Source: Trinickia caryophylli (GTDB lineage Bacteria > Pseudomonadota > Gammaproteobacteria > Burkholderiales > Burkholderiaceae). Taken from it: a DNA stretch of 64,000 bases. Positions 1 through 64,000 of this stretch are shown piece after piece (position 1 is the stretch's first letter; each line of letters starts with the position of its first letter). Under the pieces are notes generated by a model that saw nothing but the letters and a program-made list of their open reading frames with translations, was not told where the DNA came from and did not search any database. Location of the stretch: contig NZ_CP139970.1 of NCBI RefSeq assembly GCF_034424545.1, forward strand, positions 4,230,908 through 4,294,907, given 5' to 3'. The position numbers and the translations under genes are program-made.

Positions 1-1
1 T

Positions 2-235
2 GTGCCGATCGCCAGCTGCACGTTGCATCACCGCGCGGAAGTCGTCGAAGCCGGCATCGTCCGGCAAGTCGAACTGACGATTCCCGCGCTGGCGGCCGGT
101 ACGGTGAGCGGCAAGCTCGAAAGCTGTGAGATGGGCGTGGATGCGCTTTTCACCGGCTTTCTCGCGAAAAAGAGCCGCAACGCGAAGACCTTGGTGTTTC
201 ACATCACAGAATTGCAGGACATTGGAAAGGACTGA
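2..235 (+). CDS. priB: Primosomal replication protein N (PriB), 5' partial
   Basis: C-terminal 77 residues of PriB, a small OB-fold single-stranded-DNA-binding protein of the replication-restart primosome. The window opens inside the gene: the frame is open to base 2 and the first residues ([13 protein letters not shown]) belong to the interior of the PriB OB fold, so about 20 N-terminal residues lie outside. The end ([10 protein letters not shown]) is typical of betaproteobacterial PriB. It is followed after 2 bases by rpsR, as in the conserved rpsF-priB-rpsR-rplI operon, which supports the identification. The first in-frame GTG at base 2 is not a real start. Confidence 0.92.
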
Positions 236-237
236 AC

Positions 238-513
238 ATGGCCCGCCCCACCGGTAAGAAATTCGACAAGCGTCGTCAGCAACAGAACCCGCTCTTCAAG
301 CGCAAGAAGTTTTGCCGCTTCACGGCTGCCGGCGTCGAGTACATCGACTACAAGGACATCGAAACGCTGAAGGACTTCATCGGCGAAAACGGCAAGATCA
401 CGCCGGCTCGTCTGACGGGTACGAAGGCCCACTATCAACGCCAGCTCGATACGGCCATCAAGCGCGCGCGCTTCCTCGCGCTGCTGCCGTACACCGATCT
501 GCACAAGGCCTAA
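238..513 (+). CDS. rpsR: 30S ribosomal protein S18
   Basis: 91 residues, the size of Burkholderia S18 with its basic N-terminal extension ([16 protein letters not shown]). S18 binds S6 on the platform of the small subunit. The core shows the family pattern [16 protein letters not shown], where most S18 proteins have two cysteines and this lineage one. The start is preceded by a GGAAAGGA ribosome-binding site lying over the end of priB. It is translationally coupled to priB and followed 27 bases later by rplI. Confidence 0.97.
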
Positions 514-540
514 TCAGACGACGCAACAAGGAGAATCCGA

Positions 541-993
541 ATGCAAATCATTCTTTTGGAAAAAGTCGTCAACGTGGGCAACCTCGGCGACATCGTCAAG
601 GTCAAGGACGGCTACGCCCGTAATTTCCTGATTCCGCAAAAGCTCGCCCGTCGTGCCACGAAGGACGCGATCGCCGAATTCGAAGTGCGCCGTGCCGAGC
701 TCGAGAAGGCCGCTGCCGAGAAGTTCGCCGCCGCACAGGCGCTGGGCGAGAAGATGTCGGGTCTGACGGTCCAGATCGCTCAGAAAGCCGGCGTCGACGG
801 CCGTCTGTTCGGCTCGGTGACCAACGCTGATGTGGCGGAAACGCTCACGAAGCAAGGCTTCGCGGTCGAGAAGGCCCAGGTTCGCATGCCGTCGGGCCCG
901 CTCAAGGTCGTGGGCGACTATCCGGTGCAGGTTTCGCTGCACACGGACGTGACCGTCGACGTCACGGTGTCGGTGCTCGGCGAGCACGCCTGA
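541..993 (+). CDS. rplI: 50S ribosomal protein L9
   Basis: 150 residues, full length for L9. The N-terminal globular rRNA-binding domain begins [17 protein letters not shown] and carries the signature [13 protein letters not shown]. It is followed by the long connecting helix rich in Ala, Glu and Lys, then the C-terminal domain ([14 protein letters not shown]). An AAGGAG site stands 8 bases before the ATG. Last gene of the priB-rpsR-rplI operon; a strong intrinsic terminator follows at 1037-1070. Confidence 0.98.
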
Positions 994-1036
994 CATCGAA
1001 CAGCGGGCGTACAGCCCGCGGCGCGGTCCGAACGAG

Positions 1037-1070
1037 GGCAGGAGCCGGGTTTCCGGTTCCTGCCTTTTTT
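1037..1070 (+). terminator. Rho-independent terminator of the priB-rpsR-rplI operon
   Basis: A 12-bp stem (GGCAGGAGCCGG against CCGGTTCCTGCC, with one G-T pair) closes a GTTT loop and is followed by six T. It lies 44 bases after the rplI stop and 52 bases before dnaB, so dnaB probably has its own promoter in 1071-1121. Confidence 0.92.
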
Positions 1071-1121
1071 CATGTGCGCGTCGCTGGCTAATGGCCGGCC
1101 AATTCGCGATAATTCCACCCC

Positions 1122-2510
1122 ATGAACGCACCGTCCAAAGACCCTCAGCTCGAGTCGCTGAAAGTACCGCCGCATTCGATCGAAGCCGAGCAATCGGTGC
1201 TGGGCGGCCTCTTGCTGGACAATGCGGCGTGGGATCGCATCGCGGATTTCCTCGCCGCCAGCGACTTCTATCGCTACGACCATCGCGTCATCTACGAGCA
1301 CATCGGGCGCCTCATCGCCGGCACGCGGCCGGCCGACGTCGTCACGGTCTATGAGGCGCTGACGACGTCCGGCAAGGCGGACGACGTGGGCGGCCTGGCC
1401 TACCTGAATGCGCTTGCCCAGAACACGCCGAGCGCGGCCAACATCCGGCGTTACGCGGAAATCGTGCGCGATCGCGCGGTGCTGCGCAGACTCGTCTCGG
1501 TGGCGGACGAAATCTCGGCCGATGCTTTCAATCCGCAAGGCAAGGAAGTTCGGCAACTGCTCGACGAGGCCGAGTCGAAGGTTTTCTCGATCGCGGAAGA
1601 GGGCGCGCGCGGCACGCAGGGTTTTCTCGAGATCGGCCCGCTATTGACCGAGGTGGTCGAGCGCATCGATACGCTTTACCACACGGCGAATCCGAGCGAT
1701 GTCACGGGCACGCCTACCGGCTTCGCCGATCTCGACCGCATGACGTCGGGCATGCACGGCGGTGAGCTCATCATCGTCGCGGGTCGCCCGTCAATGGGTA
1801 AAACCGCATTCTCCATGAACATCGGCGAGTACGTTGCGGTGGAGTATGGCCTGCCCGTGGCCGTCTTTTCGATGGAAATGCCGGGTACGCAACTCGTCAT
1901 GCGGATGCTGGGCTCGGTCGGCCGCCTCGATCAGCACCGCATGCGCACGGGACGGCTCACCGACGAAGATTGGCCGAAGCTGACGCACGCTGTCCAGAAG
2001 ATGAGCGAGGCGCAGCTTTTCATCGACGAAACTGGCGGCCTCAACCCCATGGAGCTGCGCTCGCGCGCTCGCCGGCTCGCCCGGCAATGCGGCAAGCTCG
2101 GGCTCATCATCGTCGATTACCTCCAGCTGATGTCGGGCAGTTCGCAGGGCGAGAACCGTGCCACCGAAATTTCGGAAATTTCGCGCTCGCTCAAAAGCTT
2201 GGCGAAAGAACTCGACGTGCCGGTGATCGCGCTTTCGCAGCTCAACCGCAGTCTCGAGCAGCGGCCGAACAAGCGTCCTGTCATGTCCGACTTGCGAGAA
2301 TCCGGCGCTATCGAGCAGGACGCGGACGTCATCCTCTTCATTTACCGGGACGAGGTCTACAACCCCGACAGCCAGGACAAGGGCACGGCCGAGATCATCA
2401 TCGGCAAGCAGCGTAACGGCCCGATCGGGCCCGTGAGGCTCACGTTCCTCGGGCAATACACGAAGTTCGACAATTTTGCGGGCCCGCAGACGTTTTACGG
2501 CGGGGAGTAA
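1122..2510 (+). CDS. dnaB: Replicative DNA helicase DnaB
   Basis: 462 residues, the usual length. DnaB is the hexameric 5'-3' helicase that unwinds the fork and binds primase. The N-terminal domain begins about residue 17 (PHSIEAEQSVLGGLLLD). The RecA-like C-terminal domain has Walker A GRPSMGKT at 221-228, Walker B at LGLIIVDYLQLM near 330, and the arginine-finger region ending in the family motif DVILFIYRDEVY. No intein or insertion is seen. The start follows a short spacer after the rplI terminator. It converges on the minus-strand thiolase gene. Confidence 0.98.
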   Translation: MNAPSKDPQLESLKVPPHSIEAEQSVLGGLLLDNAAWDRIADFLAASDFYRYDHRVIYEHIGRLIAGTRPADVVTVYEALTTSGKADDVGGLAYLNALAQNTPSAANIRRYAEIVRDRAVLRRLVSVADEISADAFNPQGKEVRQLLDEAESKVFSIAEEGARGTQGFLEIGPLLTEVVERIDTLYHTANPSDVTGTPTGFADLDRMTSGMHGGELIIVAGRPSMGKTAFSMNIGEYVAVEYGLPVAVFSMEMPGTQLVMRMLGSVGRLDQHRMRTGRLTDEDWPKLTHAVQKMSEAQLFIDETGGLNPMELRSRARRLARQCGKLGLIIVDYLQLMSGSSQGENRATEISEISRSLKSLAKELDVPVIALSQLNRSLEQRPNKRPVMSDLRESGAIEQDADVILFIYRDEVYNPDSQDKGTAEIIIGKQRNGPIGPVRLTFLGQYTKFDNFAGPQTFYGGE

Positions 2511-2549
2511 GGTCCACGCCCCTCGTGGGCGCGGTCTCATCCCTTGCGG

Positions 2550-2579
2550 ATGGGCGCCGCCATGCATGCCGGCGCCCAT
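2550..2579. terminator. Hairpin between convergent dnaB and thiolase genes
   Basis: Perfect 10-bp inverted repeat ATGGGCGCCG / CGGCGCCCAT around the centre CCATGCATGC, placed between the stops of dnaB (2510) and the thiolase (2594). Neither side has a good T-tract (only TTCTCTCTC on the plus side), so a bidirectional terminator role is likely from position but not proven. Confidence 0.55.
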
Positions 2580-2593
2580 TCTCTCTCAGGCCG

Positions 2594-3778
2594 TCAGAGC
2601 AGTTCCACTGCCACTGCGGTCGCTTCGCCCCCTCCGATGCACAGGCTGGCGACGCCTCGTTTTGCGTTGTTCGCGCGTAGCACACCGAGCAACGTAACGA
2701 CGATCCGCGCGCCCGATGCGCCGATGGGGTGACCGATCGCGCACGCGCCGCCATGCGCATTGATGCGCTCGCGTGCCACGTCGAATTCGCGCATCACCGC
2801 CATCGGCACGACCGCAAACGCTTCGTTGATCTCGTAGTAATCCACATCGCCCGGTTGCCAGCCCGTGCGAGCGAAGAGCTTCTTCAATGCGCCGATGGGC
2901 GCGGTCGTGAACCACTCCGGCTCCTGCGCGTGCACGCTGTGCGCGTGAATCACCGCGAGCGGCGTCTTGCCGAGCCGCTTCGCGACCGATGCGCGCGTCA
3001 GCACGAGTGCCGCCGCGCCGTCCGATAGCGGGCTCGAACTCGCCGGCGTAATCGTGCCAGTCGGGCTGAACGAGGGCTTGAGCTTCGGGATCTTGGCCGC
3101 ATCGACGGTCTGAGGCTGTTCGTCCGCGGCAATCGCGCTCGTGCCTTGCTTCGTTGTCACCTCCACGGGGGCGATCTCCCAATCGAAGCGGCCGTCGCGT
3201 TGAGCTTGCTGCGCGCGCAGCAGCGACTCGGTCGCGTACGTATCCTGCGCCGCGCGCGTGAAGTCATAGTGCTGAGCGCACTGTTCGCCGAATTCGCCCA
3301 TCGCGCGGCCACGATCGTAGGCATCTTCCAGACCGTCGAGGGCGACGTGGTCGTAGAAGGTTGCATGACCGTTGCGATAGCCGGTGCGCGCCTTCAGCGC
3401 GAGGTACGGTGCGTTCGTCATGCTTTCCATGCCGCCGGCGACGACGAGTTCCGTGCTGCCGTTGGACAGCCCATCGAATGCGTAGCGGATCGCCTGCATG
3501 CCCGATCCGCATACCTTGTTCACGGTCACGGCGGCTACCGAGCGCGGCAGCCCGGCGCCGATCACCGCCTGCCGCGCGGGCGCCTGTCCAAGCCCTGCGG
3601 ACAGCACGCATCCCACATACGCTTCTTCAACGCTCGACGGATCGATGGCCGCGCGCTCGACCGCCGCGCGAATGGCCGTTGCGCCAAGCTCGGGAGCGCT
3701 CTTCGACGACAGATTGCCCAAATAGCGGCCAACCGGCGTGCGCGCCGCGGAGAGAATCACGATTGGATCGGAGGACAT
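2594..3778 (-). CDS. Acetyl-CoA acetyltransferase (thiolase); possible polyyne-resistance copy
   Basis: 394 residues, the normal length of a biosynthetic type thiolase, which joins two acetyl-CoA into acetoacetyl-CoA through an acyl-cysteine intermediate. The nucleophile lies in VNKVCGSGMQA (Cys90). NEAFA, the GGACAIGHPIGASG histidine loop (about 342-355) and the second catalytic cysteine in CIGGGEA (Cys380) are all present. The ATG at 3778 is chosen because GGAG lies 8 bases upstream; an upstream in-frame start would add 21 unlikely residues. It lies downstream of a TetR gene and an operator-like palindrome, and about 6 kb from a polyyne operon on the same strand. Polyynes are reported to alkylate the active cysteine of such thiolases, so a self-resistance role is possible. 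It could equally be an ordinary metabolic thiolase. Confidence 0.93.
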   Translation of the reverse strand: MSSDPIVILSAARTPVGRYLGNLSSKSAPELGATAIRAAVERAAIDPSSVEEAYVGCVLSAGLGQAPARQAVIGAGLPRSVAAVTVNKVCGSGMQAIRYAFDGLSNGSTELVVAGGMESMTNAPYLALKARTGYRNGHATFYDHVALDGLEDAYDRGRAMGEFGEQCAQHYDFTRAAQDTYATESLLRAQQAQRDGRFDWEIAPVEVTTKQGTSAIAADEQPQTVDAAKIPKLKPSFSPTGTITPASSSPLSDGAAALVLTRASVAKRLGKTPLAVIHAHSVHAQEPEWFTTAPIGALKKLFARTGWQPGDVDYYEINEAFAVVPMAVMREFDVARERINAHGGACAIGHPIGASGARIVVTLLGVLRANNAKRGVASLCIGGGEATAVAVELL

Positions 3779-3829
3779 GGCAGGCTCCAAAGGGAAGGGA
3801 AGGGAAGTGGAATGCATTCCGCATATTGA

Positions 3830-3845
3830 ATGCGTATGCATGTAT
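3830..3845. promoter_or_regulatory. Motif ATGCGTATGCATGTAT upstream of thiolase
   Basis: A 16-base AT-richer motif about 50 bases upstream of the thiolase start, next to a perfect palindrome GGAATGCATTCC at 3809-3820. It matches 14 of 16 bases with the sequence at 18832-18847 in the gene-free region upstream of the polyyne operon. Possible shared regulator site; no regulator is assigned. Confidence 0.3.
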
Positions 3846-3886
3846 TTGAGGCTGCAGCCGCATCATACTACGCAACGGTGCTTTGG

Positions 3887-3900
3887 ATGACGATCGTCAT
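3887..3900. promoter_or_regulatory. Operator-like perfect palindrome upstream of thiolase
   Basis: ATGACGATCGTCAT is a perfect 14-bp palindrome. Allowing one mismatch it extends to 24 bp (3882-3905; outer arms TTTG / CAAA). It lies between the TetR-family gene, which ends at 3992, and the thiolase start at 3778. Size and symmetry suit a TetR dimer site. Confidence 0.5.
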
Positions 3901-3991
3901 GCAAATGCCCGGGTAGCGCTTGTTCAGCGGCAGGGTCGTGCCAAGGCGGGCGGCGAAGAGGAGGGAAGGTAGGTGTGGTGATGCGTGCGCG

Positions 3992-4564
3992 TCAGCCGGC
4001 CATTCGGTCGACCGCCTTTACGCCTGCCGTCAGCAGTTGCTTCGAGAGCGCGGGATCGTCGACCGTGCGTGCGAGCAGCAGCGCGCCGACCGAGAGGGCG
4101 ACGGTTGCCAGGGCTGTGTCGCGACGTTCGGCGGGCGTGCCGTCATCGGGCATCGCGCTTCGGATGAGCGCATCGAGCTGCTCGGTGAATACGCGCCGCA
4201 CCGTCTCGTCGCAGCGGCCGATCTCCGCACCGAGTGCCGCGGCGACGCAGCCTGCATCGGGTTCGTTTCGGTGGTGCTCGTTCAAATAGGCCTTGGCGAA
4301 GGCAACGGGCTTCGACCGTCCTGGGTGACGCGCAATGCCATTGCGCAAGCGCTGCGCGGCTTGCTCGAAGCCCAGCGCAACGGCGGCAGCGATGAGCGCA
4401 TCCTTGGATTTGAAATGCGCGTAGAAGCCGCCGTGCGTGAGCCCGGCGCTTTCCATCAGGCTCGCTATGCCGACTGCGTCGATTCCTTCGCGGCGAAAGC
4501 GGGCGGACGCGACCGTTTCGATGCGTTCGCGGGTTTTGGCCTTATGGTCGGAGTCGTAGCGCAT
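3992..4564 (-). CDS. TetR/AcrR family transcriptional regulator
   Basis: 190 residues. The N-terminal TetR helix-turn-helix is clear: TRERIETVASARFRREG, then IASLMESAGLTHGGFYAHF with the family's GxxxGxFYxHF recognition helix (about residues 30-50). The C-terminal ligand domain resembles the AcrR/NemR-like regulators with a CVAAALGAE segment. It is co-oriented with the thiolase, 213 bases upstream, with a palindrome between them that may be its operator. The MarR gene ends 56 bases before its start, so it may be read with the efflux operon or have its own promoter. The ligand is unknown. Confidence 0.9.
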   Translation of the reverse strand: MRYDSDHKAKTRERIETVASARFRREGIDAVGIASLMESAGLTHGGFYAHFKSKDALIAAAVALGFEQAAQRLRNGIARHPGRSKPVAFAKAYLNEHHRNEPDAGCVAAALGAEIGRCDETVRRVFTEQLDALIRSAMPDDGTPAERRDTALATVALSVGALLLARTVDDPALSKQLLTAGVKAVDRMAG

Positions 4565-4620
4565 GGCATCACCATGAAGATAAAGAGCCTTGAGGGAGAC
4601 CGAAACGTCGAGCGCGCCGC

Positions 4621-5055
4621 TTACCCGGCCAGCGCCTCGGTGACCGCATAAACCTCATCGCCGAACGCCTGGATGTCGCGCTTGCCGATGCGGCGCGCGA
4701 GTTCCTTTTGCGCCTCTTCCCAGTCGGGCAGGCAAGCCTCGAGTAGCGTGCCGCCCTTGCGCGTGAGGCTCCAAAGCCGCATTCTCCGGTCTTCATCAGC
4801 GGTTTGCGCGCTGACGAGCTTGCGTGTTTGCAGCGTGGCGAGCGTGCGGCTCAACGTCGTCTGGTCGAGCAACAGCAGCGTCGACAGCAACCCGGTCGAT
4901 AGCTTTTCGCCACCGCGCAGGGCCATCAGGATCGTGAACTGCGTGATGCGGATTCCGTGCTTCGCGAGCCGCGCATCGTACAACGATGTCACCGCGCGCG
5001 CGGCTTGCCGCAGCGTGCCGCAATGGCAGTTCAATCTCAGCGGACCTTGGCTCAC
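4621..5055 (-). CDS. MarR family transcriptional regulator of the efflux operon
   Basis: 144 residues with a winged helix (LLLLDQTTLSRTLATLQTRKLV, then the wing DEDRRMRLWSLTRKG). The start is GTG at 5055, preceded by an excellent AAGGAGGAG site. Two cysteines close to the N terminus (LNCHCG) might act as a redox or electrophile sensor; this is inference. It is the last gene behind emrA-emrB-outer membrane factor, 74 bases after the latter's stop. Genomic pairing of MarR with EmrAB pumps usually means local repression relieved by the pump's substrates. Confidence 0.9.
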   Translation of the reverse strand: MSQGPLRLNCHCGTLRQAARAVTSLYDARLAKHGIRITQFTILMALRGGEKLSTGLLSTLLLLDQTTLSRTLATLQTRKLVSAQTADEDRRMRLWSLTRKGGTLLEACLPDWEEAQKELARRIGKRDIQAFGDEVYAVTEALAG

Positions 5056-5129
5056 GACCTGCTCCTCCTTGCATACGGCCGGTTTGCCGACATTCTATGC
5101 TATTGCATTGAAATTCGCGCGAAGCGGCG

Positions 5130-6626
5130 TCAGCGGCTCGCCGCGACCGTCGGATCATCGCTGTGCCAGCCCCCGCCGAGTGCGCGGAAGGTCGCAACGG
5201 CGGCTCGCGCATGATCGGCTTTCAGTCGCGCGAGTTCCGCGCGTGCCGAGAGCAGTTGCCGATCCTCGATCAGTACTTCCACAAGGCTCGCATCTCCTTG
5301 CGCGTACGCTTCGCGCGCAGCGCGCTGAGCGGCCGCCTCGGCGTCCACCTCGCGTGCGACTTCGTCGCGTTGCTCGCTCACGTGCGCCCACATGGTGACG
5401 GCGTTCTCGACGTCTTCCGCCGCGCGCAAAACCGCCTGCCTGTATTGCGCGAGCGCTTCCGCATAGCGGCCTCTCGCATGCGCCACCTCCGCATCGACAC
5501 GGCCGAAGTCGAATAGCCGCCAGCGCAGTCCGGCGAGCGCGCCCGGCTGGAACGCGGCCGACTTGAAGAGCGGACCGTTCAATGCCTCGAAGCCGAGAAT
5601 GCCGGATAGCGAAACGTGCGGATAGTATTCGGCGAGTGCGCTGCCGATCTCCGCGTTGGCGGCCGCGAGCCGGCGTTCGGCGGCGACGACGTCGGGTCGC
5701 CGCCGCAGCAGTGCCTCGGGACGGATGTCGCCGGACAGCGCCGGGACCGAGAAATCCGCGGCCGCAGCGGCGAGCTCGGCGGAGAACGTGCCCGGTGGCG
5801 AGCCCATCAGAATGTCGAGCCGGTTCGATTCGCGCACGCGTTGCGCGTCGAGCGGCGGCAAGAGCGCGCGCGTCTGTGCGAGACGCGCATCGGCTTCGGC
5901 TGCCTCTCGGCGCGTGGCGACGCCGTTTGCCACGCGGTCGCGCACGAGCGAGGCAAGGCGCGCGTTTGCATCGATCTGCTCTTTCACGATCGCGATGTTC
6001 GCCTGCAGCCCGCGCAGCCTGAAGTAGGCATCGGCGGCGTCGGCCGCGACCGACACGCGCGTGCCCGCATGGAGCGCGTTGGCCGCCTGCGCCTCGGCGC
6101 GCGCCGCTTCGGCCGCACGGCGCTGGCCGCCCGCCAGATCCAGTTCCCAGCTCGCACCGACACCTAGCTGCGTGAGCGTCTGATTGCGGTCGTAGCCGGG
6201 CAGCGCGGAGCCTATCCGCCCGAGCGGCGATTCGAGCGACTGCCGCTGCCGTGCGGCGGAGCCTTGCAGGTCGATGCGAGGCAGATACGTGGCGCCTGCT
6301 TCCGCGGCGGCCGCGCGGGCCTGCGCGATTCTCGCCTCGGCCGCGGCCATGTCGAGGTTCTGCGCGAGCACGCGTTCGACGATGCGCGTGAGCGCTGGAT
6401 CATGAAAGTCGAGCCACCAGGTATCGAGCGAAACGGTGCTGGCGGGCGACGTGGTCTGCACGCTGTGCAGTGCGTCCTGGCTCGCGTATGCGCTGGCAAG
6501 CGGTGCTTGCACGGGCATGTAGTCGGGGCCGACCGCGCAGCCCGAGAGGGCGAGCATGCCTGCGAGCGGGAGTGCGGGGACGAGACGGGCGGCGGCGAAC
6601 AAGCGAAAGGGAAGCGTCGAAGGCAT
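5130..6626 (-). CDS. NodT/OprM-type outer membrane efflux lipoprotein
   Basis: 498 residues from ATG 6626. An N-terminal signal with lipobox LSGC puts the lipidated cysteine at residue 30, followed by AVGPDYMPV, the hallmark of NodT-family outer membrane factors. Two repeated coiled-coil OEP domains follow (the RRPDVVAAERRLAAANAEIG segment is diagnostic). It forms the outer membrane channel for EmrA-EmrB. A TTG at 6641 overlapping the emrB stop (TTGA) is an alternative start that adds five residues. Ends in GGGWHSDDP, typical of Burkholderia homologues. Confidence 0.93.
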   Translation of the reverse strand: MPSTLPFRLFAAARLVPALPLAGMLALSGCAVGPDYMPVQAPLASAYASQDALHSVQTTSPASTVSLDTWWLDFHDPALTRIVERVLAQNLDMAAAEARIAQARAAAAEAGATYLPRIDLQGSAARQRQSLESPLGRIGSALPGYDRNQTLTQLGVGASWELDLAGGQRRAAEAARAEAQAANALHAGTRVSVAADAADAYFRLRGLQANIAIVKEQIDANARLASLVRDRVANGVATRREAAEADARLAQTRALLPPLDAQRVRESNRLDILMGSPPGTFSAELAAAAADFSVPALSGDIRPEALLRRRPDVVAAERRLAAANAEIGSALAEYYPHVSLSGILGFEALNGPLFKSAAFQPGALAGLRWRLFDFGRVDAEVAHARGRYAEALAQYRQAVLRAAEDVENAVTMWAHVSEQRDEVAREVDAEAAAQRAAREAYAQGDASLVEVLIEDRQLLSARAELARLKADHARAAVATFRALGGGWHSDDPTVAASR

Positions 6627-6637
6627 CGGGCGAATTC

Positions 6638-8230
6638 TCAATGAGCGTTCTTCGTCGGACCGGGCGAGGGGGGCGTGACTTTGCGCATCAGCGGCACAAT
6701 CAGCGTGGCGAAGAGAAAGCCGATCATGATCGTCGACAGTGCGTCGCCATACGCCATCGTCTGTGCTTCGCGAAACGCGATGTTGTGCAACTGCTCGAGC
6801 GTGGCCACGTGCGCGGCCTGGGGCGAGCCGAGCGCGAACGAGAGATGGGTATCGAGTTTGCCGAGCATGTCGAGCATCGGTGCGTTCGCACTCGTGAGCC
6901 GTGAGGCGATGTCATGGAAATGCTGGTTCGTGCGGTCGTTGAGAATCGCGCCCACCACGGCGATGCCGACCGCGCCGCCGAGGTTGCGCATCATGTTGAA
7001 GAGGCCGCTCGCGTATTTCAGGCGCTCCGGAGTCAGGCTGCCGAGCCCGAGCGTGACGGCGGGCGCGATCGCGAACACCTGCGGAAACCCGCGCAGCAGT
7101 TGGGGCCACAGCAGTTGATCTCCGCCCCAATCGTGCGTGATGAAGCGCATGTCCCACATCGACAGTCCGAACATCGCCATGCCGAACATCATCAGCCAGC
7201 GCAGATCGGTCTTGCGCGCGAACATGACGTAGACGGGCACGCCGATGAGTGCGGCGATGCCCGTCGGCATCATTGCGATGCCGGTTTGCCACGCGTTATA
7301 GCCGCGCACGTAGCCGAGAAAGAGCGGCGTCAGGTAGATCGACGAAAATGCGCCGACGCCGGTCAGAAAAGACAACGTGCAGCCGATCGCAAAATTGCGG
7401 TTGCCGAACGCGCGCAGATCGACGATCGGATTGTCGATGCTCAGGCAGCGTGCGACGAACACCAGCCCGGCGCACGCGGAGATCGCGATCGCGCGCGCAA
7501 TCGTGGCGTCGTCGAGCCAGTTCCAGCGTGCGCCTTCTTCGAGCACGTATTCGAGCGTGCCGAGAAAGATGGCCATCAGTACGATGCCGGGATAGTCGGC
7601 GGCGCGCAGCAACGAGTGATCCGGCTTGTCGATGTCGCCGCCGAGCGAAACGCCGAGCGCGACGAGCAGTCCCGGAATCAGATTCACGTAGAACAGCCAG
7701 CGCCAGTTCGCGGTTTCGGTGATCCACCCGCCCACGATCGGCCCGAGCGCGGGCGCGAGCGAGGCGATCGTGCCGATGACGGCGGCGGCGATCACGCGCC
7801 GCTTGCCGTCGAAGTAATGGAACGACGACGTGAAGACCGTCGGAATCATCGATGCGCCGAGCACCCCTTGAATCGCGCGAAACGCGATCATGCTCTCGAT
7901 GTCCCACGCGAGCCCACACAGCATGCTCGCGGCCGTGAAGCCGAGCGCAGAGGCCGTAAACAGCCTGCGCGTGGAAAAGACGCGCGTGAGCCAGCCCGAC
8001 ATCGGGATCACGGTAATTTCGGCGATCAGGTACGCGGTCTGCACCCAGCCGATCTCGTCTTGCGCGGCGTTCAGGCCACCGCCGATCTCCTGTAAAGACG
8101 AAGCGACGATCTGGATGTCGAGCAGCGCGACGAACATGCCCACGCACATGACGGCGAACGGCCAGGCAGGCGGCGTCGCGGCGGCGCTCGCCGCCTCGCG
8201 CGCATCGACGATTTGCGCGGTATCGCTCAC
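6638..8230 (-). CDS. DHA2-family MFS drug efflux permease, EmrB-like
   Basis: 530 residues from GTG 8230, which overlaps the emrA stop as GTGA; this coupling fixes the start, although the frame stays open far upstream. Fourteen transmembrane segments are expected for DHA2. Motifs seen are MFVALLDIQIVASSLQEIGGGL (TM1, DHA2 motif D1), the loop GWLTRVFSTRRLF (motif A) and GASMIPTVF (motif C region). Inner membrane proton-drug antiporter working with the adaptor EmrA and the outer membrane factor. Substrate unknown; its position beside a polyyne operon makes polyyne export a candidate. Confidence 0.92.
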   Translation of the reverse strand: MSDTAQIVDAREAASAAATPPAWPFAVMCVGMFVALLDIQIVASSLQEIGGGLNAAQDEIGWVQTAYLIAEITVIPMSGWLTRVFSTRRLFTASALGFTAASMLCGLAWDIESMIAFRAIQGVLGASMIPTVFTSSFHYFDGKRRVIAAAVIGTIASLAPALGPIVGGWITETANWRWLFYVNLIPGLLVALGVSLGGDIDKPDHSLLRAADYPGIVLMAIFLGTLEYVLEEGARWNWLDDATIARAIAISACAGLVFVARCLSIDNPIVDLRAFGNRNFAIGCTLSFLTGVGAFSSIYLTPLFLGYVRGYNAWQTGIAMMPTGIAALIGVPVYVMFARKTDLRWLMMFGMAMFGLSMWDMRFITHDWGGDQLLWPQLLRGFPQVFAIAPAVTLGLGSLTPERLKYASGLFNMMRNLGGAVGIAVVGAILNDRTNQHFHDIASRLTSANAPMLDMLGKLDTHLSFALGSPQAAHVATLEQLHNIAFREAQTMAYGDALSTIMIGFLFATLIVPLMRKVTPPSPGPTKNAH

Positions 8231-9309
8231 CGGTCGGCTCCGCGCGTGTCGACGGTCACGATCGTGGAAAGGCCGGGGCGCAGCGTGCCGAGTACGGCAT
8301 CGGCATCGTCGAGCGCGATGCGCACCGGCACGCGTTGCACGATCCGCGTGAAGTTGCCCGTCGCGTTTTGCGGGGGAATCACGCTGAATACGGCGCCCGT
8401 CGCTGGCGCGAAACCGCGCACGACACCATGGAAGCACTTCGACGGCAGAATGTCCGCGCAGACCTTCGCGGGCTGCCCGGGCTTCATGTGCGTCAGTTGA
8501 TCTTCCTTGAAGTTCGCGTCCACCCACATGCCGCGCGCGGCGACAACCGACATCAATTGCGTGCCCGGCGTCACGTAGCTGCCGACGTGCGCGGCACGGT
8601 TGCCGACGTAGCCGTCGATCGGCGCCGTGAGCTCCGTGTAGCCGAGGTTCAGGTCCGCCTTGCGCAGTGTCGCGCCCGCGCGCTTGAGCGATGCGTCGGC
8701 CTCGGCGATCTTGCCGTCGAGCACCGCGATCTGCTGGCGTGCGGCGCGCAGTCGCGCCGTCGATGCGTCGAGCTGCGCCTTCGCCTGTTTGAGCGCCGCA
8801 TTCGAGCGCTCTTCGCTTTGCCGTGTGCCCGCTTCGGTGGCCACGAGCCTGCGGTAGCGCGCGGCGTCCGCCTGCGCGAAGCTGAGCGCGGCTGTCTTGT
8901 CGGCGACATCGGCGCTCGCCTGTTCGATCGCCGTTTGCTGCAAGGCGCGCTCGGCGGCGAGTTGCTCGCGCGTGGCGCGCATCTCTGCCTGGGTTGCCGT
9001 TGCCGCATCACGCTCTGCCTGGAAGTCGCTCTGATGCAGGCGCAGCAACGGCTGCCCCGCGTGTACGCGTTGGTTGTCCTCCACGAGCAGCTCCGAAACA
9101 TAGCCGGCGACATGCGGCGAGATCACGGTGATGTTGGCGCCGACATACGCATCGTCGGTCTTTTCGATGAAGCGGCCGGTGAGCCACCAGTAGACGCCAT
9201 ACGCGATGAGCGCGATCAGCAGCGCAATCACGACGGGCAGCACGAGCCTTGGGCGTTTGCGGGTAGTGCGGTCCACGGACACGGGCGCGTCGGAACGAAT
9301 GTCGCTCAC
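8227..9309 (-). CDS. EmrA-like periplasmic adaptor (HlyD/membrane fusion protein)
   Basis: 360 residues. Single N-terminal transmembrane helix at about 19-45, then the biotinyl-lipoyl half-motif (NITVISPHVAGYVSELLVEDNQRVHAGQPLLRL), a long coiled-coil hairpin rich in Ala, Gln and Arg (about 100-210), and the second lipoyl half (TELTAPIDGYVGNRAAHVGSYV). It bridges the MFS permease and the outer membrane factor. First gene of the efflux operon. The promoter should lie in the AT-rich stretch near 9380-9420, where TGATA-TTAC-TATCA (9387-9400) is a possible MarR site. Confidence 0.94.
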   Translation of the reverse strand: MSDIRSDAPVSVDRTTRKRPRLVLPVVIALLIALIAYGVYWWLTGRFIEKTDDAYVGANITVISPHVAGYVSELLVEDNQRVHAGQPLLRLHQSDFQAERDAATATQAEMRATREQLAAERALQQTAIEQASADVADKTAALSFAQADAARYRRLVATEAGTRQSEERSNAALKQAKAQLDASTARLRAARQQIAVLDGKIAEADASLKRAGATLRKADLNLGYTELTAPIDGYVGNRAAHVGSYVTPGTQLMSVVAARGMWVDANFKEDQLTHMKPGQPAKVCADILPSKCFHGVVRGFAPATGAVFSVIPPQNATGNFTRIVQRVPVRIALDDADAVLGTLRPGLSTIVTVDTRGADR

Positions 9310-9632
9310 CTGTCGAATCTCCTCTTGCGATTACGCGTTCGAAATGCGGGAAGCTCATGCCGCCGGACAGGCCGCTCCGCAACTTTTGATATTACTATCA
9401 TCATATAAAGAATCGTTGTCAAGCAAGGCCTGCGCGCGGGGGGGCGGTTGCGGGGCGAAACAGAAAAGGAAACGGAAAAGGAAAAGGAAAACGCGGACGC
9501 GGGGCGGAGGCGGGCCGCGGGCACGACGCGCCGCGGGCGGCACTCACGCACGAGCGCGCGGCATCCGCTCGGGCATGCAGGCCGGTCGACGCAGCGAACC
9601 GGCCTGCATGCGAGGACGCGAGGCGTAACGCG
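9310..9632. other. Intergenic region between efflux and polyyne operons
   Basis: No gene. It holds the likely emrA promoter (an AT-rich patch at 9380-9420 with the inverted repeat TGATA/TATCA at 9387-9400), a purine-rich GGAAAA-type tract at about 9460-9490, and the strong hairpin at 9574-9610. Confidence 0.6.
9574..9610. terminator. 13-bp hairpin after the polyyne operon
   Basis: CATGCAGGCCGGT (9574-9586) and its exact complement (9598-9610) around an 11-base loop, 23 bases beyond the P450 stop. No T-tract follows on the minus strand, so it may be a non-canonical terminator or an mRNA 3'-end stabiliser for the operon. Confidence 0.5.
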
Positions 9633-10829
9633 CTACCAGGTCGCGAGCAGCGAATCGACGCCGCGCAGCGCATTGTTGCGCCGGTAGTTCAGCGTATCGA
9701 CGTTGGTGAGCTGCAACTTCGGCAGGCGTTCGAACAGCGTTTCGAGGGCCGCTACGATTTCGAGCGTCGCCAGCCTCGCACCAAGGCAATAATGCAGCCC
9801 GTTGCCGAACGACAGGGGGCGCACACCCTCGCGATCGATCTTGAGCGTGTTCGGATCGTCGAACTGCTTCGGGTCGCGATTGCCACCGCCCAGGAACACG
9901 CAGACAAGGTCGCCACGCTGCAGCTCGTGACCGTCGATTTCGAGGTCTTCGAGGGCGACGCGCTGCGCGATCAGCACCGAACTATCGTAGCGCAGGCACT
10001 CGTTCACCACGGCTGGCAAAATCGCCGGGTCCGTTTTGGCGCGTGCGAACGCATCGGGGTGGTGATGCAGTGCGATCAGCGAGTTGCCGATCATGTTCTC
10101 GGTTGTTTCATGACCGGCGACGAAGAGGAAACACAGGTTCGCGACGATTTCGTCGTCGCTGAGCCGCTCGCCGTCTTCCTCCGCGAGAATCATCTGGGAG
10201 ATCAGGTCGTCGCCAGGCTGCCTGCGGCGCTCGGCCAGCACGCGGCCGAAATAGGCCTCCAGTTCCAACGCCGATTGTTTCGCGACTTCGAGCTGCTCGG
10301 CATTGAGCGGAGTCACGTTGAGTGCGCCGGCCGCATTGTCGGCAGCCTTTTTGAACATCGCGGCGTCCTCGAGCGGCACGTCGAGAATCGTGCAGATGGT
10401 TTGCATCGGCAGAAGGAATGCAAAGCCGCTGACGAGATCTCCTTGCGGCTCGCGCGCGAGCTTGTCGATGAGCCGGTTCGAGATCGTGTATGACGCTTCG
10501 CGAAACTTTTCGACCTGCCGTGCGTTGAACGACTTCATGATGAGCGCACGCAGATGCGTGTGCTTCGGCGGATTAAGGCCCGGCAGCATCGAGCGGAACG
10601 TGCGAAACGGCGGCTGATCGATCACGCCTTCGCCATAGCGTGCCTTCACCGCTTCGACGATGCCCTTGCCGAACCGGCGATCGAGCAGCAGCTTTTCGCC
10701 GAACGCGTAATGCGCCGTCGCATAGAGTTTCGGCGCGAGCCTTACGAGTTCGCCTTCGTCCCGCATGGCATCGAAAATCGGGTACGGATTGGCGAAGTAC
10801 TCGGGTGTCGAAAGATCGCTGTATTGCAT
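9633..10829 (-). CDS. Cytochrome P450 of the polyyne cluster (CayG-like)
   Basis: 398 residues from ATG 10829 (AAGGA 11 bases upstream; a GTG at 10874 is a weaker choice). Soluble bacterial class I P450: I-helix AGHETT at 238-243, K-helix E277-C-L-R280, and heme loop FGNGLHYCLG with the iron-ligand Cys348. Last gene of the polyyne operon. In the caryoynencin cluster a P450 (CayG) hydroxylates the chain late in the pathway with allylic rearrangement. The same role is inferred here from cluster order, not from sequence alignment. No ferredoxin reductase is encoded nearby, so electrons must come from elsewhere, possibly with the cluster rubredoxin. Confidence 0.93.
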   Translation of the reverse strand: MQYSDLSTPEYFANPYPIFDAMRDEGELVRLAPKLYATAHYAFGEKLLLDRRFGKGIVEAVKARYGEGVIDQPPFRTFRSMLPGLNPPKHTHLRALIMKSFNARQVEKFREASYTISNRLIDKLAREPQGDLVSGFAFLLPMQTICTILDVPLEDAAMFKKAADNAAGALNVTPLNAEQLEVAKQSALELEAYFGRVLAERRRQPGDDLISQMILAEEDGERLSDDEIVANLCFLFVAGHETTENMIGNSLIALHHHPDAFARAKTDPAILPAVVNECLRYDSSVLIAQRVALEDLEIDGHELQRGDLVCVFLGGGNRDPKQFDDPNTLKIDREGVRPLSFGNGLHYCLGARLATLEIVAALETLFERLPKLQLTNVDTLNYRRNNALRGVDSLLATW

Positions 10830-10877
10830 GGGGGTTCGAGTCCTTTGATTGTGAACGGGAAGGGGACTGGGCACCGC

Positions 10878-11063
10878 TCAGATGCGAACCATCTCGAAGT
10901 CGCTCTTCGGCACGTCGCATTCGGGGCAGCGCCAGTCGTCGGGAATGTCTTCCCAGCGCGTGCCCGGTTCGATGCCGGCTTTCGGGTCGCCGGCCGCTTC
11001 GTCATACAGGTAGCCGCATATCAGGCACATCCATGTGCGGTATTCGATGGCGATGTCGGACAT
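10878..11063 (-). CDS. Rubredoxin of the polyyne cluster
   Basis: 61 residues with the four iron ligands in two knuckles: C13-L-I-C16-G-Y and C46-P-E-C49, joined by the family's [23 protein letters not shown] stretch. An AGGAG site precedes the ATG. It is a one-electron carrier and lies between the diiron protein gene (15 bases upstream) and the P450 (48 bases downstream). By analogy with AlkG serving the membrane diiron hydroxylase AlkB, it may feed electrons to the cluster desaturases, the ferritin-like protein or the P450. Confidence 0.95.
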
Positions 11064-11078
11064 CTACGATTCTCCTCG

Positions 11079-11942
11079 TCAGCCGTGCAACGCGGGTTCC
11101 GCGTCCGCATCGACGGGGCTTTGGTTAAGTTGTTTGCGCAGGCGATGCAGATCCTTGAGCGTGAGCAGCGGGCACTCGAGAAGAATCGCCAGGTTGTGCA
11201 GAATGCGGTCCGCGACGCGGCTCTCCCATTCGCGGTCGAAATGAATTTGCGCGTCCAGCCAGTGGCTGAGCCATTCGGGGTCCGGAAGCCGGCTTTGCAC
11301 CGTATCGTTCGGAAAGAGCGACCGGTTGACATGCAGGTTCGTCGGGTGAATGGCCTTGGCCGAACGGTTGCCGCTCGCCATCAGCGTGCCGATCTTCGCG
11401 AACGCGCGGCGTGCATCGTCGCCATGGCGTTCGAGCGCGCGCCGCATGTACTTCAGGTAGGCGGCGGCGTGCCGCGCCTCGTCGCGCGAGATGAGCTCGT
11501 AGATCTGCCGGATCACCGGCTCCGTGTGCCATTGCGCGGCGCAGCGGTACCAGTGGTTGAGGCGGATTTCGCCGCCGAAATGCAGTGTCAGCGTCTCGAG
11601 TGCGGGTGCTGGATCGAACGGAAAGCGCACCGCGTGCAGTTCTTCCTCGCTTGGCGCGAGATCGGGGCGGAACCGCCGCAGATACTCGATCAGCACCAGC
11701 GAATGCTTCTGCTCCTCGTAAAACCAGATCGACATGAATGCCGAGAAATCGCTGTCGTCCTGGTTGTCGCGCAGGAACATCTCCGTAGCCGGCAGGGCGG
11801 CCCATTCGGTGATCGCGTTCATCTTGATCGAACGCGCCTGATCCTCCGAGAGCCGCCTCGGGTCGAAGCGATCCCAGGCGACGTCGCGCTGCATGTCCCA
11901 GCGCGCGCGCTCGAGACTCGTGAACAGTTCGGGATAGAGCAT
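11079..11942 (-). CDS. Ferritin-like diiron oxygenase/desaturase of the polyyne cluster
   Basis: 287 residues from ATG 11942 (GAGGAG upstream; an in-frame TTG 5 codons earlier is unlikely). Soluble four-helix-bundle diiron protein. Two ExxH ligand pairs are visible, E77-Q-K-H80 (in FYEEQKH) and E155-A-R-H158 (in RDEARHAA), with further carboxylates available at E46 or E54 and at E125. This spacing is that of the acyl-ACP desaturase / AurF / R2 superfamily. Within a polyyne operon it probably acts on the ACP-bound or released chain, for example as an extra desaturase or hydroxylase. The exact reaction cannot be told from sequence. Confidence 0.8.
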   Translation of the reverse strand: MLYPELFTSLERARWDMQRDVAWDRFDPRRLSEDQARSIKMNAITEWAALPATEMFLRDNQDDSDFSAFMSIWFYEEQKHSLVLIEYLRRFRPDLAPSEEELHAVRFPFDPAPALETLTLHFGGEIRLNHWYRCAAQWHTEPVIRQIYELISRDEARHAAAYLKYMRRALERHGDDARRAFAKIGTLMASGNRSAKAIHPTNLHVNRSLFPNDTVQSRLPDPEWLSHWLDAQIHFDREWESRVADRILHNLAILLECPLLTLKDLHRLRKQLNQSPVDADAEPALHG

Positions 11943-11953
11943 CGCCGCTCTCC

Positions 11954-12919
11954 TCAAGAATCGGCTCCGGAGGCCGCGCCAGTGCCTGCGCTCAGGAAGC
12001 CGGTCGTCCTTTCGAGCACATATGCGTCGGACAGAATGCGCACGTGACCGACCTTATCGATGCGCTCGAATGTCGTGTCCGGCAGCGCCGCCACGATGTT
12101 CTCCGCTTCGCAGATCGGCACGATCTTGTCGGCCGGGCTGTGCATCACGAGCATCTCTACCGCGAGTCCGCGACCGAGTGCGCCGATGTCCCAATGTTGC
12201 GGCGGCACACCGTTGCGGCGGTGCAGCTCCGCATACATTGCGCGCATCGTGCTCGGGCTCAACTGCAGAAAGCCGTTCGACCAGCGGTCGATGACGGCGG
12301 GTAGTGTGCACGGCGGTGCAAGCAGGACGAGCCGCGAGGGCGCCGCGGGGCCGAGCTCGGCGAGCGCGCCCGTGGATGCGATGCTGCCGAGCGAATGCGC
12401 GACGATTCCGTGCACTCCGCCGAGCGAGGCGATCGCGCCTTTCACCGCGTTCTTGAACGCGGTCATCGTCGTGACTGTCCCGGTGGACACGCCGTGCGCG
12501 GGAGCGTCGAACGCGGCCACGCGAAAGCCGGCTTTCACGAGCTTCGGCACGAAGGAGAACATCGTGCTGCTGTCGGCGCCCCAGCCGTGCACGAGCAGGA
12601 CGGTGCGCTCGGCGTTGCCCCATACGTGGCCGTGCGTCACGCCGTCGACACCTTCGATCGCAAAGCGTCGCGCACCGAGCGGCGTCACGTCCTTCGGCGG
12701 TTTCTTTCGATAGCCGCGCGTGTAGCCGAATACGTCGGTCGCGCGGCGCGCGGCCGCACGCGGCGAGACGGCGCTCAGGACGTCGACGTAGCCTTTCATG
12801 ACCCGCTGCCTGAACGGGAGCTGCGGCGGCGGGATCTGCGGCGGGACGGCGGCCGGCGCGGGCACGCTCACGTGGCCGGGCGCCGGGCGAAGAATGGACT
12901 GCTCTGTGGTATCGGACAT
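11954..12919 (-). CDS. Alpha/beta hydrolase, probable polyyne-releasing thioesterase (CayF-like)
   Basis: 321 residues from ATG 12919 (GGGGAAG upstream). Alpha/beta hydrolase fold with oxyanion motif HGWG (111-114), nucleophile Ser176 in IVAHSLGS, acid D264 (SPADKIVP) and H292 (VGHVRIL). The nucleophile elbow reads AHSLG instead of GxSxG. The first 40 residues are proline-rich and likely disordered. In polyyne clusters the gene after the third desaturase encodes the hydrolase that frees the fatty acid from ACP; that role is inferred from this position. Confidence 0.88.
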   Translation of the reverse strand: MSDTTEQSILRPAPGHVSVPAPAAVPPQIPPPQLPFRQRVMKGYVDVLSAVSPRAAARRATDVFGYTRGYRKKPPKDVTPLGARRFAIEGVDGVTHGHVWGNAERTVLLVHGWGADSSTMFSFVPKLVKAGFRVAAFDAPAHGVSTGTVTTMTAFKNAVKGAIASLGGVHGIVAHSLGSIASTGALAELGPAAPSRLVLLAPPCTLPAVIDRWSNGFLQLSPSTMRAMYAELHRRNGVPPQHWDIGALGRGLAVEMLVMHSPADKIVPICEAENIVAALPDTTFERIDKVGHVRILSDAYVLERTTGFLSAGTGAASGADS

Positions 12920-12944
12920 CGCGGCTTCCCCTGGCTGAATGACG

Positions 12945-14045
12945 TCAGACCGCTGCATCGGCCTTGGGCGGCGTCGGCGCAGCCGGCGTCGCGATGGTCT
13001 CGAACGACTGGTAATAGCCGTGCAGCGGATCGTAGAGGTGGCACGAGCGGATCACTTTCCAGACCTCGCCGGCCGTGAACGGCTTCTGGCGGATCGCCCC
13101 GGGATAGGCCTGCTTGAGCGCTTCGCGTGCTTTCGGCAGGTTGTAGAACGGGATCACCGGCACGACGTGGTGCGCCGTATGCACCGAAATGTTGTGCGTG
13201 AAAAAGTGCAGCCACTTCGGGTATTCGTAGTCGGTCGTCATCAACAGACGGCTTCCGTTCTGCGTCCAGTGCTCGCGCGTGAGGAACGGCAGATCATCCG
13301 AGATGTGATGCATCATCGTCGTCGTGCTGAACCACGCGTGGATGCCGAGCCACGGACCGAGAAAGTACAGAAAGAAGCCCTGCCAGCCGGTGAAGTAGAC
13401 GAGCGTCGGCAGGTAGACGACCGCGAACAGCAGCGTGACGGCGATCGAGCGGCGGACGTCGTTGCGCGCCTCGCGCTTCGGGAACATGCCCGGGCGGAAC
13501 CCGGAGTGCCGCTGATAGTTGACGGTGCCGAGCCAGAAAAGCCAACTGCGCGTGCTGCGATAGACGAACTTTTCCCATGGGCCCATGCGCCGGTATTGCT
13601 CCGGCAGCACAGGGCGCCAGTCGGTGTCCATCTCGAGGCTGTTCGTGTTGGCGTGATGCAGGTTATGCATGTGCCGCCAGCCGTGGAACGGATACAGCAG
13701 CGGGAAGAGCGAGATCTGGCCGAGGATGAAGTTGAACCGCCGGCTCTTCGAGAACGAGTTGTGGCCGCAGTCGTGCGCGATGCAAAAGAGCCCCCAGCCG
13801 CCGAGCCCGGCCGCGAGCCACAACGGAATGTAAAGTGCCCAGTGCGGCGCGTAGTACACGCCGACGACCGCGCCGACGTACAGCGCCGCGCTCGCGAAAA
13901 ATCCGAGCAGCCCGCGGGCCAGGCGCGGTTCGTACAGTTCGCGCGGGATGGCGTCGGCAAGCCGTTCGCCATCGAGTTCGTGAATCGCGTCGACGAACGC
14001 GCGGAAATGCTGCGTCTGCTGTCGGGGTAGCTGAATCGTTGCCAT
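12945..14045 (-). CDS. FAD2-type membrane fatty acid desaturase/acetylenase (CayE-like)
   Basis: 366 residues from ATG 14045. Integral membrane diiron desaturase of the delta-12 class. The three histidine boxes are H91-D-C-G-H95, H127-N-L-H130-H131 and H289-T-A-H-H293. Hydrophobic segments flank residues 45-90 and 200-240. This class includes plant acetylenases that turn double into triple bonds. In polyyne clusters the desaturase after the ACP gene is of this type and works with two delta-9-like partners. It lies 26 bases after acpP-like 14072-14395. Confidence 0.93.
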   Translation of the reverse strand: MATIQLPRQQTQHFRAFVDAIHELDGERLADAIPRELYEPRLARGLLGFFASAALYVGAVVGVYYAPHWALYIPLWLAAGLGGWGLFCIAHDCGHNSFSKSRRFNFILGQISLFPLLYPFHGWRHMHNLHHANTNSLEMDTDWRPVLPEQYRRMGPWEKFVYRSTRSWLFWLGTVNYQRHSGFRPGMFPKREARNDVRRSIAVTLLFAVVYLPTLVYFTGWQGFFLYFLGPWLGIHAWFSTTTMMHHISDDLPFLTREHWTQNGSRLLMTTDYEYPKWLHFFTHNISVHTAHHVVPVIPFYNLPKAREALKQAYPGAIRQKPFTAGEVWKVIRSCHLYDPLHGYYQSFETIATPAAPTPPKADAAV

Positions 14046-14071
14046 CGTATGTGCTCCTTGGGGCGTGCCGA

Positions 14072-14395
14072 CTACGCCTTGACTTCGGCGGAAGCGAGTT
14101 CGCTCGCGAGATACCGGGTGAGATCGTCGATGTTCTGGTATTCGAACAGCAGCGCCGGCGACAGACGCTGTTCGAGCAGCTTCTCGAGGTCTCCCGCGAC
14201 CTGCAGCGCGACGATGGAGTCGAGCCCATACGATTCGAACGAGCGAGCGGGGTCGATTTGCGACGAGGGCACGTCCAACTGCTTTGCGAGCCGCTCGACA
14301 AGCCACTTGTGCAGGTCGGCCTCGGTAATCGGCCCGGTTGCGCGCTTTTCCTCGGCGAGGCCGATCTTGCTGAACAGGCTCGAAATAAACGCCAT
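14072..14395 (-). CDS. Acyl carrier protein of the polyyne cluster (CayD-like)
   Basis: 107 residues. The phosphopantetheine site is Ser60 in SYGLDSIVAL, a type I PKS-like DSI motif rather than the DSL of fatty acid synthase ACP. The helical acidic core is extended by about 20 N-terminal residues. GGAG stands 8 bases before the ATG. It should carry the fatty acyl chain that the ligase loads and the three desaturases modify, as in jamABC, ttu and cay systems. Confidence 0.93.
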   Translation of the reverse strand: MAFISSLFSKIGLAEEKRATGPITEADLHKWLVERLAKQLDVPSSQIDPARSFESYGLDSIVALQVAGDLEKLLEQRLSPALLFEYQNIDDLTRYLASELASAEVKA

Positions 14396-14435
14396 GATGT
14401 GTACTCCGGTTGAGGTGACGAAACGGTTCGTGCGC

Positions 14436-15428
14436 TCAGGCAGCGTTGCGCCTGCGGACGCGGTCGATCATGTCGCGGCTCGGCGAGCGCAGCTCCCAGA
14501 CCACGCCGAGCTTGCCGAGCAGGGCGAGAATCCAGCCCGAGAGGTCCGGCTCCCACCAGCGCACGCCGTGGCGAAACCAGGCGGGGAACGCATGATGGTT
14601 GTTCTGGAGCCCCTCGCCGAATGTGAGAAACGCGACGATCCAGTTGTTCGTGCTGTGGTCGTTCGTGTCGAACGGCCGCGCGCCATAGCGATGGCAGATC
14701 GAGCCGACGCACCACGCGAACTGATTGGCAATGAACATTCGCGCAAAGCCTCCGAACACGAGGCCGGACAGTGCGCCGTGCCAGTTGCCGGTTGCGAAGC
14801 CGCCGATGCCGGCCGGAATCAGCAGGCCGAGTACGACCCAGTAGAAATAGGTCTGATTGAAGAAGAAGAGTGCGCGATCCTTCAGGATGTCCTGGGCGAA
14901 ATAGCTCCAGCTCGACATTTCCGGCGACATCATCCACGGCATGTGTGCATGCCAGAGCCCGCGCAACCGCTGGGCGCGGCTTTCTCCGCACAGATTCGGC
15001 GAATGCGGATCGCCGGGCCGGTCGCTGTATGTGTGATGACGACGATGCGTCGTGACCCAGAATAGAATCGGACCCTGTGCGGCCATCGAGCCGCAGATCA
15101 GGATCAGGGCCCTGAACCAGTTCGACGTCTTGAACGCGCGATGAGCGAGAAAGCGGTGGTAGCCGATGGATACGCCGGCCATGTGCAGCACGTACATGAC
15201 GGCGAAAAGCCATGCGTCGACCCACGTCGCCAATCCCACATAGAGCATCCATACGCCGGCGAGCGTGCCGGCGAACGGAATCGCCATGACGCCGAGTGCG
15301 GTCAACGCCTTGATACGTGCACCGCGCGCGTCGAGCACGCTGACGCCGCGCACGGGCGCGCTGTGGTCGGCCGGCGAGCCCTGGCCGGCCGGGTTCATCG
15401 GCAAATCTCCGGTTGACGGAATGTGCAT
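14436..15428 (-). CDS. Delta-9-type membrane desaturase, third box QNNHH (CayC-like)
   Basis: 330 residues from ATG 15428 (AGGAG 8 bases upstream). Acyl-CoA/acyl-ACP delta-9 desaturase family with HRFLAH (91-96), HRRHH (128-132) and WHAH (159-162). The third box reads QNNHH (275-279), Gln replacing the first His found in its neighbour. Four to five hydrophobic helices are visible. It forms a tandem pair with 15445-16374, 16 bases apart, which probably arose by an old duplication and then diverged. In polyyne clusters both members are needed with the FAD2-type enzyme to build the conjugated triple bonds. Confidence 0.92.
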   Translation of the reverse strand: MHIPSTGDLPMNPAGQGSPADHSAPVRGVSVLDARGARIKALTALGVMAIPFAGTLAGVWMLYVGLATWVDAWLFAVMYVLHMAGVSIGYHRFLAHRAFKTSNWFRALILICGSMAAQGPILFWVTTHRRHHTYSDRPGDPHSPNLCGESRAQRLRGLWHAHMPWMMSPEMSSWSYFAQDILKDRALFFFNQTYFYWVVLGLLIPAGIGGFATGNWHGALSGLVFGGFARMFIANQFAWCVGSICHRYGARPFDTNDHSTNNWIVAFLTFGEGLQNNHHAFPAWFRHGVRWWEPDLSGWILALLGKLGVVWELRSPSRDMIDRVRRRNAA

Positions 15429-15444
15429 GAGGGGGCTCCTGTGA

Positions 15445-16374
15445 TCACGATTGCGCGGCTTGCGCGGCGGGGCGTTCGGGGCGGCGCACGTCCCATACGA
15501 GGCCGAGCAGCGCGAGCAGCTCGATGAACGAGCCGGAAATGTCGAGCTGCCAGAAGTGCTGGCCGGTACGTGCGAGCGCCGGAAACGCGTGGTGGTTGTT
15601 GTGCCACCCGCCTCCGACAGCCGGCAGGGCGAGCCATGCGACATTGCGGCTCGCGTCTCGGGTGCGGTTCGGTCTCGGGCCGAAGCTGTGCGCAAACGAG
15701 TTGATTGCCCACGTGGCCTGGTCGACGAGAAATATCCGCATCAGCCCTCCCCACAGAAAACCCATCAAGGCGGAGTACGCAGTTCCGCCGATCAGCCAGC
15801 CGGCCGCCGCGGGAAGCGCGAGCCCGAGCGCGATCCAGGCGAAGTAGAGGCGGTTGAGTTGCACGATCCAGCGATCGCGCAGAAGGTCCGGCGTGAACTG
15901 GCTCCAGTTTTGGCGGCGCAGTGTGAAGAGCCACCCCACATGGGCGTGCCACATGCCGCGCAGCCGGCCGCGCAACCCGCTGCCATGCAGCCGCGGGGAG
16001 TGCGGGTCGCCTTCCTGATCGGTGAACGCATGGTGCATCCGATGCGTTGCCGCCCAGAACAGCACGGGACCTTGCGCGGCCATCGAGCCGAAGATCGCAA
16101 AGAGAGCGGTCACGATCGGCCCTGCCTTGAAAGCCTGGTGCGAGAAAAATCGATGCAGGCCCGCCTCGACGCCAAGCGCCGTGCACAGATACATCGATGC
16201 GAGCAGCCCGATCTCGAGCCGGCCGACCCCGTAGCGAATCGCAAGCGCCACCGTGGCGGCGGCACCGACGGTCGGGATGCCGACGGTGAGCCATGCGAGG
16301 CGGCGCTCGGTGATGCCGGTGCGATCGTCGAGCTGCACCGGGCGGGAAGACGCATGCGGATGCTGATGGTCCAT
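15445..16374 (-). CDS. Delta-9-type membrane desaturase with canonical boxes (CayB-like)
   Basis: 309 residues. Histidine boxes HRFFSH (74-79), HRMHH (111-115), WHAH (142-145) and HNNHH (258-262) are all intact, as in stearoyl-CoA desaturases and the alkyne-forming desaturase JamB. Hydrophobic helices lie at about 28-48, 53-70, 85-105 and 175-212. Second gene of the operon, 15 bases after the acyl-AMP ligase. It likely acts on the ACP-bound chain, placing the first double bond or turning it into the terminal alkyne. Confidence 0.92.
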   Translation of the reverse strand: MDHQHPHASSRPVQLDDRTGITERRLAWLTVGIPTVGAAATVALAIRYGVGRLEIGLLASMYLCTALGVEAGLHRFFSHQAFKAGPIVTALFAIFGSMAAQGPVLFWAATHRMHHAFTDQEGDPHSPRLHGSGLRGRLRGMWHAHVGWLFTLRRQNWSQFTPDLLRDRWIVQLNRLYFAWIALGLALPAAAGWLIGGTAYSALMGFLWGGLMRIFLVDQATWAINSFAHSFGPRPNRTRDASRNVAWLALPAVGGGWHNNHHAFPALARTGQHFWQLDISGSFIELLALLGLVWDVRRPERPAAQAAQS

Positions 16375-16389
16375 GGTGTCGTTTGCCTG

Positions 16390-18228
16390 TTATTCGCCAG
16401 TGGGGGAATAGGTCGCGAGCGCACGCGATAGCAACGCGTGCCGCGTCGCGTAGCGCTGGATCTTGCCGCTCGTCGTCAGGGGAATCGCGCCCATCGGTGC
16501 GAAATGAACGACGTGCGGTGCGGCGCCGAAATTCGCCGTCACGCGCTCGACGATCGCCTGACGCATCGATTGCAACTCGTTGGTGCCGAGGCGTTCTCCG
16601 CGGCGAAGCTCGGCGACGACGGCGATGCGCTCCGCGTCGCCGTCGTCGATCGAAAACGCGGCCACGCCGTTCGGGCGAATCCGCGTATCGGCTTCCTGCA
16701 CCGCAAGCTCGATGTCCTGGGGATAAAGATTGCGTCCCGCGACGATGATGAGATCCTTCATCCGGCCCGTGACGTAGAGCTCGCCGTTGCGCAGAAAGCC
16801 GAGATCGCCGGTCCGCATGTATCGCGCCGGCGAGCCGGACAGCGTGGCCTGAAACGTGTCGCGGCTTTCTCTCTCGCGCTTCCAATACCCGATGCCGACG
16901 TTCGGGCCACTGACCCATACTTCGCCGATCGCGCCATCGGGCACGGGATGTCCGTTCGCGCCGACGATGCGCACGTCGTGGCCGGGCGCCGGCACGCCGC
17001 AGCTTGCAAGCGGGAACGCGCGCGGGTCGTCGTCATCCACGGTTGCGGCTTCGCCGCGCGCGAGCTGGTCCTGGTCGACGACCGCGAAGGTCGGCGCGGC
17101 GCCATCCGGCTTGCCCGATACGAACACGGTGGCTTCGGCGAGGCCGTAGCACGGACCGAACGCGTCGGCGCAAAAGCCGCAGCGCGCGAAGCGGGCGGCG
17201 AAGCGCTCGAAGGTGCCTCGCCGCACAGGTTCGGCGCCGCAGTAGATCGCCTCGAGCGACGACAGGTCGAGCGCGGCAAGCGCGTCCTCGGCAATCGTGT
17301 CGCAGCAGAGGTCGAAGGCGAAATTGGGCGCGATCGTCGTCGTGACGCGATGGCGCGAAATGGCCTCGAGCCATCGCAGTGGCTGCTGGATGAAATGGCC
17401 GGGCGAGAGGATCAGCGTCGGGAACCCTTCGTAGATCGGCTGCAGGATGCCGCCCATGAGCCCCATGTCGTGGTAAGGCGGCAGCCACGTGCAGCCGATA
17501 CGAGCGCGCTCGCCGCCCATCCAGCTGCTCGCACAATGGCAGTTGCTGAGCAGATTGCCATGGGTGAGCATCACGCCTTTCGGATCGGAGGTCGATCCGG
17601 AGGTGTATTGCAGCAGCGCGAGATCCGAGGCGGCAACGAGCGGCAGATCCGATCCGGCTGCCGTCGCGGAATTAGATGTATATGCATGTGAATGCGCTAA
17701 AAGGACGGCTTCGGCCTCCAGCCAGCCGTCCTCCGGAAAAGAGTGCGGCAGCAGCGCGAGCACACGCTCGCGCAGCCGCGAGAAGCGGGCGTTGGTCAAG
17801 ATCAGCTCGGCTTGGGCGTCTTTTGCGATCAAGGCCAGCCGGCCGAGCGCACGCGTGCCCACCGGGGGGAACGACGGTACCGCCACCGCGCCGGCCATCA
17901 GTACCCCCATGAGTGCGGCGACGTACTCGATGCCGGCTTCGAACAACAACAGCACGCGCTTGCCGGTGGCACCGCGCTCGAGCAGGCTGCGGGCAATCGC
18001 AGTGGCCTGGCCGCATAACTGCACATAAGCGATCGGCACCTCGTCGCGCTCGCCGTCGACCAGGTGAATGAACGCGGTTTGCTCCGGCATGGCTGCGGCA
18101 CGCAGACGCAGTACGTCGATGAGCGTCTCGACGGGAGATTCGCCAAGCGTTGCAGGCGCGGCATGATTGGGACGAGCCGTCGACGGCGCGCGCACGTGCT
18201 CCACGATATCCGCTTGAAGATCGGTCAT
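16390..18228 (-). CDS. Fatty acyl-AMP ligase, polyyne cluster (CayA/JamA-like)
   Basis: 612 residues. Adenylating enzyme: P-loop YTSGSTSDPKG (208-218), YGLAEATVFVSG, TGDLGF, the hinge GRMKDLIIVAGRNLYPQDIE, and C-terminal catalytic lysine in TTSGKIQR. The FVSGK and YPQDIE motifs and overall layout fit the fatty acyl-AMP ligase branch, which loads ACP instead of CoA. First gene of the operon; start ATG 18228 has AAGGA 9 bases upstream. It should activate a C16-C18 fatty acid for transfer to the cluster ACP. A short AT-rich patch with rare codons at 17668-17695 interrupts the otherwise high GC. Confidence 0.94.
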   Translation of the reverse strand: MTDLQADIVEHVRAPSTARPNHAAPATLGESPVETLIDVLRLRAAAMPEQTAFIHLVDGERDEVPIAYVQLCGQATAIARSLLERGATGKRVLLLFEAGIEYVAALMGVLMAGAVAVPSFPPVGTRALGRLALIAKDAQAELILTNARFSRLRERVLALLPHSFPEDGWLEAEAVLLAHSHAYTSNSATAAGSDLPLVAASDLALLQYTSGSTSDPKGVMLTHGNLLSNCHCASSWMGGERARIGCTWLPPYHDMGLMGGILQPIYEGFPTLILSPGHFIQQPLRWLEAISRHRVTTTIAPNFAFDLCCDTIAEDALAALDLSSLEAIYCGAEPVRRGTFERFAARFARCGFCADAFGPCYGLAEATVFVSGKPDGAAPTFAVVDQDQLARGEAATVDDDDPRAFPLASCGVPAPGHDVRIVGANGHPVPDGAIGEVWVSGPNVGIGYWKRERESRDTFQATLSGSPARYMRTGDLGFLRNGELYVTGRMKDLIIVAGRNLYPQDIELAVQEADTRIRPNGVAAFSIDDGDAERIAVVAELRRGERLGTNELQSMRQAIVERVTANFGAAPHVVHFAPMGAIPLTTSGKIQRYATRHALLSRALATYSPTGE

Positions 18229-18831
18229 ATATCGGTCCTTCGATTGTGGGCCAGCACTCGGCCATTACGAAACCTTCGCGCGCAAAACCACACGGCCGGC
18301 GTTCGAAACGGCGGTCCTGCATTGCATATTACTAATTCCCGGGCACGGCGAAGCCCCGCCCGGGAGGTGGCAATCGTAATTCTAATAAGGCGGCTCGACG
18401 CTGAAAGCGCGTCGCGAAATAAAGCGATTATTTAAATTTTCAGATGCGACGAATTCTCGGTGTCTCGTCTATTACATACGCTTCGCTTAACCGCGAAGCC
18501 CTCATTGGCGAAGCATTGGTTTGCCAATAAATCTCGGACTGCGAACGGTCAAACGACATCGCAACAGCCGCCCATCGCGGCGCGGGATCGCGGACGCGAT
18601 CGATTCCGCCGCAACAGCGGCATGCGAACAACGGGTAGACGGACGCGCGCTACGGGCGGCCCGCGGCCACCAAGGCGTTCCACCGGCGGAGTGCCATGCG
18701 CAAGACTCCACGCCAGTGAGAACCGCGCGCTTGCGCGACGGACGGCACGGCGACGTGCCCGCCGCCGGTGAGCGGCACCGGGAAGGGAAACGGCCTAGTA
18801 TTCATGAGCCCCTCGGAGGCAGATTATTTAT

Positions 18832-18847
18832 ATGCGTACGCATGCAT
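18832..18847. promoter_or_regulatory. Palindromic motif ATGCGTACGCATGCAT upstream of polyyne operon
   Basis: The first 12 bases form the perfect palindrome ATGCGTACGCAT, inside an AT-rich patch about 600 bases upstream of the acyl-AMP ligase. It matches 14 of 16 bases at 3830-3845 upstream of the thiolase. Candidate shared regulator site. Confidence 0.3.
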
Positions 18848-19272
18848 ATTTATTCAGTCTGGGACTAAAGTCAAGAGTATTCGCGAAAAATTTTATGCCT
18901 CTCTGCGGTGCGAAGCGTGGCGCGATATACGTATTATTGCGTAGGGATGGGGCTGATTTCGGTAACTGCGTGCGGCCGTCCACCTTGTAATGAAAGGAAA
19001 GCGAGAAGTCGGGCGCGCCGGCCGGTAAAACGGCACGATGCAACGGCGGCGAAAGCGCAATATCCAAAAGGAGAGTAAGTACACTAAGAATGGATTGGGT
19101 TTACCGGCTACGCACAACCGGGCCTTGGCGGGACTGTCGTCCGATCGTGCGTGTTCCGGATGGGTTTCGGCAAACAAGTGTTTCAAAAGCGCGAGCGAAA
19201 TGATTCGCAGTGGATTTCCCGCGGACTTCCAGGTCCTGCAGTGTGTTCGTCCCTTTCGCCAAGGCGAATAAA

Positions 19273-19300
19273 CGCGAGTCGAGGCGAGTCAAGGCGAGTC
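19273..19300 (+). repeat. Three-copy 10-bp tandem repeat (GCGAGTC core)
   Basis: The heptamer GCGAGTC recurs at exactly 10-base spacing three times, ending at 19280, 19290 and 19300, with a degenerate fourth GCGAAAG after it. One helical turn spacing could suit cooperative binding but may be simple slippage. Confidence 0.6.
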
Positions 19301-19387
19301 AGGCGAAAGCGCTGACTTGGGCGTGCCCTGTTTTCCGGAACGGCCTCTGCTTGCCGGAGCGCTGCCGCTTTCCTATAGAATGCCGCT

Positions 19388-19404
19388 TGTCACAATCCTG
19401 TCAC
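19388..19404 (+). promoter_or_regulatory. Pho box (PhoB site) upstream of DUF47-pit
   Basis: TGTCACAATCCTGTCAC: two TGTCAC half-sites 11 bases apart, the spacing and sequence of PhoB direct repeats. It is about 120 bases upstream of the DUF47 start. In Sinorhizobium the equivalent orfA-pit operon is under negative PhoB control, so low-phosphate regulation is likely here. Confidence 0.65.
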
Positions 19405-19465
19405 CCAGGCGGACGATGCGCAACGGGCGTTGTCGAGACGCTGCGGTTTGGGCGCCGCTGGCGCG

Positions 19466-19483
19466 GGTCTTATGTATAAGACC
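19466..19483. promoter_or_regulatory. Palindrome GGTCTTATGTATAAGACC before DUF47 gene
   Basis: Perfect 8-bp inverted repeat around GT, 39 bases before the DUF47 start. The TATAAG half could serve as a -10 element, so the palindrome may overlap the promoter as a repressor site, or form a 5'-UTR hairpin. Confidence 0.45.
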
Positions 19484-19521
19484 ATGATTTCATTGCAAGT
19501 TTAGGAACGGGCTACCTTTCT

Positions 19522-20148
19522 ATGTTTGGCCGATTCATGCCCACCGAGGGCAAATTCTTCGAAATCTTCGATGCGCACGCCAAGTGCATCGTGGCCGCGA
19601 GTCAAGAGCTCGAGCTTTTGATCGACAACCTCGGCGAAGCCGAGGTCCACAAGCAGCGGGTGCAGGCGAACGAAAAAGCCGCCGACAAGCTGACGCACGA
19701 GACGATCGATCTGCTCCACAAGACGTTCATCACGCCGCTCGACCGCGACGAGATCCACAAGCTCATTACGACGATGGACGACATCCTCGATCTGATGGAG
19801 GACGTCGCAACGGCCATTTCGCTTTACGACGTGCAGGCTGTGACCTCCGAGGCGAGCCAGCTTGCCCATATCTGCACGAACACGGCGAAGCACGTTCAGC
19901 AGGCCGTCAGCATGCTCTCCGACATGAGCCAGGCTCGCGCGATTCTCACGGCCTGCGAGGAGATCGACCGGCTCGAATCCGAAGCCGATCGGGTGTTGCG
20001 CGCCGCGATGTCGAAGCTCTTTCGCGAGGAAGACGACGTCAAGACGCTGATCAAGCTGAAGGCGGTCTACGAACTGCTCGAAACGGTCACCGACAAATGC
20101 GAGGATGTCGCGAACATCATCGAAGGCATCGTTCTGGAAAACGCCTGA
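19522..20148 (+). CDS. DUF47 family (PhoU-like) phosphate transport regulator
   Basis: 208 residues, all-helical PhoU-like protein of the DUF47/TIGR00153 family (LTHETIDLLHKTFITPLDRDEIHKLITTMDDILDLMEDV is the conserved core, about 55-95). Acidic metal-binding E/D-rich helices are present in both halves. It is paired with the Pit permease 22 bases downstream, the usual arrangement. It probably controls Pit activity or metal-phosphate uptake. A Pho box lies upstream. Confidence 0.93.
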   Translation: MFGRFMPTEGKFFEIFDAHAKCIVAASQELELLIDNLGEAEVHKQRVQANEKAADKLTHETIDLLHKTFITPLDRDEIHKLITTMDDILDLMEDVATAISLYDVQAVTSEASQLAHICTNTAKHVQQAVSMLSDMSQARAILTACEEIDRLESEADRVLRAAMSKLFREEDDVKTLIKLKAVYELLETVTDKCEDVANIIEGIVLENA

Positions 20149-20170
20149 GCCTCTCCGAACAATTCAACCG

Positions 20171-21181
20171 ATGCACTCGATACAAATCGCTCTTTGGGCG
20201 CTCGCGACGCTGATCGCGGTGGCGCTCGTCTTCGACTTCATGAACGGCTTTCACGACGCGGCGAACTCGATCGCCACCGTGGTGTCGACCGGTGTTCTGA
20301 AGCCTCAGCAGGCCGTGGCGTTTGCGGCGGCCTGCAACGTCATTGCCTATTTCATCTTCCACCTGAAAGTTGCGCAAACGGTAGGCAAGGGAACGATCGA
20401 TCCAGGGATCGTCGACCACTACGTCGTCTTCGGTGCGCTCGTGGGTGCGATAGGCTGGAACATCCTGACGTGGCGCTTCGGTATTCCGTCGAGCTCCTCG
20501 CATGCGCTGATCGGGGGGCTCGTGGGCGCGGCGCTCGCGAAGTCGGGCTGGTGGTCGCTCAACCTCGACGGCTTGCTGAAAACCGTTGCTTTCATCTTCA
20601 TTTCGCCGCTGCTCGGCTTCGTGCTCGGGTCGTTCTTCATGCTGACGGTGTCGTGGATCTACTTCCGCACGCCGCCAAGCAAGGTCGATCGCCGCTTCCG
20701 GCGCTTGCAACTGTTCTCCGCGGGCCTTTACAGCCTCGGCCATGGCGGTAATGACGCGCAAAAGACGATCGGCATCATTTGGATGCTGTTGATCGCGACC
20801 GGCTATGCGTCCGCCACGGCCGATGCGCCGCCGATCTGGGTCATTGGCCTGTGCTATCTCTCGATGGGCCTCGGCACGCTGTTCGGCGGCTGGCGGATCG
20901 TACGCACCATGGGCCAGAAGATCACCAAGCTCAAGCCGGTTGGCGGGTTTTGCGCCGAAGCGGGTGGGGCGATCACGCTTTTTCTCGCGTCCGCGTTAGG
21001 CGTACCGGTCTCTACCACGCACACGATCACCGGTGCGATCGTGGGTGTCGGGGCGACACAAAAACTCTCGGCCGTGCGCTGGGGCGTGGCAGGCAACATC
21101 GTCTGGGCCTGGATCTTGACTATCCCGGCGTCGGCCTTGCTGGCGGCGATCGGGTGGTGGGTCGGCCACCGGTTCCTCTAA
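20171..21181 (+). CDS. Inorganic phosphate permease, Pit family
   Basis: 336 residues from ATG 20171 (an earlier in-frame ATG at 20105 falls inside the DUF47 gene). Low-affinity metal-phosphate/proton symporter of the PiT family. It contains the duplicated signature: DFMNGFHDAANSIATVV near residue 20 and SLGHGGNDAQKTIG near 190. IPSSSSHALIGGLVGAAL and VPVSTTHTITGAIVGVG are the paired re-entrant segments. About ten membrane helices. Short bacterial form without the large cytoplasmic loop. Confidence 0.95.
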   Translation: MHSIQIALWALATLIAVALVFDFMNGFHDAANSIATVVSTGVLKPQQAVAFAAACNVIAYFIFHLKVAQTVGKGTIDPGIVDHYVVFGALVGAIGWNILTWRFGIPSSSSHALIGGLVGAALAKSGWWSLNLDGLLKTVAFIFISPLLGFVLGSFFMLTVSWIYFRTPPSKVDRRFRRLQLFSAGLYSLGHGGNDAQKTIGIIWMLLIATGYASATADAPPIWVIGLCYLSMGLGTLFGGWRIVRTMGQKITKLKPVGGFCAEAGGAITLFLASALGVPVSTTHTITGAIVGVGATQKLSAVRWGVAGNIVWAWILTIPASALLAAIGWWVGHRFL

Positions 21182-21195
21182 GGCTTCGCGCCGTC

Positions 21196-21251
21196 CGTTT
21201 GCTGCTGTTCGTTTGCCGCTGTTCGGTTGCGTCTGTTCGTCTGCGAGGATG
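21196..21251 (+). repeat. 14-bp tandem repeat downstream of pit
   Basis: Three full copies and a partial fourth of CGTTTGCTGCTGTT, CGTTTGCCGCTGTT, CGGTTGCGTCTGTT, CGTCTGCG. It begins 15 bases after the pit stop, in the gap before the convergent NlpC/P60 gene. No hairpin with T-tract was seen in this gap. Confidence 0.75.
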
Positions 21252-21366
21252 GGGCGGTGGCCCACGCGCCGCGCGCCCCATCGCCGCGCTCGCGTGGCGC
21301 CGGTGCGCCGACGCAGGGCCGCGCTGGCCCGGTACCTTCCGGGTGCGCGCCTGCGGGGGCTTCCGA

Positions 21367-22359
21367 CTATTCCCCGTCTGCCGCGAAACGCGCGATCGGG
21401 TCGTCGGTTGTGGACGTCGTGGCTGGCTGGGGATTCGGCGTGGTGGACGCGCGCATGATCTGCACGCCCGGTAGCGCCGGCTCGATCGACCGGCCACCGG
21501 CTTGCCGGGCTTGCCGCGATGCTTGAACGGCGGCGGGCGGTGGCGGCTCGAACGCATCCGCCGCTGCGTCGATTGCATCCACGGGGGCGGCCGTGGTCTT
21601 GCCGATGCCCGTGGACGAGACGGTAGCGAGGCTTGCGTGGTCGCCCGCCTGATTACTGACTGCCGGCGGCGGCTGATAAGGCTCGATCGGCGTACCGGCC
21701 TGAGTGGCGTTGTTTGCAATGGTGTCTGCGCGCCTGCCGGCCGTTTCGGTGCGTGTCGGGGTGCCGGGCGCGGGATGCGATTGCTGCGCCAAATAGGTCG
21801 GTGCGTCGAACGGTGCCGGCTGTTGTTCCAGCGGCGGGGCGACTCGTCGAATGCCGTCGAAGCGCTTGGCCCAGTAGGGGTTGGTCAGGTAATCGAGCCG
21901 TACGGTCCCACCGGTCGATGGTGCGTTGATGAAGCGCAGCTTGCCGACATAAATGCCGACGTGCGAGTGCGGTCTGCCGCTCGTATTGAAAAAGATGAGG
22001 TCGCCCGGCGCGATCTCGTCGGGCTCGACTGCCTGACCACGCAGACTCATTTCCGCGGTCGTACGCGGCAGCTTGACGTCGGCCGCACGCGCGAGCACAT
22101 ACTGAACCAGGCCGCTGCAGTCAAAGCCGCTCGCGGGTGTGTTCCCTGCCCAGCGGTAGGGAACGCCGACGAGGCTCATGGCCTGTACCGAAATCTCCTC
22201 GCGTCCAATGCTGTGATCGACGAAGTTGGGCAGGCCGCGCGGAACGGTGCGCAGCGCCTCGCCGCCCGCGCGCGAGTTCGAGCGGGACGCTTGCGGCGGC
22301 GCGCTCGAGCAGGCGGCCAGCGAGAGCGCAACGAGAATGAGGAACCAGAATCGGCGCAT
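21367..22359 (-). CDS. NlpC/P60 (C40) peptidoglycan endopeptidase lipoprotein
   Basis: 330 residues from ATG 22359 (the frame can also open at TTG 22365). Signal peptide with lipobox SLAAC, lipidated Cys17. Catalytic domain at about 55-165: nucleophile Cys81 in SGFDCSGLVQYV, His133 in HSHVGIYVG, third residue probably N145 in RFINAPS. It cleaves cell wall peptides in the periplasm (Spr/MepS group). Unlike MepS it carries a 160-residue tail rich in Pro, Ala and Thr, probably disordered. Confidence 0.93.
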   Translation of the reverse strand: MRRFWFLILVALSLAACSSAPPQASRSNSRAGGEALRTVPRGLPNFVDHSIGREEISVQAMSLVGVPYRWAGNTPASGFDCSGLVQYVLARAADVKLPRTTAEMSLRGQAVEPDEIAPGDLIFFNTSGRPHSHVGIYVGKLRFINAPSTGGTVRLDYLTNPYWAKRFDGIRRVAPPLEQQPAPFDAPTYLAQQSHPAPGTPTRTETAGRRADTIANNATQAGTPIEPYQPPPAVSNQAGDHASLATVSSTGIGKTTAAPVDAIDAAADAFEPPPPAAVQASRQARQAGGRSIEPALPGVQIMRASTTPNPQPATTSTTDDPIARFAADGE

Positions 22360-22700
22360 GAGCAAAAAAACCGATAAACGCCTGCGGTTGAGCAGACGAA
22401 TGAGCCGGTGCGACCGATAGTAGCCTTAGCGGCGGCGCTCTCGCAAGGATTCCTCATAAATTACTTTAAGTTCGGCCGCGGATTGTTGCGTCGCGGGCAC
22501 GTCGGGCCGTCGCAAGACCAGCGTGGCCAGGTTCGCCCGAGCCGCTGTTGCGGCGGCATCGCCGCCGTTGCGGGTGCAGCCGGCAGGCGAAAAAAACCCG
22601 GCCGAAGCCGGGTGTGGTTCTGGGGCTGCTTGTCCTCTCGCTACGGACCGGCTACTGACCTGCTGAGAAGCGGCCGAGACGTCGCGTCGGGTACCGAAGG
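22360..22700. other. Intergenic region between NlpC/P60 and phoH-like genes
   Basis: 341 bases without a gene. It contains the phoH terminator at 22591-22613 and should contain the promoter of the NlpC/P60 gene (AT-richer stretch near 22455-22480). Confidence 0.6.
22591..22613 (-). terminator. Rho-independent terminator after the phoH-like gene
   Basis: On the minus strand, ACCCGGC-TTCG-GCCGGGT is followed by a run of T (six A on the plus strand). Seven-bp stem with a stable TTCG tetraloop, about 90 bases after the phoH-like stop at 22701. Confidence 0.85.
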
Positions 22701-24500
22701 TCAAAGGATGTCGGACGCGTAATCGGCCAGCCGCGACCGCTCGCCACGCGCGAGCGTGACATGGCCGCTGTGCGCCCAGCCCTTGAAGCGATCGACGACG
22801 TAGGTCAACCCCGAACTGCCCTCGGTGAGGTAAGGCGTATCGATCTGCGCGATGTTGCCCAGGCAGACGATCTTCGTTCCAGGGCCTGCGCGCGTGACGA
22901 GCGTCTTCATTTGCTTGGGCGTCAGATTCTGCGCCTCGTCGATGATCAGGTATTTGTCGACGAACGTGCGGCCGCGCATGAAGTTCATACTCTTGATCTT
23001 GAGCCGCGAACGAATGAGCTCCTGCGTGGCGGCCCGGCCCCATTCGCCGGCGTTGTCGTCGGTCTTTTGCAGGACCTCGAGGTTGTCGTCGAATGCGCCC
23101 ATCCACGGCTGCATCTTCTCCTCTTCGGTTCCGGGCAGAAAGCCGATGTCCTCGCCGACCGGCACCGTCGCGCGCGTGACGATGATCTCGTTGTAGCGCT
23201 TTTCGTCGAGCACTTGCGCGAGGCCCGCGGCGAGCGCCACCAGCGTTTTGCCTGTGCCCGCCTGACCCACGAGCGTGACGAAGTCGATCTCGGGGTTCAT
23301 CAACAGATTGAGAGCGAAGTTCTGTTCGCGGTTGCGCGCGGTAATGCCCCAGACGTTGTTCTTGTGATGACTGTAATCGCGAAGCGTCTGCAGCAGCGCC
23401 GTCTTGCCGTTGATCTCGCGCACGATCGCCTGAAACGACGGCTCGCCATTCGTAGGCTCGAGGTAGAGGAACTCGTTGACGAGCAGCGATGGACAAAGCG
23501 GGCCTGTCACGCGGTAGTACGTCGTGCCTGTCTTCGTGTCCTGCCAGCTTTCCATGCCTTTCGCGTGCTTCGTCCAGAAATCCTGGGGCAGCGCGCGTAC
23601 GCCCGAAAACAGCAGATCTTTGTCTTCGAGAACCTGGTCGTTGAAGTAGTCCTCGGCTGGCAGCCCCAACGCATGAGCCTTGATTCGCATGTTGATGTCT
23701 TTCGACACCAACACGACGAGCCGGTCCGAGCGGTCGCGTTGCAGCGCCCGCACGACGCCGAGGATCTGGTTGTCGGCCTTGCCCTGCGGCAGACCCTCGA
23801 CTGGCTCGATGTCCGTCAGCGTGGTCTGGAAGTAGAGCCGGCCCAGCGCTTCGCGGCTGCCGAGCCGCGAAAGCGGCAAGCCTTCCGCAATCGGTCCTGC
23901 GTTGGCGACGAGCGTGTCGAGCGTGCGGCTTACCTGCCGTGCGTTGCGCGCGACTTCCGACATCCCTTTCTTGTGGTTGTCGAGCTCCTCGAGCGTCATC
24001 ATGGGCAGATAGACGTCATGCTCCTCGAACCGGAAAAGGCAGGTCGGGTCGTGCATCAGCACGTTCGTGTCCAGCACGAAGAGCTTGCGAACGTCCGTCG
24101 GCACGGCTGTCGCCGACTTGCGCGAGCGCGCGGGCTTGGCGGCACCGCGCTCATTGGCTGCCGGTGCCGGCTCGGCGGCCGGGGTTTCGTGCCGGGCGGC
24201 GGGCGCCGGGACAGGCTGCAGCAAGGCGGCCGTCTGCCTTGGTTTGCGGCCGCGCGCAACGGCCGCGGCCTCGGCGGGAGGCGGTGTTTCCACGAGCCTC
24301 GGCATGGCGGCGGTGTGGCTCGAGCTCGCTACGGGCTCGGCGGCGCGCGGCGCACTGCCGGCGCTGCCGTAATCGGCCGCTTCTGCTTGCTCCCCGACGG
24401 TGCCCTGTTTTTTCGCGTTTTTCGCTGGCCGAGCTTTGGCCTTGAATTCATCCGGCGGCAACAGACTGCCGAGCTTGCTGGGCGGGGTAGGCAAAGGCAT
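22701..24500 (-). CDS. PIN-PhoH family ATPase (PhoL/YlaK-like)
   Basis: 599 residues from ATG 24500 (GAGGG upstream). The N-terminal 140 residues are low-complexity, Ala/Pro/Lys-rich. A PIN nuclease domain follows (FVLDTNVLMHDPTCLFRF, with acidic residues such as LEELDNHKKG). The C-terminal PhoH domain has Walker A VGQAGTGKT and Walker B YLIIDEAQNLTPKQM. PIN-PhoH fusions are described as RNA helicase/RNases. It is preceded by bcp on the same strand with its own terminator between. The name PhoH-like does not imply phosphate control. Confidence 0.93.
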   Translation of the reverse strand: MPLPTPPSKLGSLLPPDEFKAKARPAKNAKKQGTVGEQAEAADYGSAGSAPRAAEPVASSSHTAAMPRLVETPPPAEAAAVARGRKPRQTAALLQPVPAPAARHETPAAEPAPAANERGAAKPARSRKSATAVPTDVRKLFVLDTNVLMHDPTCLFRFEEHDVYLPMMTLEELDNHKKGMSEVARNARQVSRTLDTLVANAGPIAEGLPLSRLGSREALGRLYFQTTLTDIEPVEGLPQGKADNQILGVVRALQRDRSDRLVVLVSKDINMRIKAHALGLPAEDYFNDQVLEDKDLLFSGVRALPQDFWTKHAKGMESWQDTKTGTTYYRVTGPLCPSLLVNEFLYLEPTNGEPSFQAIVREINGKTALLQTLRDYSHHKNNVWGITARNREQNFALNLLMNPEIDFVTLVGQAGTGKTLVALAAGLAQVLDEKRYNEIIVTRATVPVGEDIGFLPGTEEEKMQPWMGAFDDNLEVLQKTDDNAGEWGRAATQELIRSRLKIKSMNFMRGRTFVDKYLIIDEAQNLTPKQMKTLVTRAGPGTKIVCLGNIAQIDTPYLTEGSSGLTYVVDRFKGWAHSGHVTLARGERSRLADYASDIL

Positions 24501-24843
24501 GGTTTCCCTCAAAGAATCGGGTCGCTATCGTACGCCGCTGTAGCGTCCGGCTCGAGCCACGTTATCGGGCCGAGCACGCGGACGACAAGCGGCGCGCTGT
24601 CAATTGAAACGCCGGTTCGCCTAGATTTCGATCGACTCCTTGGTGTCGGGGCGCCAGGGCGGTTTACCGGCCTGGCTGCGCGGAAATAAAAAAGCCGCCG
24701 CTCCTCGTGCATCGGAGCTGGCGGCTCGGCTTCGAGCGAAGCGCTGCGCCCGGCGAACGAAAGAAAGGCGTGTTCGGTCGAAAGGCGCAACTGCAGCGGA
24801 AACGGAATAAACGGGAACTCATTGCAACGCAATATAACGCGCG
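24501..24843. other. Intergenic region between phoH-like gene and bcp
   Basis: 343 bases without a gene. The bcp terminator sits at 24693-24726; the promoter of the phoH-like gene should lie in 24501-24680. Nothing else was recognised. Confidence 0.6.
24693..24726 (-). terminator. Rho-independent terminator after bcp
   Basis: On the minus strand AGCCGCC-(A)-GCTCC pairs with GGAGC-GGCGGCT across a 9-base loop with one bulge, followed by TTTTTTATTT. It lies about 120 bases beyond the bcp stop. Confidence 0.85.
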
Positions 24844-25308
24844 TCAAAGTCCTTGTACAGCTTGCAGGATCTCGTCCACATGGCCAGGCACCTTCACGCC
24901 GCGCCACTCGCGCCGCAAGACGCCGCTTGCGTCGATGAGAAACGTCGAGCGCTCGATGCCGCGTACTTCCTTGCCGTACATCTTTTTCATTTTGATGACA
25001 TCGAAAAGCGCGCAAAGCTGCTCGTCGCCGTCGGACAACAGCGGGAAGGGCAGCTCGAGCTTGGCCTTGAAGTTCTCGTGCGAGCGGATGCTGTCGCGCG
25101 AGACGCCAATGATCTCGGCTCCGGCCTTTTTGAATTTCGGATACAGGTCGCGAAACTGCAAGCCCTCGGTTGTGCAGCCGGGCGTGTTGTCCTTGGGGTA
25201 GAAGTACAAGACCACTTTCTTGCCCCGCAAGCCGGACAGCGCGAACGCGGCCCCGCCGGTAGCGGCGGCCGTAAAATCGGGGACAGGTTGGTCGACTGCA
25301 ATGGGCAC
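24844..25308 (-). CDS. bcp: Thioredoxin-dependent peroxiredoxin Bcp
   Basis: 154 residues, full length for Bcp/PrxQ. Peroxidatic Cys45 lies in YPKDNTPGCTTEG. The resolving cysteine five residues later (Cys50 in E. coli Bcp) is Leu here, so this is a 1-Cys variant or uses another cysteine (one near residue 99, EQLCALF). It reduces hydrogen peroxide and organic hydroperoxides in the cytoplasm with thioredoxin. ATG 25308 is preceded by AAAGGAGAAA. Confidence 0.95.
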   Translation of the reverse strand: MPIAVDQPVPDFTAAATGGAAFALSGLRGKKVVLYFYPKDNTPGCTTEGLQFRDLYPKFKKAGAEIIGVSRDSIRSHENFKAKLELPFPLLSDGDEQLCALFDVIKMKKMYGKEVRGIERSTFLIDASGVLRREWRGVKVPGHVDEILQAVQGL

Positions 25309-25395
25309 GTGGTTTCTCCTTTTTTATCGCGCAAAGCGTTCGAGCAGGGCGGTGGCCGGCTTACCCCGGCGCAGCCCAGGCGGCGCGTGCCAGCC

Positions 25396-26292
25396 CTAGT
25401 CGGGCTGGACGATCAACTCGCCCGCACGCCCCGGAATCTCGCCCCAGGTCACAGGGTACGATGGGAGCGAGTCGCGGTCCAGCGTCGCATGGTAATCGCC
25501 CATTGTCGCGAATGTGTGACCTTGCGCCTGCCATCCGGCCAGCAGTCGCTCGAAGACCGGTGCGAGCTTCTGGCCTTCCAGTTCGGCATGCAGCGTGAAC
25601 ACCTGATCGTGCGGGTTGCGTTCCGTTGCGGCGAGCAAACGCGTGGCCACGCTCGTTTCGTCGAGGCTATCGACGCCGAGCAGTTCGTCGAGCGTAGGCA
25701 AGGTCGTCGGCAATTGAACGTGGTCGAGCGTCCGGGCGCCGACCACCGGGCGATACGGTCCATGGCCGCGTCCGTCCGACGCGTAGCGCATGCCCCATGC
25801 GTCGATCTGCTCGAACGCGTGTTCGTTCATTTGCCAGCCTGCGGCGCCGTGCGTGGTGGGGGCGGTGCCGAAAATTTCGGCGAATCGCTCGTAGCTCTTG
25901 CCCATTTCACCAGCAGTCCAGGCCTGCGACCGGCTGCGGACGTTGTCCTGCCAATAGACGTGGTCCCACGTGTGGATACCGCATTCGAAGCCGGCTTCAT
26001 GCACCGCACGCATCTCGGCGGCTGCGCGTACCCCGATGTCGGGCCCCGGCAGCAGCACGCCATACATGAGCTGGCGCACGCCGTAATGCTCGACGACGGA
26101 CGTGCGCGACACCTTTTTCAGAAAGCCTGGCCGAAAGACGCGCCTGAGCGCCCACCCCGTATGGTCCGGACCGAGGCTGAAAAGGAACGTGGCCCGCGCT
26201 TTGAACCGATCGAGCATGCGCGCGAGGTTGGGCACGCCTTCGCGCGTGCCGCGCAGCGTATCGACGTCGATCTTGAGGACGATGCGAGCCAA
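25396..26292 (-). CDS. arnD: 4-deoxy-4-formamido-L-arabinose-phosphoundecaprenol deformylase ArnD
   Basis: 298 residues from TTG 26292, the only start that fits the family N terminus (ARIVLKIDVDTLRGTREGVP). The frame stays open far upstream but that part overlaps arnA. Polysaccharide deacetylase (NodB-like) fold with metal-site residues in DVDT and in GIHTWDH. It removes the formyl group from the Ara4FN lipid carrier on the periplasmic side. Last gene of the arn operon, 11 bases after arnA. Confidence 0.93.
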   Translation of the reverse strand: MARIVLKIDVDTLRGTREGVPNLARMLDRFKARATFLFSLGPDHTGWALRRVFRPGFLKKVSRTSVVEHYGVRQLMYGVLLPGPDIGVRAAAEMRAVHEAGFECGIHTWDHVYWQDNVRSRSQAWTAGEMGKSYERFAEIFGTAPTTHGAAGWQMNEHAFEQIDAWGMRYASDGRGHGPYRPVVGARTLDHVQLPTTLPTLDELLGVDSLDETSVATRLLAATERNPHDQVFTLHAELEGQKLAPVFERLLAGWQAQGHTFATMGDYHATLDRDSLPSYPVTWGEIPGRAGELIVQPD

Positions 26293-26303
26293 CGTGCGCC
26301 GCC

Positions 26304-27374
26304 TTACTGTTGCTGTTCGACGAGCGCGCGGGCGTCGGCCACGTGGGAGCGATAGGCTTCGAAGATCTTGCGCAGCGCGTCGTCGAACGTCGCCTGGGGC
26401 GCCCACCCGAGTTCCGCCATCGTGTTGTCGATCTTCGGCACGCGGTTTTGCACGTCCTGGTAGCCCTGGCCGTAGTACGCGCCCGACGACGTTTCGACGA
26501 GCTTCACGGCTTTCGCGGACTCGGCGTACTCCGGATACTCGGCTGCCAGCGCCAGCATCTTGTGCGCGAGCTCGCGCACCGAGAAGTTGTTCTTCGGGTT
26601 GCCGATGTTGTAGATCTTGCCCGAAGCGATGCCGTTCGCGTTTTCGATGATCTTCATGAGCGCACTGATGCCGTCGTCGATATCGGTGAACGCACGTTTT
26701 TGCGAGCCGCCGTCGACGAGGCTGATGTTCTCGCCACGAACGATGTGGCCGAGGAACTGCGTGACGACGCGCGAGCTGCCTTCCTTCGGCGTATAGATGG
26801 AGTCGAGGCCGGGCCCGATCCAGTTGAACGGTCGGAAGAGCGTGAAGTTCAGCCCTTCTTGCATGCCGTAGCCCCAGATCACGCGATCCATCAATTGCTT
26901 GGAGCAGGCGTAGATCCAGCGCGGCTTGTTGATCGGGCCGTAGGTGAGCGCCGAGGCTTCGGGGTCGAATTCCTCGTCGGCGCACATGCCGTAGACTTCG
27001 GAGGTCGACGGAAACACGAGGTGCTTACGGTACTTCACGGCCGAGCGGACGATCGGCAGATTCGCCTCGAAATCGAGTTCGAACACGCGCAGCGGCTGCT
27101 GGACATAGGTGGCAGGCGTGGCGATCGCGACGAGCGGAAGAATCACGTCGCATTTCTTCACGTGATACTCGACCCACTCCTTATTGATCGTGATGTCGCC
27201 CTCGAAGAAGTGCATCCGCTCGTGGTTGGCCAGATCGCCGAGCCGGTCGGTCTGCATGTCCATGCCGAAGACTTCCCAGTTGGTCGTCTCGAGGATGCGC
27301 TTCGACAGGTGATGGCCGATGAAGCCATTGACGCCGAGAATCAGTACTTTTTTGGCGAGATCTGCCATGTTCAT
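26304..27374 (-). CDS. arnA: UDP-glucuronic acid decarboxylase (ArnA C-terminal half, stand-alone)
   Basis: 356 residues from ATG 27374, which overlaps the formyltransferase stop as ATGA (a second ATG at 27368 is possible). Extended SDR: GVNGFIGHHL NAD motif, FPSTSEVYGM, catalytic YACSK. It matches the dehydrogenase/decarboxylase half of E. coli ArnA, which turns UDP-glucuronate into UDP-4-keto-pentose. In E. coli this domain is fused to the formyltransferase; here the two are separate but translationally coupled genes. Confidence 0.94.
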   Translation of the reverse strand: MNMADLAKKVLILGVNGFIGHHLSKRILETTNWEVFGMDMQTDRLGDLANHERMHFFEGDITINKEWVEYHVKKCDVILPLVAIATPATYVQQPLRVFELDFEANLPIVRSAVKYRKHLVFPSTSEVYGMCADEEFDPEASALTYGPINKPRWIYACSKQLMDRVIWGYGMQEGLNFTLFRPFNWIGPGLDSIYTPKEGSSRVVTQFLGHIVRGENISLVDGGSQKRAFTDIDDGISALMKIIENANGIASGKIYNIGNPKNNFSVRELAHKMLALAAEYPEYAESAKAVKLVETSSGAYYGQGYQDVQNRVPKIDNTMAELGWAPQATFDDALRKIFEAYRSHVADARALVEQQQ

Positions 27375-28318
27375 GAATGCCGGGAAGAGTGGATGATCTG
27401 AGCGAACTGCGCGGGCGTGACGACCGATTCCCGAGCGTCGCGCACGAGCCTCAGCTCGGAGATGGCAATGGCGCGCGCGTCGCCGCACACGCCGAATAAC
27501 GCATTATCGCTTAGGTGCAGACCGGGCGGCAAATTTGCCAGTGCCGTCGCCGCGTCGGCTCCCACAGGCACAAGGCGCGCACGCGCAACGATGAAGCGCG
27601 CGCCGCCCTGGTCGGTGAACGCGCCCGGATAGGGCGGCGCGACCGCGCGCACGAGGTTGTAGACGCGCTGGGCCGGCTGCGACCAATCGATGCGGCCATC
27701 CTCGGGCTTGCGGCCGCCGAAGTAGCTGCCGCTGGCGAGATCGTTCGGCAGACGCGGAGCCTCGCCGGCGATCAGTGCCGGCAGTACGCGCCAAAGCGTC
27801 TGCTCTGCGGCGACGGTCACTTTGTCGAATACCTGGCGCGCGGTATCGTCGGGCAGAATCGGCACGCTCGTCTGGCCGATGATCGCGCCGGCGTCGGGCT
27901 TGGCCGTCATTTCATGCAGCGTGGCGCCCGTTTCGGTTTCGCCGTTGAGCACGGCCCAATTGGTGGGCACGCGGCCGCGGTACTTCGGCAGCAGCGAGCC
28001 GTGCATGTTGTAGGCGCCGCGCGGCGCGAGCGCGAGCACGTCGGGCGGCAGCATGTGCCGGTAATAGAACGAGAAGAGCAAGTCGGGCCGCACGCGGCGT
28101 ACGGCCTCGCGCAGCTCGGCGCTGTCCGGCCCGGCTGGCCGGATCGCTTCGATCCCATGCTCGGCGGCGACGCTCGCGACACTTTCGAACCAGAGGTTCT
28201 CGTTCGGATTGTCTTCATGCGTCACGACGAGCGCGACGTCGACTCCGCGCGCGAGCAGCACTTGCAGGCAGCGCACGCCGACGTTGTGGTAGGCGAACAC
28301 GACGGCGCGTGGTTTCAT
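27371..28318 (-). CDS. UDP-Ara4N formyltransferase (ArnA N-terminal half, stand-alone)
   Basis: 315 residues from ATG 28318, overlapping the arnC stop as ATGA. Methionyl-tRNA formyltransferase-like fold with catalytic Asn104 and His106 (YNMHGSLLPKYRG) and Asp142 (KPDAGAIIG), numbering two residues off E. coli ArnA. It formylates UDP-4-amino-4-deoxy-L-arabinose with 10-formyl-THF. The stop overlaps the decarboxylase start, so the two ArnA activities are made from one message. Confidence 0.93.
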   Translation of the reverse strand: MKPRAVVFAYHNVGVRCLQVLLARGVDVALVVTHEDNPNENLWFESVASVAAEHGIEAIRPAGPDSAELREAVRRVRPDLLFSFYYRHMLPPDVLALAPRGAYNMHGSLLPKYRGRVPTNWAVLNGETETGATLHEMTAKPDAGAIIGQTSVPILPDDTARQVFDKVTVAAEQTLWRVLPALIAGEAPRLPNDLASGSYFGGRKPEDGRIDWSQPAQRVYNLVRAVAPPYPGAFTDQGGARFIVARARLVPVGADAATALANLPPGLHLSDNALFGVCGDARAIAISELRLVRDARESVVTPAQFAQIIHSSRHS

Positions 28319-29346
28319 CGGTTGCCGTCCCCGTCGACGAGGTGCTCGGCGCGCGAGCCGAACCCGGCTGGCGCGGCCAATTTTTCGCCCTCGCGTGCTT
28401 CGAGCACGGCCTGGACGAGATAGCGGGGCCGCGCGCGCACTTGCTGATAGATGCGGCCGATGTATTCGCCGAGCAGGCCCAGCGCGAAGAGGATGACCCC
28501 GAGCAGGAAGAACGTGATGGCGAACAGCGTGAAGACGCCCTGGACTTCCGCGCCGATCAGGAAGCGCCGGACGACGAGCAGCAGGAAGAGGCCGGCCGAG
28601 CCGAGCGACAGAATGACGCCGATGAACGAGAGCCACTGCAGCGGCACGACCGAGAAGCCCGTGACGAGGTCGAAATTGAGCCGTATCAGGCTATAGAGCG
28701 AGTATTTCGATTCGCCGGCGAAGCGCTCTTCGTGGGCCACCTCGATTTCGATCGGGTTTTGCGCGAAGGTGTAGGCGAGTGCCGGAATGAAGGTGTTGAC
28801 CTCGCCGCAGCGATTGATCGTATCGATGATCTGGCGGCTGTAGGCGCGCAGCATGCAGCCCTGGTCGGTCATGCGAATGTGCGTAATGCGCTCGCGCAGC
28901 CGGTTCATCGCGCGCGACGCCTTGCGCCGCCAGAGCGTGTCCTGGCGCTCGCGCCTGATCGAGCCCACGTAGTCGTAACCCTCGCGCATCTTGGCGACGA
29001 GTTTGCCGATCTCCTCTGGCGGGTTTTGCAGGTCGGCATCGAGCGTGAGCACGATCGCGCCGCGCGAGTGCTCGAAGCCTGCGAGAATTGCCATGTGCTG
29101 GCCGTAATTGCCGTTGAGCAGCACGACGCGCGTGGTGTCGGGCCGTGCGCGGAACTGTTCGGCGAGCATCGCCGCCGACTTGTCCCGACTGCCGTCATTG
29201 ATGAGAATGACCTCGTAGCTCGTGCCGAGCGCATCGAGCGCCGGGTAGAGACGGGCGAAGAGGGCGTGCAGCCCTGCTTCTTCGTTGTAGACGGGAATGA
29301 CGACCGAGACTTCCGGCGACGTCGAACGGTATTCGGTGTGGCTCAT
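28315..29346 (-). CDS. arnC: Undecaprenyl-phosphate Ara4FN transferase ArnC
   Basis: 343 residues. GT2 glycosyltransferase: VSVVIPVYNEE near residue 14, DGSRDKSA, the metal-binding DADLQNPPEE near 107, then two C-terminal membrane helices (about 235-258 and 265-295). It transfers the formylated aminoarabinose to undecaprenyl phosphate on the inner face of the membrane. It starts 6 bases after arnB and overlaps the next gene by 4. Confidence 0.95.
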   Translation of the reverse strand: MSHTEYRSTSPEVSVVIPVYNEEAGLHALFARLYPALDALGTSYEVILINDGSRDKSAAMLAEQFRARPDTTRVVLLNGNYGQHMAILAGFEHSRGAIVLTLDADLQNPPEEIGKLVAKMREGYDYVGSIRRERQDTLWRRKASRAMNRLRERITHIRMTDQGCMLRAYSRQIIDTINRCGEVNTFIPALAYTFAQNPIEIEVAHEERFAGESKYSLYSLIRLNFDLVTGFSVVPLQWLSFIGVILSLGSAGLFLLLVVRRFLIGAEVQGVFTLFAITFFLLGVILFALGLLGEYIGRIYQQVRARPRYLVQAVLEAREGEKLAAPAGFGSRAEHLVDGDGNR

Positions 29347-29352
29347 GTCCGC

Positions 29353-30507
29353 TTATTTCCCGTGTTGTTCGCAAATTCTGTTGACTGCCGAGACTACGCG
29401 CTCGACATCGCGCTCGGTCATCTGCGTGAAGAGCGGCAGCGTGACCGTCGTCGCGCCATAGCGCTCGGCATGCGGGAACATGCCCGGCGCGAACCCGCGC
29501 GCGCGATAGAGCGTGAACAGATGAATGGCGGGATAGTGCACGCCGGTGCCTATCCCATAACTGTCGTGCATCATTTGCATGAAGCCTGCGCGATCGAGCG
29601 AAAGCCGCTCGAGCGGCAGCGCGATCGGGAACATGTGCCAGTTGCTATTTTCGAAGTCGGCGAGCGGCAGGCCGATTCCGAGCGCCTGTGCGGGGCCGCT
29701 CGCGAAACCCTTGAAGTAGGCGCGCGCAAGTTCGCGGCGCTTCGCCGTGAACCGCTCGATCTGCGCGAGCTGGCCGAGGCCCACGCGGGCCGCGACGTCG
29801 GTCAGGTTGTACTTGCCCCCGAGCAGGTCGCAGTCCATGCCGTCGTATCCGGTACGCGTAATGCCCTGGAGCCGGTATTTGCGTGCAAGTTCCGCCTCGC
29901 GCTCGTCGTTGAGCACCAGTGCGCCGCCTTCGATCGACGTGAGATTCTTGTTCGCATGGAAGCTGAACGAGACGATGTCGCCGAGCTTGCCGATGCGCTC
30001 GCCGCGCCAGCTCGAGCCGAATGCCTGCGCGGCATCCTCGATCACGCGCAGGCCGTAGCCGCGGGCGATTTCGTAGAGCCGGTCCATATCGAGGGGCAGC
30101 CCGGCGAGATAGACGGGGATGATCGCCTTCGTGCGCGGCGTGATTGCCTTTTCGAGCAGGCTCAGGTCGATGTTTCGCGTTGCCGGGTCGATATCGACGA
30201 AAACGGGTGTCGCGCCCACTTCGAGAATGACGTTGCTCGTCGATACCCATGACATCGGCGAGGTGATGACCTCGTCCCCCGGGCCGACGCCCGCGATGCG
30301 CAAGCCGATCTCGAGCGTCGCTGTCCCCGAGTTGAAGGTGCGCACGGGGCGCCCGCCGCAGTACTCGGACAGCCGCTGCTCAAAGGCCTGGTTCTGAGGG
30401 CCGGTGGTGATCCAGCCGGAACGCAGCACGTCCGCTACGCCTTGAATCGTCTCTTCGTCGATTTCCGGGCGCACGAACGGCAGAAAGGGGGGAGAGTCCT
30501 GGGTCAT
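29353..30507 (-). CDS. arnB: UDP-Ara4O aminotransferase ArnB
   Basis: 384 residues, full length. PLP-dependent sugar aminotransferase of the DegT/DnrJ family; Schiff-base lysine K187 in SFHANKNLTSIEGG, and VIEDAAQAFGS for the PLP pocket. It converts UDP-4-keto-pentose to UDP-L-Ara4N using glutamate. Third gene of the operon in transcription order, 36 bases after the flippase subunit. Confidence 0.95.
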   Translation of the reverse strand: MTQDSPPFLPFVRPEIDEETIQGVADVLRSGWITTGPQNQAFEQRLSEYCGGRPVRTFNSGTATLEIGLRIAGVGPGDEVITSPMSWVSTSNVILEVGATPVFVDIDPATRNIDLSLLEKAITPRTKAIIPVYLAGLPLDMDRLYEIARGYGLRVIEDAAQAFGSSWRGERIGKLGDIVSFSFHANKNLTSIEGGALVLNDEREAELARKYRLQGITRTGYDGMDCDLLGGKYNLTDVAARVGLGQLAQIERFTAKRRELARAYFKGFASGPAQALGIGLPLADFENSNWHMFPIALPLERLSLDRAGFMQMMHDSYGIGTGVHYPAIHLFTLYRARGFAPGMFPHAERYGATTVTLPLFTQMTERDVERVVSAVNRICEQHGK

Positions 30508-30543
30508 GAATGAGTGCGATGCACGAATAAGAATGAAGTCCTG

Positions 30544-30915
30544 TCAGCTGCGCGAGAGCACGACCACCCCGACGAGAATGATCGCGATGCCGGCTATGCG
30601 CTGGATCGTGATCACTTCGCCGAACAGATACCACGCTGCGAACGCGTTGACCACGTAGCCGAGCGAGAGCATCGGATAGGCGACCGACACGTCCACGCGC
30701 GACAGCCCGACGATCCAGACGCCCACGCTGACGACATAGCACGCGAGGCCGCCGACGATGGGCCACTGCGTTGCGAGCTTGAACCCGACGGGCAGAATGT
30801 TCGCACGGGTGAATTCGAAGTGTCCAACTGCGTTCACGCCAGCCTTGAGCAGCAGTTGCGCCCCCGCATTCAGCATGACGCCAGTCAGGATGCAGACGAG
30901 CGATATGGGGTTCAT
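30544..30915 (-). CDS. Small multidrug-resistance-type flippase subunit (ArnE/ArnF-like)
   Basis: 123 residues with four membrane helices (start MNPISLVCILTGVMLNAGAQLLLK; end GIAIILVGVVVLSRS). EamA/SMR family. In Enterobacteria ArnE and ArnF form the heterodimer that flips Ara4N-phosphoundecaprenol; here only one such gene is present in the operon, so it may work as a homodimer. Placed between arnT and arnB. Confidence 0.88.
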   Translation of the reverse strand: MNPISLVCILTGVMLNAGAQLLLKAGVNAVGHFEFTRANILPVGFKLATQWPIVGGLACYVVSVGVWIVGLSRVDVSVAYPMLSLGYVVNAFAAWYLFGEVITIQRIAGIAIILVGVVVLSRS

Positions 30916-30958
30916 CTTGGCAGGGTCCGATTCGTCAGAAGGTTCAAGGGCGGGCGCA

Positions 30959-32692
30959 TCAGGGCTTTTCGACGATCACGCGGCGCACGTCGCGGGCGAT
31001 GACGCGCATCGGTACGTGCTGCGCGGCGAGCGAGTCATAGCGGTCGACTGTCATCACCGCGAGTGCATGCGGCTGCGCGTCCCAACGCTTGATCCACTCG
31101 GCGACGGTCGGCACCCACTTGCCAGGCTCCTGCTCGACGCCGAACGAGAGTTCGTTCGGGTCCTCCACCATGATCATCGTGTGGCCGATGTAAAAGGGCA
31201 GCGTGTGATCGAGCAGCGCAACCGAGTAGAACGGCGTGTCGGCCGGCAGCCGCGCGAGCGCCGCCTTCGCGGCCGGCGCGAGCAGTACGCCGGAGCTTTG
31301 GCGCCCGAACGCTTCGTGCCCCGTGCCCGCGATCGTACAAAGCAGCAGCCAGCCGGCGCTGAACGCCGCGGCCGACGGAAGAATCGAGCCGCGTGTACCT
31401 CGCGCAAGCGCCAAAGCGACGAGCGTCATCGCGAATGCGGCGGCAATTCCGGCGAATACCCAGAGGCGGAATTCCCGATAAAGCGCGTTCGGCGTTCGGG
31501 CGTCGCCGAATCGGGCGATGAAGATCGCGCCCACGGCGAGCGCGGCCAGCAGGAGGAGGTAGCCGACGAGATGGCGGCGCCACGCCCCGCGGGGGAGTTC
31601 GGGCAGATAGGCCCCGATCACGAGTGCGAGCGCAGGTGCTACGGGCAGCACGTACGAGACGAGCTTCGAATGCGACACGCTGAAAAAGAGAAAGATGAAC
31701 GCGCACCAGACGAAGAGCAGCGACGCGGGGCGGAACCCGTTCGATTCCGCGGGCCCCCTGGCCATCTGGCGGATGCTTTGCACGGCAATCGAGAGCCACG
31801 GCAGAAAGCCGACGAGCAGCACCCAGACGAAGTAATGGAACGGCCCCGGCCGATGCTGAGCGGGAGTCAAATAACGTTCGAATTGTTGAACGACGAAAAA
31901 GAAGTTCAGGAACTCGGGATTGCGTTGCTGGACGAGGACGAACCACGGTGTCGCGATCGCGAAAAAGACTACGAGCCCCGTGGCGAGATTGAGCCGCTTC
32001 CAGATTGCCCAGTCGCGCTCGATCAGCGTGTAGAGGACGAGCACGGCGCCGGGCAAAATGATGCCGACGAGCCCCTTGGACAGTACGGCGAGCGCCATGG
32101 CGGCCCAGCTCGCCCACATCCACAGCCGTCTTTCGCGCGCCGATGCCGCGCCGCGCTGGGCGAGCAGCATGGCGCACAGCGTCAGCTCCATCCAGAACGA
32201 CAGGCCCATATCGAGCGTGTTGAAATGGCCCATCAGGCTCCAGTAAGGCGCACCGACGAGTACCAGTGCGCTCGCGAAACCGGCCGCCGGGCCGATGAGG
32301 CGCGACGCGGTGTAGCCCGCCAGCAGCACGCCGGCGAAGCCCGTGAGCGCCGTATACAACCGGGCCTGCCACTCCCCGATGCCGAACCACGCGAACGTGA
32401 GCGCATTCGCCCAGGTTTGCAGCGGCGGCTTCTCGAAATACTTGTAGCCGTTGTAGCGAGGCGTGATCCAGTCGCCCGTCAGCAGCATTTCGCGCGCCAT
32501 TTCCGCATAGCGCCCTTCGTCGCTCGGGACGAGATGGCGCAAGCCGAGCGGCAGGAACCAGATGAGCGCGAGCGCGACGACGAAAATGAGCAGCGCGACG
32601 CCGCCGAGCGGCGCGACGGCGGCGGCCCGGCTGGGCGGGGCGACCCGCTCGGCGGCCGACTCGGCCGCCCTGGGATAACGTTGTAGCGACAT
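30959..32692 (-). CDS. arnT: Lipid A aminoarabinose transferase ArnT
   Basis: 577 residues. GT-C/GT83 (PMT-like) membrane transferase: catalytic DEGRYAEMAREM in the first periplasmic loop (about residues 58-70), about twelve membrane helices, and a C-terminal periplasmic domain (YDSLAAQHVPMRVIARDV). It moves L-Ara4N from undecaprenyl phosphate to lipid A, lowering the negative charge and giving polymyxin resistance; in Burkholderia the modification is reported essential. First gene of this arn operon, unlike the enteric order where arnB leads. Confidence 0.94.
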   Translation of the reverse strand: MSLQRYPRAAESAAERVAPPSRAAAVAPLGGVALLIFVVALALIWFLPLGLRHLVPSDEGRYAEMAREMLLTGDWITPRYNGYKYFEKPPLQTWANALTFAWFGIGEWQARLYTALTGFAGVLLAGYTASRLIGPAAGFASALVLVGAPYWSLMGHFNTLDMGLSFWMELTLCAMLLAQRGAASARERRLWMWASWAAMALAVLSKGLVGIILPGAVLVLYTLIERDWAIWKRLNLATGLVVFFAIATPWFVLVQQRNPEFLNFFFVVQQFERYLTPAQHRPGPFHYFVWVLLVGFLPWLSIAVQSIRQMARGPAESNGFRPASLLFVWCAFIFLFFSVSHSKLVSYVLPVAPALALVIGAYLPELPRGAWRRHLVGYLLLLAALAVGAIFIARFGDARTPNALYREFRLWVFAGIAAAFAMTLVALALARGTRGSILPSAAAFSAGWLLLCTIAGTGHEAFGRQSSGVLLAPAAKAALARLPADTPFYSVALLDHTLPFYIGHTMIMVEDPNELSFGVEQEPGKWVPTVAEWIKRWDAQPHALAVMTVDRYDSLAAQHVPMRVIARDVRRVIVEKP

Positions 32693-32794
32693 GGGTCCGA
32701 ATCCGTCAGAGATGCCGCGAGAGCGGCGAAAGCGCGCAGCGCGGCGGCGCAGGCGGCCGCTCGCGATACGCGCGGTGGGGCGAAGCGCCGGGTG

Positions 32795-33169
32795 TCATTG
32801 CTCGATGAGCAGTGCGGCGACGACGCGGCGGCCCTCGGCCATCAAAATGTTGTAGGTGCGGCAGGCGGCCATGAAGTCCATCGACTCCACGCCGATGCGC
32901 CGTGCCGTGAGTTCCGCGGTGAGGCGCGGGTGGGGAAAACGCAGCCGCGCGCCGCTGCCGAACACGACGAGTTCCGGCTCGGTGGCGAGCACGAGTTCGA
33001 AATGTTCGGGAGCAAGGGCTTCGAACGACGAAACCGGCCACGCGATGACCGGCGCGTCGGGCACGACCACGATGCTGCGCTCGTGGCGTTCCAGATTGAC
33101 CTCGACGTAGTGGGCGCCGTAACCGGTGACGGTGTTCAAGGCGCCGCTCGCATCCTGGTGTAATTTCAA
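32795..33169 (-). CDS. Mth938-like domain protein (DUF498/NDUFAF3 family)
   Basis: 124 residues. The start is TTG 33169; no ATG or GTG fits the family N terminus (MKLHQDASGALNTVTGYG). Mth938 domain: PVSSFEALAPEHFELVLA, VFGSGARLRFPHP, IGVESMDFMAACRTYNILMAEGRRVVAAL. The family includes the mitochondrial complex I assembly factor NDUFAF3, but bacterial function is not established. It lies 102 bases upstream of arnT on the same strand and may share its transcript. Confidence 0.88.
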   Translation of the reverse strand: MKLHQDASGALNTVTGYGAHYVEVNLERHERSIVVVPDAPVIAWPVSSFEALAPEHFELVLATEPELVVFGSGARLRFPHPRLTAELTARRIGVESMDFMAACRTYNILMAEGRRVVAALLIEQ

Positions 33170-33530
33170 ATCCGTTGTTCCGTAGTTCGCTGGGCCGTGC
33201 GCTCCGCCACTGCCGCGGGGAGTCGATGTACCGCCTCGGCTCAGGCTCCGGGCGGGGCCCGATCAGGTCCGGCCAAGCGCTTCGCGACAGCCGCGCATTG
33301 CGAAAGTTGGCCAAAATCCGCTAAATTATAACTTTTTAGCCGCCCGGCGGCGCCTTTTGCATCGCGATCGACGCGCGAGAAGCGCCAAAAGCGCTTTCGA
33401 GCGCTTACAGTCTCACCGGCTCCTGTCTCGATCCAAATGCGCGATCCAATGCGCGGCGTCATTCGCCGCCACGTCCAGCGCCACCTGCGCGGTGCCCGGC
33501 ATCCCCTTTTTGGCTATTCCGCGAGGAACC
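33170..33530. other. Divergent promoter region between Mth938-like gene and alaC
   Basis: 361 bases without a gene. An AT-rich island at 33315-33345 contains the inverted repeat GCTAAA (33320-33325) / TTTAGC (33335-33340) around TTATAACTT, a likely promoter region for one or both directions. Confidence 0.55.
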
Positions 33531-34778
33531 GTGTCCGTCGTGAAACCGATCCTGAAGTCGAATAAACTGCTGAACGTCTGCTACGACATCCGCGGGCCCG
33601 TGCTTGAGCATGCGAAGCGCCTCGAAGACGAAGGCCACCGCATCATCAAGCTCAACATCGGCAACCTCGCGGCTTTCGGCTTCGACGCACCCGACGAAAT
33701 CGTGCAGGACATGATCCGCAATCTGCCCATGTCGTCGGGCTATTCGGATTCCAAGGGCGTGTTCGCGGCGCGCAAGGCGATCATGCACTACACCCAGCAA
33801 AAGGGTGTGGTCGGCGTGGAGCTCGACGACATCTACATCGGCAACGGTGCATCCGAGCTCATCGTGATGGCGATGCAAGGCCTGCTCAACGATGGCGACG
33901 AGGTCCTGCTGCCCGCGCCCGACTACCCGCTGTGGACGGCGGCGGTGAGCCTTTCGGGCGGCACGCCGGTGCACTACCTGTGCGACGAGTCGAACAGCTG
34001 GATGCCCGATCTGGACGACGTCCGCGCGAAAATCACGCCGAATACCCGGGCACTCGTCATCATCAATCCGAACAATCCGACGGGGGCTCTCTACTCGGAC
34101 GAACTGCTGCTCGATCTGATCGCCATCGCGCGTCAGCACGGCCTCGTGATCTTCGCCGACGAGGTCTACGACAAGATCGTCTACGACGGCAAGAAGCACA
34201 CATCGGTGGCCGCGCTGTCGGAGGACGTGCTGACGGTGACGTTCAACAGCCTCTCGAAGAGCTATCGTTCGTGCGGATACCGCGCCGGGTGGATGTACGT
34301 CTCGGGACTGACGGGCGAGAATCGCCGGCGCGCGAAAGACTACTTCGAGGGCCTCGGCATTCTTGCCTCGATGCGGCTTTGCGCGAATGTACCGGGCCAA
34401 TTCGCGATTCAGACGGCGCTGGGCGGCTATCAGAGCATCAACGATCTGATCCTGCCGGGCGGACGGCTCTACAAGCAGCGCCAGATCGCTCACGAGATGC
34501 TCAATGCGATCCCTGGCGTGAGCTGCGTGAAGCCGGAAGCGGCGCTTTACATGTTTCCACGCCTGGACCCGAAGGTGTACCCGGTGCACGACGATCAACA
34601 GTTCGTGCTCGATCTGCTGCTCGAGGAGCGGGTGCTGCTCGTGCAGGGCACGGGCTTCAACTGGCCGTCACCGGACCATTTCCGTGTCGTATTTCTGCCC
34701 AATGCGGACGATCTGACCGATTCGATCAACCGTATCGCGCGCTTTCTGGATGGCTATCGCAAGCGTCACGGCACCTGA
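33531..34778 (+). CDS. alaC: Alanine-synthesising PLP aminotransferase AlaC
   Basis: 415 residues from GTG 33531 (GCGAGGAACC upstream), giving the family start VKPILKSNKL; the longer open frame adds non-conserved sequence. Class I aminotransferase: AFGFDAP, INPNNPTGA, PLP lysine K243 in NSLSKSYRSCGYRAGW. It makes alanine from pyruvate and glutamate. The alaC-hom-thrC arrangement is common in beta- and gammaproteobacteria, which supports the name. Confidence 0.94.
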   Translation: MSVVKPILKSNKLLNVCYDIRGPVLEHAKRLEDEGHRIIKLNIGNLAAFGFDAPDEIVQDMIRNLPMSSGYSDSKGVFAARKAIMHYTQQKGVVGVELDDIYIGNGASELIVMAMQGLLNDGDEVLLPAPDYPLWTAAVSLSGGTPVHYLCDESNSWMPDLDDVRAKITPNTRALVIINPNNPTGALYSDELLLDLIAIARQHGLVIFADEVYDKIVYDGKKHTSVAALSEDVLTVTFNSLSKSYRSCGYRAGWMYVSGLTGENRRRAKDYFEGLGILASMRLCANVPGQFAIQTALGGYQSINDLILPGGRLYKQRQIAHEMLNAIPGVSCVKPEAALYMFPRLDPKVYPVHDDQQFVLDLLLEERVLLVQGTGFNWPSPDHFRVVFLPNADDLTDSINRIARFLDGYRKRHGT

Positions 34779-34862
34779 CACACCACGGCCCGCCGCCAGA
34801 GGTTGCGCGGCGCGCGCGTTTTCGCTTTTATCAAGGCATTTCCCAATCTGGACAGACGCTGC

Positions 34863-36188
34863 ATGGAACCGATCAAAGTTGGCCTCTTGGGCTTCGGCAC
34901 GGTAGGTAGCGGCACCTTCACGGTGCTGCGCCGCAATCAGGAAGAAATCAAACGGCGCGCCGGCCGCGGCATCGAGATTGCACGCATTGCGGTACGCAAT
35001 CCGGCCAAGGTGCTCGCCGCGCTCGGCGAGGCGGCCGGCAGCGTGACCGTCGGCGCCGATTTCAACGCCGTCGTCGACGATGCCTCGATCGGCATCGTCG
35101 CGGAGATGATCGGCGGCACCGGGCTTGCACGCGAGCTGGTGCTGCGCGCGATCGCGAACGGCAAGCACGTCGTGACGGCCAACAAGGCGTTGCTCGCCGT
35201 ACATGGCACCGAAATCTTTGCCGCCGCCCGCGACAAGGGCGTCATGGTGGCGTTCGAGGCGGCCGTCGCGGGTGGCATCCCCATCATCAAGGCGTTGCGC
35301 GAAGGGCTGACGGCCAATCGCATCCAGTACATCGCCGGCATCATCAACGGGACGACCAATTACATCCTCTCGGAGATGCGCGAGCGCGGGCTCGACTTCG
35401 CCACGGCGCTTGCCGCTGCCCAGGCGCTCGGCTATGCCGAGGCTGACCCGACGTTCGACGTCGAGGGAATCGATGCCGCGCACAAACTCACGATCATGAG
35501 CGCAATCGCCTTCGGCGTGCCGATGCAGTTCGATCGCGCCTACATCGAGGGCATCTCGAGGCTCGACGCCACCGATATCAAATACGCCGAGGACCTCGGG
35601 TATCGCATCAAGCTGCTCGGCATTACGCGGCGCGCCGAGCACGGCATCGAGCTGCGGGTGCACCCGACCCTCATTTCCGCGAAGCGCCTGCTCGCGAGCG
35701 TCGAGGGCGCGATGAACGCCGTGGAAGTGCACGGCGATGCGGTCGGGGCCACGTTGTATTACGGCAAGGGCGCGGGGGCCGAGCCCACGGCGTCGGCTGT
35801 CGTGGCCGATCTCGTCGACGTGACGCGCTTGCACACGGCCGACCCCGAGCACCGCGTGCCGCATCTCGCCTTCCAACCGCAAAGCCTTTCCGACACGCCG
35901 ATCCTGCCGATCGACGAGGTCCGCAGCGGCTACTACCTGCGGTTGCGCGTGGCCGACGTGACCGGCGTGCTCGCCGCCATCACGCGGCTGCTCGCCGATG
36001 CCGGTATTTCGATCGACGCGATGCTCCAAAAGGAGTCGGAGCAGGTCGATGCCAACGGCCAGACCGACGTCGTCATCATTACGCACGAAACGCTCGAGAA
36101 GAACGTCAATGCGGCGATCGCGCGCATCGAAGACCTCGCAACGGTGGTCTCGAACGTGACGAAGCTTCGCATCGAGGCGCTCGACTGA
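34863..36188 (+). CDS. hom: Homoserine dehydrogenase
   Basis: 441 residues from ATG 34863. NAD(P)-binding GFGTVG at 10-15, catalytic-domain motif GIINGTTNYILSEM near 160, and a C-terminal ACT domain (YYLRLRVADVTGVLAAITRLL, about 358-430) for threonine feedback control. It reduces aspartate semialdehyde to homoserine. It lies 84 bases after alaC and 40 before thrC, forming the threonine branch with it. Confidence 0.96.
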   Translation: MEPIKVGLLGFGTVGSGTFTVLRRNQEEIKRRAGRGIEIARIAVRNPAKVLAALGEAAGSVTVGADFNAVVDDASIGIVAEMIGGTGLARELVLRAIANGKHVVTANKALLAVHGTEIFAAARDKGVMVAFEAAVAGGIPIIKALREGLTANRIQYIAGIINGTTNYILSEMRERGLDFATALAAAQALGYAEADPTFDVEGIDAAHKLTIMSAIAFGVPMQFDRAYIEGISRLDATDIKYAEDLGYRIKLLGITRRAEHGIELRVHPTLISAKRLLASVEGAMNAVEVHGDAVGATLYYGKGAGAEPTASAVVADLVDVTRLHTADPEHRVPHLAFQPQSLSDTPILPIDEVRSGYYLRLRVADVTGVLAAITRLLADAGISIDAMLQKESEQVDANGQTDVVIITHETLEKNVNAAIARIEDLATVVSNVTKLRIEALD

Positions 36189-36228
36189 TTGATCGCGGGG
36201 CTTTGTCCCGAACGAACCGGATCCGACC

Positions 36229-37680
36229 ATGAATTACATTTCCACTCGCGGTGCCGGCGCCGGCGAGCGACATACGTTCTCCGACATCCTGCTTGGCGGT
36301 CTTGCCAAGGACGGCGGGCTCTATCTGCCGGCCGAATACCCGCGCGTTTCGACTGACGAACTTGCACGCTGGCGGGCGTTGCCGTATGCGGAGCTCGCGT
36401 TCGAGATTCTGCGCAAGTTCAGCGACGACATCCCGGCCGAGGATCTGCGTGCGCTGACCGAGCGCACTTACCGTGCCGACGTTTACTGCAATGTGCGCGC
36501 GGGAGAGGATGCGGCGGCGATCACGCCGCTGCGCGCGCTCGGCATCGAGGGCGGTGCGCCGCTCAGCCTGCTCGAACTCTCGAACGGCCCGACGCTCGCC
36601 TTCAAGGACATGGCGATGCAACTGCTCGGCAATCTGTTCGAGTATGCGCTCGCCAGGCACGGAGAGACATTGAACATCCTGGGGGCGACCTCGGGCGACA
36701 CGGGGAGTGCCGCCGAATACGCGATGCGCGGCAAGGCGGGCGTGTCCGTGTTCATGCTGTCGCCGCATCGCAAGATGAGCGCGTTCCAGACCGCCCAGAT
36801 GTATAGCCTGCAAGAGCCGAACATCTTCAACGTCGCGATCGAAGGCGTCTTCGACGATTGCCAGGACATCGTGAAGGCTGTCTCGAACGACCACGCGTTC
36901 AAGGCCCGCCAGCGCATCGGGACCGTCAACTCGATCAACTGGGCACGTGTCGTCGCGCAGGTCGTCTACTACTTCAAGGGCTATTTCGCCGCCACGCGCT
37001 CGAACGACGAGCGGGTTTCGTTCACGGTTCCGTCCGGCAACTTCGGCAATGTCTGCGCCGGCCACATCGCCCGCATGATGGGGCTGCCGATCGAGAAGCT
37101 CGTCGTCGCGACGAACGAAAACGACGTGCTCGACGAGTTCTTCCGCACGGGCGCGTACCGGGTGCGCGGCGCGGCGCAGACCTACCATACGAGCAGCCCG
37201 AGCATGGACATTTCGAAGGCGTCCAACTTCGAGCGCTTCGTATTCGACCTGGTGGGCCGGGATCCGGCGCGCGTACTGCAGCTTTTCCGGGACGTCGAGG
37301 AAAAGGGCGGCTTCGATCTTGCCGCGAGCGGAGATTTCGCCCGCGTGAAGCAGTTCGGTTTCGTTTCGGGGCGCAGTACGCATGACGATCGCGTCGCGGC
37401 AATCCGAGATGTCTTCTCGCGGTACGCGACCATGATCGACACGCATACGGCCGATGGAATCAAAGTTGCGCGCGAGCATCTGGACCCGGGCGTGCCGATG
37501 ATCGTGCTCGAGACGGCCCAGCCGATCAAGTTCGGCGAGACCATCCGCGAGGCGCTCGCGCGCGAGCCCGAGCGCCCGGCCGCATTCGAAGGCCTCGAGT
37601 CGCTGCCGCAGCGCTTCGACGTGCTCCCGGCCGACGCCGCGCAGGTCAAGGCCTTCATCGCGGCCCGCACCGGGCTCTGA
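36229..37680 (+). CDS. thrC: Threonine synthase
   Basis: 483 residues. PLP enzyme of the long proteobacterial form: N-terminal MNYISTRGAG, PLP lysine K126 in GPTLAFKDMAMQ, phosphate-binding GATSGDTGSAAEYA, and FTVPSGNFGNVCAG. It converts O-phosphohomoserine to threonine. Downstream of hom, and followed by moeA after 76 bases. Confidence 0.97.
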   Translation: MNYISTRGAGAGERHTFSDILLGGLAKDGGLYLPAEYPRVSTDELARWRALPYAELAFEILRKFSDDIPAEDLRALTERTYRADVYCNVRAGEDAAAITPLRALGIEGGAPLSLLELSNGPTLAFKDMAMQLLGNLFEYALARHGETLNILGATSGDTGSAAEYAMRGKAGVSVFMLSPHRKMSAFQTAQMYSLQEPNIFNVAIEGVFDDCQDIVKAVSNDHAFKARQRIGTVNSINWARVVAQVVYYFKGYFAATRSNDERVSFTVPSGNFGNVCAGHIARMMGLPIEKLVVATNENDVLDEFFRTGAYRVRGAAQTYHTSSPSMDISKASNFERFVFDLVGRDPARVLQLFRDVEEKGGFDLAASGDFARVKQFGFVSGRSTHDDRVAAIRDVFSRYATMIDTHTADGIKVAREHLDPGVPMIVLETAQPIKFGETIREALAREPERPAAFEGLESLPQRFDVLPADAAQVKAFIAARTGL

Positions 37681-37756
37681 GCGCAACGCGCACAGGCGGG
37701 CCGAGCCGCGCGTCGTTACAATGGAAGCTTCGCCGCTTTCAACGCCCGCCAGTCAC

Positions 37757-39004
37757 ATGTCTACGCCTCATGCCTCAGCCGCGCGTTTGCCGGTCCTTTC
37801 GACGGCCGACGCGCTCGCCACGCTGCTCGCCGCGGTCCGCCCCGTCGAAGGGGCGGAAACGCTGCCAACGCTCGACGCGCTGGGTCGGGTGCTGGCAGCG
37901 GATGTCGTTTCGGGGCTCGACGTCCCGCCGATGAATACGAGCGCGATGGATGGCTACGCGGTCCGTACGGCCGATCTGCTGCGCGGCGACCGGCGGCTGC
38001 CGGTGTCGCAGCGCATCGCGGCCGGGCAGATGCCTGAGCCGCTTGCGGCGGGTACCGCGGCGCGGATTTTCACGGGCGCTCCTGTCCCACCGGGGGCGGA
38101 TGCCGTCGTCATGCAGGAGCAGGCCGAGGTATCCGGCGAGGCCGTCGAAATTCTGCATAGCCCCAAGCCGGGGGAGTGGATCACGGCGCAGGGCGCCGAC
38201 ATTCGCCGCGGCGCCGTAATTCTGCCGGCCGGCACGCGGCTCGCGCCCCAGGCGCTCGGGCTGGCCGCGTCGACGGGTTGCGCGCAACTGACCGTCTCGC
38301 GGCGCGTCAAGGTCGCTGTCTTTTTTACGGGCGACGAGCTGACGATGCCCGGGGAGCCCCTTGCGCCGGGCGCAATCTACAACTCGAATCGCTTTACGCT
38401 GCGCAGCATGCTGGCGCGCCTCGGTTGCGACGTGACCGATTACGGCATTGTCCCGGACCGCCTGGAGGCCACACGCGCCGCGTTGACTGAGGCCGCACGC
38501 GAGCACGACCTGATTCTGACCTCGGGCGGCGTGTCGGCCGGCGAGGAAGATCATGTGAAGCCGGCGGTACAGGCGCTCGGGCGACTGGCGCTCTGGCAGA
38601 TCGCGATGAAGCCCGGCAAGCCGCTCGCCTTCGGCTCGATCAGGCGAGAATCGGCGGGCAACGAGACGTATTTCATCGGCTTGCCGGGCAACCCGGTGTC
38701 GAGCTTCGTCACCTTCTTGCTGTTCGTGCGACCGTTCGTGTTGAGACTGGCGGGCGCCGCCGACGTGGCGCCGCGCGCGGTCTCGCTGCGGGCCGACTTC
38801 AGCCAATCGAAGGCAGATCGGCGCAACGAGTTCCTGCGCGCGCGCGTCAATGCGGCGGGCGGGCTCGACTTGTTTCCGAACCAAAGCTCGGCGGTGCTGA
38901 CATCCACGGTCTGGGGCGACGGCCTCATCGACAATCCGCCGAATCACGCGATCAGCGCTGGCGAAACCGTCCGGTTTTTGCCGTTTGCGGAACTGCTCGG
39001 ATGA
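37757..39004 (+). CDS. moeA: Molybdopterin molybdenumtransferase MoeA
   Basis: 415 residues from ATG 37757; an ATG at 37721 adds 12 residues and cannot be excluded since neither has a good Shine-Dalgarno. MoeA domains: NTSAMDGYAVR with the catalytic Asp, GDELTMPGEPLAPGAIYNSN, LTSGGVSAGEEDHV, FGLPGNPVSS-type (YFIGLPGNPVSSFVT), and the C-terminal beta-barrel. It inserts molybdate into adenylylated molybdopterin. Heads a moeA-moaD-moaE group. Confidence 0.95.
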   Translation: MSTPHASAARLPVLSTADALATLLAAVRPVEGAETLPTLDALGRVLAADVVSGLDVPPMNTSAMDGYAVRTADLLRGDRRLPVSQRIAAGQMPEPLAAGTAARIFTGAPVPPGADAVVMQEQAEVSGEAVEILHSPKPGEWITAQGADIRRGAVILPAGTRLAPQALGLAASTGCAQLTVSRRVKVAVFFTGDELTMPGEPLAPGAIYNSNRFTLRSMLARLGCDVTDYGIVPDRLEATRAALTEAAREHDLILTSGGVSAGEEDHVKPAVQALGRLALWQIAMKPGKPLAFGSIRRESAGNETYFIGLPGNPVSSFVTFLLFVRPFVLRLAGAADVAPRAVSLRADFSQSKADRRNEFLRARVNAAGGLDLFPNQSSAVLTSTVWGDGLIDNPPNHAISAGETVRFLPFAELLG

Positions 39005-39061
39005 ATTTGCCTGCGCGGCACGTATGAAGATACGCCTGCGCTCACAACGAACCGCCATCGA

Positions 39062-39319
39062 ATGAAGATCGAACTGAAGTATTTTGCAAGCGTACGCGAA
39101 TCGCTCGGCATCGCTCACGAGACAGTGACGTTGCCGGATGGCATCGCGACGGTCGGCGATGTGCGCGCCTGGCTGCGCACGCGCGGTGGCGCATGGGCCG
39201 AGGCGCTCGCGCAAGGCAGGGCGCTGCGCATGGCCTGCGACCAGACCATGACCGACGAGACGACACGCCTGACCGACGGTTGCGAAGTGGCCTTTTTCCC
39301 GCCGGTGACGGGCGGCTGA
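39062..39319 (+). CDS. moaD: Molybdopterin synthase small subunit MoaD
   Basis: 85 residues, ubiquitin-like beta-grasp. Ends in the required Gly-Gly (FFPPVTGG) that is thiocarboxylated to donate sulfur. IELKYFASVRESLG is the family N terminus. It lies 57 bases after moeA and 28 before moaE, its partner subunit. Confidence 0.96.
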   Translation: MKIELKYFASVRESLGIAHETVTLPDGIATVGDVRAWLRTRGGAWAEALAQGRALRMACDQTMTDETTRLTDGCEVAFFPPVTGG

Positions 39320-39347
39320 CGTCTGCCGGCATGCAGGAGAATCAACG

Positions 39348-39839
39348 ATGATCGTCCGCGTACAGACCGCCGATTTCGACCTCGGCGCCGAGGTGGCGGC
39401 GTTGCGAGCGCAAAACCCGAAAGTGGGCGCCGTGGCGTGCTTCGTCGGCACGGTGCGGGATCTGAATGAAGGTGACGCAGTCAGCGCCATGGAACTCGAG
39501 CACTACCCAGGCATGACCGAAAAGGCGTTGGAGGCCATTGCGGCCGAGGCCCGGCAGCGCTGGCCGGGGTGCGATGTCCTGATCGTGCATCGGGTCGGCA
39601 AGCTTTATCCGCTCGATCAGATCGTGTTGGCTGCGGCGACGGCCGCGCATCGCCAGGAAGCATTTGCCGCCTGCGAATTCGTGATGGACTATCTGAAGAC
39701 CCAGGCGCCTTTCTGGAAAAAGGAGACGACGCCAGAGGGCGCCCGGTGGGTCGATGCACGCGTGGCGGACGACAAGGCGCTCGAGCGCTGGGGCATCGTT
39801 GCGGGCAACGCGGCACCGGCCGGTCCCAGCCAAGGCTGA
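39348..39839 (+). CDS. moaE: Molybdopterin synthase large subunit MoaE
   Basis: 163 residues. MoaE signature GAVACFVGTVRDLN, LEHYPGMTEKALEAIA, HRVGKLYPLDQIV, and the catalytic lysine in APFWKKE. It converts cyclic pyranopterin monophosphate to molybdopterin with MoaD. AGGAG precedes the ATG. It converges on the globin gene with only 27 bases between stops. Confidence 0.96.
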   Translation: MIVRVQTADFDLGAEVAALRAQNPKVGAVACFVGTVRDLNEGDAVSAMELEHYPGMTEKALEAIAAEARQRWPGCDVLIVHRVGKLYPLDQIVLAAATAAHRQEAFAACEFVMDYLKTQAPFWKKETTPEGARWVDARVADDKALERWGIVAGNAAPAGPSQG

Positions 39840-39866
39840 GGGCGGTCGGCCGCGCGTGTTTGGCTG

Positions 39867-40430
39867 TCAGTCGTCGTGCGTGCCGCGGCCCACGATTTTC
39901 GCGGGAAACGGTTCGCCCCGGCGCCGCTCGTGGGATTGGTCACTTGCGGCGCCGGCTCCCGTCGGGCGGCGTTTCGGTGCGACCTGTTCGAGCAGTGCCT
40001 GTTGCTCGGGCGGGATTTGGTATTCCCAGCCGAAGCGGGCGAGCTGGAGACTCTGCGCGATGCGCAGTGCCGGTTCCATGAAGCGCACGGCGGCGGCTGG
40101 CTCGTAGCGGTCGCAGACAGCATCGAGAAAAAGGTGGAGCCAGCGGCTGAAATGGCGCGGCTCGATCCCCTCCAGTGGCTGATGCGCTTGCTGGACGTTG
40201 CCGCGGTAGCGCTTGTCGCCGAGCACGAGGCTACCCCAAAAGAGGCACATCTTGGGCAGATGATCGTCCCAGCGGCCGTGCAATACCGTATCGAACACGG
40301 GGCCAAGCAGGACATCGGCGCGCACGCGATCGTAGAACGCGTAGACGAGTTCGCGGATATTTTGTTCGGTTGGCTCCGCGTGCCGGCTGGTGGCGGACGC
40401 CTCTGTGTGCGGGGGAAGCGGGGTGGTCAT
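39867..40430 (-). CDS. Group III truncated hemoglobin
   Basis: 187 residues from ATG 40430; the open frame runs 33 codons further without family resemblance. Truncated globin of the class III (Ctb) type: IRELVYAFYDRVRADVLLGPVF, WDDHLPKMCLFWGSLVLG, proximal His93 (EPRHFSRW) and the conserved Trp97. About 55 residues beyond the globin fold are charged and not conserved. Class III globins bind oxygen and NO. It is divergent from nsrR across a site resembling an NsrR box, so an NO-response role is likely. Confidence 0.92.
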   Translation of the reverse strand: MTTPLPPHTEASATSRHAEPTEQNIRELVYAFYDRVRADVLLGPVFDTVLHGRWDDHLPKMCLFWGSLVLGDKRYRGNVQQAHQPLEGIEPRHFSRWLHLFLDAVCDRYEPAAAVRFMEPALRIAQSLQLARFGWEYQIPPEQQALLEQVAPKRRPTGAGAASDQSHERRRGEPFPAKIVGRGTHDD

Positions 40431-40519
40431 GACGAATCCGAAAACAACGTGCGGTGCGGGTGCCCTGCGGCCATGCGAGAAGCGTGCCGCGATGACGCCG
40501 GAAATTGGGTGGCGCACCC

Positions 40520-40544
40520 TAAACTGCACCGGTAATGCATGTTA
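40520..40544. promoter_or_regulatory. NsrR-like operator between globin and nsrR
   Basis: Imperfect inverted repeat TAAACTGCA-N7-TGCATGTTA. The two TGCA cores are 7 bases apart (TGCACCGGTAATGCA), exactly as in the NsrR consensus (AAGATGCAT ... ATGCATCTT). It lies in the divergent promoter region about 90 bases from each start. Confidence 0.65.
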
Positions 40545-40638
40545 TGGTCAAGGCGCCGCGGACACAACCCTGCAGGTAGTATTGTTTTTTTGAGATTGGC
40601 GGCGAGCGGGCGGCGCCCAAGAGGATACGAGCTTTGCC

Positions 40639-41145
40639 ATGAGACTGACCGATTACACCGACTATGCGCTGCGCGTCATGCTGTATCTGGCCGTCCGCCG
40701 GGATGGATTGTCCACGATTCAGGAGATTTCGGACGCGTATGGGATTTCCAAGAACCACTTGATGAAGGTCGTCCAGCAACTGGGCGAGCTCGGCTGGATC
40801 GACACGGTCCGCGGGCGGCATGGCGGCTTGCGCCTCAACGAGAGGTCGCTGAATCTCACGATCGGCGAAGTGGTACGCGCCACGGAAACCGATTTTGCGC
40901 TGGTCGGCTGCTTCGAGCGGGACGGCATGGACGGCCGATCCTGCGTCATCGAGCCGCAGTGCCGTCTGAAGGGCGTGTTCGAGGCAGCCCGCGGGGCATT
41001 CCTTGCGGAGCTCGATCGCCACACGCTCCGGGAGCTGATCGGCCCTGCCGCACCGCTTTCGGCGCTGCTCGGCCTGCCGGCCGACGGCGGCAGGCGTTCG
41101 CTCGGCATCCCGATCGTTTCGGTGGCGCACGACGACGATACGTGA
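40639..41145 (+). CDS. nsrR: Rrf2-family nitric oxide-sensing repressor NsrR
   Basis: 168 residues. Rrf2 winged helix (MRLTDYTDYALRVMLYLA; recognition helix ISKNHLMKVVQQL) and three cysteines C91, C102 and C108 for the Fe-S cluster, the NsrR spacing with a longer first gap. NsrR represses NO-detoxification genes until NO attacks its cluster. Divergent from the truncated globin with an NsrR-like box between them, so it probably controls that gene and itself. Confidence 0.9.
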   Translation: MRLTDYTDYALRVMLYLAVRRDGLSTIQEISDAYGISKNHLMKVVQQLGELGWIDTVRGRHGGLRLNERSLNLTIGEVVRATETDFALVGCFERDGMDGRSCVIEPQCRLKGVFEAARGAFLAELDRHTLRELIGPAAPLSALLGLPADGGRRSLGIPIVSVAHDDDT

Positions 41146-41163
41146 CGATAATTGATGCGCCCG

Positions 41164-41191
41164 CTTGAAACGGGCGCCGCGCACCTCATGT
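41164..41191 (+). promoter_or_regulatory. Sigma-32 heat-shock promoter of clpB
   Basis: CTTGAA at 41164-41169 and CCTCATGT at 41184-41191, a 14-base spacer. It fits the RpoH consensus CTTGAA / CCCCATNT with one mismatch. The clpB ATG is about 30 bases downstream. Confidence 0.75.
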
Positions 41192-41221
41192 TGGTGGTAG
41201 TCAAAAATTGGAGGTCTCTTC

Positions 41222-43819
41222 ATGAGGATCGACAAATTCACCACCAAATTCCAGGAAGCGCTTGCTGATGCGCAGAGCATTGCGGTCGGACGGGGGCAGC
41301 AGTATCTCGAGCCCGTGCACGTACTCGCCGCGCTCGTCGCGCAGCAGGACGGCTCGGCGCGTTCTCTGCTTTCGCGCGCCGGCGTGCACGTTCAGGCGCT
41401 GCAAACGGCACTCGAGGACGCGATCGGGCGTCTGCCGCAGGTCGAGGGTACAGACGGCAACGTTCAGCTCGGCCGCGAACTGAGCGGGCTTCTGAATCAG
41501 GCCGACAAAGAGGCGCAAAAGCTCAACGACACCTACATCGCGAGCGAGATGTTCCTGCTGGCAGTCGCCGACGATAAAGGCGAGGCGGGCAAGCTGGCGC
41601 GCCAATACGGCTTGACGCGCCGGTCGCTCGAAGCCGCCATCGCGGCCGTGCGCGGCGGCGGGCAGGTGCATAGCGCGGATGCCGAGAGCCAGCGAGAGGC
41701 GCTCAAGAAGTACACGATCGATCTGACCGAACGGGCGCGAGCGGGCAAGCTCGACCCCGTGATCGGGCGCGACGACGAAATTCGCCGCTCGATCCAGATC
41801 TTGCAGCGCCGTACGAAGAACAACCCGGTGCTGATTGGCGAGCCCGGAGTCGGCAAGACCGCGATCGTCGAGGGGCTGGCGCAGCGCATCGTCAACGGTG
41901 AGGTGCCCGAGACGCTCAAGAACAAGCGCGTGCTCGTGCTGGACATGGCAGGGCTGCTTGCTGGGGCAAAGTATCGCGGAGAGTTCGAAGAGCGACTGAA
42001 GGCGGTGCTGCACGACGTCGCGCGCGACGAGGGCCAGACGATCGTCTTCATCGATGAAATCCATACGATGGTGGGCGCGGGCAAGGCCGAGGGGGCGATC
42101 GACGCGGGCAACATGCTCAAGCCGGCGCTTGCGCGCGGCGAACTCCATTGCATCGGCGCGACGACGCTCGACGAATATCGCAAGTACATCGAGAAGGACG
42201 CGGCGCTCGAGCGGCGTTTCCAGAAAGTGCTCGTCGACGAACCGTCGGTCGAGGCGACGATCGCCATCCTGCGTGGCCTGCAGGAGCGCTATGAGCTGCA
42301 CCATGGCGTCGAAATCACCGACCCGGCTATCGTAGCGGCTGCCGAGCTTTCGCACCGGTACATCACTGACCGGTTTCTGCCCGACAAGGCGATCGACCTC
42401 ATCGACGAGGCGGCCTCGAAGATCAAGATGGAGATCGATTCGAAGCCGGAGGAGATGGACAGGCTCGATCGCCGGCTGATCCAGTTGAAGATCGAACGGG
42501 AGGCGGTGAAGAAGGAGAAGGACGAGGCGTCGCAAAAGCGTTTGCAACTGATCGAGGACGAAATCGAGCGGCTCGGCCGCGAGTACTCGGACCTCGAAGA
42601 GATCTGGACGGCCGAGAAAGCGGCTGTGCAGGGCAGCGCGCAGCTCAAAGAGGAGATCGAGAAGACGCGCGCGGAGATCACGCGGCTGCAGCGCGAGGGC
42701 AAGCTCGAGAAGGTGGCCGAGCTGCAATACGGCAAGCTGCCGGAACTCGAGGCACGCCTCAAGCAGGTTACGCAGGCCGAGGCGAAGGGCGAGCGCGACC
42801 CGTCGCGGCCGCGCCTGCTGCGCACCCAGGTTGGTGCCGAGGAAATCGCGGAAGTGGTCTCGCGCTCGACGGGCATTCCCGTCTCGCGGATGATGCAGGG
42901 CGAGCGCGAAAAGCTGCTCCAGATCGAATCGAAGCTGCATGAGCGGGTAGTCGGTCAGGACGAAGCGATCAATGCGGTTGCCGATGCGATCCGCCGCTCG
43001 CGTGCGGGTCTCGCGGATCCGAACCGTCCGTACGGATCGTTCCTGTTCCTCGGGCCGACGGGTGTCGGCAAGACCGAGCTCTGCAAGGCGTTGGCCGCTT
43101 TCCTGTTCGACTCGGAAGAGCATCTGATCCGAATCGACATGAGCGAGTTCATGGAAAAGCACAGCGTCGCGCGCCTGATCGGCGCGCCCCCCGGTTACAT
43201 CGGTTACGAGGAAGGGGGCTATCTGACCGAGGCCGTGCGTCGCAAGCCGTACAGCGTAATTCTGCTCGACGAGATCGAGAAGGCGCACCCGGACGTCTTC
43301 AACGTGCTGCTGCAGGTGCTCGACGACGGGCGTATGACCGATGGGCAGGGGCGGACGGTGGACTTCAAGAACACAGTCATCGTCATGACCTCGAACCTTG
43401 GTTCGCAGATGATCCAGGCGATGTCGGGCGAGCCGCAGGAAGCGATCAAGGATGCCGTCTGGACCGAGGTCAAACAGCATTTCCGCCCCGAGTTTCTGAA
43501 CCGGATCGACGAAGTCGTCGTTTTCCATTCGCTCGATCGCAGCAACATCGAGTCGATTGCCAGGATCCAGCTCGAGCGTCTGCACGAGCGGCTCGCGAAG
43601 CTCGAGATGCAGCTCGTCGTGTCGGATTCGGCGCTCGAGCATATTGCGAAAGTTGGCTACGACCCGCTTTTCGGTGCGCGGCCGCTCAAGCGCGCAATCC
43701 AGCAGGAGATCGAGAACCCCGTCGCCAAGCTGATCCTCGCAGGCAGGTTCGGGCCGAAGGATGTGATTCCGGTCGAGTTCGAAGACGGCAAGTTCGTGTT
43801 CGAGCGCGTCGTCCACTGA
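41222..43819 (+). CDS. clpB: ATP-dependent disaggregase ClpB
   Basis: 865 residues, full length. N-terminal Clp repeat domain (1-145), AAA1 with Walker A GEPGVGKT at 206-213, the coiled-coil middle domain (about 405-525, [19 protein letters not shown]), AAA2 with Walker A GPTGVGKT near 610, and sensor-2 motif [10 protein letters not shown]. It resolubilises protein aggregates with DnaK. TTGGAGG stands before the ATG, and a sigma-32 promoter upstream matches its heat-shock role. Confidence 0.98.
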
Positions 43820-43841
43820 ACGCACTTGCGTGGTAGGGTAG

Positions 43842-43882
43842 ACGGCGGTCGAGCGTTTGACGCTCGACCGCCGTTTTTTTTT
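43842..43882 (+). terminator. Rho-independent terminator of clpB
   Basis: Perfect 14-bp stem ACGGCGGTCGAGCG / CGCTCGACCGCCGT around TTTGA, followed by nine T. It lies 22 bases beyond the clpB stop. Confidence 0.95.
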
Positions 43883-43900
43883 GATCGTTGCGCAAAGCCG

Positions 43901-43932
43901 CTTGACTTCGTGTGCGCTCGAACTCTTACCGT
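43901..43932 (+). promoter_or_regulatory. MerR-type promoter/operator before the MerR-family gene
   Basis: TTGACT (-35, 43902-43907) followed by the inverted repeat TTCG-N8-CGAA (43907-43922) inside what would be a 19-base spacer, with TACCGT as a weak -10. This resembles promoters of the NmlR/AdhR group. The start codon at 43943 would then be very close to the transcription start. Confidence 0.4.
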
Positions 43933-43942
43933 AGAGGACATC

Positions 43943-44416
43943 ATGTCGGAGGCACTGACGATCGGCCGCATGGCTGCCGTGCTCGGCGTATCGGCGCACA
44001 CGCTGCGCTACTACGAGCAGGCCGGGCTGCTTTTGCCCGTTTCGCGCACGAGCGCCGGGCATCGGCTCTACGCTCGCGCGGATGTCGAATGGCTGCGTTT
44101 CGTGATGCGCCTGAAGGCGACGGGCATGCCGATTTCGCGCATGCAGGCGTTCGCTGCGTTACGTGCGCGCGGCGACGAGACGGCGCAAGAGCGGCTGCAA
44201 CTGCTTGTCGAGCATCGCGAAGCTGTGCTCGAGCGGCTTGCTCAGTTGCGCGAGAACCTCGCGGCCATCGACGACAAGGTGTCTCATTACGAGGCGCTTG
44301 CCCACGACATGACGAAGAAGCAGTCGGATCAACGTCAACGGGACAAGGAGCAGCGATGGAACACTTCGGCACCGAAGCAGGCAATGGGCGCTACGCGCGG
44401 GGATGGAACAAGCTGA
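43943..44416 (+). CDS. MerR family transcriptional regulator (NmlR/AdhR-like)
   Basis: 157 residues from ATG 43943 (AGAGGA upstream). MerR DNA-binding domain: IGRMAAVLGVSAHTLRYYEQAGLL then GHRLYARADVEWLRFVMRLKATGM, followed by a dimerisation coiled coil (about 80-120). No metal-binding cysteines are seen, which fits the aldehyde/electrophile-responsive group. The last 20 codons overlap the next gene in another frame. Pairing with a carboxymuconolactone decarboxylase-like gene is seen in NmlR-type loci. Confidence 0.9.
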   Translation: MSEALTIGRMAAVLGVSAHTLRYYEQAGLLLPVSRTSAGHRLYARADVEWLRFVMRLKATGMPISRMQAFAALRARGDETAQERLQLLVEHREAVLERLAQLRENLAAIDDKVSHYEALAHDMTKKQSDQRQRDKEQRWNTSAPKQAMGATRGDGTS

Positions 44417-44796
44417 AGGAAATCGACGGCGAAGCCGGCGAACGGGTGATCGAGGCACTTGCGCCGATCGCACCCGATTTCGCGCGCCTGCTGATCGAGT
44501 TTCCCTTCGGAGACATCTATAGCCGCGGCGGGCTCGATCTGAAGGCGCGCGAGATTGCCACGATTGCGGCGCTGGCGGCACTCGGCAATGCGACTCCGCA
44601 GTTGAAGGTGCATATCGAGGGCGCGCTGAATGTGGGCTGCACGCGCGAGGAGATCGTGGAGATCTTCATGCAGATGGCCGTCTACGCTGGCTTTCCCGCT
44701 GCGCTCAATGCGCTTTTCGCGGCCCGGGAAGTGTTCGCCGCACGCGACGCTCAAGCTGAACGGGTGGGCGAGATGGGCGAGGCGGCCGAGGCATAA
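44356..44796 (+). CDS. Carboxymuconolactone decarboxylase family protein
   Basis: 146 residues from ATG 44356 (AAGGAG upstream), overlapping the merR 3' end by 61 bases. CMD fold: FGDIYSRGGLDLKAREIATIAALAALG, LKVHIEGALNVGCTREEIVEIFMQMAVYAGFPAALNA. There is no CxxC pair, so it is not an AhpD-like peroxidase. It resembles 4-carboxymuconolactone decarboxylase but no protocatechuate genes are near, so the substrate is unknown. Its last 46 bases overlap the end of the convergent MATE gene. Confidence 0.9.
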   Translation: MEHFGTEAGNGRYARGWNKLKEIDGEAGERVIEALAPIAPDFARLLIEFPFGDIYSRGGLDLKAREIATIAALAALGNATPQLKVHIEGALNVGCTREEIVEIFMQMAVYAGFPAALNALFAAREVFAARDAQAERVGEMGEAAEA

Positions 44797-46130
44797 CGCC
44801 GGCTGACGTGGCGCCAGTACAGGAATAGGCCAGCGCCGGCAGCCGCGAGGCTTGCCGCGCTGGCCGTCCAGAAACCGCGGGCGCCGGTGAGCCACGGCGG
44901 CGCGATGCCGCCGACGTCGAAGCCGAGCAGGTATCCGCCGCCGAGCCCAACGCCCCAGAGCGCAACGGCATAGATGACGGTCGGAATGACGGCGATCTTG
45001 TAGGCGCGCAGGATGAAGGCGACTGCCGTCTGGAACGTATCGAAGATGTGATAGACGAGCATGATCGGCATCAGCGGCATGGCTGCCGCGATAACGGCGC
45101 CGTCTGTCGTGTAGCCGGCGAGGATGGCGGGTCGCAGCGCGAATGAAATCGCGGCGTAACAGCAGCCGATCGCGCATGCCATCTGAATGCCGTGACGGGC
45201 GAGCGCGCGAGCCGTCTGATGGCCTTCGGCACCGAGAGCGTGCGCAACGAGGGTGGATGTGGCGATGCCGATCGACATCGGCGTCATATAGAGCACGGCG
45301 CCGAAATTACCGGTGATCTGATGACCGGCGAGCGTGGTCGTGCCGAAGCGCGCGATGAAAAGTGCCATGAACGCGTATGACGTCACCTCGATCAGATAGG
45401 AAAGCCCCATTGGCAGGCCCAGCTTGAGCAACGCGGCCAAGCGTTGCCGGTTGGGCAGGCAGAAGCGCTCGAATATTCCGAACGGCTCGAAGATGTCGAG
45501 GCGCGCGAGCGCGGTGAGCGCGATGCCGGCGAGTGCGAAGTTGATCACGGTGCTTGCCAGTGCGCAGCCAGGGCCGCCGAGCGGCGGCACGCCGGCGCCA
45601 CCGAAAATGAACCAGTCGTTCAAGCCGATCTTGACGATAAGCGCGCCGATCTGCAGGACCATCACGAGGCGCGGCTTGCCGACCGCATTCGCGAGCGCCG
45701 AATAGACGCGGAACACGAGGCTGGCCGGCAGCCCGACGGCGGCAATGCGCAGATACAGTTCGGTCCGCTCGTAGAGTGCCTGCGGCACGTGAGCAAGTGC
45801 GAGCAGCGGGCCGGGGAACACCATCGCGAGCACGCCGAGCACCGACAATGCCGCGGCGAGCCAAAGCGTTTGCCGGACCTCTTCGCCGATTTCGGCGTAC
45901 CGCCGCGCGCCGAAGAGCTGGGCCGCGATCGGCTGCAACGCGAGCACGACGCCGGTCAGACCGACATACACCGAGACGAAGATGGAGGAGCCGAGGCCAA
46001 GCGCAGCCAGATCGACGGCCGAGTACCGCCCGGCCATCACTGTGTCGATGAGACCGAAAGCAATAACGGCCAACTGCCCGATCAATACGGGCCACGCCAG
46101 GCTGGCAATCTTACGGATGTCGGCGAGCAT
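44751..46130 (-). CDS. MATE family multidrug efflux transporter (NorM-like)
   Basis: 459 residues from ATG 46130. Twelve membrane helices in two halves; N-terminal IASLAWPVLIGQLAVIAFGLIDTVMAGRYSAVDLAALGLG is the MATE signature, with GHQITGNFGAVLYMTPMSIGIATSTLVAHALGA marking the second half. Exports cationic compounds with Na+ or H+. It lies 7 bases after the GT39-like gene, so the two share a transcript. Confidence 0.94.
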   Translation of the reverse strand: MLADIRKIASLAWPVLIGQLAVIAFGLIDTVMAGRYSAVDLAALGLGSSIFVSVYVGLTGVVLALQPIAAQLFGARRYAEIGEEVRQTLWLAAALSVLGVLAMVFPGPLLALAHVPQALYERTELYLRIAAVGLPASLVFRVYSALANAVGKPRLVMVLQIGALIVKIGLNDWFIFGGAGVPPLGGPGCALASTVINFALAGIALTALARLDIFEPFGIFERFCLPNRQRLAALLKLGLPMGLSYLIEVTSYAFMALFIARFGTTTLAGHQITGNFGAVLYMTPMSIGIATSTLVAHALGAEGHQTARALARHGIQMACAIGCCYAAISFALRPAILAGYTTDGAVIAAAMPLMPIMLVYHIFDTFQTAVAFILRAYKIAVIPTVIYAVALWGVGLGGGYLLGFDVGGIAPPWLTGARGFWTASAASLAAAGAGLFLYWRHVSRRYASAASPISPTRSA

Positions 46131-46137
46131 GCCCCGG

Positions 46138-47892
46138 TCAACCGCGATGCCCGGACCGCTTGCGGTGGATGACAGGCGGCTTGGGCCGGTCGACCCGCAC
46201 ATAGAGCCGGAACCGTTCATCGCGATCGGCTGCACGGCGGCCCTCCCAAACGAGCTTCCAGATATAGCTCGGCATGGGGCTGGGTGCGATGAAATCCTGA
46301 GGGTCCTGGCGCAGCAAGACGTCGCAGTCGCCGCTGAAGGAGAACTGCATGTCGGCGAAATAAGCGAAGGACGCAAGCTGCGCGTCGCCGAGCCGTACCG
46401 GCGCAATGCAGGTGTAGTCGGCGGGCAGGTGCGCGGCGATCTGCAAGGCGACGTCCCGGTAGGTCCGGCTGTAGTTCACGATGGGCAGCCACAGCGTCAT
46501 CAGCAGCACCCACATGAGCGTCGTGCCGGCACTCGAAAGCACGACGCTTCGCCAGAGCACATTCGGATGGCGCGCAAGCCGCCAGCGGACGAGCGCAAAC
46601 CAGCAGACGGTCACGCCGATCGCGCAGACGAACGAGAGGGGCGCGAAATGCGGCGTGTAGCCGGGGACGAGCCGCGCGAGATTGCGCGCAAGCTGGCCAG
46701 GGAAGCCGGTTTGCGAGGCGAGCCAGACGAGCCAAACGAACGTGCTGAGGATCGTGAAGCTGAGCAGAGCGAACCAGTCGATTGCATTGATGGCGCCGCG
46801 CTTGAGCGTGGGCAGGGCGAACGCGGCCAGTACCGAAAGCGGCGGCAACAGCAGCATATAGAGGCGGTTCGTCTGATGGCTTTGCAACACCGAGAGAATC
46901 AGCATCGGTGCAATTACGCAAAGCGGCACGGCGATGTGGGGCTTGCGTCGCAGCCCGCCCCAACTGAACCACGCCCACAGCGCGAGCGGCCAGACTGGCC
47001 ACGTGAAAAGCGGAAGGTTCTTGAGCGCGTAGGCGACCACATGGCCGGGTGGGGCCGTGAACCGGTTGATGCTTCCGTTGATCCATTGCCCGAGGAACCA
47101 GCTCGCATCGTCGTGGTAGAGCGAGAGGACGGTGAGCGGCCATACAAAGGCAAGGGCGGCCGCGAGCGGGACGCCGATCGCGAGGAACCAGACGGAACGC
47201 GCCTCGGGCACGATCGCAACCAGCGCGATCGCGCCCACGAACAGCGCCAGCGCGAGTAGCGGATTGCCGGTCAACGCGACGAGCCCGAGCCCGAGCGCCC
47301 AGTAGAGCGCACCCGCGCGCGGTTTGTCGAGGCCGCGCACGAGGCCATAGACGATCAGCGAGATGCTGGCGAACTGCGCCAGTTGAGGGGTGCTTTCGTG
47401 CCCGCGCTCGGCAAGTCCGAAGGCGGCCAGCAGGATCAGCAGTGCACCGTCGCCGAGTACTCGGCCATAGTCTCGCGGCTCCGGCTCGCCGCCGAACGCA
47501 TATTTGAACGGTTGAACTTCTGGGCGCCGGCCGAGCAGATAGGCGGCATACCATACGAGCGCGCAAGTCGCGCAAAAGAGGATCCCCGTGGAAACACGCG
47601 ATGCATCGGCGGCGTCGACCCAGGGGGACAGCAGGCGAATCGATGCCGCGCCGAGCCAGTAGCCGACGGGGCCGTTATCGGTGATGAACTTGCCGACGAG
47701 ATTGGGCAGCAGCCAGTCGTGCAAATCTCCATTCGCCATCGTCCACATGACGCCGAAGCCGGCGGCATCCTCGTTTTTCCAGGGGTCGCGGCCAAACAGG
47801 CCAAAAGCCGCATAGACGATGCAAATGGTGAGGAGCAGCCAGCGCGGGAGAGCACGCGTGGCGGAGGCGGTGAGTCGGACGACGGGTTTCAT
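46138..47892 (-). CDS. GT39/PMT-like membrane glycosyltransferase
   Basis: 584 residues, about twelve hydrophobic helices. The first loop carries an acidic pair in PWKNEDAAGFGVMW, resembling the DE motif of ArnT/PMT-type GT-C enzymes, and KFITDNGPVGYWLGA follows as in this family. A C-terminal domain of about 110 residues is soluble and probably periplasmic. It is likely a polyprenyl-phosphate-sugar-dependent transferase; acceptor and sugar are unknown. It has no arn genes beside it, so it is not the operon ArnT. Confidence 0.8.
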   Translation of the reverse strand: MKPVVRLTASATRALPRWLLLTICIVYAAFGLFGRDPWKNEDAAGFGVMWTMANGDLHDWLLPNLVGKFITDNGPVGYWLGAASIRLLSPWVDAADASRVSTGILFCATCALVWYAAYLLGRRPEVQPFKYAFGGEPEPRDYGRVLGDGALLILLAAFGLAERGHESTPQLAQFASISLIVYGLVRGLDKPRAGALYWALGLGLVALTGNPLLALALFVGAIALVAIVPEARSVWFLAIGVPLAAALAFVWPLTVLSLYHDDASWFLGQWINGSINRFTAPPGHVVAYALKNLPLFTWPVWPLALWAWFSWGGLRRKPHIAVPLCVIAPMLILSVLQSHQTNRLYMLLLPPLSVLAAFALPTLKRGAINAIDWFALLSFTILSTFVWLVWLASQTGFPGQLARNLARLVPGYTPHFAPLSFVCAIGVTVCWFALVRWRLARHPNVLWRSVVLSSAGTTLMWVLLMTLWLPIVNYSRTYRDVALQIAAHLPADYTCIAPVRLGDAQLASFAYFADMQFSFSGDCDVLLRQDPQDFIAPSPMPSYIWKLVWEGRRAADRDERFRLYVRVDRPKPPVIHRKRSGHRG

Positions 47893-48010
47893 GCAAGTTG
47901 GCGGCTGTCGTTGTCGTTATACGCTGCGAGGTCGGGGCGGCCCAGCGAATCGGCATTGTAGACGGGGGCGCCGCTGGCGTCAGCGCGGAGGAGGGATGAA
48001 ACGGCCCCGG

Positions 48011-48046
48011 TAATAAAAAAGGGCAGCCACAGGCTGCCCCTTTTTA
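48011..48046. terminator. Bidirectional terminator next to rpmE2
   Basis: GGGCAGCC (48020-48027) / GGCTGCCC (48031-48038) around ACA, with A-rich sequence on the left and T-rich on the right, so it works in both directions. It lies 48 bases beyond the minus-strand rpmE2 stop. Confidence 0.9.
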
Positions 48047-48086
48047 TTACGGCGTATTGCCTACCACGCCTGATTCGGCCTGACGC

Positions 48087-48350
48087 TTACTTGGCCGCCT
48101 TGCCGGCAGCGCGTGCGCCGAACTTCTTGTTGAACTTCTCGACGCGGCCGGCCGTGTCCATGATCTTTTGCTGGCCCGTATAGAACGGGTGCGATTCCGA
48201 GGACACTTCGATCTTCGCGAGCGGGTAGCTCTTGCCTTCGTATTCGATCGTTTCGCGCGTTTGGATGGTCGAGCGCGTCACGAACGTGAAGCCGTTCGAA
48301 ACATCCTGGAAAACGACTTCGCGGTAATTGGGGTGAATGCCTTCTTTCAT
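48087..48350 (-). CDS. rpmE2: 50S ribosomal protein L31 type B
   Basis: 87 residues from ATG 48350. Type B L31: [23 protein letters not shown] and [28 protein letters not shown]. It contains no cysteine, the zinc-independent form. In Burkholderiales this form is the usual copy. Single gene, with a strong terminator downstream. Confidence 0.97.
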
Positions 48351-48510
48351 GGTCTTTCCTTTGATATGGCCGGTAGCCAACCCGCTGCCTCTGCCGTCCG
48401 GTGCCGCCTTCGCTGCCGTCAATCAATCCCTGACGGGCGAAGACCCGGCCGGCGGGCTTGAACCGCGAGCCACTTGCCTAAGGTCGAAAAACGGCGATTA
48501 TGCCAGAAAA

Positions 48511-49386
48511 TCAATCCGTTGGGGAGTGATTCGTATCCATTTGGGGGCCGCTCTCCGCCCGGCTGCTCAAGGCGCCTGTGCGAGCGGGGTCCTGGCGATA
48601 GTAGCGCGCGAGCAGCCGGTACAACTCGGGATACTCGGCCTCGAATGCCTGCGGCTGAACGAAGAGTGCCTCGCTACAGATCGCGAAGAATTCCGACGGG
48701 TGATCGGCCGCGTAGGGGTCGATCAGCGACTCGCGCTCGAAGCGCGTCCAGCGCCGTTGCGGCACCGCATCGACGGTGGCGCAGAAGTGGTCGAAGGCAT
48801 GGTCGAACACCGAGGCCCACGTCTCGGCATCGAGCGGGGCATGCAGGCGGCGAAAGAGGGGCGGATGCCCGTCGGCCTCCCCGGTCAGCATATCGATCTT
48901 GTGCGCGAACTCGTGGATGACGACGTTGTAGGCTTCGCGCGAATCGGTCATTTGCGCGTCTTCCCACGACAAGAGGACCGGGCCGCCTTCCCAGGCTTCG
49001 CCGCTTGCATCGTGCTCCACCTCGTGGACCACGCCGAACTCATCCTCCACCGTTTTGCGGATGACGAATTCGCCGGGGTAGACGACGATGCCCACCCAAC
49101 CCCGATATAGATCGAGGCCGAGATTCAGTACGGGTAGCGAGGCTTGCGCGGCGATGCCCACCATCATTGCGTCGGTGAGCTCCAGCCCATGCGCCGTCGA
49201 AAACGACTTTTGCGCGATGAAGAGGCTCGTCATCTCCCGCAGGCGTGAAAGATCGGCTGCGCCAAGGTGAGCGAGAAACGGCAGGCCGTCGAGGGTGGCC
49301 TGCCAGACGTCGTCGGCGATCGGATGAGCGCGCAAGGCGCGCTCTCGACGGCGGGTTTCGAACCAGCGGGTGAGCTTGGTCAACAT
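48511..49386 (-). CDS. mtfA: M90-family zinc metallopeptidase MtfA-like
   Basis: 291 residues from ATG 49386 (a TTG four codons earlier is in frame). Zinc motif HEFAHKID at 158-165, with the third ligand likely in the downstream SEFFAICSE helix. E. coli MtfA titrates the glucose repressor Mlc and has peptidase activity. Full length compared with MtfA. It is downstream of rho on the same strand, 64 bases away. Confidence 0.92.
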   Translation of the reverse strand: MLTKLTRWFETRRRERALRAHPIADDVWQATLDGLPFLAHLGAADLSRLREMTSLFIAQKSFSTAHGLELTDAMMVGIAAQASLPVLNLGLDLYRGWVGIVVYPGEFVIRKTVEDEFGVVHEVEHDASGEAWEGGPVLLSWEDAQMTDSREAYNVVIHEFAHKIDMLTGEADGHPPLFRRLHAPLDAETWASVFDHAFDHFCATVDAVPQRRWTRFERESLIDPYAADHPSEFFAICSEALFVQPQAFEAEYPELYRLLARYYRQDPARTGALSSRAESGPQMDTNHSPTD

Positions 49387-49450
49387 GGCGGGCGGCAATG
49401 GCCGTCGTCGGCAACCCAGGCGGGCGCTGCCTGTGCGCTCGCCTGCGGTG

Positions 49451-50713
49451 TCAACCGCCGCGGCGCATCAGATCGAAGAATTCCGAGTTGCTCTTGGTCT
49501 GGCGGATCTTGTCGAGCAGGAATTCCATCGCCTCGACCTCGTCCATGTCGTGGATGAATTTGCGCAGGACCCAGATCTTCTGCAGGATCTCGGGCTTGAT
49601 GAGCAATTCTTCGCGGCGGGTGCCGGACTTGTTGAGGTTGATGGACGGGTAGACGCGCTTTTCCGCGAGACGTCGTTCGAGGTGCACTTCCATGTTGCCG
49701 GTGCCCTTGAACTCCTCGTAGATCACGTCATCCATACGGCTGCCCGTTTCGATGAGCGCCGTGCCGATAATCGTGAGCGAGCCGCCTTCCTCGATGTTTC
49801 GCGCGGCACCGAAAAAGCGCTTCGGACGCTGCAGCGCGTTTGCGTCGACACCGCCCGTCAGCACCTTGCCCGAAGCGGGAATCACGGTGTTGTAGGCGCG
49901 TGCGAGACGCGTGATCGAATCGAGCAGGATCACGACGTCATGCTTCATCTCGACTAGGCGCTTGGCCTTCTCGATGACCATTTCGGCGACCTGCACGTGC
50001 CGCGTGGCCGGCTCGTCGAATGTCGAGGCGATCACTTCGCCCGCCACCGAACGCTGCATTTCCGTCACTTCCTCGGGGCGCTCGTCGATGAGCAGCACGA
50101 AGAGCACGACGTCGGGGTGGTTCGCCTTGATCGCGTGGGCGATATGCTGAAGCATCACGGTCTTGCCCGACTTGGGCGAGGCCACGAGCAATCCGCGCTG
50201 ACCCTTGCCGATCGGCGCGATCATGTCGATGATGCGGCCGGTGACGTTTTCCTCGCCGCGCATTTCGCGCTCGAGCAAGAGCGGCTTGTTCGGGTGCAGC
50301 GGCGTGAGGTTCTCGAACATGATCTTGTGTTTCGAGGCCTCGGGCGGCTGCCCGTTGACTTTGTCGACCTTCACCAGCGCGAAATAGCGCTCGCCGTCTT
50401 TCGGCGTGCGCACCTCGCCTTCGATCGTATCGCCCGTATGCAGGTTGAAACGGCGGATCTGCGAGGGGCTGATATAGATGTCGTCGGTGCTCGCGAGATA
50501 CGACATTTCCGGCGAGCGCAGGAAACCGAACCCATCGGGCAGCACTTCGAGCGTGCCGTCGCCGAAAATGGTCTCGCCGGTTTTGGCGCGCTTTTTCAGG
50601 ATGGCGAACATCAGTTCCTGCTTGCGCAGACGGTTCGCGCTTTCGATCTCGAGGCCGTTCGCCATCTCGATCAATTGAGACACGTGCAGAGACTTAAGCT
50701 CGGATAAATGCAT
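49451..50713 (-). CDS. rho: Transcription termination factor Rho
   Basis: 420 residues, the short form without extra N-terminal insertion. N-terminal RNA-binding domain starts [18 protein letters not shown] and includes [10 protein letters not shown]. ATPase domain has Walker A SPKSGKT near 180, Walker [17 protein letters not shown], and the Q-loop/R-loop region. Downstream of trxA, the standard order. The 190-base leader contains inverted repeats (50767-50804). Confidence 0.98.
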
Positions 50714-50766
50714 ACGGAGATCCCGCCGGGGAGAGAAGTGCGACGAAAAGAAATTTGGGAGGAGAA

Positions 50767-50804
50767 TGAGCGGAACCGCTCAGAGACTTATACGTCTTGA
50801 AGTC
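50767..50804. promoter_or_regulatory. Inverted repeats in the rho leader
   Basis: GAGCGG-AA-CCGCTC (50767-50780) is a perfect 6-bp hairpin, followed by AGACTT / AAGTCT (50783-50804). They lie between the trxA stop and rho start. They may end trxA transcription or take part in rho autoregulation; there is no classical T-tract. Confidence 0.35.
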
Positions 50805-50902
50805 TTATCATTCTAGCATAGCATACGCCGCGACCTGTTCGTGTTGCCGATCGGGCGGGCGCCGGGCCTGTTGCACTCGGACAACAAGCCCGGCCGGTCG
50901 AA

Positions 50903-51229
50903 TTACAGGTGGCTGTCGAGGAACGCCGTCAGCTGCGACTTCGAGAGCGCGCCGACTTTCTGTGCCGCTACCGCGCCGTTCTTGAACAGGATCAGCGTCG
51001 GAATGCCGCGCACGCCGAACTTGGCCGGGGTGGACTGGTACTCGTCGACGTTGATCTTCGCGATCTGCAGACGGTCGCCGTAGTCCTTCGCGATCTCGTC
51101 GAGGATCGGCGCGATCATCTTGCACGGGCCGCACCATTCGGCCCAAAAATCGAGCAGTACGGGCTTGTCGGAATTCACGACGTCCTGCTCGAACGATGCA
51201 TCGCTGATGTGCTTGATTTGTTCGCTCAT
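50903..51229 (-). CDS. trxA: Thioredoxin TrxA
   Basis: 108 residues from ATG 51229; longer open frame discarded because [13 protein letters not shown] is the family start. Active site WCGPC in [17 protein letters not shown], cis-proline in RGIPTLILF. General disulfide reductase in the cytoplasm and reductant for Bcp. Upstream of rho as in many proteobacteria. Confidence 0.97.
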
Positions 51230-51574
51230 GTAGAAGTACCTCTTCGGGTTCAAGGCCCGAGACTGAATTGCCCGCCACAATACACCAAAACAGGAAAACA
51301 TTCCGTCGGTGTGCGTTCCGATGGGCGTGCGTGCGGTCGCAAGCAATAGCTGTCGGCGGCGGAGGGCGCCGGTTACGGGTGTCCGAATGTCATATTAGCC
51401 GAAATCGCTATGTGCCGTGCGAGGCCGATAGCTACCCGGGCGAAACCCTGGCGGCGGCGCGGCGGCGTTCCGCCGTGAGGAGGATCGCATGGTCGGGCCT
51501 GCGTGGACGGCCCGCCTTGCGCGCCTTCTTGCGAAAGAACGAGCACGGCGCATGCGACGGTGTTAGAATGCGAC
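51230..51574. other. Divergent intergenic region between trxA and SRP RNA
   Basis: 345 bases without a gene. It should contain the trxA promoter on the left and the ffs promoter on the right (candidate -10 near 51562-51568, TTAGAAT, just before the RNA). Nothing else was recognised. Confidence 0.55.
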
Positions 51575-51674
51575 GTGACGGGCCTCCTCGCATGGAGGTG
51601 CGGTCAACCTGGTCAGGTCGGGAACGAAGCAGCCACAGCCGTTTTCCACCAGTGCCGAGGGTCGGGCTCGTCAC
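51575..51674 (+). ncRNA. ffs: 4.5S signal recognition particle RNA, small bacterial type
   Basis: About 100 bases forming one long hairpin: the ends TGACGGGCC and GGGCTCGTCA pair. The apical Ffh-binding domain is conserved: GGTCAGGTCGGGAACGAAGC with the GGAA tetraloop region, then AGCAGCCACAGCC. It lies directly upstream of dnaX, the usual betaproteobacterial position. End points are approximate. Confidence 0.93.
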
Positions 51675-51800
51675 CTTCCACTCTCCTCCTGTTGCTTCGC
51701 GCATTCGCGTACGTTCCTCGCGCTCTTCTCCCGCAATTCCGCTTACCGCTTGCTGACGGGGACCCCGCTGGCGCCAGATCGTTGCTGATACAATTCCGCG

Positions 51801-54071
51801 ATGACCTATCAAGTTCTCGCACGCAAATGGCGGCCGAAGGATTTCGCGTCGCTCGTCGGACAGGAACACGTCGTGCGTGCGCTCACGCACGCGCTTGACG
51901 GCGCGCGCCTGCACCACGCTTACCTTTTCACCGGCACTCGCGGTGTCGGCAAGACCACGCTTTCGCGCATCTTCGCGAAAGCGCTGAACTGCGAAACGGG
52001 GATCACGGCCACTCCGTGCGGAGTGTGCCGCGCCTGCCGCGAGATCGATGAGGGGCGGTTCGTCGATTACGTCGAAATGGACGCCGCGAGCAACCGCGGC
52101 GTCGACGAAATGGCCGCGCTTCTCGAGCGGGCTGTGTACGCCCCCGTCGATGCGCGCTTCAAGGTCTACATGATCGACGAAGTGCACATGCTGACGAATC
52201 ACGCCTTCAACGCGATGTTGAAGACGCTGGAAGAGCCGCCGCCGCACATGAAGTTCATTTTGGCGACGACTGATCCGCAGAAGATCCCCGTTACGGTGCT
52301 TTCGCGGTGCCTGCAGTTCAATTTGAAGCAGATGCCGGCTGGCCACATTGTCGGCCACCTCGAGCGTATTCTCGCGGCAGAGGGCATCACGTTCGAGCCG
52401 CAGGCGCTGCGGATGTTGGCGCGGGCGGCCGACGGCAGCATGCGCGATGCATTGTCGCTGACTGACCAGGCCATCGCCTATTCGGCCAATCAGGTCACCG
52501 AGGAAGCGGTGCGCGGAATGCTCGGCGCGCTCGATCAAAGCTATTTGATCCGGCTCGTCGATGCGCTCGTGGAGGTCAACGGAGCCCGCGTGCTCGAAAT
52601 CGCCGACGAAATGGCGCTGCGCAGCCTGTCGTTTTCCGCGGCGCTGCAGGACCTCGCGAGCCTGTTCCATCGCATTGGCTGGGCGCAGTTCGCGCCGGCT
52701 TCCGTGCTCGACGAGTGGCCTGAGGCGGGGGACGTACGGCGCTTCGCGCAGGCGCTCACGCCCGAGCAGGTACAGCTCTTCTATCAGATCGCGACGATCG
52801 GGCGCAGCGAATTGGGTTTGGCGCCCGACGAATACGCGGGCTTCACGATGACGCTGCTGCGCATGCTTGCGTTCGAGCCTGCTCTCGGCGGCGGCTTCGG
52901 CGGGCCGGCCGGGCCGGCCACGCGTACGGCGGCGGTCGGGGGCAGCGCCCCGGCGCGCCGCGACGCGCCGATTGCGACTGCGCAACCGGCACAATCGAGG
53001 CCGGCGCCGGCTCCGCGCACCGATTCGCGCACCGATTCGCAAGCCGCGCCCGCTCCGGCACCCGATACGGCCATGCGCGAGGCCGCCCCGGCGCCGGTTC
53101 CCGCAGACCCGCTCGAGCCGGCCGAAGCTGCCGATCCGGGCGAGCCCCGGATTCCGGCGGCCGAGCCCGCTGCGTTGCCGCGCGCAGGCGATGCAGCGCA
53201 CGACGTGCATGACACGCATGACGCGCCCGCGCCGGAGGCGCTTGCTCCGTCGGCCGCGCCGGCTCGAGCCGGTGGCGCCAGTGCGGCGCTCGAAGTGCTG
53301 CGCAGTGCCGGATTGCGCGTATCCACCGACCGCGGTCGCGCCGCCGCGGGGCCGAAGGCGGCGGCGCCCGTGCCGAAGCCTGCTTCGGCACGGGCGCCGA
53401 TCGTCGTGCCTGCGCCTCGCGAGCGGCGCGAGTCGGCGGCACCCACCGCCGCCCGCGAGACGCCGGCACCCACGCCACCGTGGGATGACGGGCCGCCGCT
53501 CGATGCGCAATACGACAACGGCCTTTCCTCGTTTGCCGAAGAGGCATACTTCGCGACACTCGACGGTGGCCAGGACACGGCGCCGGCCGCTGCGCGCACG
53601 AACCAGCAGGGCATGCGCGCGCCGGAGATCGATCTGAGCACGCTCGCGCCGGCCATCACGCTCGAGCCGATCGGCTTCGCGGGCGACTGGCCGACGCTCG
53701 CCGCGGAGCTCGGCCTGACCGGCGTCGCGCATCAATTGGCGTTCAACAGCGAGCTGACCGCGCTCGAGGGGGAGACGCTCACGCTCGTCGTCCCGGTGCC
53801 GCAATATGCCGAGAGCACTCAGGTCGCGAAGCTGAAGGCGGCGCTGGCCGAACGGCTCGGCAAGATGGTCGAGGTCAATGTCTCCGTCGGCGCGGCACGC
53901 CGTACGGCTGCGGCGCTCGATGCGGCCGCTCGAGCCGAGCGGCAACGCGAGGCCGAGCGCGAGATCGACGCCGATCCTTTTGTGCAGTCGTTGATTCGCG
54001 AATTCGGCGCGACCATCGTGCCGGGCTCGATCAAACCGCTGGGGCCGGATGCCGGCGCGGCGGCGCACTGA
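51801..54071 (+). CDS. dnaX: DNA polymerase III subunits gamma and tau
   Basis: 756 residues. AAA+ clamp-loader ATPase: Walker A GTRGVGKT at 45-52, zinc cysteines C64, C73, C76 and C79, then the DEVH box (MIDEVHML). Residues about 365-590 are a long Ala/Pro-rich linker with low complexity. The C-terminal tau domain (about 600-756) binds polymerase alpha and DnaB. No A-rich slippery site for a gamma frameshift was seen. Heads the dnaX-ybaB-recR cluster. Confidence 0.97.
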   Translation: MTYQVLARKWRPKDFASLVGQEHVVRALTHALDGARLHHAYLFTGTRGVGKTTLSRIFAKALNCETGITATPCGVCRACREIDEGRFVDYVEMDAASNRGVDEMAALLERAVYAPVDARFKVYMIDEVHMLTNHAFNAMLKTLEEPPPHMKFILATTDPQKIPVTVLSRCLQFNLKQMPAGHIVGHLERILAAEGITFEPQALRMLARAADGSMRDALSLTDQAIAYSANQVTEEAVRGMLGALDQSYLIRLVDALVEVNGARVLEIADEMALRSLSFSAALQDLASLFHRIGWAQFAPASVLDEWPEAGDVRRFAQALTPEQVQLFYQIATIGRSELGLAPDEYAGFTMTLLRMLAFEPALGGGFGGPAGPATRTAAVGGSAPARRDAPIATAQPAQSRPAPAPRTDSRTDSQAAPAPAPDTAMREAAPAPVPADPLEPAEAADPGEPRIPAAEPAALPRAGDAAHDVHDTHDAPAPEALAPSAAPARAGGASAALEVLRSAGLRVSTDRGRAAAGPKAAAPVPKPASARAPIVVPAPRERRESAAPTAARETPAPTPPWDDGPPLDAQYDNGLSSFAEEAYFATLDGGQDTAPAAARTNQQGMRAPEIDLSTLAPAITLEPIGFAGDWPTLAAELGLTGVAHQLAFNSELTALEGETLTLVVPVPQYAESTQVAKLKAALAERLGKMVEVNVSVGAARRTAAALDAAARAERQREAEREIDADPFVQSLIREFGATIVPGSIKPLGPDAGAAAH

Positions 54072-54167
54072 CGAGGCCGCGGCGCGCAGATTGAAATAAC
54101 GATTTCCGGCACCCTCGGTGCCGGCACACCCCATCCACACGATTCCACACGATCAAGGAGCACGACC

Positions 54168-54494
54168 ATGATGAAAGGTCAACTCGCCGGGCTGATGAAG
54201 CAAGCCCAGCAGATGCAGGAAAACATGAAGAAGATGCAGGAGCAACTGGCGCAGATGGAAGTCGAAGGGCAGTCCGGCGCCGGGCTCGTCAAGGTGACGA
54301 TGACCTGCAAGAACGACGTGCGGCGCGTGTCGATCGACCCGAGCCTGCTCGCGGACGACAAGGACATGCTCGAAGACCTCGTCGCGGCCGCGTTCAACGA
54401 TGCGGTGCGCAAGGCGGAAGCCACCGCGCAGGAAAAGATGGCGGGCATGACTTCGGGCCTGCCGCTGCCTCCGGGCTTCAAGCTGCCGTTCTGA
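54168..54494 (+). CDS. YbaB/EbfC nucleoid-associated protein
   Basis: 108 residues. Family pattern [35 protein letters not shown], then [18 protein letters not shown] and [18 protein letters not shown]. Small dimeric DNA-binding protein. AAGGAG precedes the start. It lies between dnaX and recR as in most bacteria. Confidence 0.97.
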
Positions 54495-54528
54495 GCGTGT
54501 CGCGCTCACCCGTCGCCCGTTTCGACCG

Positions 54529-55125
54529 ATGAAGCAACCATCCGCCCTCATTGCGCTCGTGGAGGCGCTGCGCGCGCTGCCCGGCGTCGGCCCGAAATCG
54601 GCGCAGCGCATGGCCTATCACCTCATGCAGCACGATCGCGAAGGCGCCGAGCGGCTTGGCCGCTCATTGCTGTTCGCGACCGAACACCTGCAGCACTGCG
54701 AGAAGTGCAACACGTTCACCGAAGCACAGGTCTGCGACGTGTGCGGCGATGAATCGCGCGATCCGACCTTGCTCTGCGTCGTAGAAACGCCTGCGGATCA
54801 GATCATGCTCGAGCAGACGATGACTTACCGCGGGCTCTACTTCGTGCTGATGGGGCGCCTGAGCCCGCTGGATGGCATCGGGCCGAAGGAGATCCACTTC
54901 GAGCGGCTCGTGCGGCGCGCCTCGGACGGTGTCGTGAGGGAAGTCGTGCTGGCGACGAACTTCACCAACGAAGGCGAAGCAACGGCGCATTATCTGGCCC
55001 AGATGCTGAAGGCGCGGGACCTCGCGGTGACGCGGCTCGCGCGTGGCGTGCCTGTTGGCGGGGAACTCGAGTATGTCGACGCGGGCACCATCGCGCGTGC
55101 CATGCTCGATCGGCGCTCCCTCTAG
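54529..55125 (+). CDS. recR: Recombination mediator RecR
   Basis: 198 residues. Helix-hairpin-helix [16 protein letters not shown], a four-cysteine zinc finger ([20 protein letters not shown]) and a Toprim domain ([17 protein letters not shown]). It loads RecA at gaps with RecF/RecO. Third gene of the dnaX-ybaB-recR group, 34 bases after ybaB. Confidence 0.97.
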
Positions 55126-55162
55126 TCCCGTCTGCCCTTCCAAGACCCATGAAAGGAGAGTC

Positions 55163-56368
55163 ATGACCGCAACCGGCGGCCCGCTTGCGGGTATCAAAGT
55201 GCTCGAACTCGGTACGTTGATCGCCGGGCCGTTTGCCGCACGGTTTCTCGGCGAGTTCGGCGCGGAGGTCATCAAGATCGAGGATCCGGCCGGCGGCGAC
55301 CCGCTGCGCAAATGGCGCATGCTCTATCCCGAGGCGGGCGGCACGTCGCTATGGTGGGCCGTGCAGGCGCGCAACAAGAAATCCGTGACGGTCAACCTGA
55401 AAGCGCCGGAGGGCAAGGAAATCCTGCGCAAGCTGGCGAGGGAGGCCGATATCGTCGTCGAGAATTTCCGCCCCGGGCTGCTCGAAAAGCTGGGGCTCGG
55501 CTATGACGTGCTGAGCGCGGGCAATCCGGGGCTCGTGATGGTCCGGCTCTCGGGCTACGGGCAAACGGGACCTTACCGCGATCGACCGGGCTTCGGCTCG
55601 ATTGCCGAGGCGATGGGAGGCCTGCGCCACATCACGGGCTATCCGGATCTGCCGCCGCCGCGTATCGGCATCTCGATCGGCGATTCCATCGCGGCGCTGC
55701 ACGGCGTCATCGGTGCCATGATGGCGCTCCATCATCGTCAGGCGAACGGTGGACGAGGCCAAGTGGTCGACGTTGCGCTGTACGAGGCTGTCTTCAACAT
55801 GATGGAGAGTATCGTGCCCGAATATGGCGTGTACGGCGCGGTGCGGGAGCGCACCGGCGCCTCGCTGCCGGGTATCGTGCCGTCCAACACCTACGCCTGC
55901 CGCGACGGTCAGATCGTCATCGGCGGCAACAGCGATCCCATTTTCAAGCGGCTGATGGTCGCGATCGGTCGCCCCGATCTCGCCAACGATCCCGCTCTCG
56001 CGCACAACGACGGACGCGTACCGCGCACGCGCGAAATCGACGATGCGATCGGTACCTGGCTTGCCGAGCGTACGATCGATGAGGCCCTCGAGGTGCTCAC
56101 CGCTGCCGATGTGCCGGTTGGGCGCATCTATAGCGTGGCGGACATGTTCACCGATCCCCAGTATGCGGCTCGCGAAATGATCCAGCGGTTCAAGTGGCAG
56201 GGCGAAGTAGACGTGCCGCTGCCGAACGTCGCGCCGAAACTCTCGGAAACGCCCGGGGGCACCCGCTGGCTCGGACCGGAGCTGGGCGCGCATACGGACG
56301 AGGTGCTGGGCGCGCTCGGCTACGGCATGGACGAAATCGGGATGCTCCGGGCCCGCGGCATCGTCTGA
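55163..56368 (+). CDS. CaiB/BaiF family CoA-transferase
   Basis: 401 residues from ATG 55163 with AAAGGAGAG upstream; the longer open frame overlaps recR and is rejected. Class III CoA-transferase: [29 protein letters not shown] near the start, VENFRPG, catalytic Asp174 in [12 protein letters not shown]. It moves CoA between carboxylic acids; the acids cannot be told from sequence. There is no acyl-CoA dehydrogenase or other pathway gene beside it. Confidence 0.93.
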
Positions 56369-56456
56369 TGGGCTTGTTCGCGGCGGGCCCGCGCGGGCGG
56401 GCGCCGACACCAGGACAGGCGATCAGCGGCACGACGTACTCGGTTACAATCGCCGC

Positions 56457-57215
56457 ATGCGAATCCTACTGAGCAACGACGACGGTTATCTGGCGCCAGG
56501 GCTAGCCGCGCTTTATCACGCGCTGAAGACGCTCGGCGAGATCACGGTGATGGCGCCCGAGCAAAATTGCAGCGGCGCATCGAATTCCCTGACGCTCTCG
56601 CGGCCGCTCTCGGTGCTGCGCGCGGCGAGCGGCTTCTATTACGTGAACGGCACCCCGACGGATTCGGTGCACATCGCGCTCACCGGCATGCTCGACGACA
56701 AGCCCGATCTGGTCGTCTCTGGCATCAACAACGGCCAGAACGTCGGCGAGGATACGCTTTATTCGGGCACCGTGGCGGCGGCGACCGAAGGCGTCATGTT
56801 CGGCGTGCCGTCGATCGCGTTTTCGCTCATGGAGAAGGACTGGGCGCATCTCGACGATGCCGCGCGTGTGGCGCGCGACGTGGTCGAGCACTTTCTATCT
56901 CACCCGCTGCCCGGTCATCCGCTGCTGAATGTCAATATCCCGAACCTTCCATACGAAGAAATGGGAGGGTGGGAGGTCACCCGTCTCGGCAAGCGCCATC
57001 CGTCGCAGCCTGTCATCCGCCAGACCAACCCCCGCGGTGAGCCGATCTACTGGATCGGCCCGTCCGGTGCCGCGCTCGATGCGAGCGAAGGGACCGATTT
57101 CCATGCGCTCGCGAACGGCCGCGTATCGATCACGCCGCTGCAGCTCGACCTCACGCACACGCAGATGCTGGCGGCAACGCGCGAATGGACGCGCGCGGGA
57201 CGTACCGGTTCATGA
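56457..57215 (+). CDS. surE: 5'/3'-nucleotidase SurE
   Basis: 252 residues. Metal-binding Asp8 and Asp9 in [15 protein letters not shown], then [26 protein letters not shown] and [22 protein letters not shown]. Divalent-metal phosphatase acting on nucleoside monophosphates. First gene of the stationary-phase cluster surE-pcm-nlpD-rpoS; its stop overlaps the pcm start as ATGA. Confidence 0.97.
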
Positions 57216-58033
57216 CGAGCGAGCGCACGAGACGCTTTCCCCTGGGGCTCGCAGATCTCGAGCGCAAACCGCGCGCTCGGTCCGAGGGGTTCGAGCGCGC
57301 CCGTGCTGGCCGACAGGCGGTGCGAGCCGTTGACACGCAGGCGTCGCAAGCGGCCGAGAAAATGCGCGTGCCAGTGACGCAGGCGCCGGCGCTGACCTCG
57401 GAACGCGTGCGCGAGCGAATGGTCGAACGGCTTCGGGCAAACGGCGTTACCGATCCGCGCGTGCTCGCGGCGATGGCGGCGGTGCCGAGGCACCTGTTCG
57501 TGGACCCAGGGCTCGCCGCCCAGGCTTACGAGGATTCGGCGCTGCCGATCGGCCACCAGCAGACGATATCGAAACCCTCGGTCGTTGCGCGCATGATCGA
57601 GTTGGCGGCATCGGGCCGAACGCTCGAGCGCGTGCTCGAGATCGGCACGGGCTGCGGCTACCAGGCTGCGGTACTGAGCCAGGTCGCGCGCGACGTCTAC
57701 TCGATCGAGCGCATCAAGCCGCTTTACGAGCGAGCGAAGCTCAACCTGCGGCCGTTGCGCGTGCCGAATATCCGTCTGCACTATGGTGACGGCCGGGTCG
57801 GCTTGCCGGCGGCCGCGCCGTTCGATGCGATCGTCATTGCGGCTGCCGGCTTCGATGTGCCGCAGATGCTTCGCGAGCAACTCGCTGTCGGCGGGCGGCT
57901 CGTTGCGCCCGTTGCGGCGCTTGGCGGCCAGTCTCAGGTCCTGACGCTCGTGGAGCGCCTCGGGCCGACCCAATGGCGGGAGTCGCAGCTTGATCGCGTT
58001 TTCTTTGTCCCCTTAAAATCCGGAGTGATTTGA
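57212..58033 (+). CDS. pcm: Protein-L-isoaspartate O-methyltransferase
   Basis: 273 residues from ATG 57212, fixed by the ATGA overlap with surE. The catalytic core starts near residue 68; SAM motif [17 protein letters not shown], and the family's [21 protein letters not shown]. It repairs isoaspartyl residues in ageing proteins. The N-terminal 60 residues, rich in Arg, are an extension absent from E. coli Pcm (about 208 residues). Confidence 0.95.
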
Positions 58034-58038
58034 CACCG

Positions 58039-58971
58039 ATGTTTACGTTGCGCGCGATGCGAACATTCAGTACGAACGGCCGGCTTGCCGCCGCCCAACG
58101 CGTCATCTGTGCCGTTGCCCTGTCCACGCTCGCGGCGTGCGCGACGCGGCTCGATCAAGCGCCTGTCGTAGATCGATCGGGCGGGCTCGGCGCGCAGCCG
58201 TCGGGGGCCGTGGCCACGCAGTCAGCTGTACCGCTCGGGCCACCCCCTCCGGGCTACTACCGCGTGAAGCCGGGAGACACGCTCTACCGGATCGCGCTCG
58301 ACAACGGGCAGAACTATCGCGACATTGCCGCATGGAACAATCTCGCGAACCCGAACCAGATCGAGGTGGACCAACTGTTGCGCGTGGTGCCGCCGGGCGC
58401 CAATGCGGCGACGGCGACGCCCGGCGTCGCGACGGCCCCGGTGACGAACGGTTCGGCTGTGCAGGCCGCTCCGATCGCGCCGAGCTCTTCTTCTGCCTCC
58501 GCTTCGGGTGCGGCGGTGCCGCCGACGATCGGCGGCTCGACGGCCACAACCATCCCGCCGCAGCCCGCGGCCTCAGCCACGGGAAGCGCTCCTGCCGCTG
58601 GCGGCACGGTGAACCTCGCCTGGCCGGTGAAAGGCCCGATCATCGGCAACTTCGACGATTCGACGAACAAGGGCGTCAATATCGGCGGGGCGGAAGGCAC
58701 ACCGATCAAGGCCGCGGCGGACGGCCGGGTCGTCTATGCAGGAAATGGGCTGCGCGGATACGGCAATCTCATTATCATCAAGCACGACGCAACGTATCTG
58801 ACCGCATATGCACACAACCGTACTTTGATGGTAAAAGAAGGGGACTCGGTGACCAAAGGGCAAAAGATCGCCGAGATGGGTTCGAGCGATGCGAGTCGAG
58901 TGATGTTGCATTTCGAAGTACGCAAGCAAGGCAAACCCGTTGATCCGATGAAGTACTTGCCGCCGCAATAA
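58039..58971 (+). CDS. nlpD: LysM/M23 lipoprotein NlpD-like (amidase activator)
   Basis: 310 residues from ATG 58039. Lipobox LAAC with Cys34, a LysM domain at about 73-117 (YRVKPGDTLYRIALDNGQ), an Ala/Pro/Thr/Ser linker, and a C-terminal LytM domain. The LytM metal ligands look lost: KGVNIGG replaces the HxxxD motif and MLHFEVR replaces HLHFEVR. It therefore should be a non-catalytic activator of a cell-division amidase, as E. coli NlpD is. The rpoS gene follows after 11 bases. Confidence 0.94.
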   Translation: MFTLRAMRTFSTNGRLAAAQRVICAVALSTLAACATRLDQAPVVDRSGGLGAQPSGAVATQSAVPLGPPPPGYYRVKPGDTLYRIALDNGQNYRDIAAWNNLANPNQIEVDQLLRVVPPGANAATATPGVATAPVTNGSAVQAAPIAPSSSSASASGAAVPPTIGGSTATTIPPQPAASATGSAPAAGGTVNLAWPVKGPIIGNFDDSTNKGVNIGGAEGTPIKAAADGRVVYAGNGLRGYGNLIIIKHDATYLTAYAHNRTLMVKEGDSVTKGQKIAEMGSSDASRVMLHFEVRKQGKPVDPMKYLPPQ

Positions 58972-58982
58972 GCGATACGACC

Positions 58983-60068
58983 ATGCCGAAATCGAAGCGC
59001 CGCAAGCAGGAAGCCGAGGAAACGCTCACGAGTGCCGCGCAGGATGCCGCACCGGACGTGGGCGCTTCGGCAAACGAAGCCGAAGACGACGCCGCCGACG
59101 CCGAGAGCGACTTCGAGGCGCAAGGGGGCGGGGGGGACGACGGCGACGCCCGCGAGACAACGGCCGAGGCGGCGCCGGACCCGGATGACTTCCGGGCGCT
59201 GCTGCAAGCCGAGCTGACGGCCGATACGATTCAGCATTATCTGAACCGCATCAGCGTAAAGCCGTTGCTGACGGTCGAGGAGGAGCAGCGCTATTCGCGG
59301 CTCGCGAAGGCCGGCGAGTTCGAGGCAAGGCAGGTGATGATCGAGCGCAACCTGCGGCTCGTCGTCAGTATTGCCAAGGGCTACCTCAACCGGGGCGTGC
59401 CGCTGCTCGACCTGATCGAGGAAGGCAATCTCGGCTTGATGCACGCGATCGAGAAGTTCGATCCCACGCGCGGTTTCCGGTTTTCCACCTATGCCACTTG
59501 GTGGATCCGTCAGAGTATCGAGCGCGCGATCATGAACCAGGCGCGCACGGTACGGTTGCCCGTGCACGTCATTCGTGAGCTCAATCAGGTGCTGCGCGCC
59601 AAGCGGCATCTCGAAAAGAACTCGATGAACTCGGGCGAGGCGGTCGAGCGCCGGGACGCCAGCATCGACGATATTGCCTATCTGACGGGCAAGACGACGG
59701 ATGAAGTGACCGACATCCTGGCACTGAACGAGCATACGGCGTCGCTCGACGCACCGCTGGATCTCGACCCGGCCAGCAGTCTGCTCGATCTGCTCTCGGA
59801 CGAGCAAAGCCAATCCCCCGACGCTGAAGTCCAGCACCGAGAGCTCGAAACGCTGACACGGGCCTGGCTGTCGAGGCTGTCGGACAAGCATCGCCACGTG
59901 ATCGAGCGCCGCTTCGGCCTCAATCATATCGAGCCGGCCACACTCGAGGAGCTCGCTGACGAAATGGGGCTCACGCGCGAGCGGGTGCGTCAGATCCAGC
60001 AGGAAGCGCTCGTGCGGCTGAAACGCTTTTTTGCATCGAACGGCGTGCGCAAGGACGCCGTGCTCTAG
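58983..60068 (+). CDS. rpoS: RNA polymerase sigma factor RpoS
   Basis: 361 residues. The first 70 are acidic and low-complexity, an extension seen in Burkholderiales. Region 1.2 (DTIQHYLNRISVKPLLT), region 2 (FDPTRGFRFSTYATWWIRQ), region 3 and region 4 with HTH TLEELADEMGLTRERVRQIQ. Master regulator of stationary phase and stress. By analogy with E. coli, a main promoter may lie inside nlpD. Confidence 0.97.
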   Translation: MPKSKRRKQEAEETLTSAAQDAAPDVGASANEAEDDAADAESDFEAQGGGGDDGDARETTAEAAPDPDDFRALLQAELTADTIQHYLNRISVKPLLTVEEEQRYSRLAKAGEFEARQVMIERNLRLVVSIAKGYLNRGVPLLDLIEEGNLGLMHAIEKFDPTRGFRFSTYATWWIRQSIERAIMNQARTVRLPVHVIRELNQVLRAKRHLEKNSMNSGEAVERRDASIDDIAYLTGKTTDEVTDILALNEHTASLDAPLDLDPASSLLDLLSDEQSQSPDAEVQHRELETLTRAWLSRLSDKHRHVIERRFGLNHIEPATLEELADEMGLTRERVRQIQQEALVRLKRFFASNGVRKDAVL

Positions 60069-60079
60069 ACTCATCCTGG

Positions 60080-60853
60080 ATGACACCGATTCTCGTTTTC
60101 GACATCGAGACGATTCCCGATGTCGCCGGCATTCGCCGGCTTGACGATTTGCCGGCTTCGATGACCGATGCCGAAGTGGCCGACCATGCGTTTGCCGCTC
60201 GGCGCGAAAAAACCGGCAGCGATTTTCTTCCGCACCACCTACAGCGCGTTGCGGCGATCTCGTGCGTTTTCCGCGACCGCAGCGGCCTGCGCGTACGCTC
60301 GCTTGGCACGCCGGAGGACGGCGAGGCAGCGCTTGTGCAGTCTTTTTATCGTGTCATCGAAAAATACACGCCACAGCTCGTTTCGTGGAATGGCGGTGGT
60401 TTCGATTTGCCGGTGCTGCACTATCGCGCGCTCGTGCATGCTATTGCCGCGCCGAGGTACTGGGATCTCGGCGAGGACGATCGCGAATTCAAATGGAACA
60501 ACTACATCAGCCGTTACCATTCCCGGCATACGGATCTGATGGATGTGCTGGCAATGTATCAGGCGCGCGCCAATGCGCCGCTCGATGCGCTTGCCAAACT
60601 GTGCGGCTTTCCGGGCAAGCTCGGCATGGACGGCGGTCAGGTCTGGGCGGCGTTTCAGGAGGGCCGCATCGACGAGATTCGCCATTATTGCGAAACCGAC
60701 GTCGTCAATACGTATTTGCTCTATTGCCGCTTTCAGCTCATGCGCGGCGCGCTGTCGCCGAGCGAATATGCCGACGAGATCGTCTTCGTCAAGCAATCGC
60801 TCGCGCAGGAGCCTGGTGCGCACTGGGCCGAGTATCTGGCCGCGTTCGATTGA
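60080..60853 (+). CDS. 3'-5' exonuclease, DnaQ/PolB-like (PF10108 type)
   Basis: 257 residues. DEDD exonuclease motifs: ILVFDIETIPDVAG (Exo I, D and E), LVSWNGGGFDLPVLHYRA (Exo II), and YCETDVVNTYLLY with the last Asp (Exo III). Family of predicted exonucleases related to the PolB proofreading domain. The substrate is unknown. It starts 11 bases after rpoS and may share its transcript. Confidence 0.9.
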   Translation: MTPILVFDIETIPDVAGIRRLDDLPASMTDAEVADHAFAARREKTGSDFLPHHLQRVAAISCVFRDRSGLRVRSLGTPEDGEAALVQSFYRVIEKYTPQLVSWNGGGFDLPVLHYRALVHAIAAPRYWDLGEDDREFKWNNYISRYHSRHTDLMDVLAMYQARANAPLDALAKLCGFPGKLGMDGGQVWAAFQEGRIDEIRHYCETDVVNTYLLYCRFQLMRGALSPSEYADEIVFVKQSLAQEPGAHWAEYLAAFD

Positions 60854-60868
60854 AGCGCCACGGTATGC

Positions 60869-61723
60869 TCAGTCGAGTTCGATGAGAATCGGCTGATGAT
60901 CGGATGCCTGCGTGTGCGGGTCGATCTCGCAGCGCACGAGCCGATCACGCAGATTGTCGGTCACGAAGACGAAATCGCACGATAGCGGGCCCTCCGACCA
61001 CTGCGCCTGATCGTAGACTCCAGCCGTCGGTGGCCGCTTGCAGCCCGGATGCAAAGCGGTCCATGCTTCGATGAACGAGGGGGCATCGTCGATGGGTTCG
61101 ACGAAACGCTGATAGGCCGGCGATCCGAAATCGCAGTTGAAGTCGCCGCAGACGATGGCGCTCGGAGGCCGGTCGCTGGCCGCGAACGGCCCGGCTGACG
61201 GTTCGGCCGGCGCGGGATGGCGTGCGTGATCGACCGCCTCGCGATGAACGCGCCGCAATTCGTCCACTTGTGCCAGCCGCTGTATCTCGGAATAGTATTC
61301 GAGATGTGTGACGATGACCCGTAGCGCGCCGGCCGCGCGCTCTATCTCGGCTTCGAGCGCGACACGCGGCATCGACGGTGCCTTCGCATCGGCCGGCCAA
61401 GGCAGCGAGTGGCGTATGACGCGACGTACGGGCAGCCGGGTCGCGAGGGCATTGCCGAACTGGCGTCTCGGCTTGCCGGGTAGGGGCGGCGGCAGGTCGG
61501 CACCCACGGCGTCGAGCACCGTGAATCCGGGCAGCGCCGCGGAGAGTTCCGCGAACTGATCGCCGGACGGCCGCCCAGGGAGCGTGTCGAATCCGCGCGT
61601 GATTTCTTGTAGCGCGAGCACGTCGAAATCAGATAGCCTGCGCGCTTCGGCAACCGTCCTGGCGAGGTCTACGCTGCCGCCGGCATCACGGCCCCATTGG
61701 ATGTTCCAGCTCAAGAGTCGCAT
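60869..61723 (-). CDS. Endonuclease/exonuclease/phosphatase family protein
   Basis: 284 residues. EEP fold: [13 protein letters not shown] with Asn7, LALQEITRG with the catalytic Glu, [11 protein letters not shown], and the terminal [11 protein letters not shown] with the Asp-His pair. Could act on nucleic acid or phosphoesters. Tail to tail with the exonuclease gene (15 bases between stops) and divergent from rlmD. Confidence 0.92.
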
Positions 61724-61805
61724 CTTCGAACCCTCCGGGCGCCGTCTTGCGGCGCCGTTCGTCTACAATCTCGCCTTTCGTTTCTCGTCCGTCAGGAAAA
61801 AGCAG

Positions 61806-63206
61806 GTGGCAAAGTCTTCCCGTCCTACCGTCGCGCCGATGAAGCGCGCCGAGTCCGCTGCGTCTGGTCCCGCCCCCATTATCGAGATCGAGTCGCTCGA
61901 CATGGAGGCGCGCGGCGTCGGGCGGCTCGTCGACGAGAGCGGCGAACCCGGTAAGGTGGTTTTCGTCGAAGGCGCGCTGCCGGGCGAGCGCGTTACGTAT
62001 TCTAGCTACCGCAGGAAGCCGAGCTACGAGCAGGCGCAGGTTGTCGACGTCCTACGGGCCAGCGTCATGCGCACGAAACCGCAATGCGCATTTTTTGGCA
62101 CGTGCGGGGGTTGTTCAATGCAACATCTCGATGCGCGTGCACAAGTCGCCGTCAAGCAGCGCGTGCTCGAGGACGATTTATGGCATCTCGCGAAGCTGCG
62201 TCCGGAGACGGTTTTCCGGCCGATTCACGGGCCGTCCTGGGGCTATCGTTATCGCGCGCGGCTGACCGTGCGCAATGTCGTCAAAAAAGGCGGCGTGCTC
62301 GTCGGCTTCCATGAGAGAAAGAGCAGCTATGTGGCGGATATGACGAGTTGCGAGGTGCTGCCGCCTCATGTCTCGGCCATGCTCGTGCCGCTGCGCCGGC
62401 TCGTGGAAAGCCTGTCGATCCGGGATCGACTGCCGCAGATCGAACTGGCCGTGGGCTCGACGGTGACGGCGCTCGTGCTGCGGATTCTCGAGCCGCTCAC
62501 CGTGGACGACGAAGGGCATCTGCGTGCGTTCGCAGACGAGCATCGCGTGCAGTTCTGGCTTCAGCCCAAGGGGCCCGACAGCGTCGTGCCGTTCTATCCG
62601 CTCGACGTCGAACTCGATTACACGCTGCCGGAATTCGGCGTTCGAATGCCGTTCAAGCCGACCGACTTCACGCAGGTCAACCACGCGATCAACCGCGTAC
62701 TCGTGGGCCGCGCGCTGCGACTCCTGGCACCGGGGCGAGGCGAACGAGTACTCGATCTTTTTTGTGGTCTCGGCAACTTCACGTTGCCGCTTGCGCGGCT
62801 GGCGCGCGAAGTGATGGGCATAGAAGGCAGTGAGACGCTGACGGCCCGGGCGTTGGAGAATGCCAAGGCAAATGGCGTGGATGCGCATACGTCGTTCGCA
62901 TGCCGGAATCTGTTCGAGCTCACCGCGGACGATCTGCGTGCGCTCGGCGCGTTCGACAAATTCCTCATCGACCCTCCGCGCGAAGGGGCGCTGGCGGTGG
63001 CGAAGGCGCTTGCGGAGATTGCACAGAGCGGTGATGGGCCGCTGCCGGGGCGCATCGTATACGTATCCTGCAATCCTTCGACGCTTGCGCGCGACGCAGG
63101 GCTGCTCGTACACGAGGCCGGCTACCGGCTCAAGGGCGCGGGTGTCGTCAATATGTTCCCGCATACCTCCCACGTCGAATCGATCGCGCTCTTCGAGCGC
63201 GGCTGA
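61806..63206 (+). CDS. rlmD: 23S rRNA (uracil-1939-C5)-methyltransferase RlmD
   Basis: 466 residues from GTG 61806 (AGGAAA upstream); ATG 61839 is an alternative. N-terminal TRAM domain ([15 protein letters not shown]), 4Fe-4S cysteines in [15 protein letters not shown] with a fourth in [11 protein letters not shown] motif [26 protein letters not shown] and the catalytic cysteine in [14 protein letters not shown]. It methylates U1939 of 23S rRNA. Confidence 0.95.
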
Positions 63207-63270
63207 GCGCGCGGGGCGGAGACCTTCCCGCAGGCCGGAAGGTTCTCTCTCGCGCCTTGCCCGTGAACAA

Positions 63271-63308
63271 GAAAAAGCCCCCGCGGCGCGTGGCGCCGTG
63301 CGGGGGCT
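63271..63308 (-). terminator. Rho-independent terminator between rlmD and yccA-like gene
   Basis: AGCCCCCGC pairs with GCGGGGGCT, with an inner GGCGC/GCGCC stem. On the minus strand it ends in TTTTTC, so it serves the yccA-like gene, whose stop is 45 bases upstream; rlmD may use it too. Confidence 0.88.
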
Positions 63309-63352
63309 GCAGACCGGCTTGACTTCGCCGGGCGGCGGGGCCTTCTATGGGG

Positions 63353-64000
63353 TCAGTTGCGGTTGCCGCCGAAAATGCCGAGCAGCGAGAGCAGGTTGAC
63401 GAAGACGTTGTACACGTCCAGGTAGATCGCGAGTGTGGCCGTGATGTAATTCGTTTCACCGCCGTTCACGACGCGCTGGACGTCGAACAACATGTACGCC
63501 GAGAAGATCACGATGGCGAGCACCGAAACGGTCAACATCAGCGCCGGCAGATGCAGAAACATGTTGGCGACCATCGCGAGCAGCAGCACGATCACGCCGA
63601 CGAACAGCCACTTGCCCAGGCCGGAAAAATCGCGCTTGCTGACCGTGGCGATCGTGGCCATCGTCGCGAAGATGATGCCGGTGCCGCCGAAGGCGAGCAT
63701 GATCAGCGACGGCCCGTTCGAGAAGCCGAGGATGAAGCTCAGCAGACGGGACAGCATGAGCCCCATGAAGAACGTGAAGCCAAGCAGCACGGCCACGCCT
63801 GCGCCGCTGTTTTTCGTGCGCTCGATGGCGAACATGAAACCGAAGGCGATGGCGAAAAAGGCGAGCATGCTCATAGCCGGGCTCGTGGCCGCAAAAAGCG
63901 AGAAGCCCGTCACGACGCCGACCCATGCCCCCAGTACCGTGGGCACCATGGACAGCGCGAGCAGCCAGTATGTGTTCCGCAGCACCCGGTTACGGGTTTC
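63353..64000 (-). CDS. Bax inhibitor-1/YccA family membrane protein, 5' partial
   Basis: 215 codons visible; the reading frame continues to the window edge (ETRNR precedes VLRNTYWLLALSMVPT), so the true start lies beyond 64000 and the GTG at 63985 is internal. About seven membrane helices, with the family's GFMFAIERTKNSG loop and C-terminal YLDVYNVFVNLLSLLGIF. YccA-like proteins modulate the FtsH protease. Some 15-20 N-terminal residues are probably missing. Confidence 0.93.
   Translation of the reverse strand, partial: ETRNRVLRNTYWLLALSMVPTVLGAWVGVVTGFSLFAATSPAMSMLAFFAIAFGFMFAIERTKNSGAGVAVLLGFTFFMGLMLSRLLSFILGFSNGPSLIMLAFGGTGIIFATMATIATVSKRDFSGLGKWLFVGVIVLLLAMVANMFLHLPALMLTVSVLAIVIFSAYMLFDVQRVVNGGETNYITATLAIYLDVYNVFVNLLSLLGIFGGNRN

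Follow-up and report, generated by a model that had tools for sequence, protein, structure and literature searches.

What does the polyyne-like operon of Trinickia caryophylli make, and how much of the DNA around it belongs with it? In the window, by which we mean the whole 64-kb stretch analysed here, all nine ORFs of the operon lie on the minus strand between positions 9633 and 18228, separated, with revised starts, by 15, 16, 40, 26, 25, 11, 15 and 48 bases. The preliminary description had given this one-strand layout with gaps of 11-48 bases and had named a family for each product, and both are borne out by the ORF translations and by Pfam matches to AMP-binding, FA_desaturase (n=3), PP-binding, Abhydrolase, FA_desaturase_2, Rubredoxin and p450. 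The first gene encodes a fatty acyl-AMP ligase (16390..18228), matched by AMP-binding and FAAL models and 70-74% identical to its counterparts in four Burkholderia loci (L039, L135, L137 and L138). It is followed by two membrane fatty acid desaturases (15445..16374, 82-84% identical to the same four loci, and 14436..15428, revised start, 81%), an acyl carrier protein with the motif GLDSI (ACP; 14072..14395, 77-79%), a FAD2-like third desaturase (12945..14045, revised start, 87-90%), an alpha/beta hydrolase (thioesterase) with the motif AHSLG (11954..12919, 75-77%), a ferritin-like diiron protein with the motifs EEQKH and DEARH (11079..11942, 87-88%), a rubredoxin with two CxxC motifs (10878..11063, 79-89%) and a cytochrome P450 with the loop FGNGLHYCLG (9633..10829). 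The desaturase translations carry histidine boxes; the AurF-like Pfam match of the ferritin-like protein lies below its cut-off. We take the ligase to be CayA-like, the ferritin-like protein CayK-like, the rubredoxin CayL-like and the P450 CayG-like.

Bacterial polyyne clusters are described in PMC8406139 as a seven-gene cassette of a ligase, three desaturases, an ACP, a thioesterase and a rubredoxin, and PMC9098870 gives their gene order as FAAL-2xFAD-ACP-FAD-H/TE-Rd. By Pfam, the cassette is complete in the window and follows this order, with one extra gene, that of the ferritin-like protein, ahead of the rubredoxin gene. The run from ligase through two desaturases, ACP and third desaturase to thioesterase had been recognised beforehand and holds, continuing into the ferritin-like protein, rubredoxin and P450. 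It is very unlikely that these genes supply only a terminal-alkyne fatty acid to a PKS or NRPS, in the manner of jamABC, or modify membrane lipids: a ligase, a desaturase and an ACP alone are reported to make up an alkyne cassette, and ~110 kb away in the same genome a second FAAL-like frame stands ahead of NRPS-sized frames, but the window has every one of the four additions specific to polyynes (two desaturases, thioesterase and rubredoxin) and the core proteins cluster with those of polyyne clusters in a tree.

The identical nine-gene order recurs at 70-90% identity in L039, L135, L137 and L138, and is therefore not a product of chance. L137 is the locus of B. plantarii, which together with T. 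caryophylli is a reported caryoynencin producer, and the other three are further Burkholderia loci. In a five-protein tree of 51 of the 80 loci (29 loci in which one or more of the five genes could not be recovered at 60% of its length were left out), the window and these four loci form one clade with support of 1.0, and six Pseudomonas loci of the protegenin type are its sister group, likewise with support of 1.0. The preliminary description had set its proposal against a grouping of the ligase and desaturases with unrelated lipid-modification families; the tree instead places the core in the polyyne clade. A related C18 polyyne that is tailored differently, either protegenin-like or a new oxidised congener, seems an improbable product: the Pseudomonas loci are the sister group and P450 regiochemistry is not fixed by sequence alone, yet all six are without the ferritin-like protein and have no close P450, whereas a reported caryoynencin producer is among the nearest relatives in which both occur. 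The protegenin/protegencin (pgn) cluster of Pseudomonas protegens resembles the window in its ligase-to-rubredoxin order, with desaturases at 65-69% identity, and is described as having an AraC-type regulator, PgnC. The C16-type clusters for cepacin (ccn), collimonin (col) and massilin (mas) share the same seven-gene cassette but form a separate clade, without the ferritin-like gene or a close P450; core identity between the window and the Burkholderia and Collimonas loci L046-L050, L052-L055 and L095 is 44-65%.

The window very likely holds the caryoynencin-type polyyne cluster of T. caryophylli. The earlier suggestion of a caryoynencin-like polyyne is in line with both the tree placement and the presence of a reported producer, B. 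plantarii, among the nearest loci. As the genome is that of T. caryophylli, the window very probably represents the known cay cluster; the caryoynencin cluster itself is already known and the strain is probably the already described producer, so that little is newly predicted, and what the cluster confirms is an antibiotic pathway known before, very probably from the very species where the compound was found. The cay cluster is known from T. caryophylli, B. gladioli and B. plantarii; the B. plantarii locus and the three further Burkholderia loci share with the window the nine-gene order at 70-90% identity, the pump and the MarR/TetR regulators, and from the cluster of T. caryophylli itself there is probably no difference at all. 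One review gives the cay cluster a length of 11 kb and an RND efflux system, whereas the window has an MFS/EmrB-type exporter, and a thiolase within the same block.

The P450 is 79-85% identical to those of cay-type loci; among 65 Burkholderia genomes, close copies of it and of the ferritin-like protein (the latter at at least 86%) are confined to the same four. The motifs EExxH and DExxH are kept in all 17 aligned ferritin-like sequences, and the protein has resident paralogues (71% in its own genome, 62-74% in Burkholderia); on these two grounds, roles as an additional acyl-ACP desaturase or as a copy for self-resistance were rejected. The ferritin-like protein is reportedly the redox partner of the P450, and we keep this predicted role. 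In the pathway we propose, the ligase would adenylate a C18 fatty acid and load it onto the ACP, and the three membrane desaturases/acetylenases, with rubredoxin as their putative electron carrier, would convert the bound chain to a terminal tetrayne. The alpha/beta hydrolase would release the acid, and the P450, for which the ferritin-like protein and/or rubredoxin would act as redox partners, would form the allylic alcohol. Export of the product would fall to the pump, regulated by MarR/TetR, and a polyyne-sensitive thiolase may be replaced or buffered by an additional acetyl-CoA acetyltransferase. The roles of the core enzymes and rubredoxin, and of thiolase as target, are drawn from published work.

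What was acquired extends beyond the nine genes. DNA similarity to the empty sites of other Trinickia genomes stops at 2500-2512 and restarts at 19518-19522 in 10/10 genomes, and in none of these ten was the block found at the site, which by this similarity and by gene order delimits a block of ~17 kb (2511..19521) between dnaB and a PhoU-like gene. Same-strand genes, which had not been remarked on before, continue past the operon to 2594, adding to the nine an EmrAB/TolC-type pump, MarR- and TetR-type regulators and an acetyl-CoA acetyltransferase. Foreign base composition was considered and rejected, the biosynthetic part having 64.6% G+C against 64.4% in window positions 19522-64000; 18229-19500 is the only lower-G+C part, at 57.6%. 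On the minus strand, profile matches identify an HlyD/EmrA-type periplasmic adaptor (8227..9309), an EmrB-type MFS exporter (6638..8230, start provisional, TIGR00711 above cut-off), an outer-membrane efflux protein (5130..6641, OEP), a MarR-type (4621..5055) and a TetR-type regulator (3992..4564), and the acetyl-CoA acetyltransferase, or thiolase (2594..3841, Thiolase_N and Thiolase_C), a possible self-protection gene. The pump, regulator and thiolase genes may protect the producer against its own caryoynencin.

For the thiolase, an ordinary metabolic role without self-protection is an evenly balanced alternative. A MarR-thiolase pair alone, with neither pump nor polyyne desaturase, occurs in two genomes (G314 and G023, the latter belonging to a numbered sample of genomes but not to the 18 of them that matched); B. 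plantarii has the cay cluster and lacks the thiolase, which is therefore not needed in every producer; and the P. protegens cluster reportedly contains no thiolase. B. plantarii, G314 and G023 led us to reject a strict tie between thiolase and polyyne clusters. Self-protection is favoured, on the other side, by the place of the gene within the acquired block and by its distribution: of the six Burkholderia genomes in which a copy reaches at least 80% identity, five have a polyyne-type desaturase, against 13/65 overall (Fisher p 0.0008, relatedness ignored). The enzyme is 83-89% identical in the cay-type loci L135 and L138 and in L171. Moreover, thiolase is described as a shown target of, and protector against, C16 polyynes, and MasL is a thiolase known to protect a polyyne maker.

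Like MasL of Massilia sp. YMA4, the window enzyme is a thiolase with catalytic motifs encoded alongside a polyyne cluster, but it is not of the MasL subfamily: its best profile is NF005404 (612 bits, below cut-off), the tree places it among Burkholderiaceae residents, and MasL ranks only 27 among the solved structures it matches, which together rule out orthology. A resident paralogue is 62% identical to the window enzyme. The thiolase beside the C16-type locus L048, in contrast, is close to MasL and of another subfamily than the window enzyme. For the solved thiolases 8gqk and 8gql, a literature search on the underlying molecules found nothing relevant.

Two Burkholderia with another polyyne cluster have the pump, regulators and thiolase and lack the cay genes, which hints that these genes form a separable self-protection module. 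In Burkholderia singularis and Burkholderia sp. TSV86, no thiolase was detected within ~10 kb on either side of the C16-type polyyne cluster. We tentatively suggest, while leaning slightly against it, that the HlyD-MFS-OMF pump, MarR, TetR and a derived thiolase make up a separable polyyne-immunity module, that the thiolase derives from a resident PRK06954-type enzyme through a recruitment separate from that of MasL, two polyyne lineages thus converging on the same antidote, a spare acetyl-CoA acetyltransferase, and that the orphan copies of these two strains protect in trans. The B. plantarii cluster and the two genomes with the MarR-thiolase pair only run counter to such a module.

What this locus adds lies in its flanks: the ~17 kb unit, the empty site in 10/10 relatives and a thiolase from outside the MasL subfamily. 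If the thiolase protects the cell, acetyl-CoA acetyltransferase would be a point of vulnerability to both C18 and C16 polyynes, and pump-regulator-thiolase blocks standing by themselves would be a possible genomic sign of polyyne tolerance.

Promoter and terminator scans gave 3 and 14 sites, against 2.6 and 12.9 in shuffles. A minus-strand hairpin with perfect 14-bp arms (9573..9611), absent from the terminator list of that scan, lies between the P450 and pump genes; its RNA fold has a z of -2.14, with 5/200 shuffles equally stable, and it perhaps marks the boundary of two transcripts.

The preliminary description had read, from the sequence alone, a nine-gene single-strand operon resembling a caryoynencin-type polyyne cluster at 9633-18228, and this organization was borne out: all nine genes are encoded on the minus strand, with intergenic gaps of 11-48 bases. 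Pfam assigns them to a fatty acyl-AMP ligase (FAAL; 16390-18228, also recognized by NCBIfam), desaturase 1 (15445-16374), desaturase 2 (14436-15428), an ACP (14072-14395), a FAD2-like desaturase 3 (12945-14045), an alpha/beta hydrolase (11954-12919), a ferritin-like diiron protein (11079-11942), a rubredoxin (10878-11063) and a P450 (9633-10829). Polyyne clusters have been defined by a ligase, three desaturases, an ACP, a thioesterase and a rubredoxin (PMC8406139), in the order FAAL-2xFAD-ACP-FAD-H/TE-Rd (PMC9098870). The window holds this full set in the same order, with one added gene, that of the ferritin-like protein, preceding the rubredoxin gene; the word "ferritin" is absent from the main texts of both papers. 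The cluster itself is very probably the known cay cluster.

We then placed the operon among its relatives using a scan of named genomes (76 loci, from the best 80 matches) and a tree of five concatenated proteins covering 51 of 80 loci (the 76, three fetched loci and the window). Among the matches listed, the ferritin-like gene and a close P450 occurred together at just one of the 76 loci, L039 (recorded as Burkholderia multivorans WS-FJ9), the remaining P450 matches having at most 32% identity. In the tree, the window groups with L039 and three further loci that carry the same nine genes in the same order (L135, L137 and L138; support 1.0), and sister to this cay-type group are six Pseudomonas loci (1.0), including two from P. 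protegens, a protegencin producer (PMC8406139). Other Burkholderia, Collimonas and actinobacterial loci are placed elsewhere. Polyyne-type core genes were also seen in Xenorhabdus, a Ramlibacter MAG, Aquabacterium and Alteromonas (L051, L068, L074 and L087). In Streptomyces griseofuscus, polyyne-type clusters lie near the two chromosome ends (L072 and L073) and give equal gene matches, which is what terminal inverted repeats would produce.

Within a sample of 65 Burkholderia genomes, a polyyne-type desaturase is encoded in 13 (E 1e-100 or better). A P450 of at least 79% identity is found in four (G303, G308, G311 and G318; G316 adds a match of 44%), and a ferritin-like protein of at least 86% in exactly the same four, so that, among these genomes, the two genes together are a mark of the caryoynencin type. 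Resident ferritin-like paralogues of 62-74% are common in these genomes. The window's own genome has a resident paralogue as well (71%; L141:5014-12759), which sits between patatin-like and cytidylyltransferase-like genes; genes for a crotonase-fold protein and for a type III pantothenate kinase are nearby. Kim, Ishida, Ishida-Ito and Hertweck (Angewandte Chemie 2022) are said to have found that the P450 CayG is served by the ferritin-like CayK or the rubredoxin CayL; we take the corresponding window genes to be cayG, cayK and cayL, presumably with the same roles in the pathway. Reported caryoynencin makers are B. gladioli, B. plantarii and T. caryophylli (PMC10485841).

The acquired block is larger than the nine genes. 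After a gap of about 0.3 kb beyond the P450 gene, which contains a perfect 14-bp inverted repeat, the minus strand continues with genes for a HlyD/EmrA-type adaptor, an EmrB-type MFS exporter, an outer-membrane channel, MarR, TetR and, as the last same-strand gene, a thiolase (end at 2594). The left border is dnaB (1122-2510, plus strand), and on the right the PhoU-like gene (from 19522) is accompanied by one for a PHO4-type phosphate transporter. Only the window's own genome, out of 11 in the Trinickia genus group, carries the polyyne cluster; the interval from dnaB to the PhoU-like gene measures about 0.14-2.8 kb in 10 of 10 other Trinickia genomes as against 17.0 kb in the window, and DNA similarity with those genomes stops at 2500-2512 and resumes at 19518-19522. 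The whole order, from thiolase through TetR, MarR, outer-membrane factor, MFS, HlyD, P450, rubredoxin, ferritin-like protein, thioesterase, desaturase 3, ACP and desaturases 2 and 1 to FAAL, is shared by L135 (G318) and L138 (G303). L137 of B. plantarii has every gene of it except the thiolase, which was not found across 35 kb around the locus. In G308, two parts of the block lie on separate contigs (L136 and L171) and were left unjoined. Upstream of the ligase gene, 1.3 kb without an evident gene (18229-19500) has 57.6% G+C, compared with 64-67% in adjoining parts; DNA comparison with the Trinickia empty sites and the Burkholderia cay loci gave no match. At the border itself, dnaB in five of 11 Trinickia genomes (G003, G004, G006, G007 and G009; for example L151:871-3303) extends as an open frame over 807-814 codons rather than 465, with some 345 extra residues splitting it near residue 210-228 of the window DnaB, as an intein would do; Pfam found DnaB on both sides and matched no intein family.

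The thiolase recalls MasL, which is encoded within the massilin cluster of Massilia sp. YMA4, is covalently inhibited by polyynes and on expression rescues Candida albicans; against massilin C, described as a protegencin analogue, there was no rescue (PMC9098870), an argument against protection that extends generally to C18-like compounds. The P. protegens cluster is stated to contain no such thiolase gene (PMC12016544). A narrow-sense relationship with MasL was rejected, as MasL (7ei3) ranks only 27th among solved structures for the window protein; for the thiolase of another locus, L048, by contrast, MasL is the first match, and BktB models fit best in NCBIfam. The best NCBIfam model for the window thiolase, NF005404, scores 612 bits, below the cut-off of 687, and is passed by the resident paralogue (775.6 bits). 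In the thiolase tree, the window copy clusters with those of cay-type loci and of the Burkholderia genomes G133, G186 and G314 (0.999), and this clade adjoins resident Burkholderiaceae copies (1.0). Catalytic motifs are conserved, and at 43 positions seven cluster-type copies are consistently distinct from five resident ones.

At 80% identity or more, this thiolase occurs in six of the 65 Burkholderia genomes, three of them of cay type (G303, G308 and G318); of 398 genomes sampled from the family, six have it at E 1e-185 or better, the window's own among them. It is missing from B. plantarii, one of the reported producers, where the best match has 62% identity. Two further carriers, G133 (B. 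singularis) and G186 (Burkholderia sp. TSV86), have a C16-type cluster (L054 and L055); in the 20.9 kb around it, no thiolase match exceeded 80 bits. Their thiolase lies in a HlyD-MFS-OMF-TetR-MarR-thiolase block (L168:3161-10967 and L169:3106-10917) that resembles the cay-adjoining one, except that TetR and MarR stand in the opposite order to that in the window, separated by about 1.2 kb; no polyyne gene was found in 19.9 kb around the block. In the sixth carrier, G314, a polyyne desaturase is missing at E 1e-100; this genome and one from another genus, G023 (78%), show just a MarR-thiolase pair within 19.9 kb. Overall, five of six thiolase carriers are polyyne-positive, against eight of the 59 others (Fisher p 0.0008), an association that is only a lead because sister genomes were counted separately. 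In the open-access literature, the original cay-gene papers aside, we found no paper placing a thiolase in the caryoynencin cluster, the available text of PMC9098870 included, and none on an orphan polyyne resistance module in B. singularis.

Polyyne formation by the core enzymes and rubredoxin, and the thiolase as target, are described in the literature (PMC8406139, PMC9098870). In the window, the EmrAB/TolC-type pump would serve export, MarR and TetR may exert control, and the thiolase may confer protection. A review gives the caryoynencin cluster as 11 kb with an RND efflux system and a HlyD secretion protein (PMC9579380), whereas the window exporter is of the MFS/EmrB type. Finally, a region about 110 kb to the left of the window (G000:C1:4120676-4143689) may encode a lipopeptide NRPS: behind a second FAAL-like frame (39%) come two frames, of 5508 and 2133 codons, that have adenylation-type matches.
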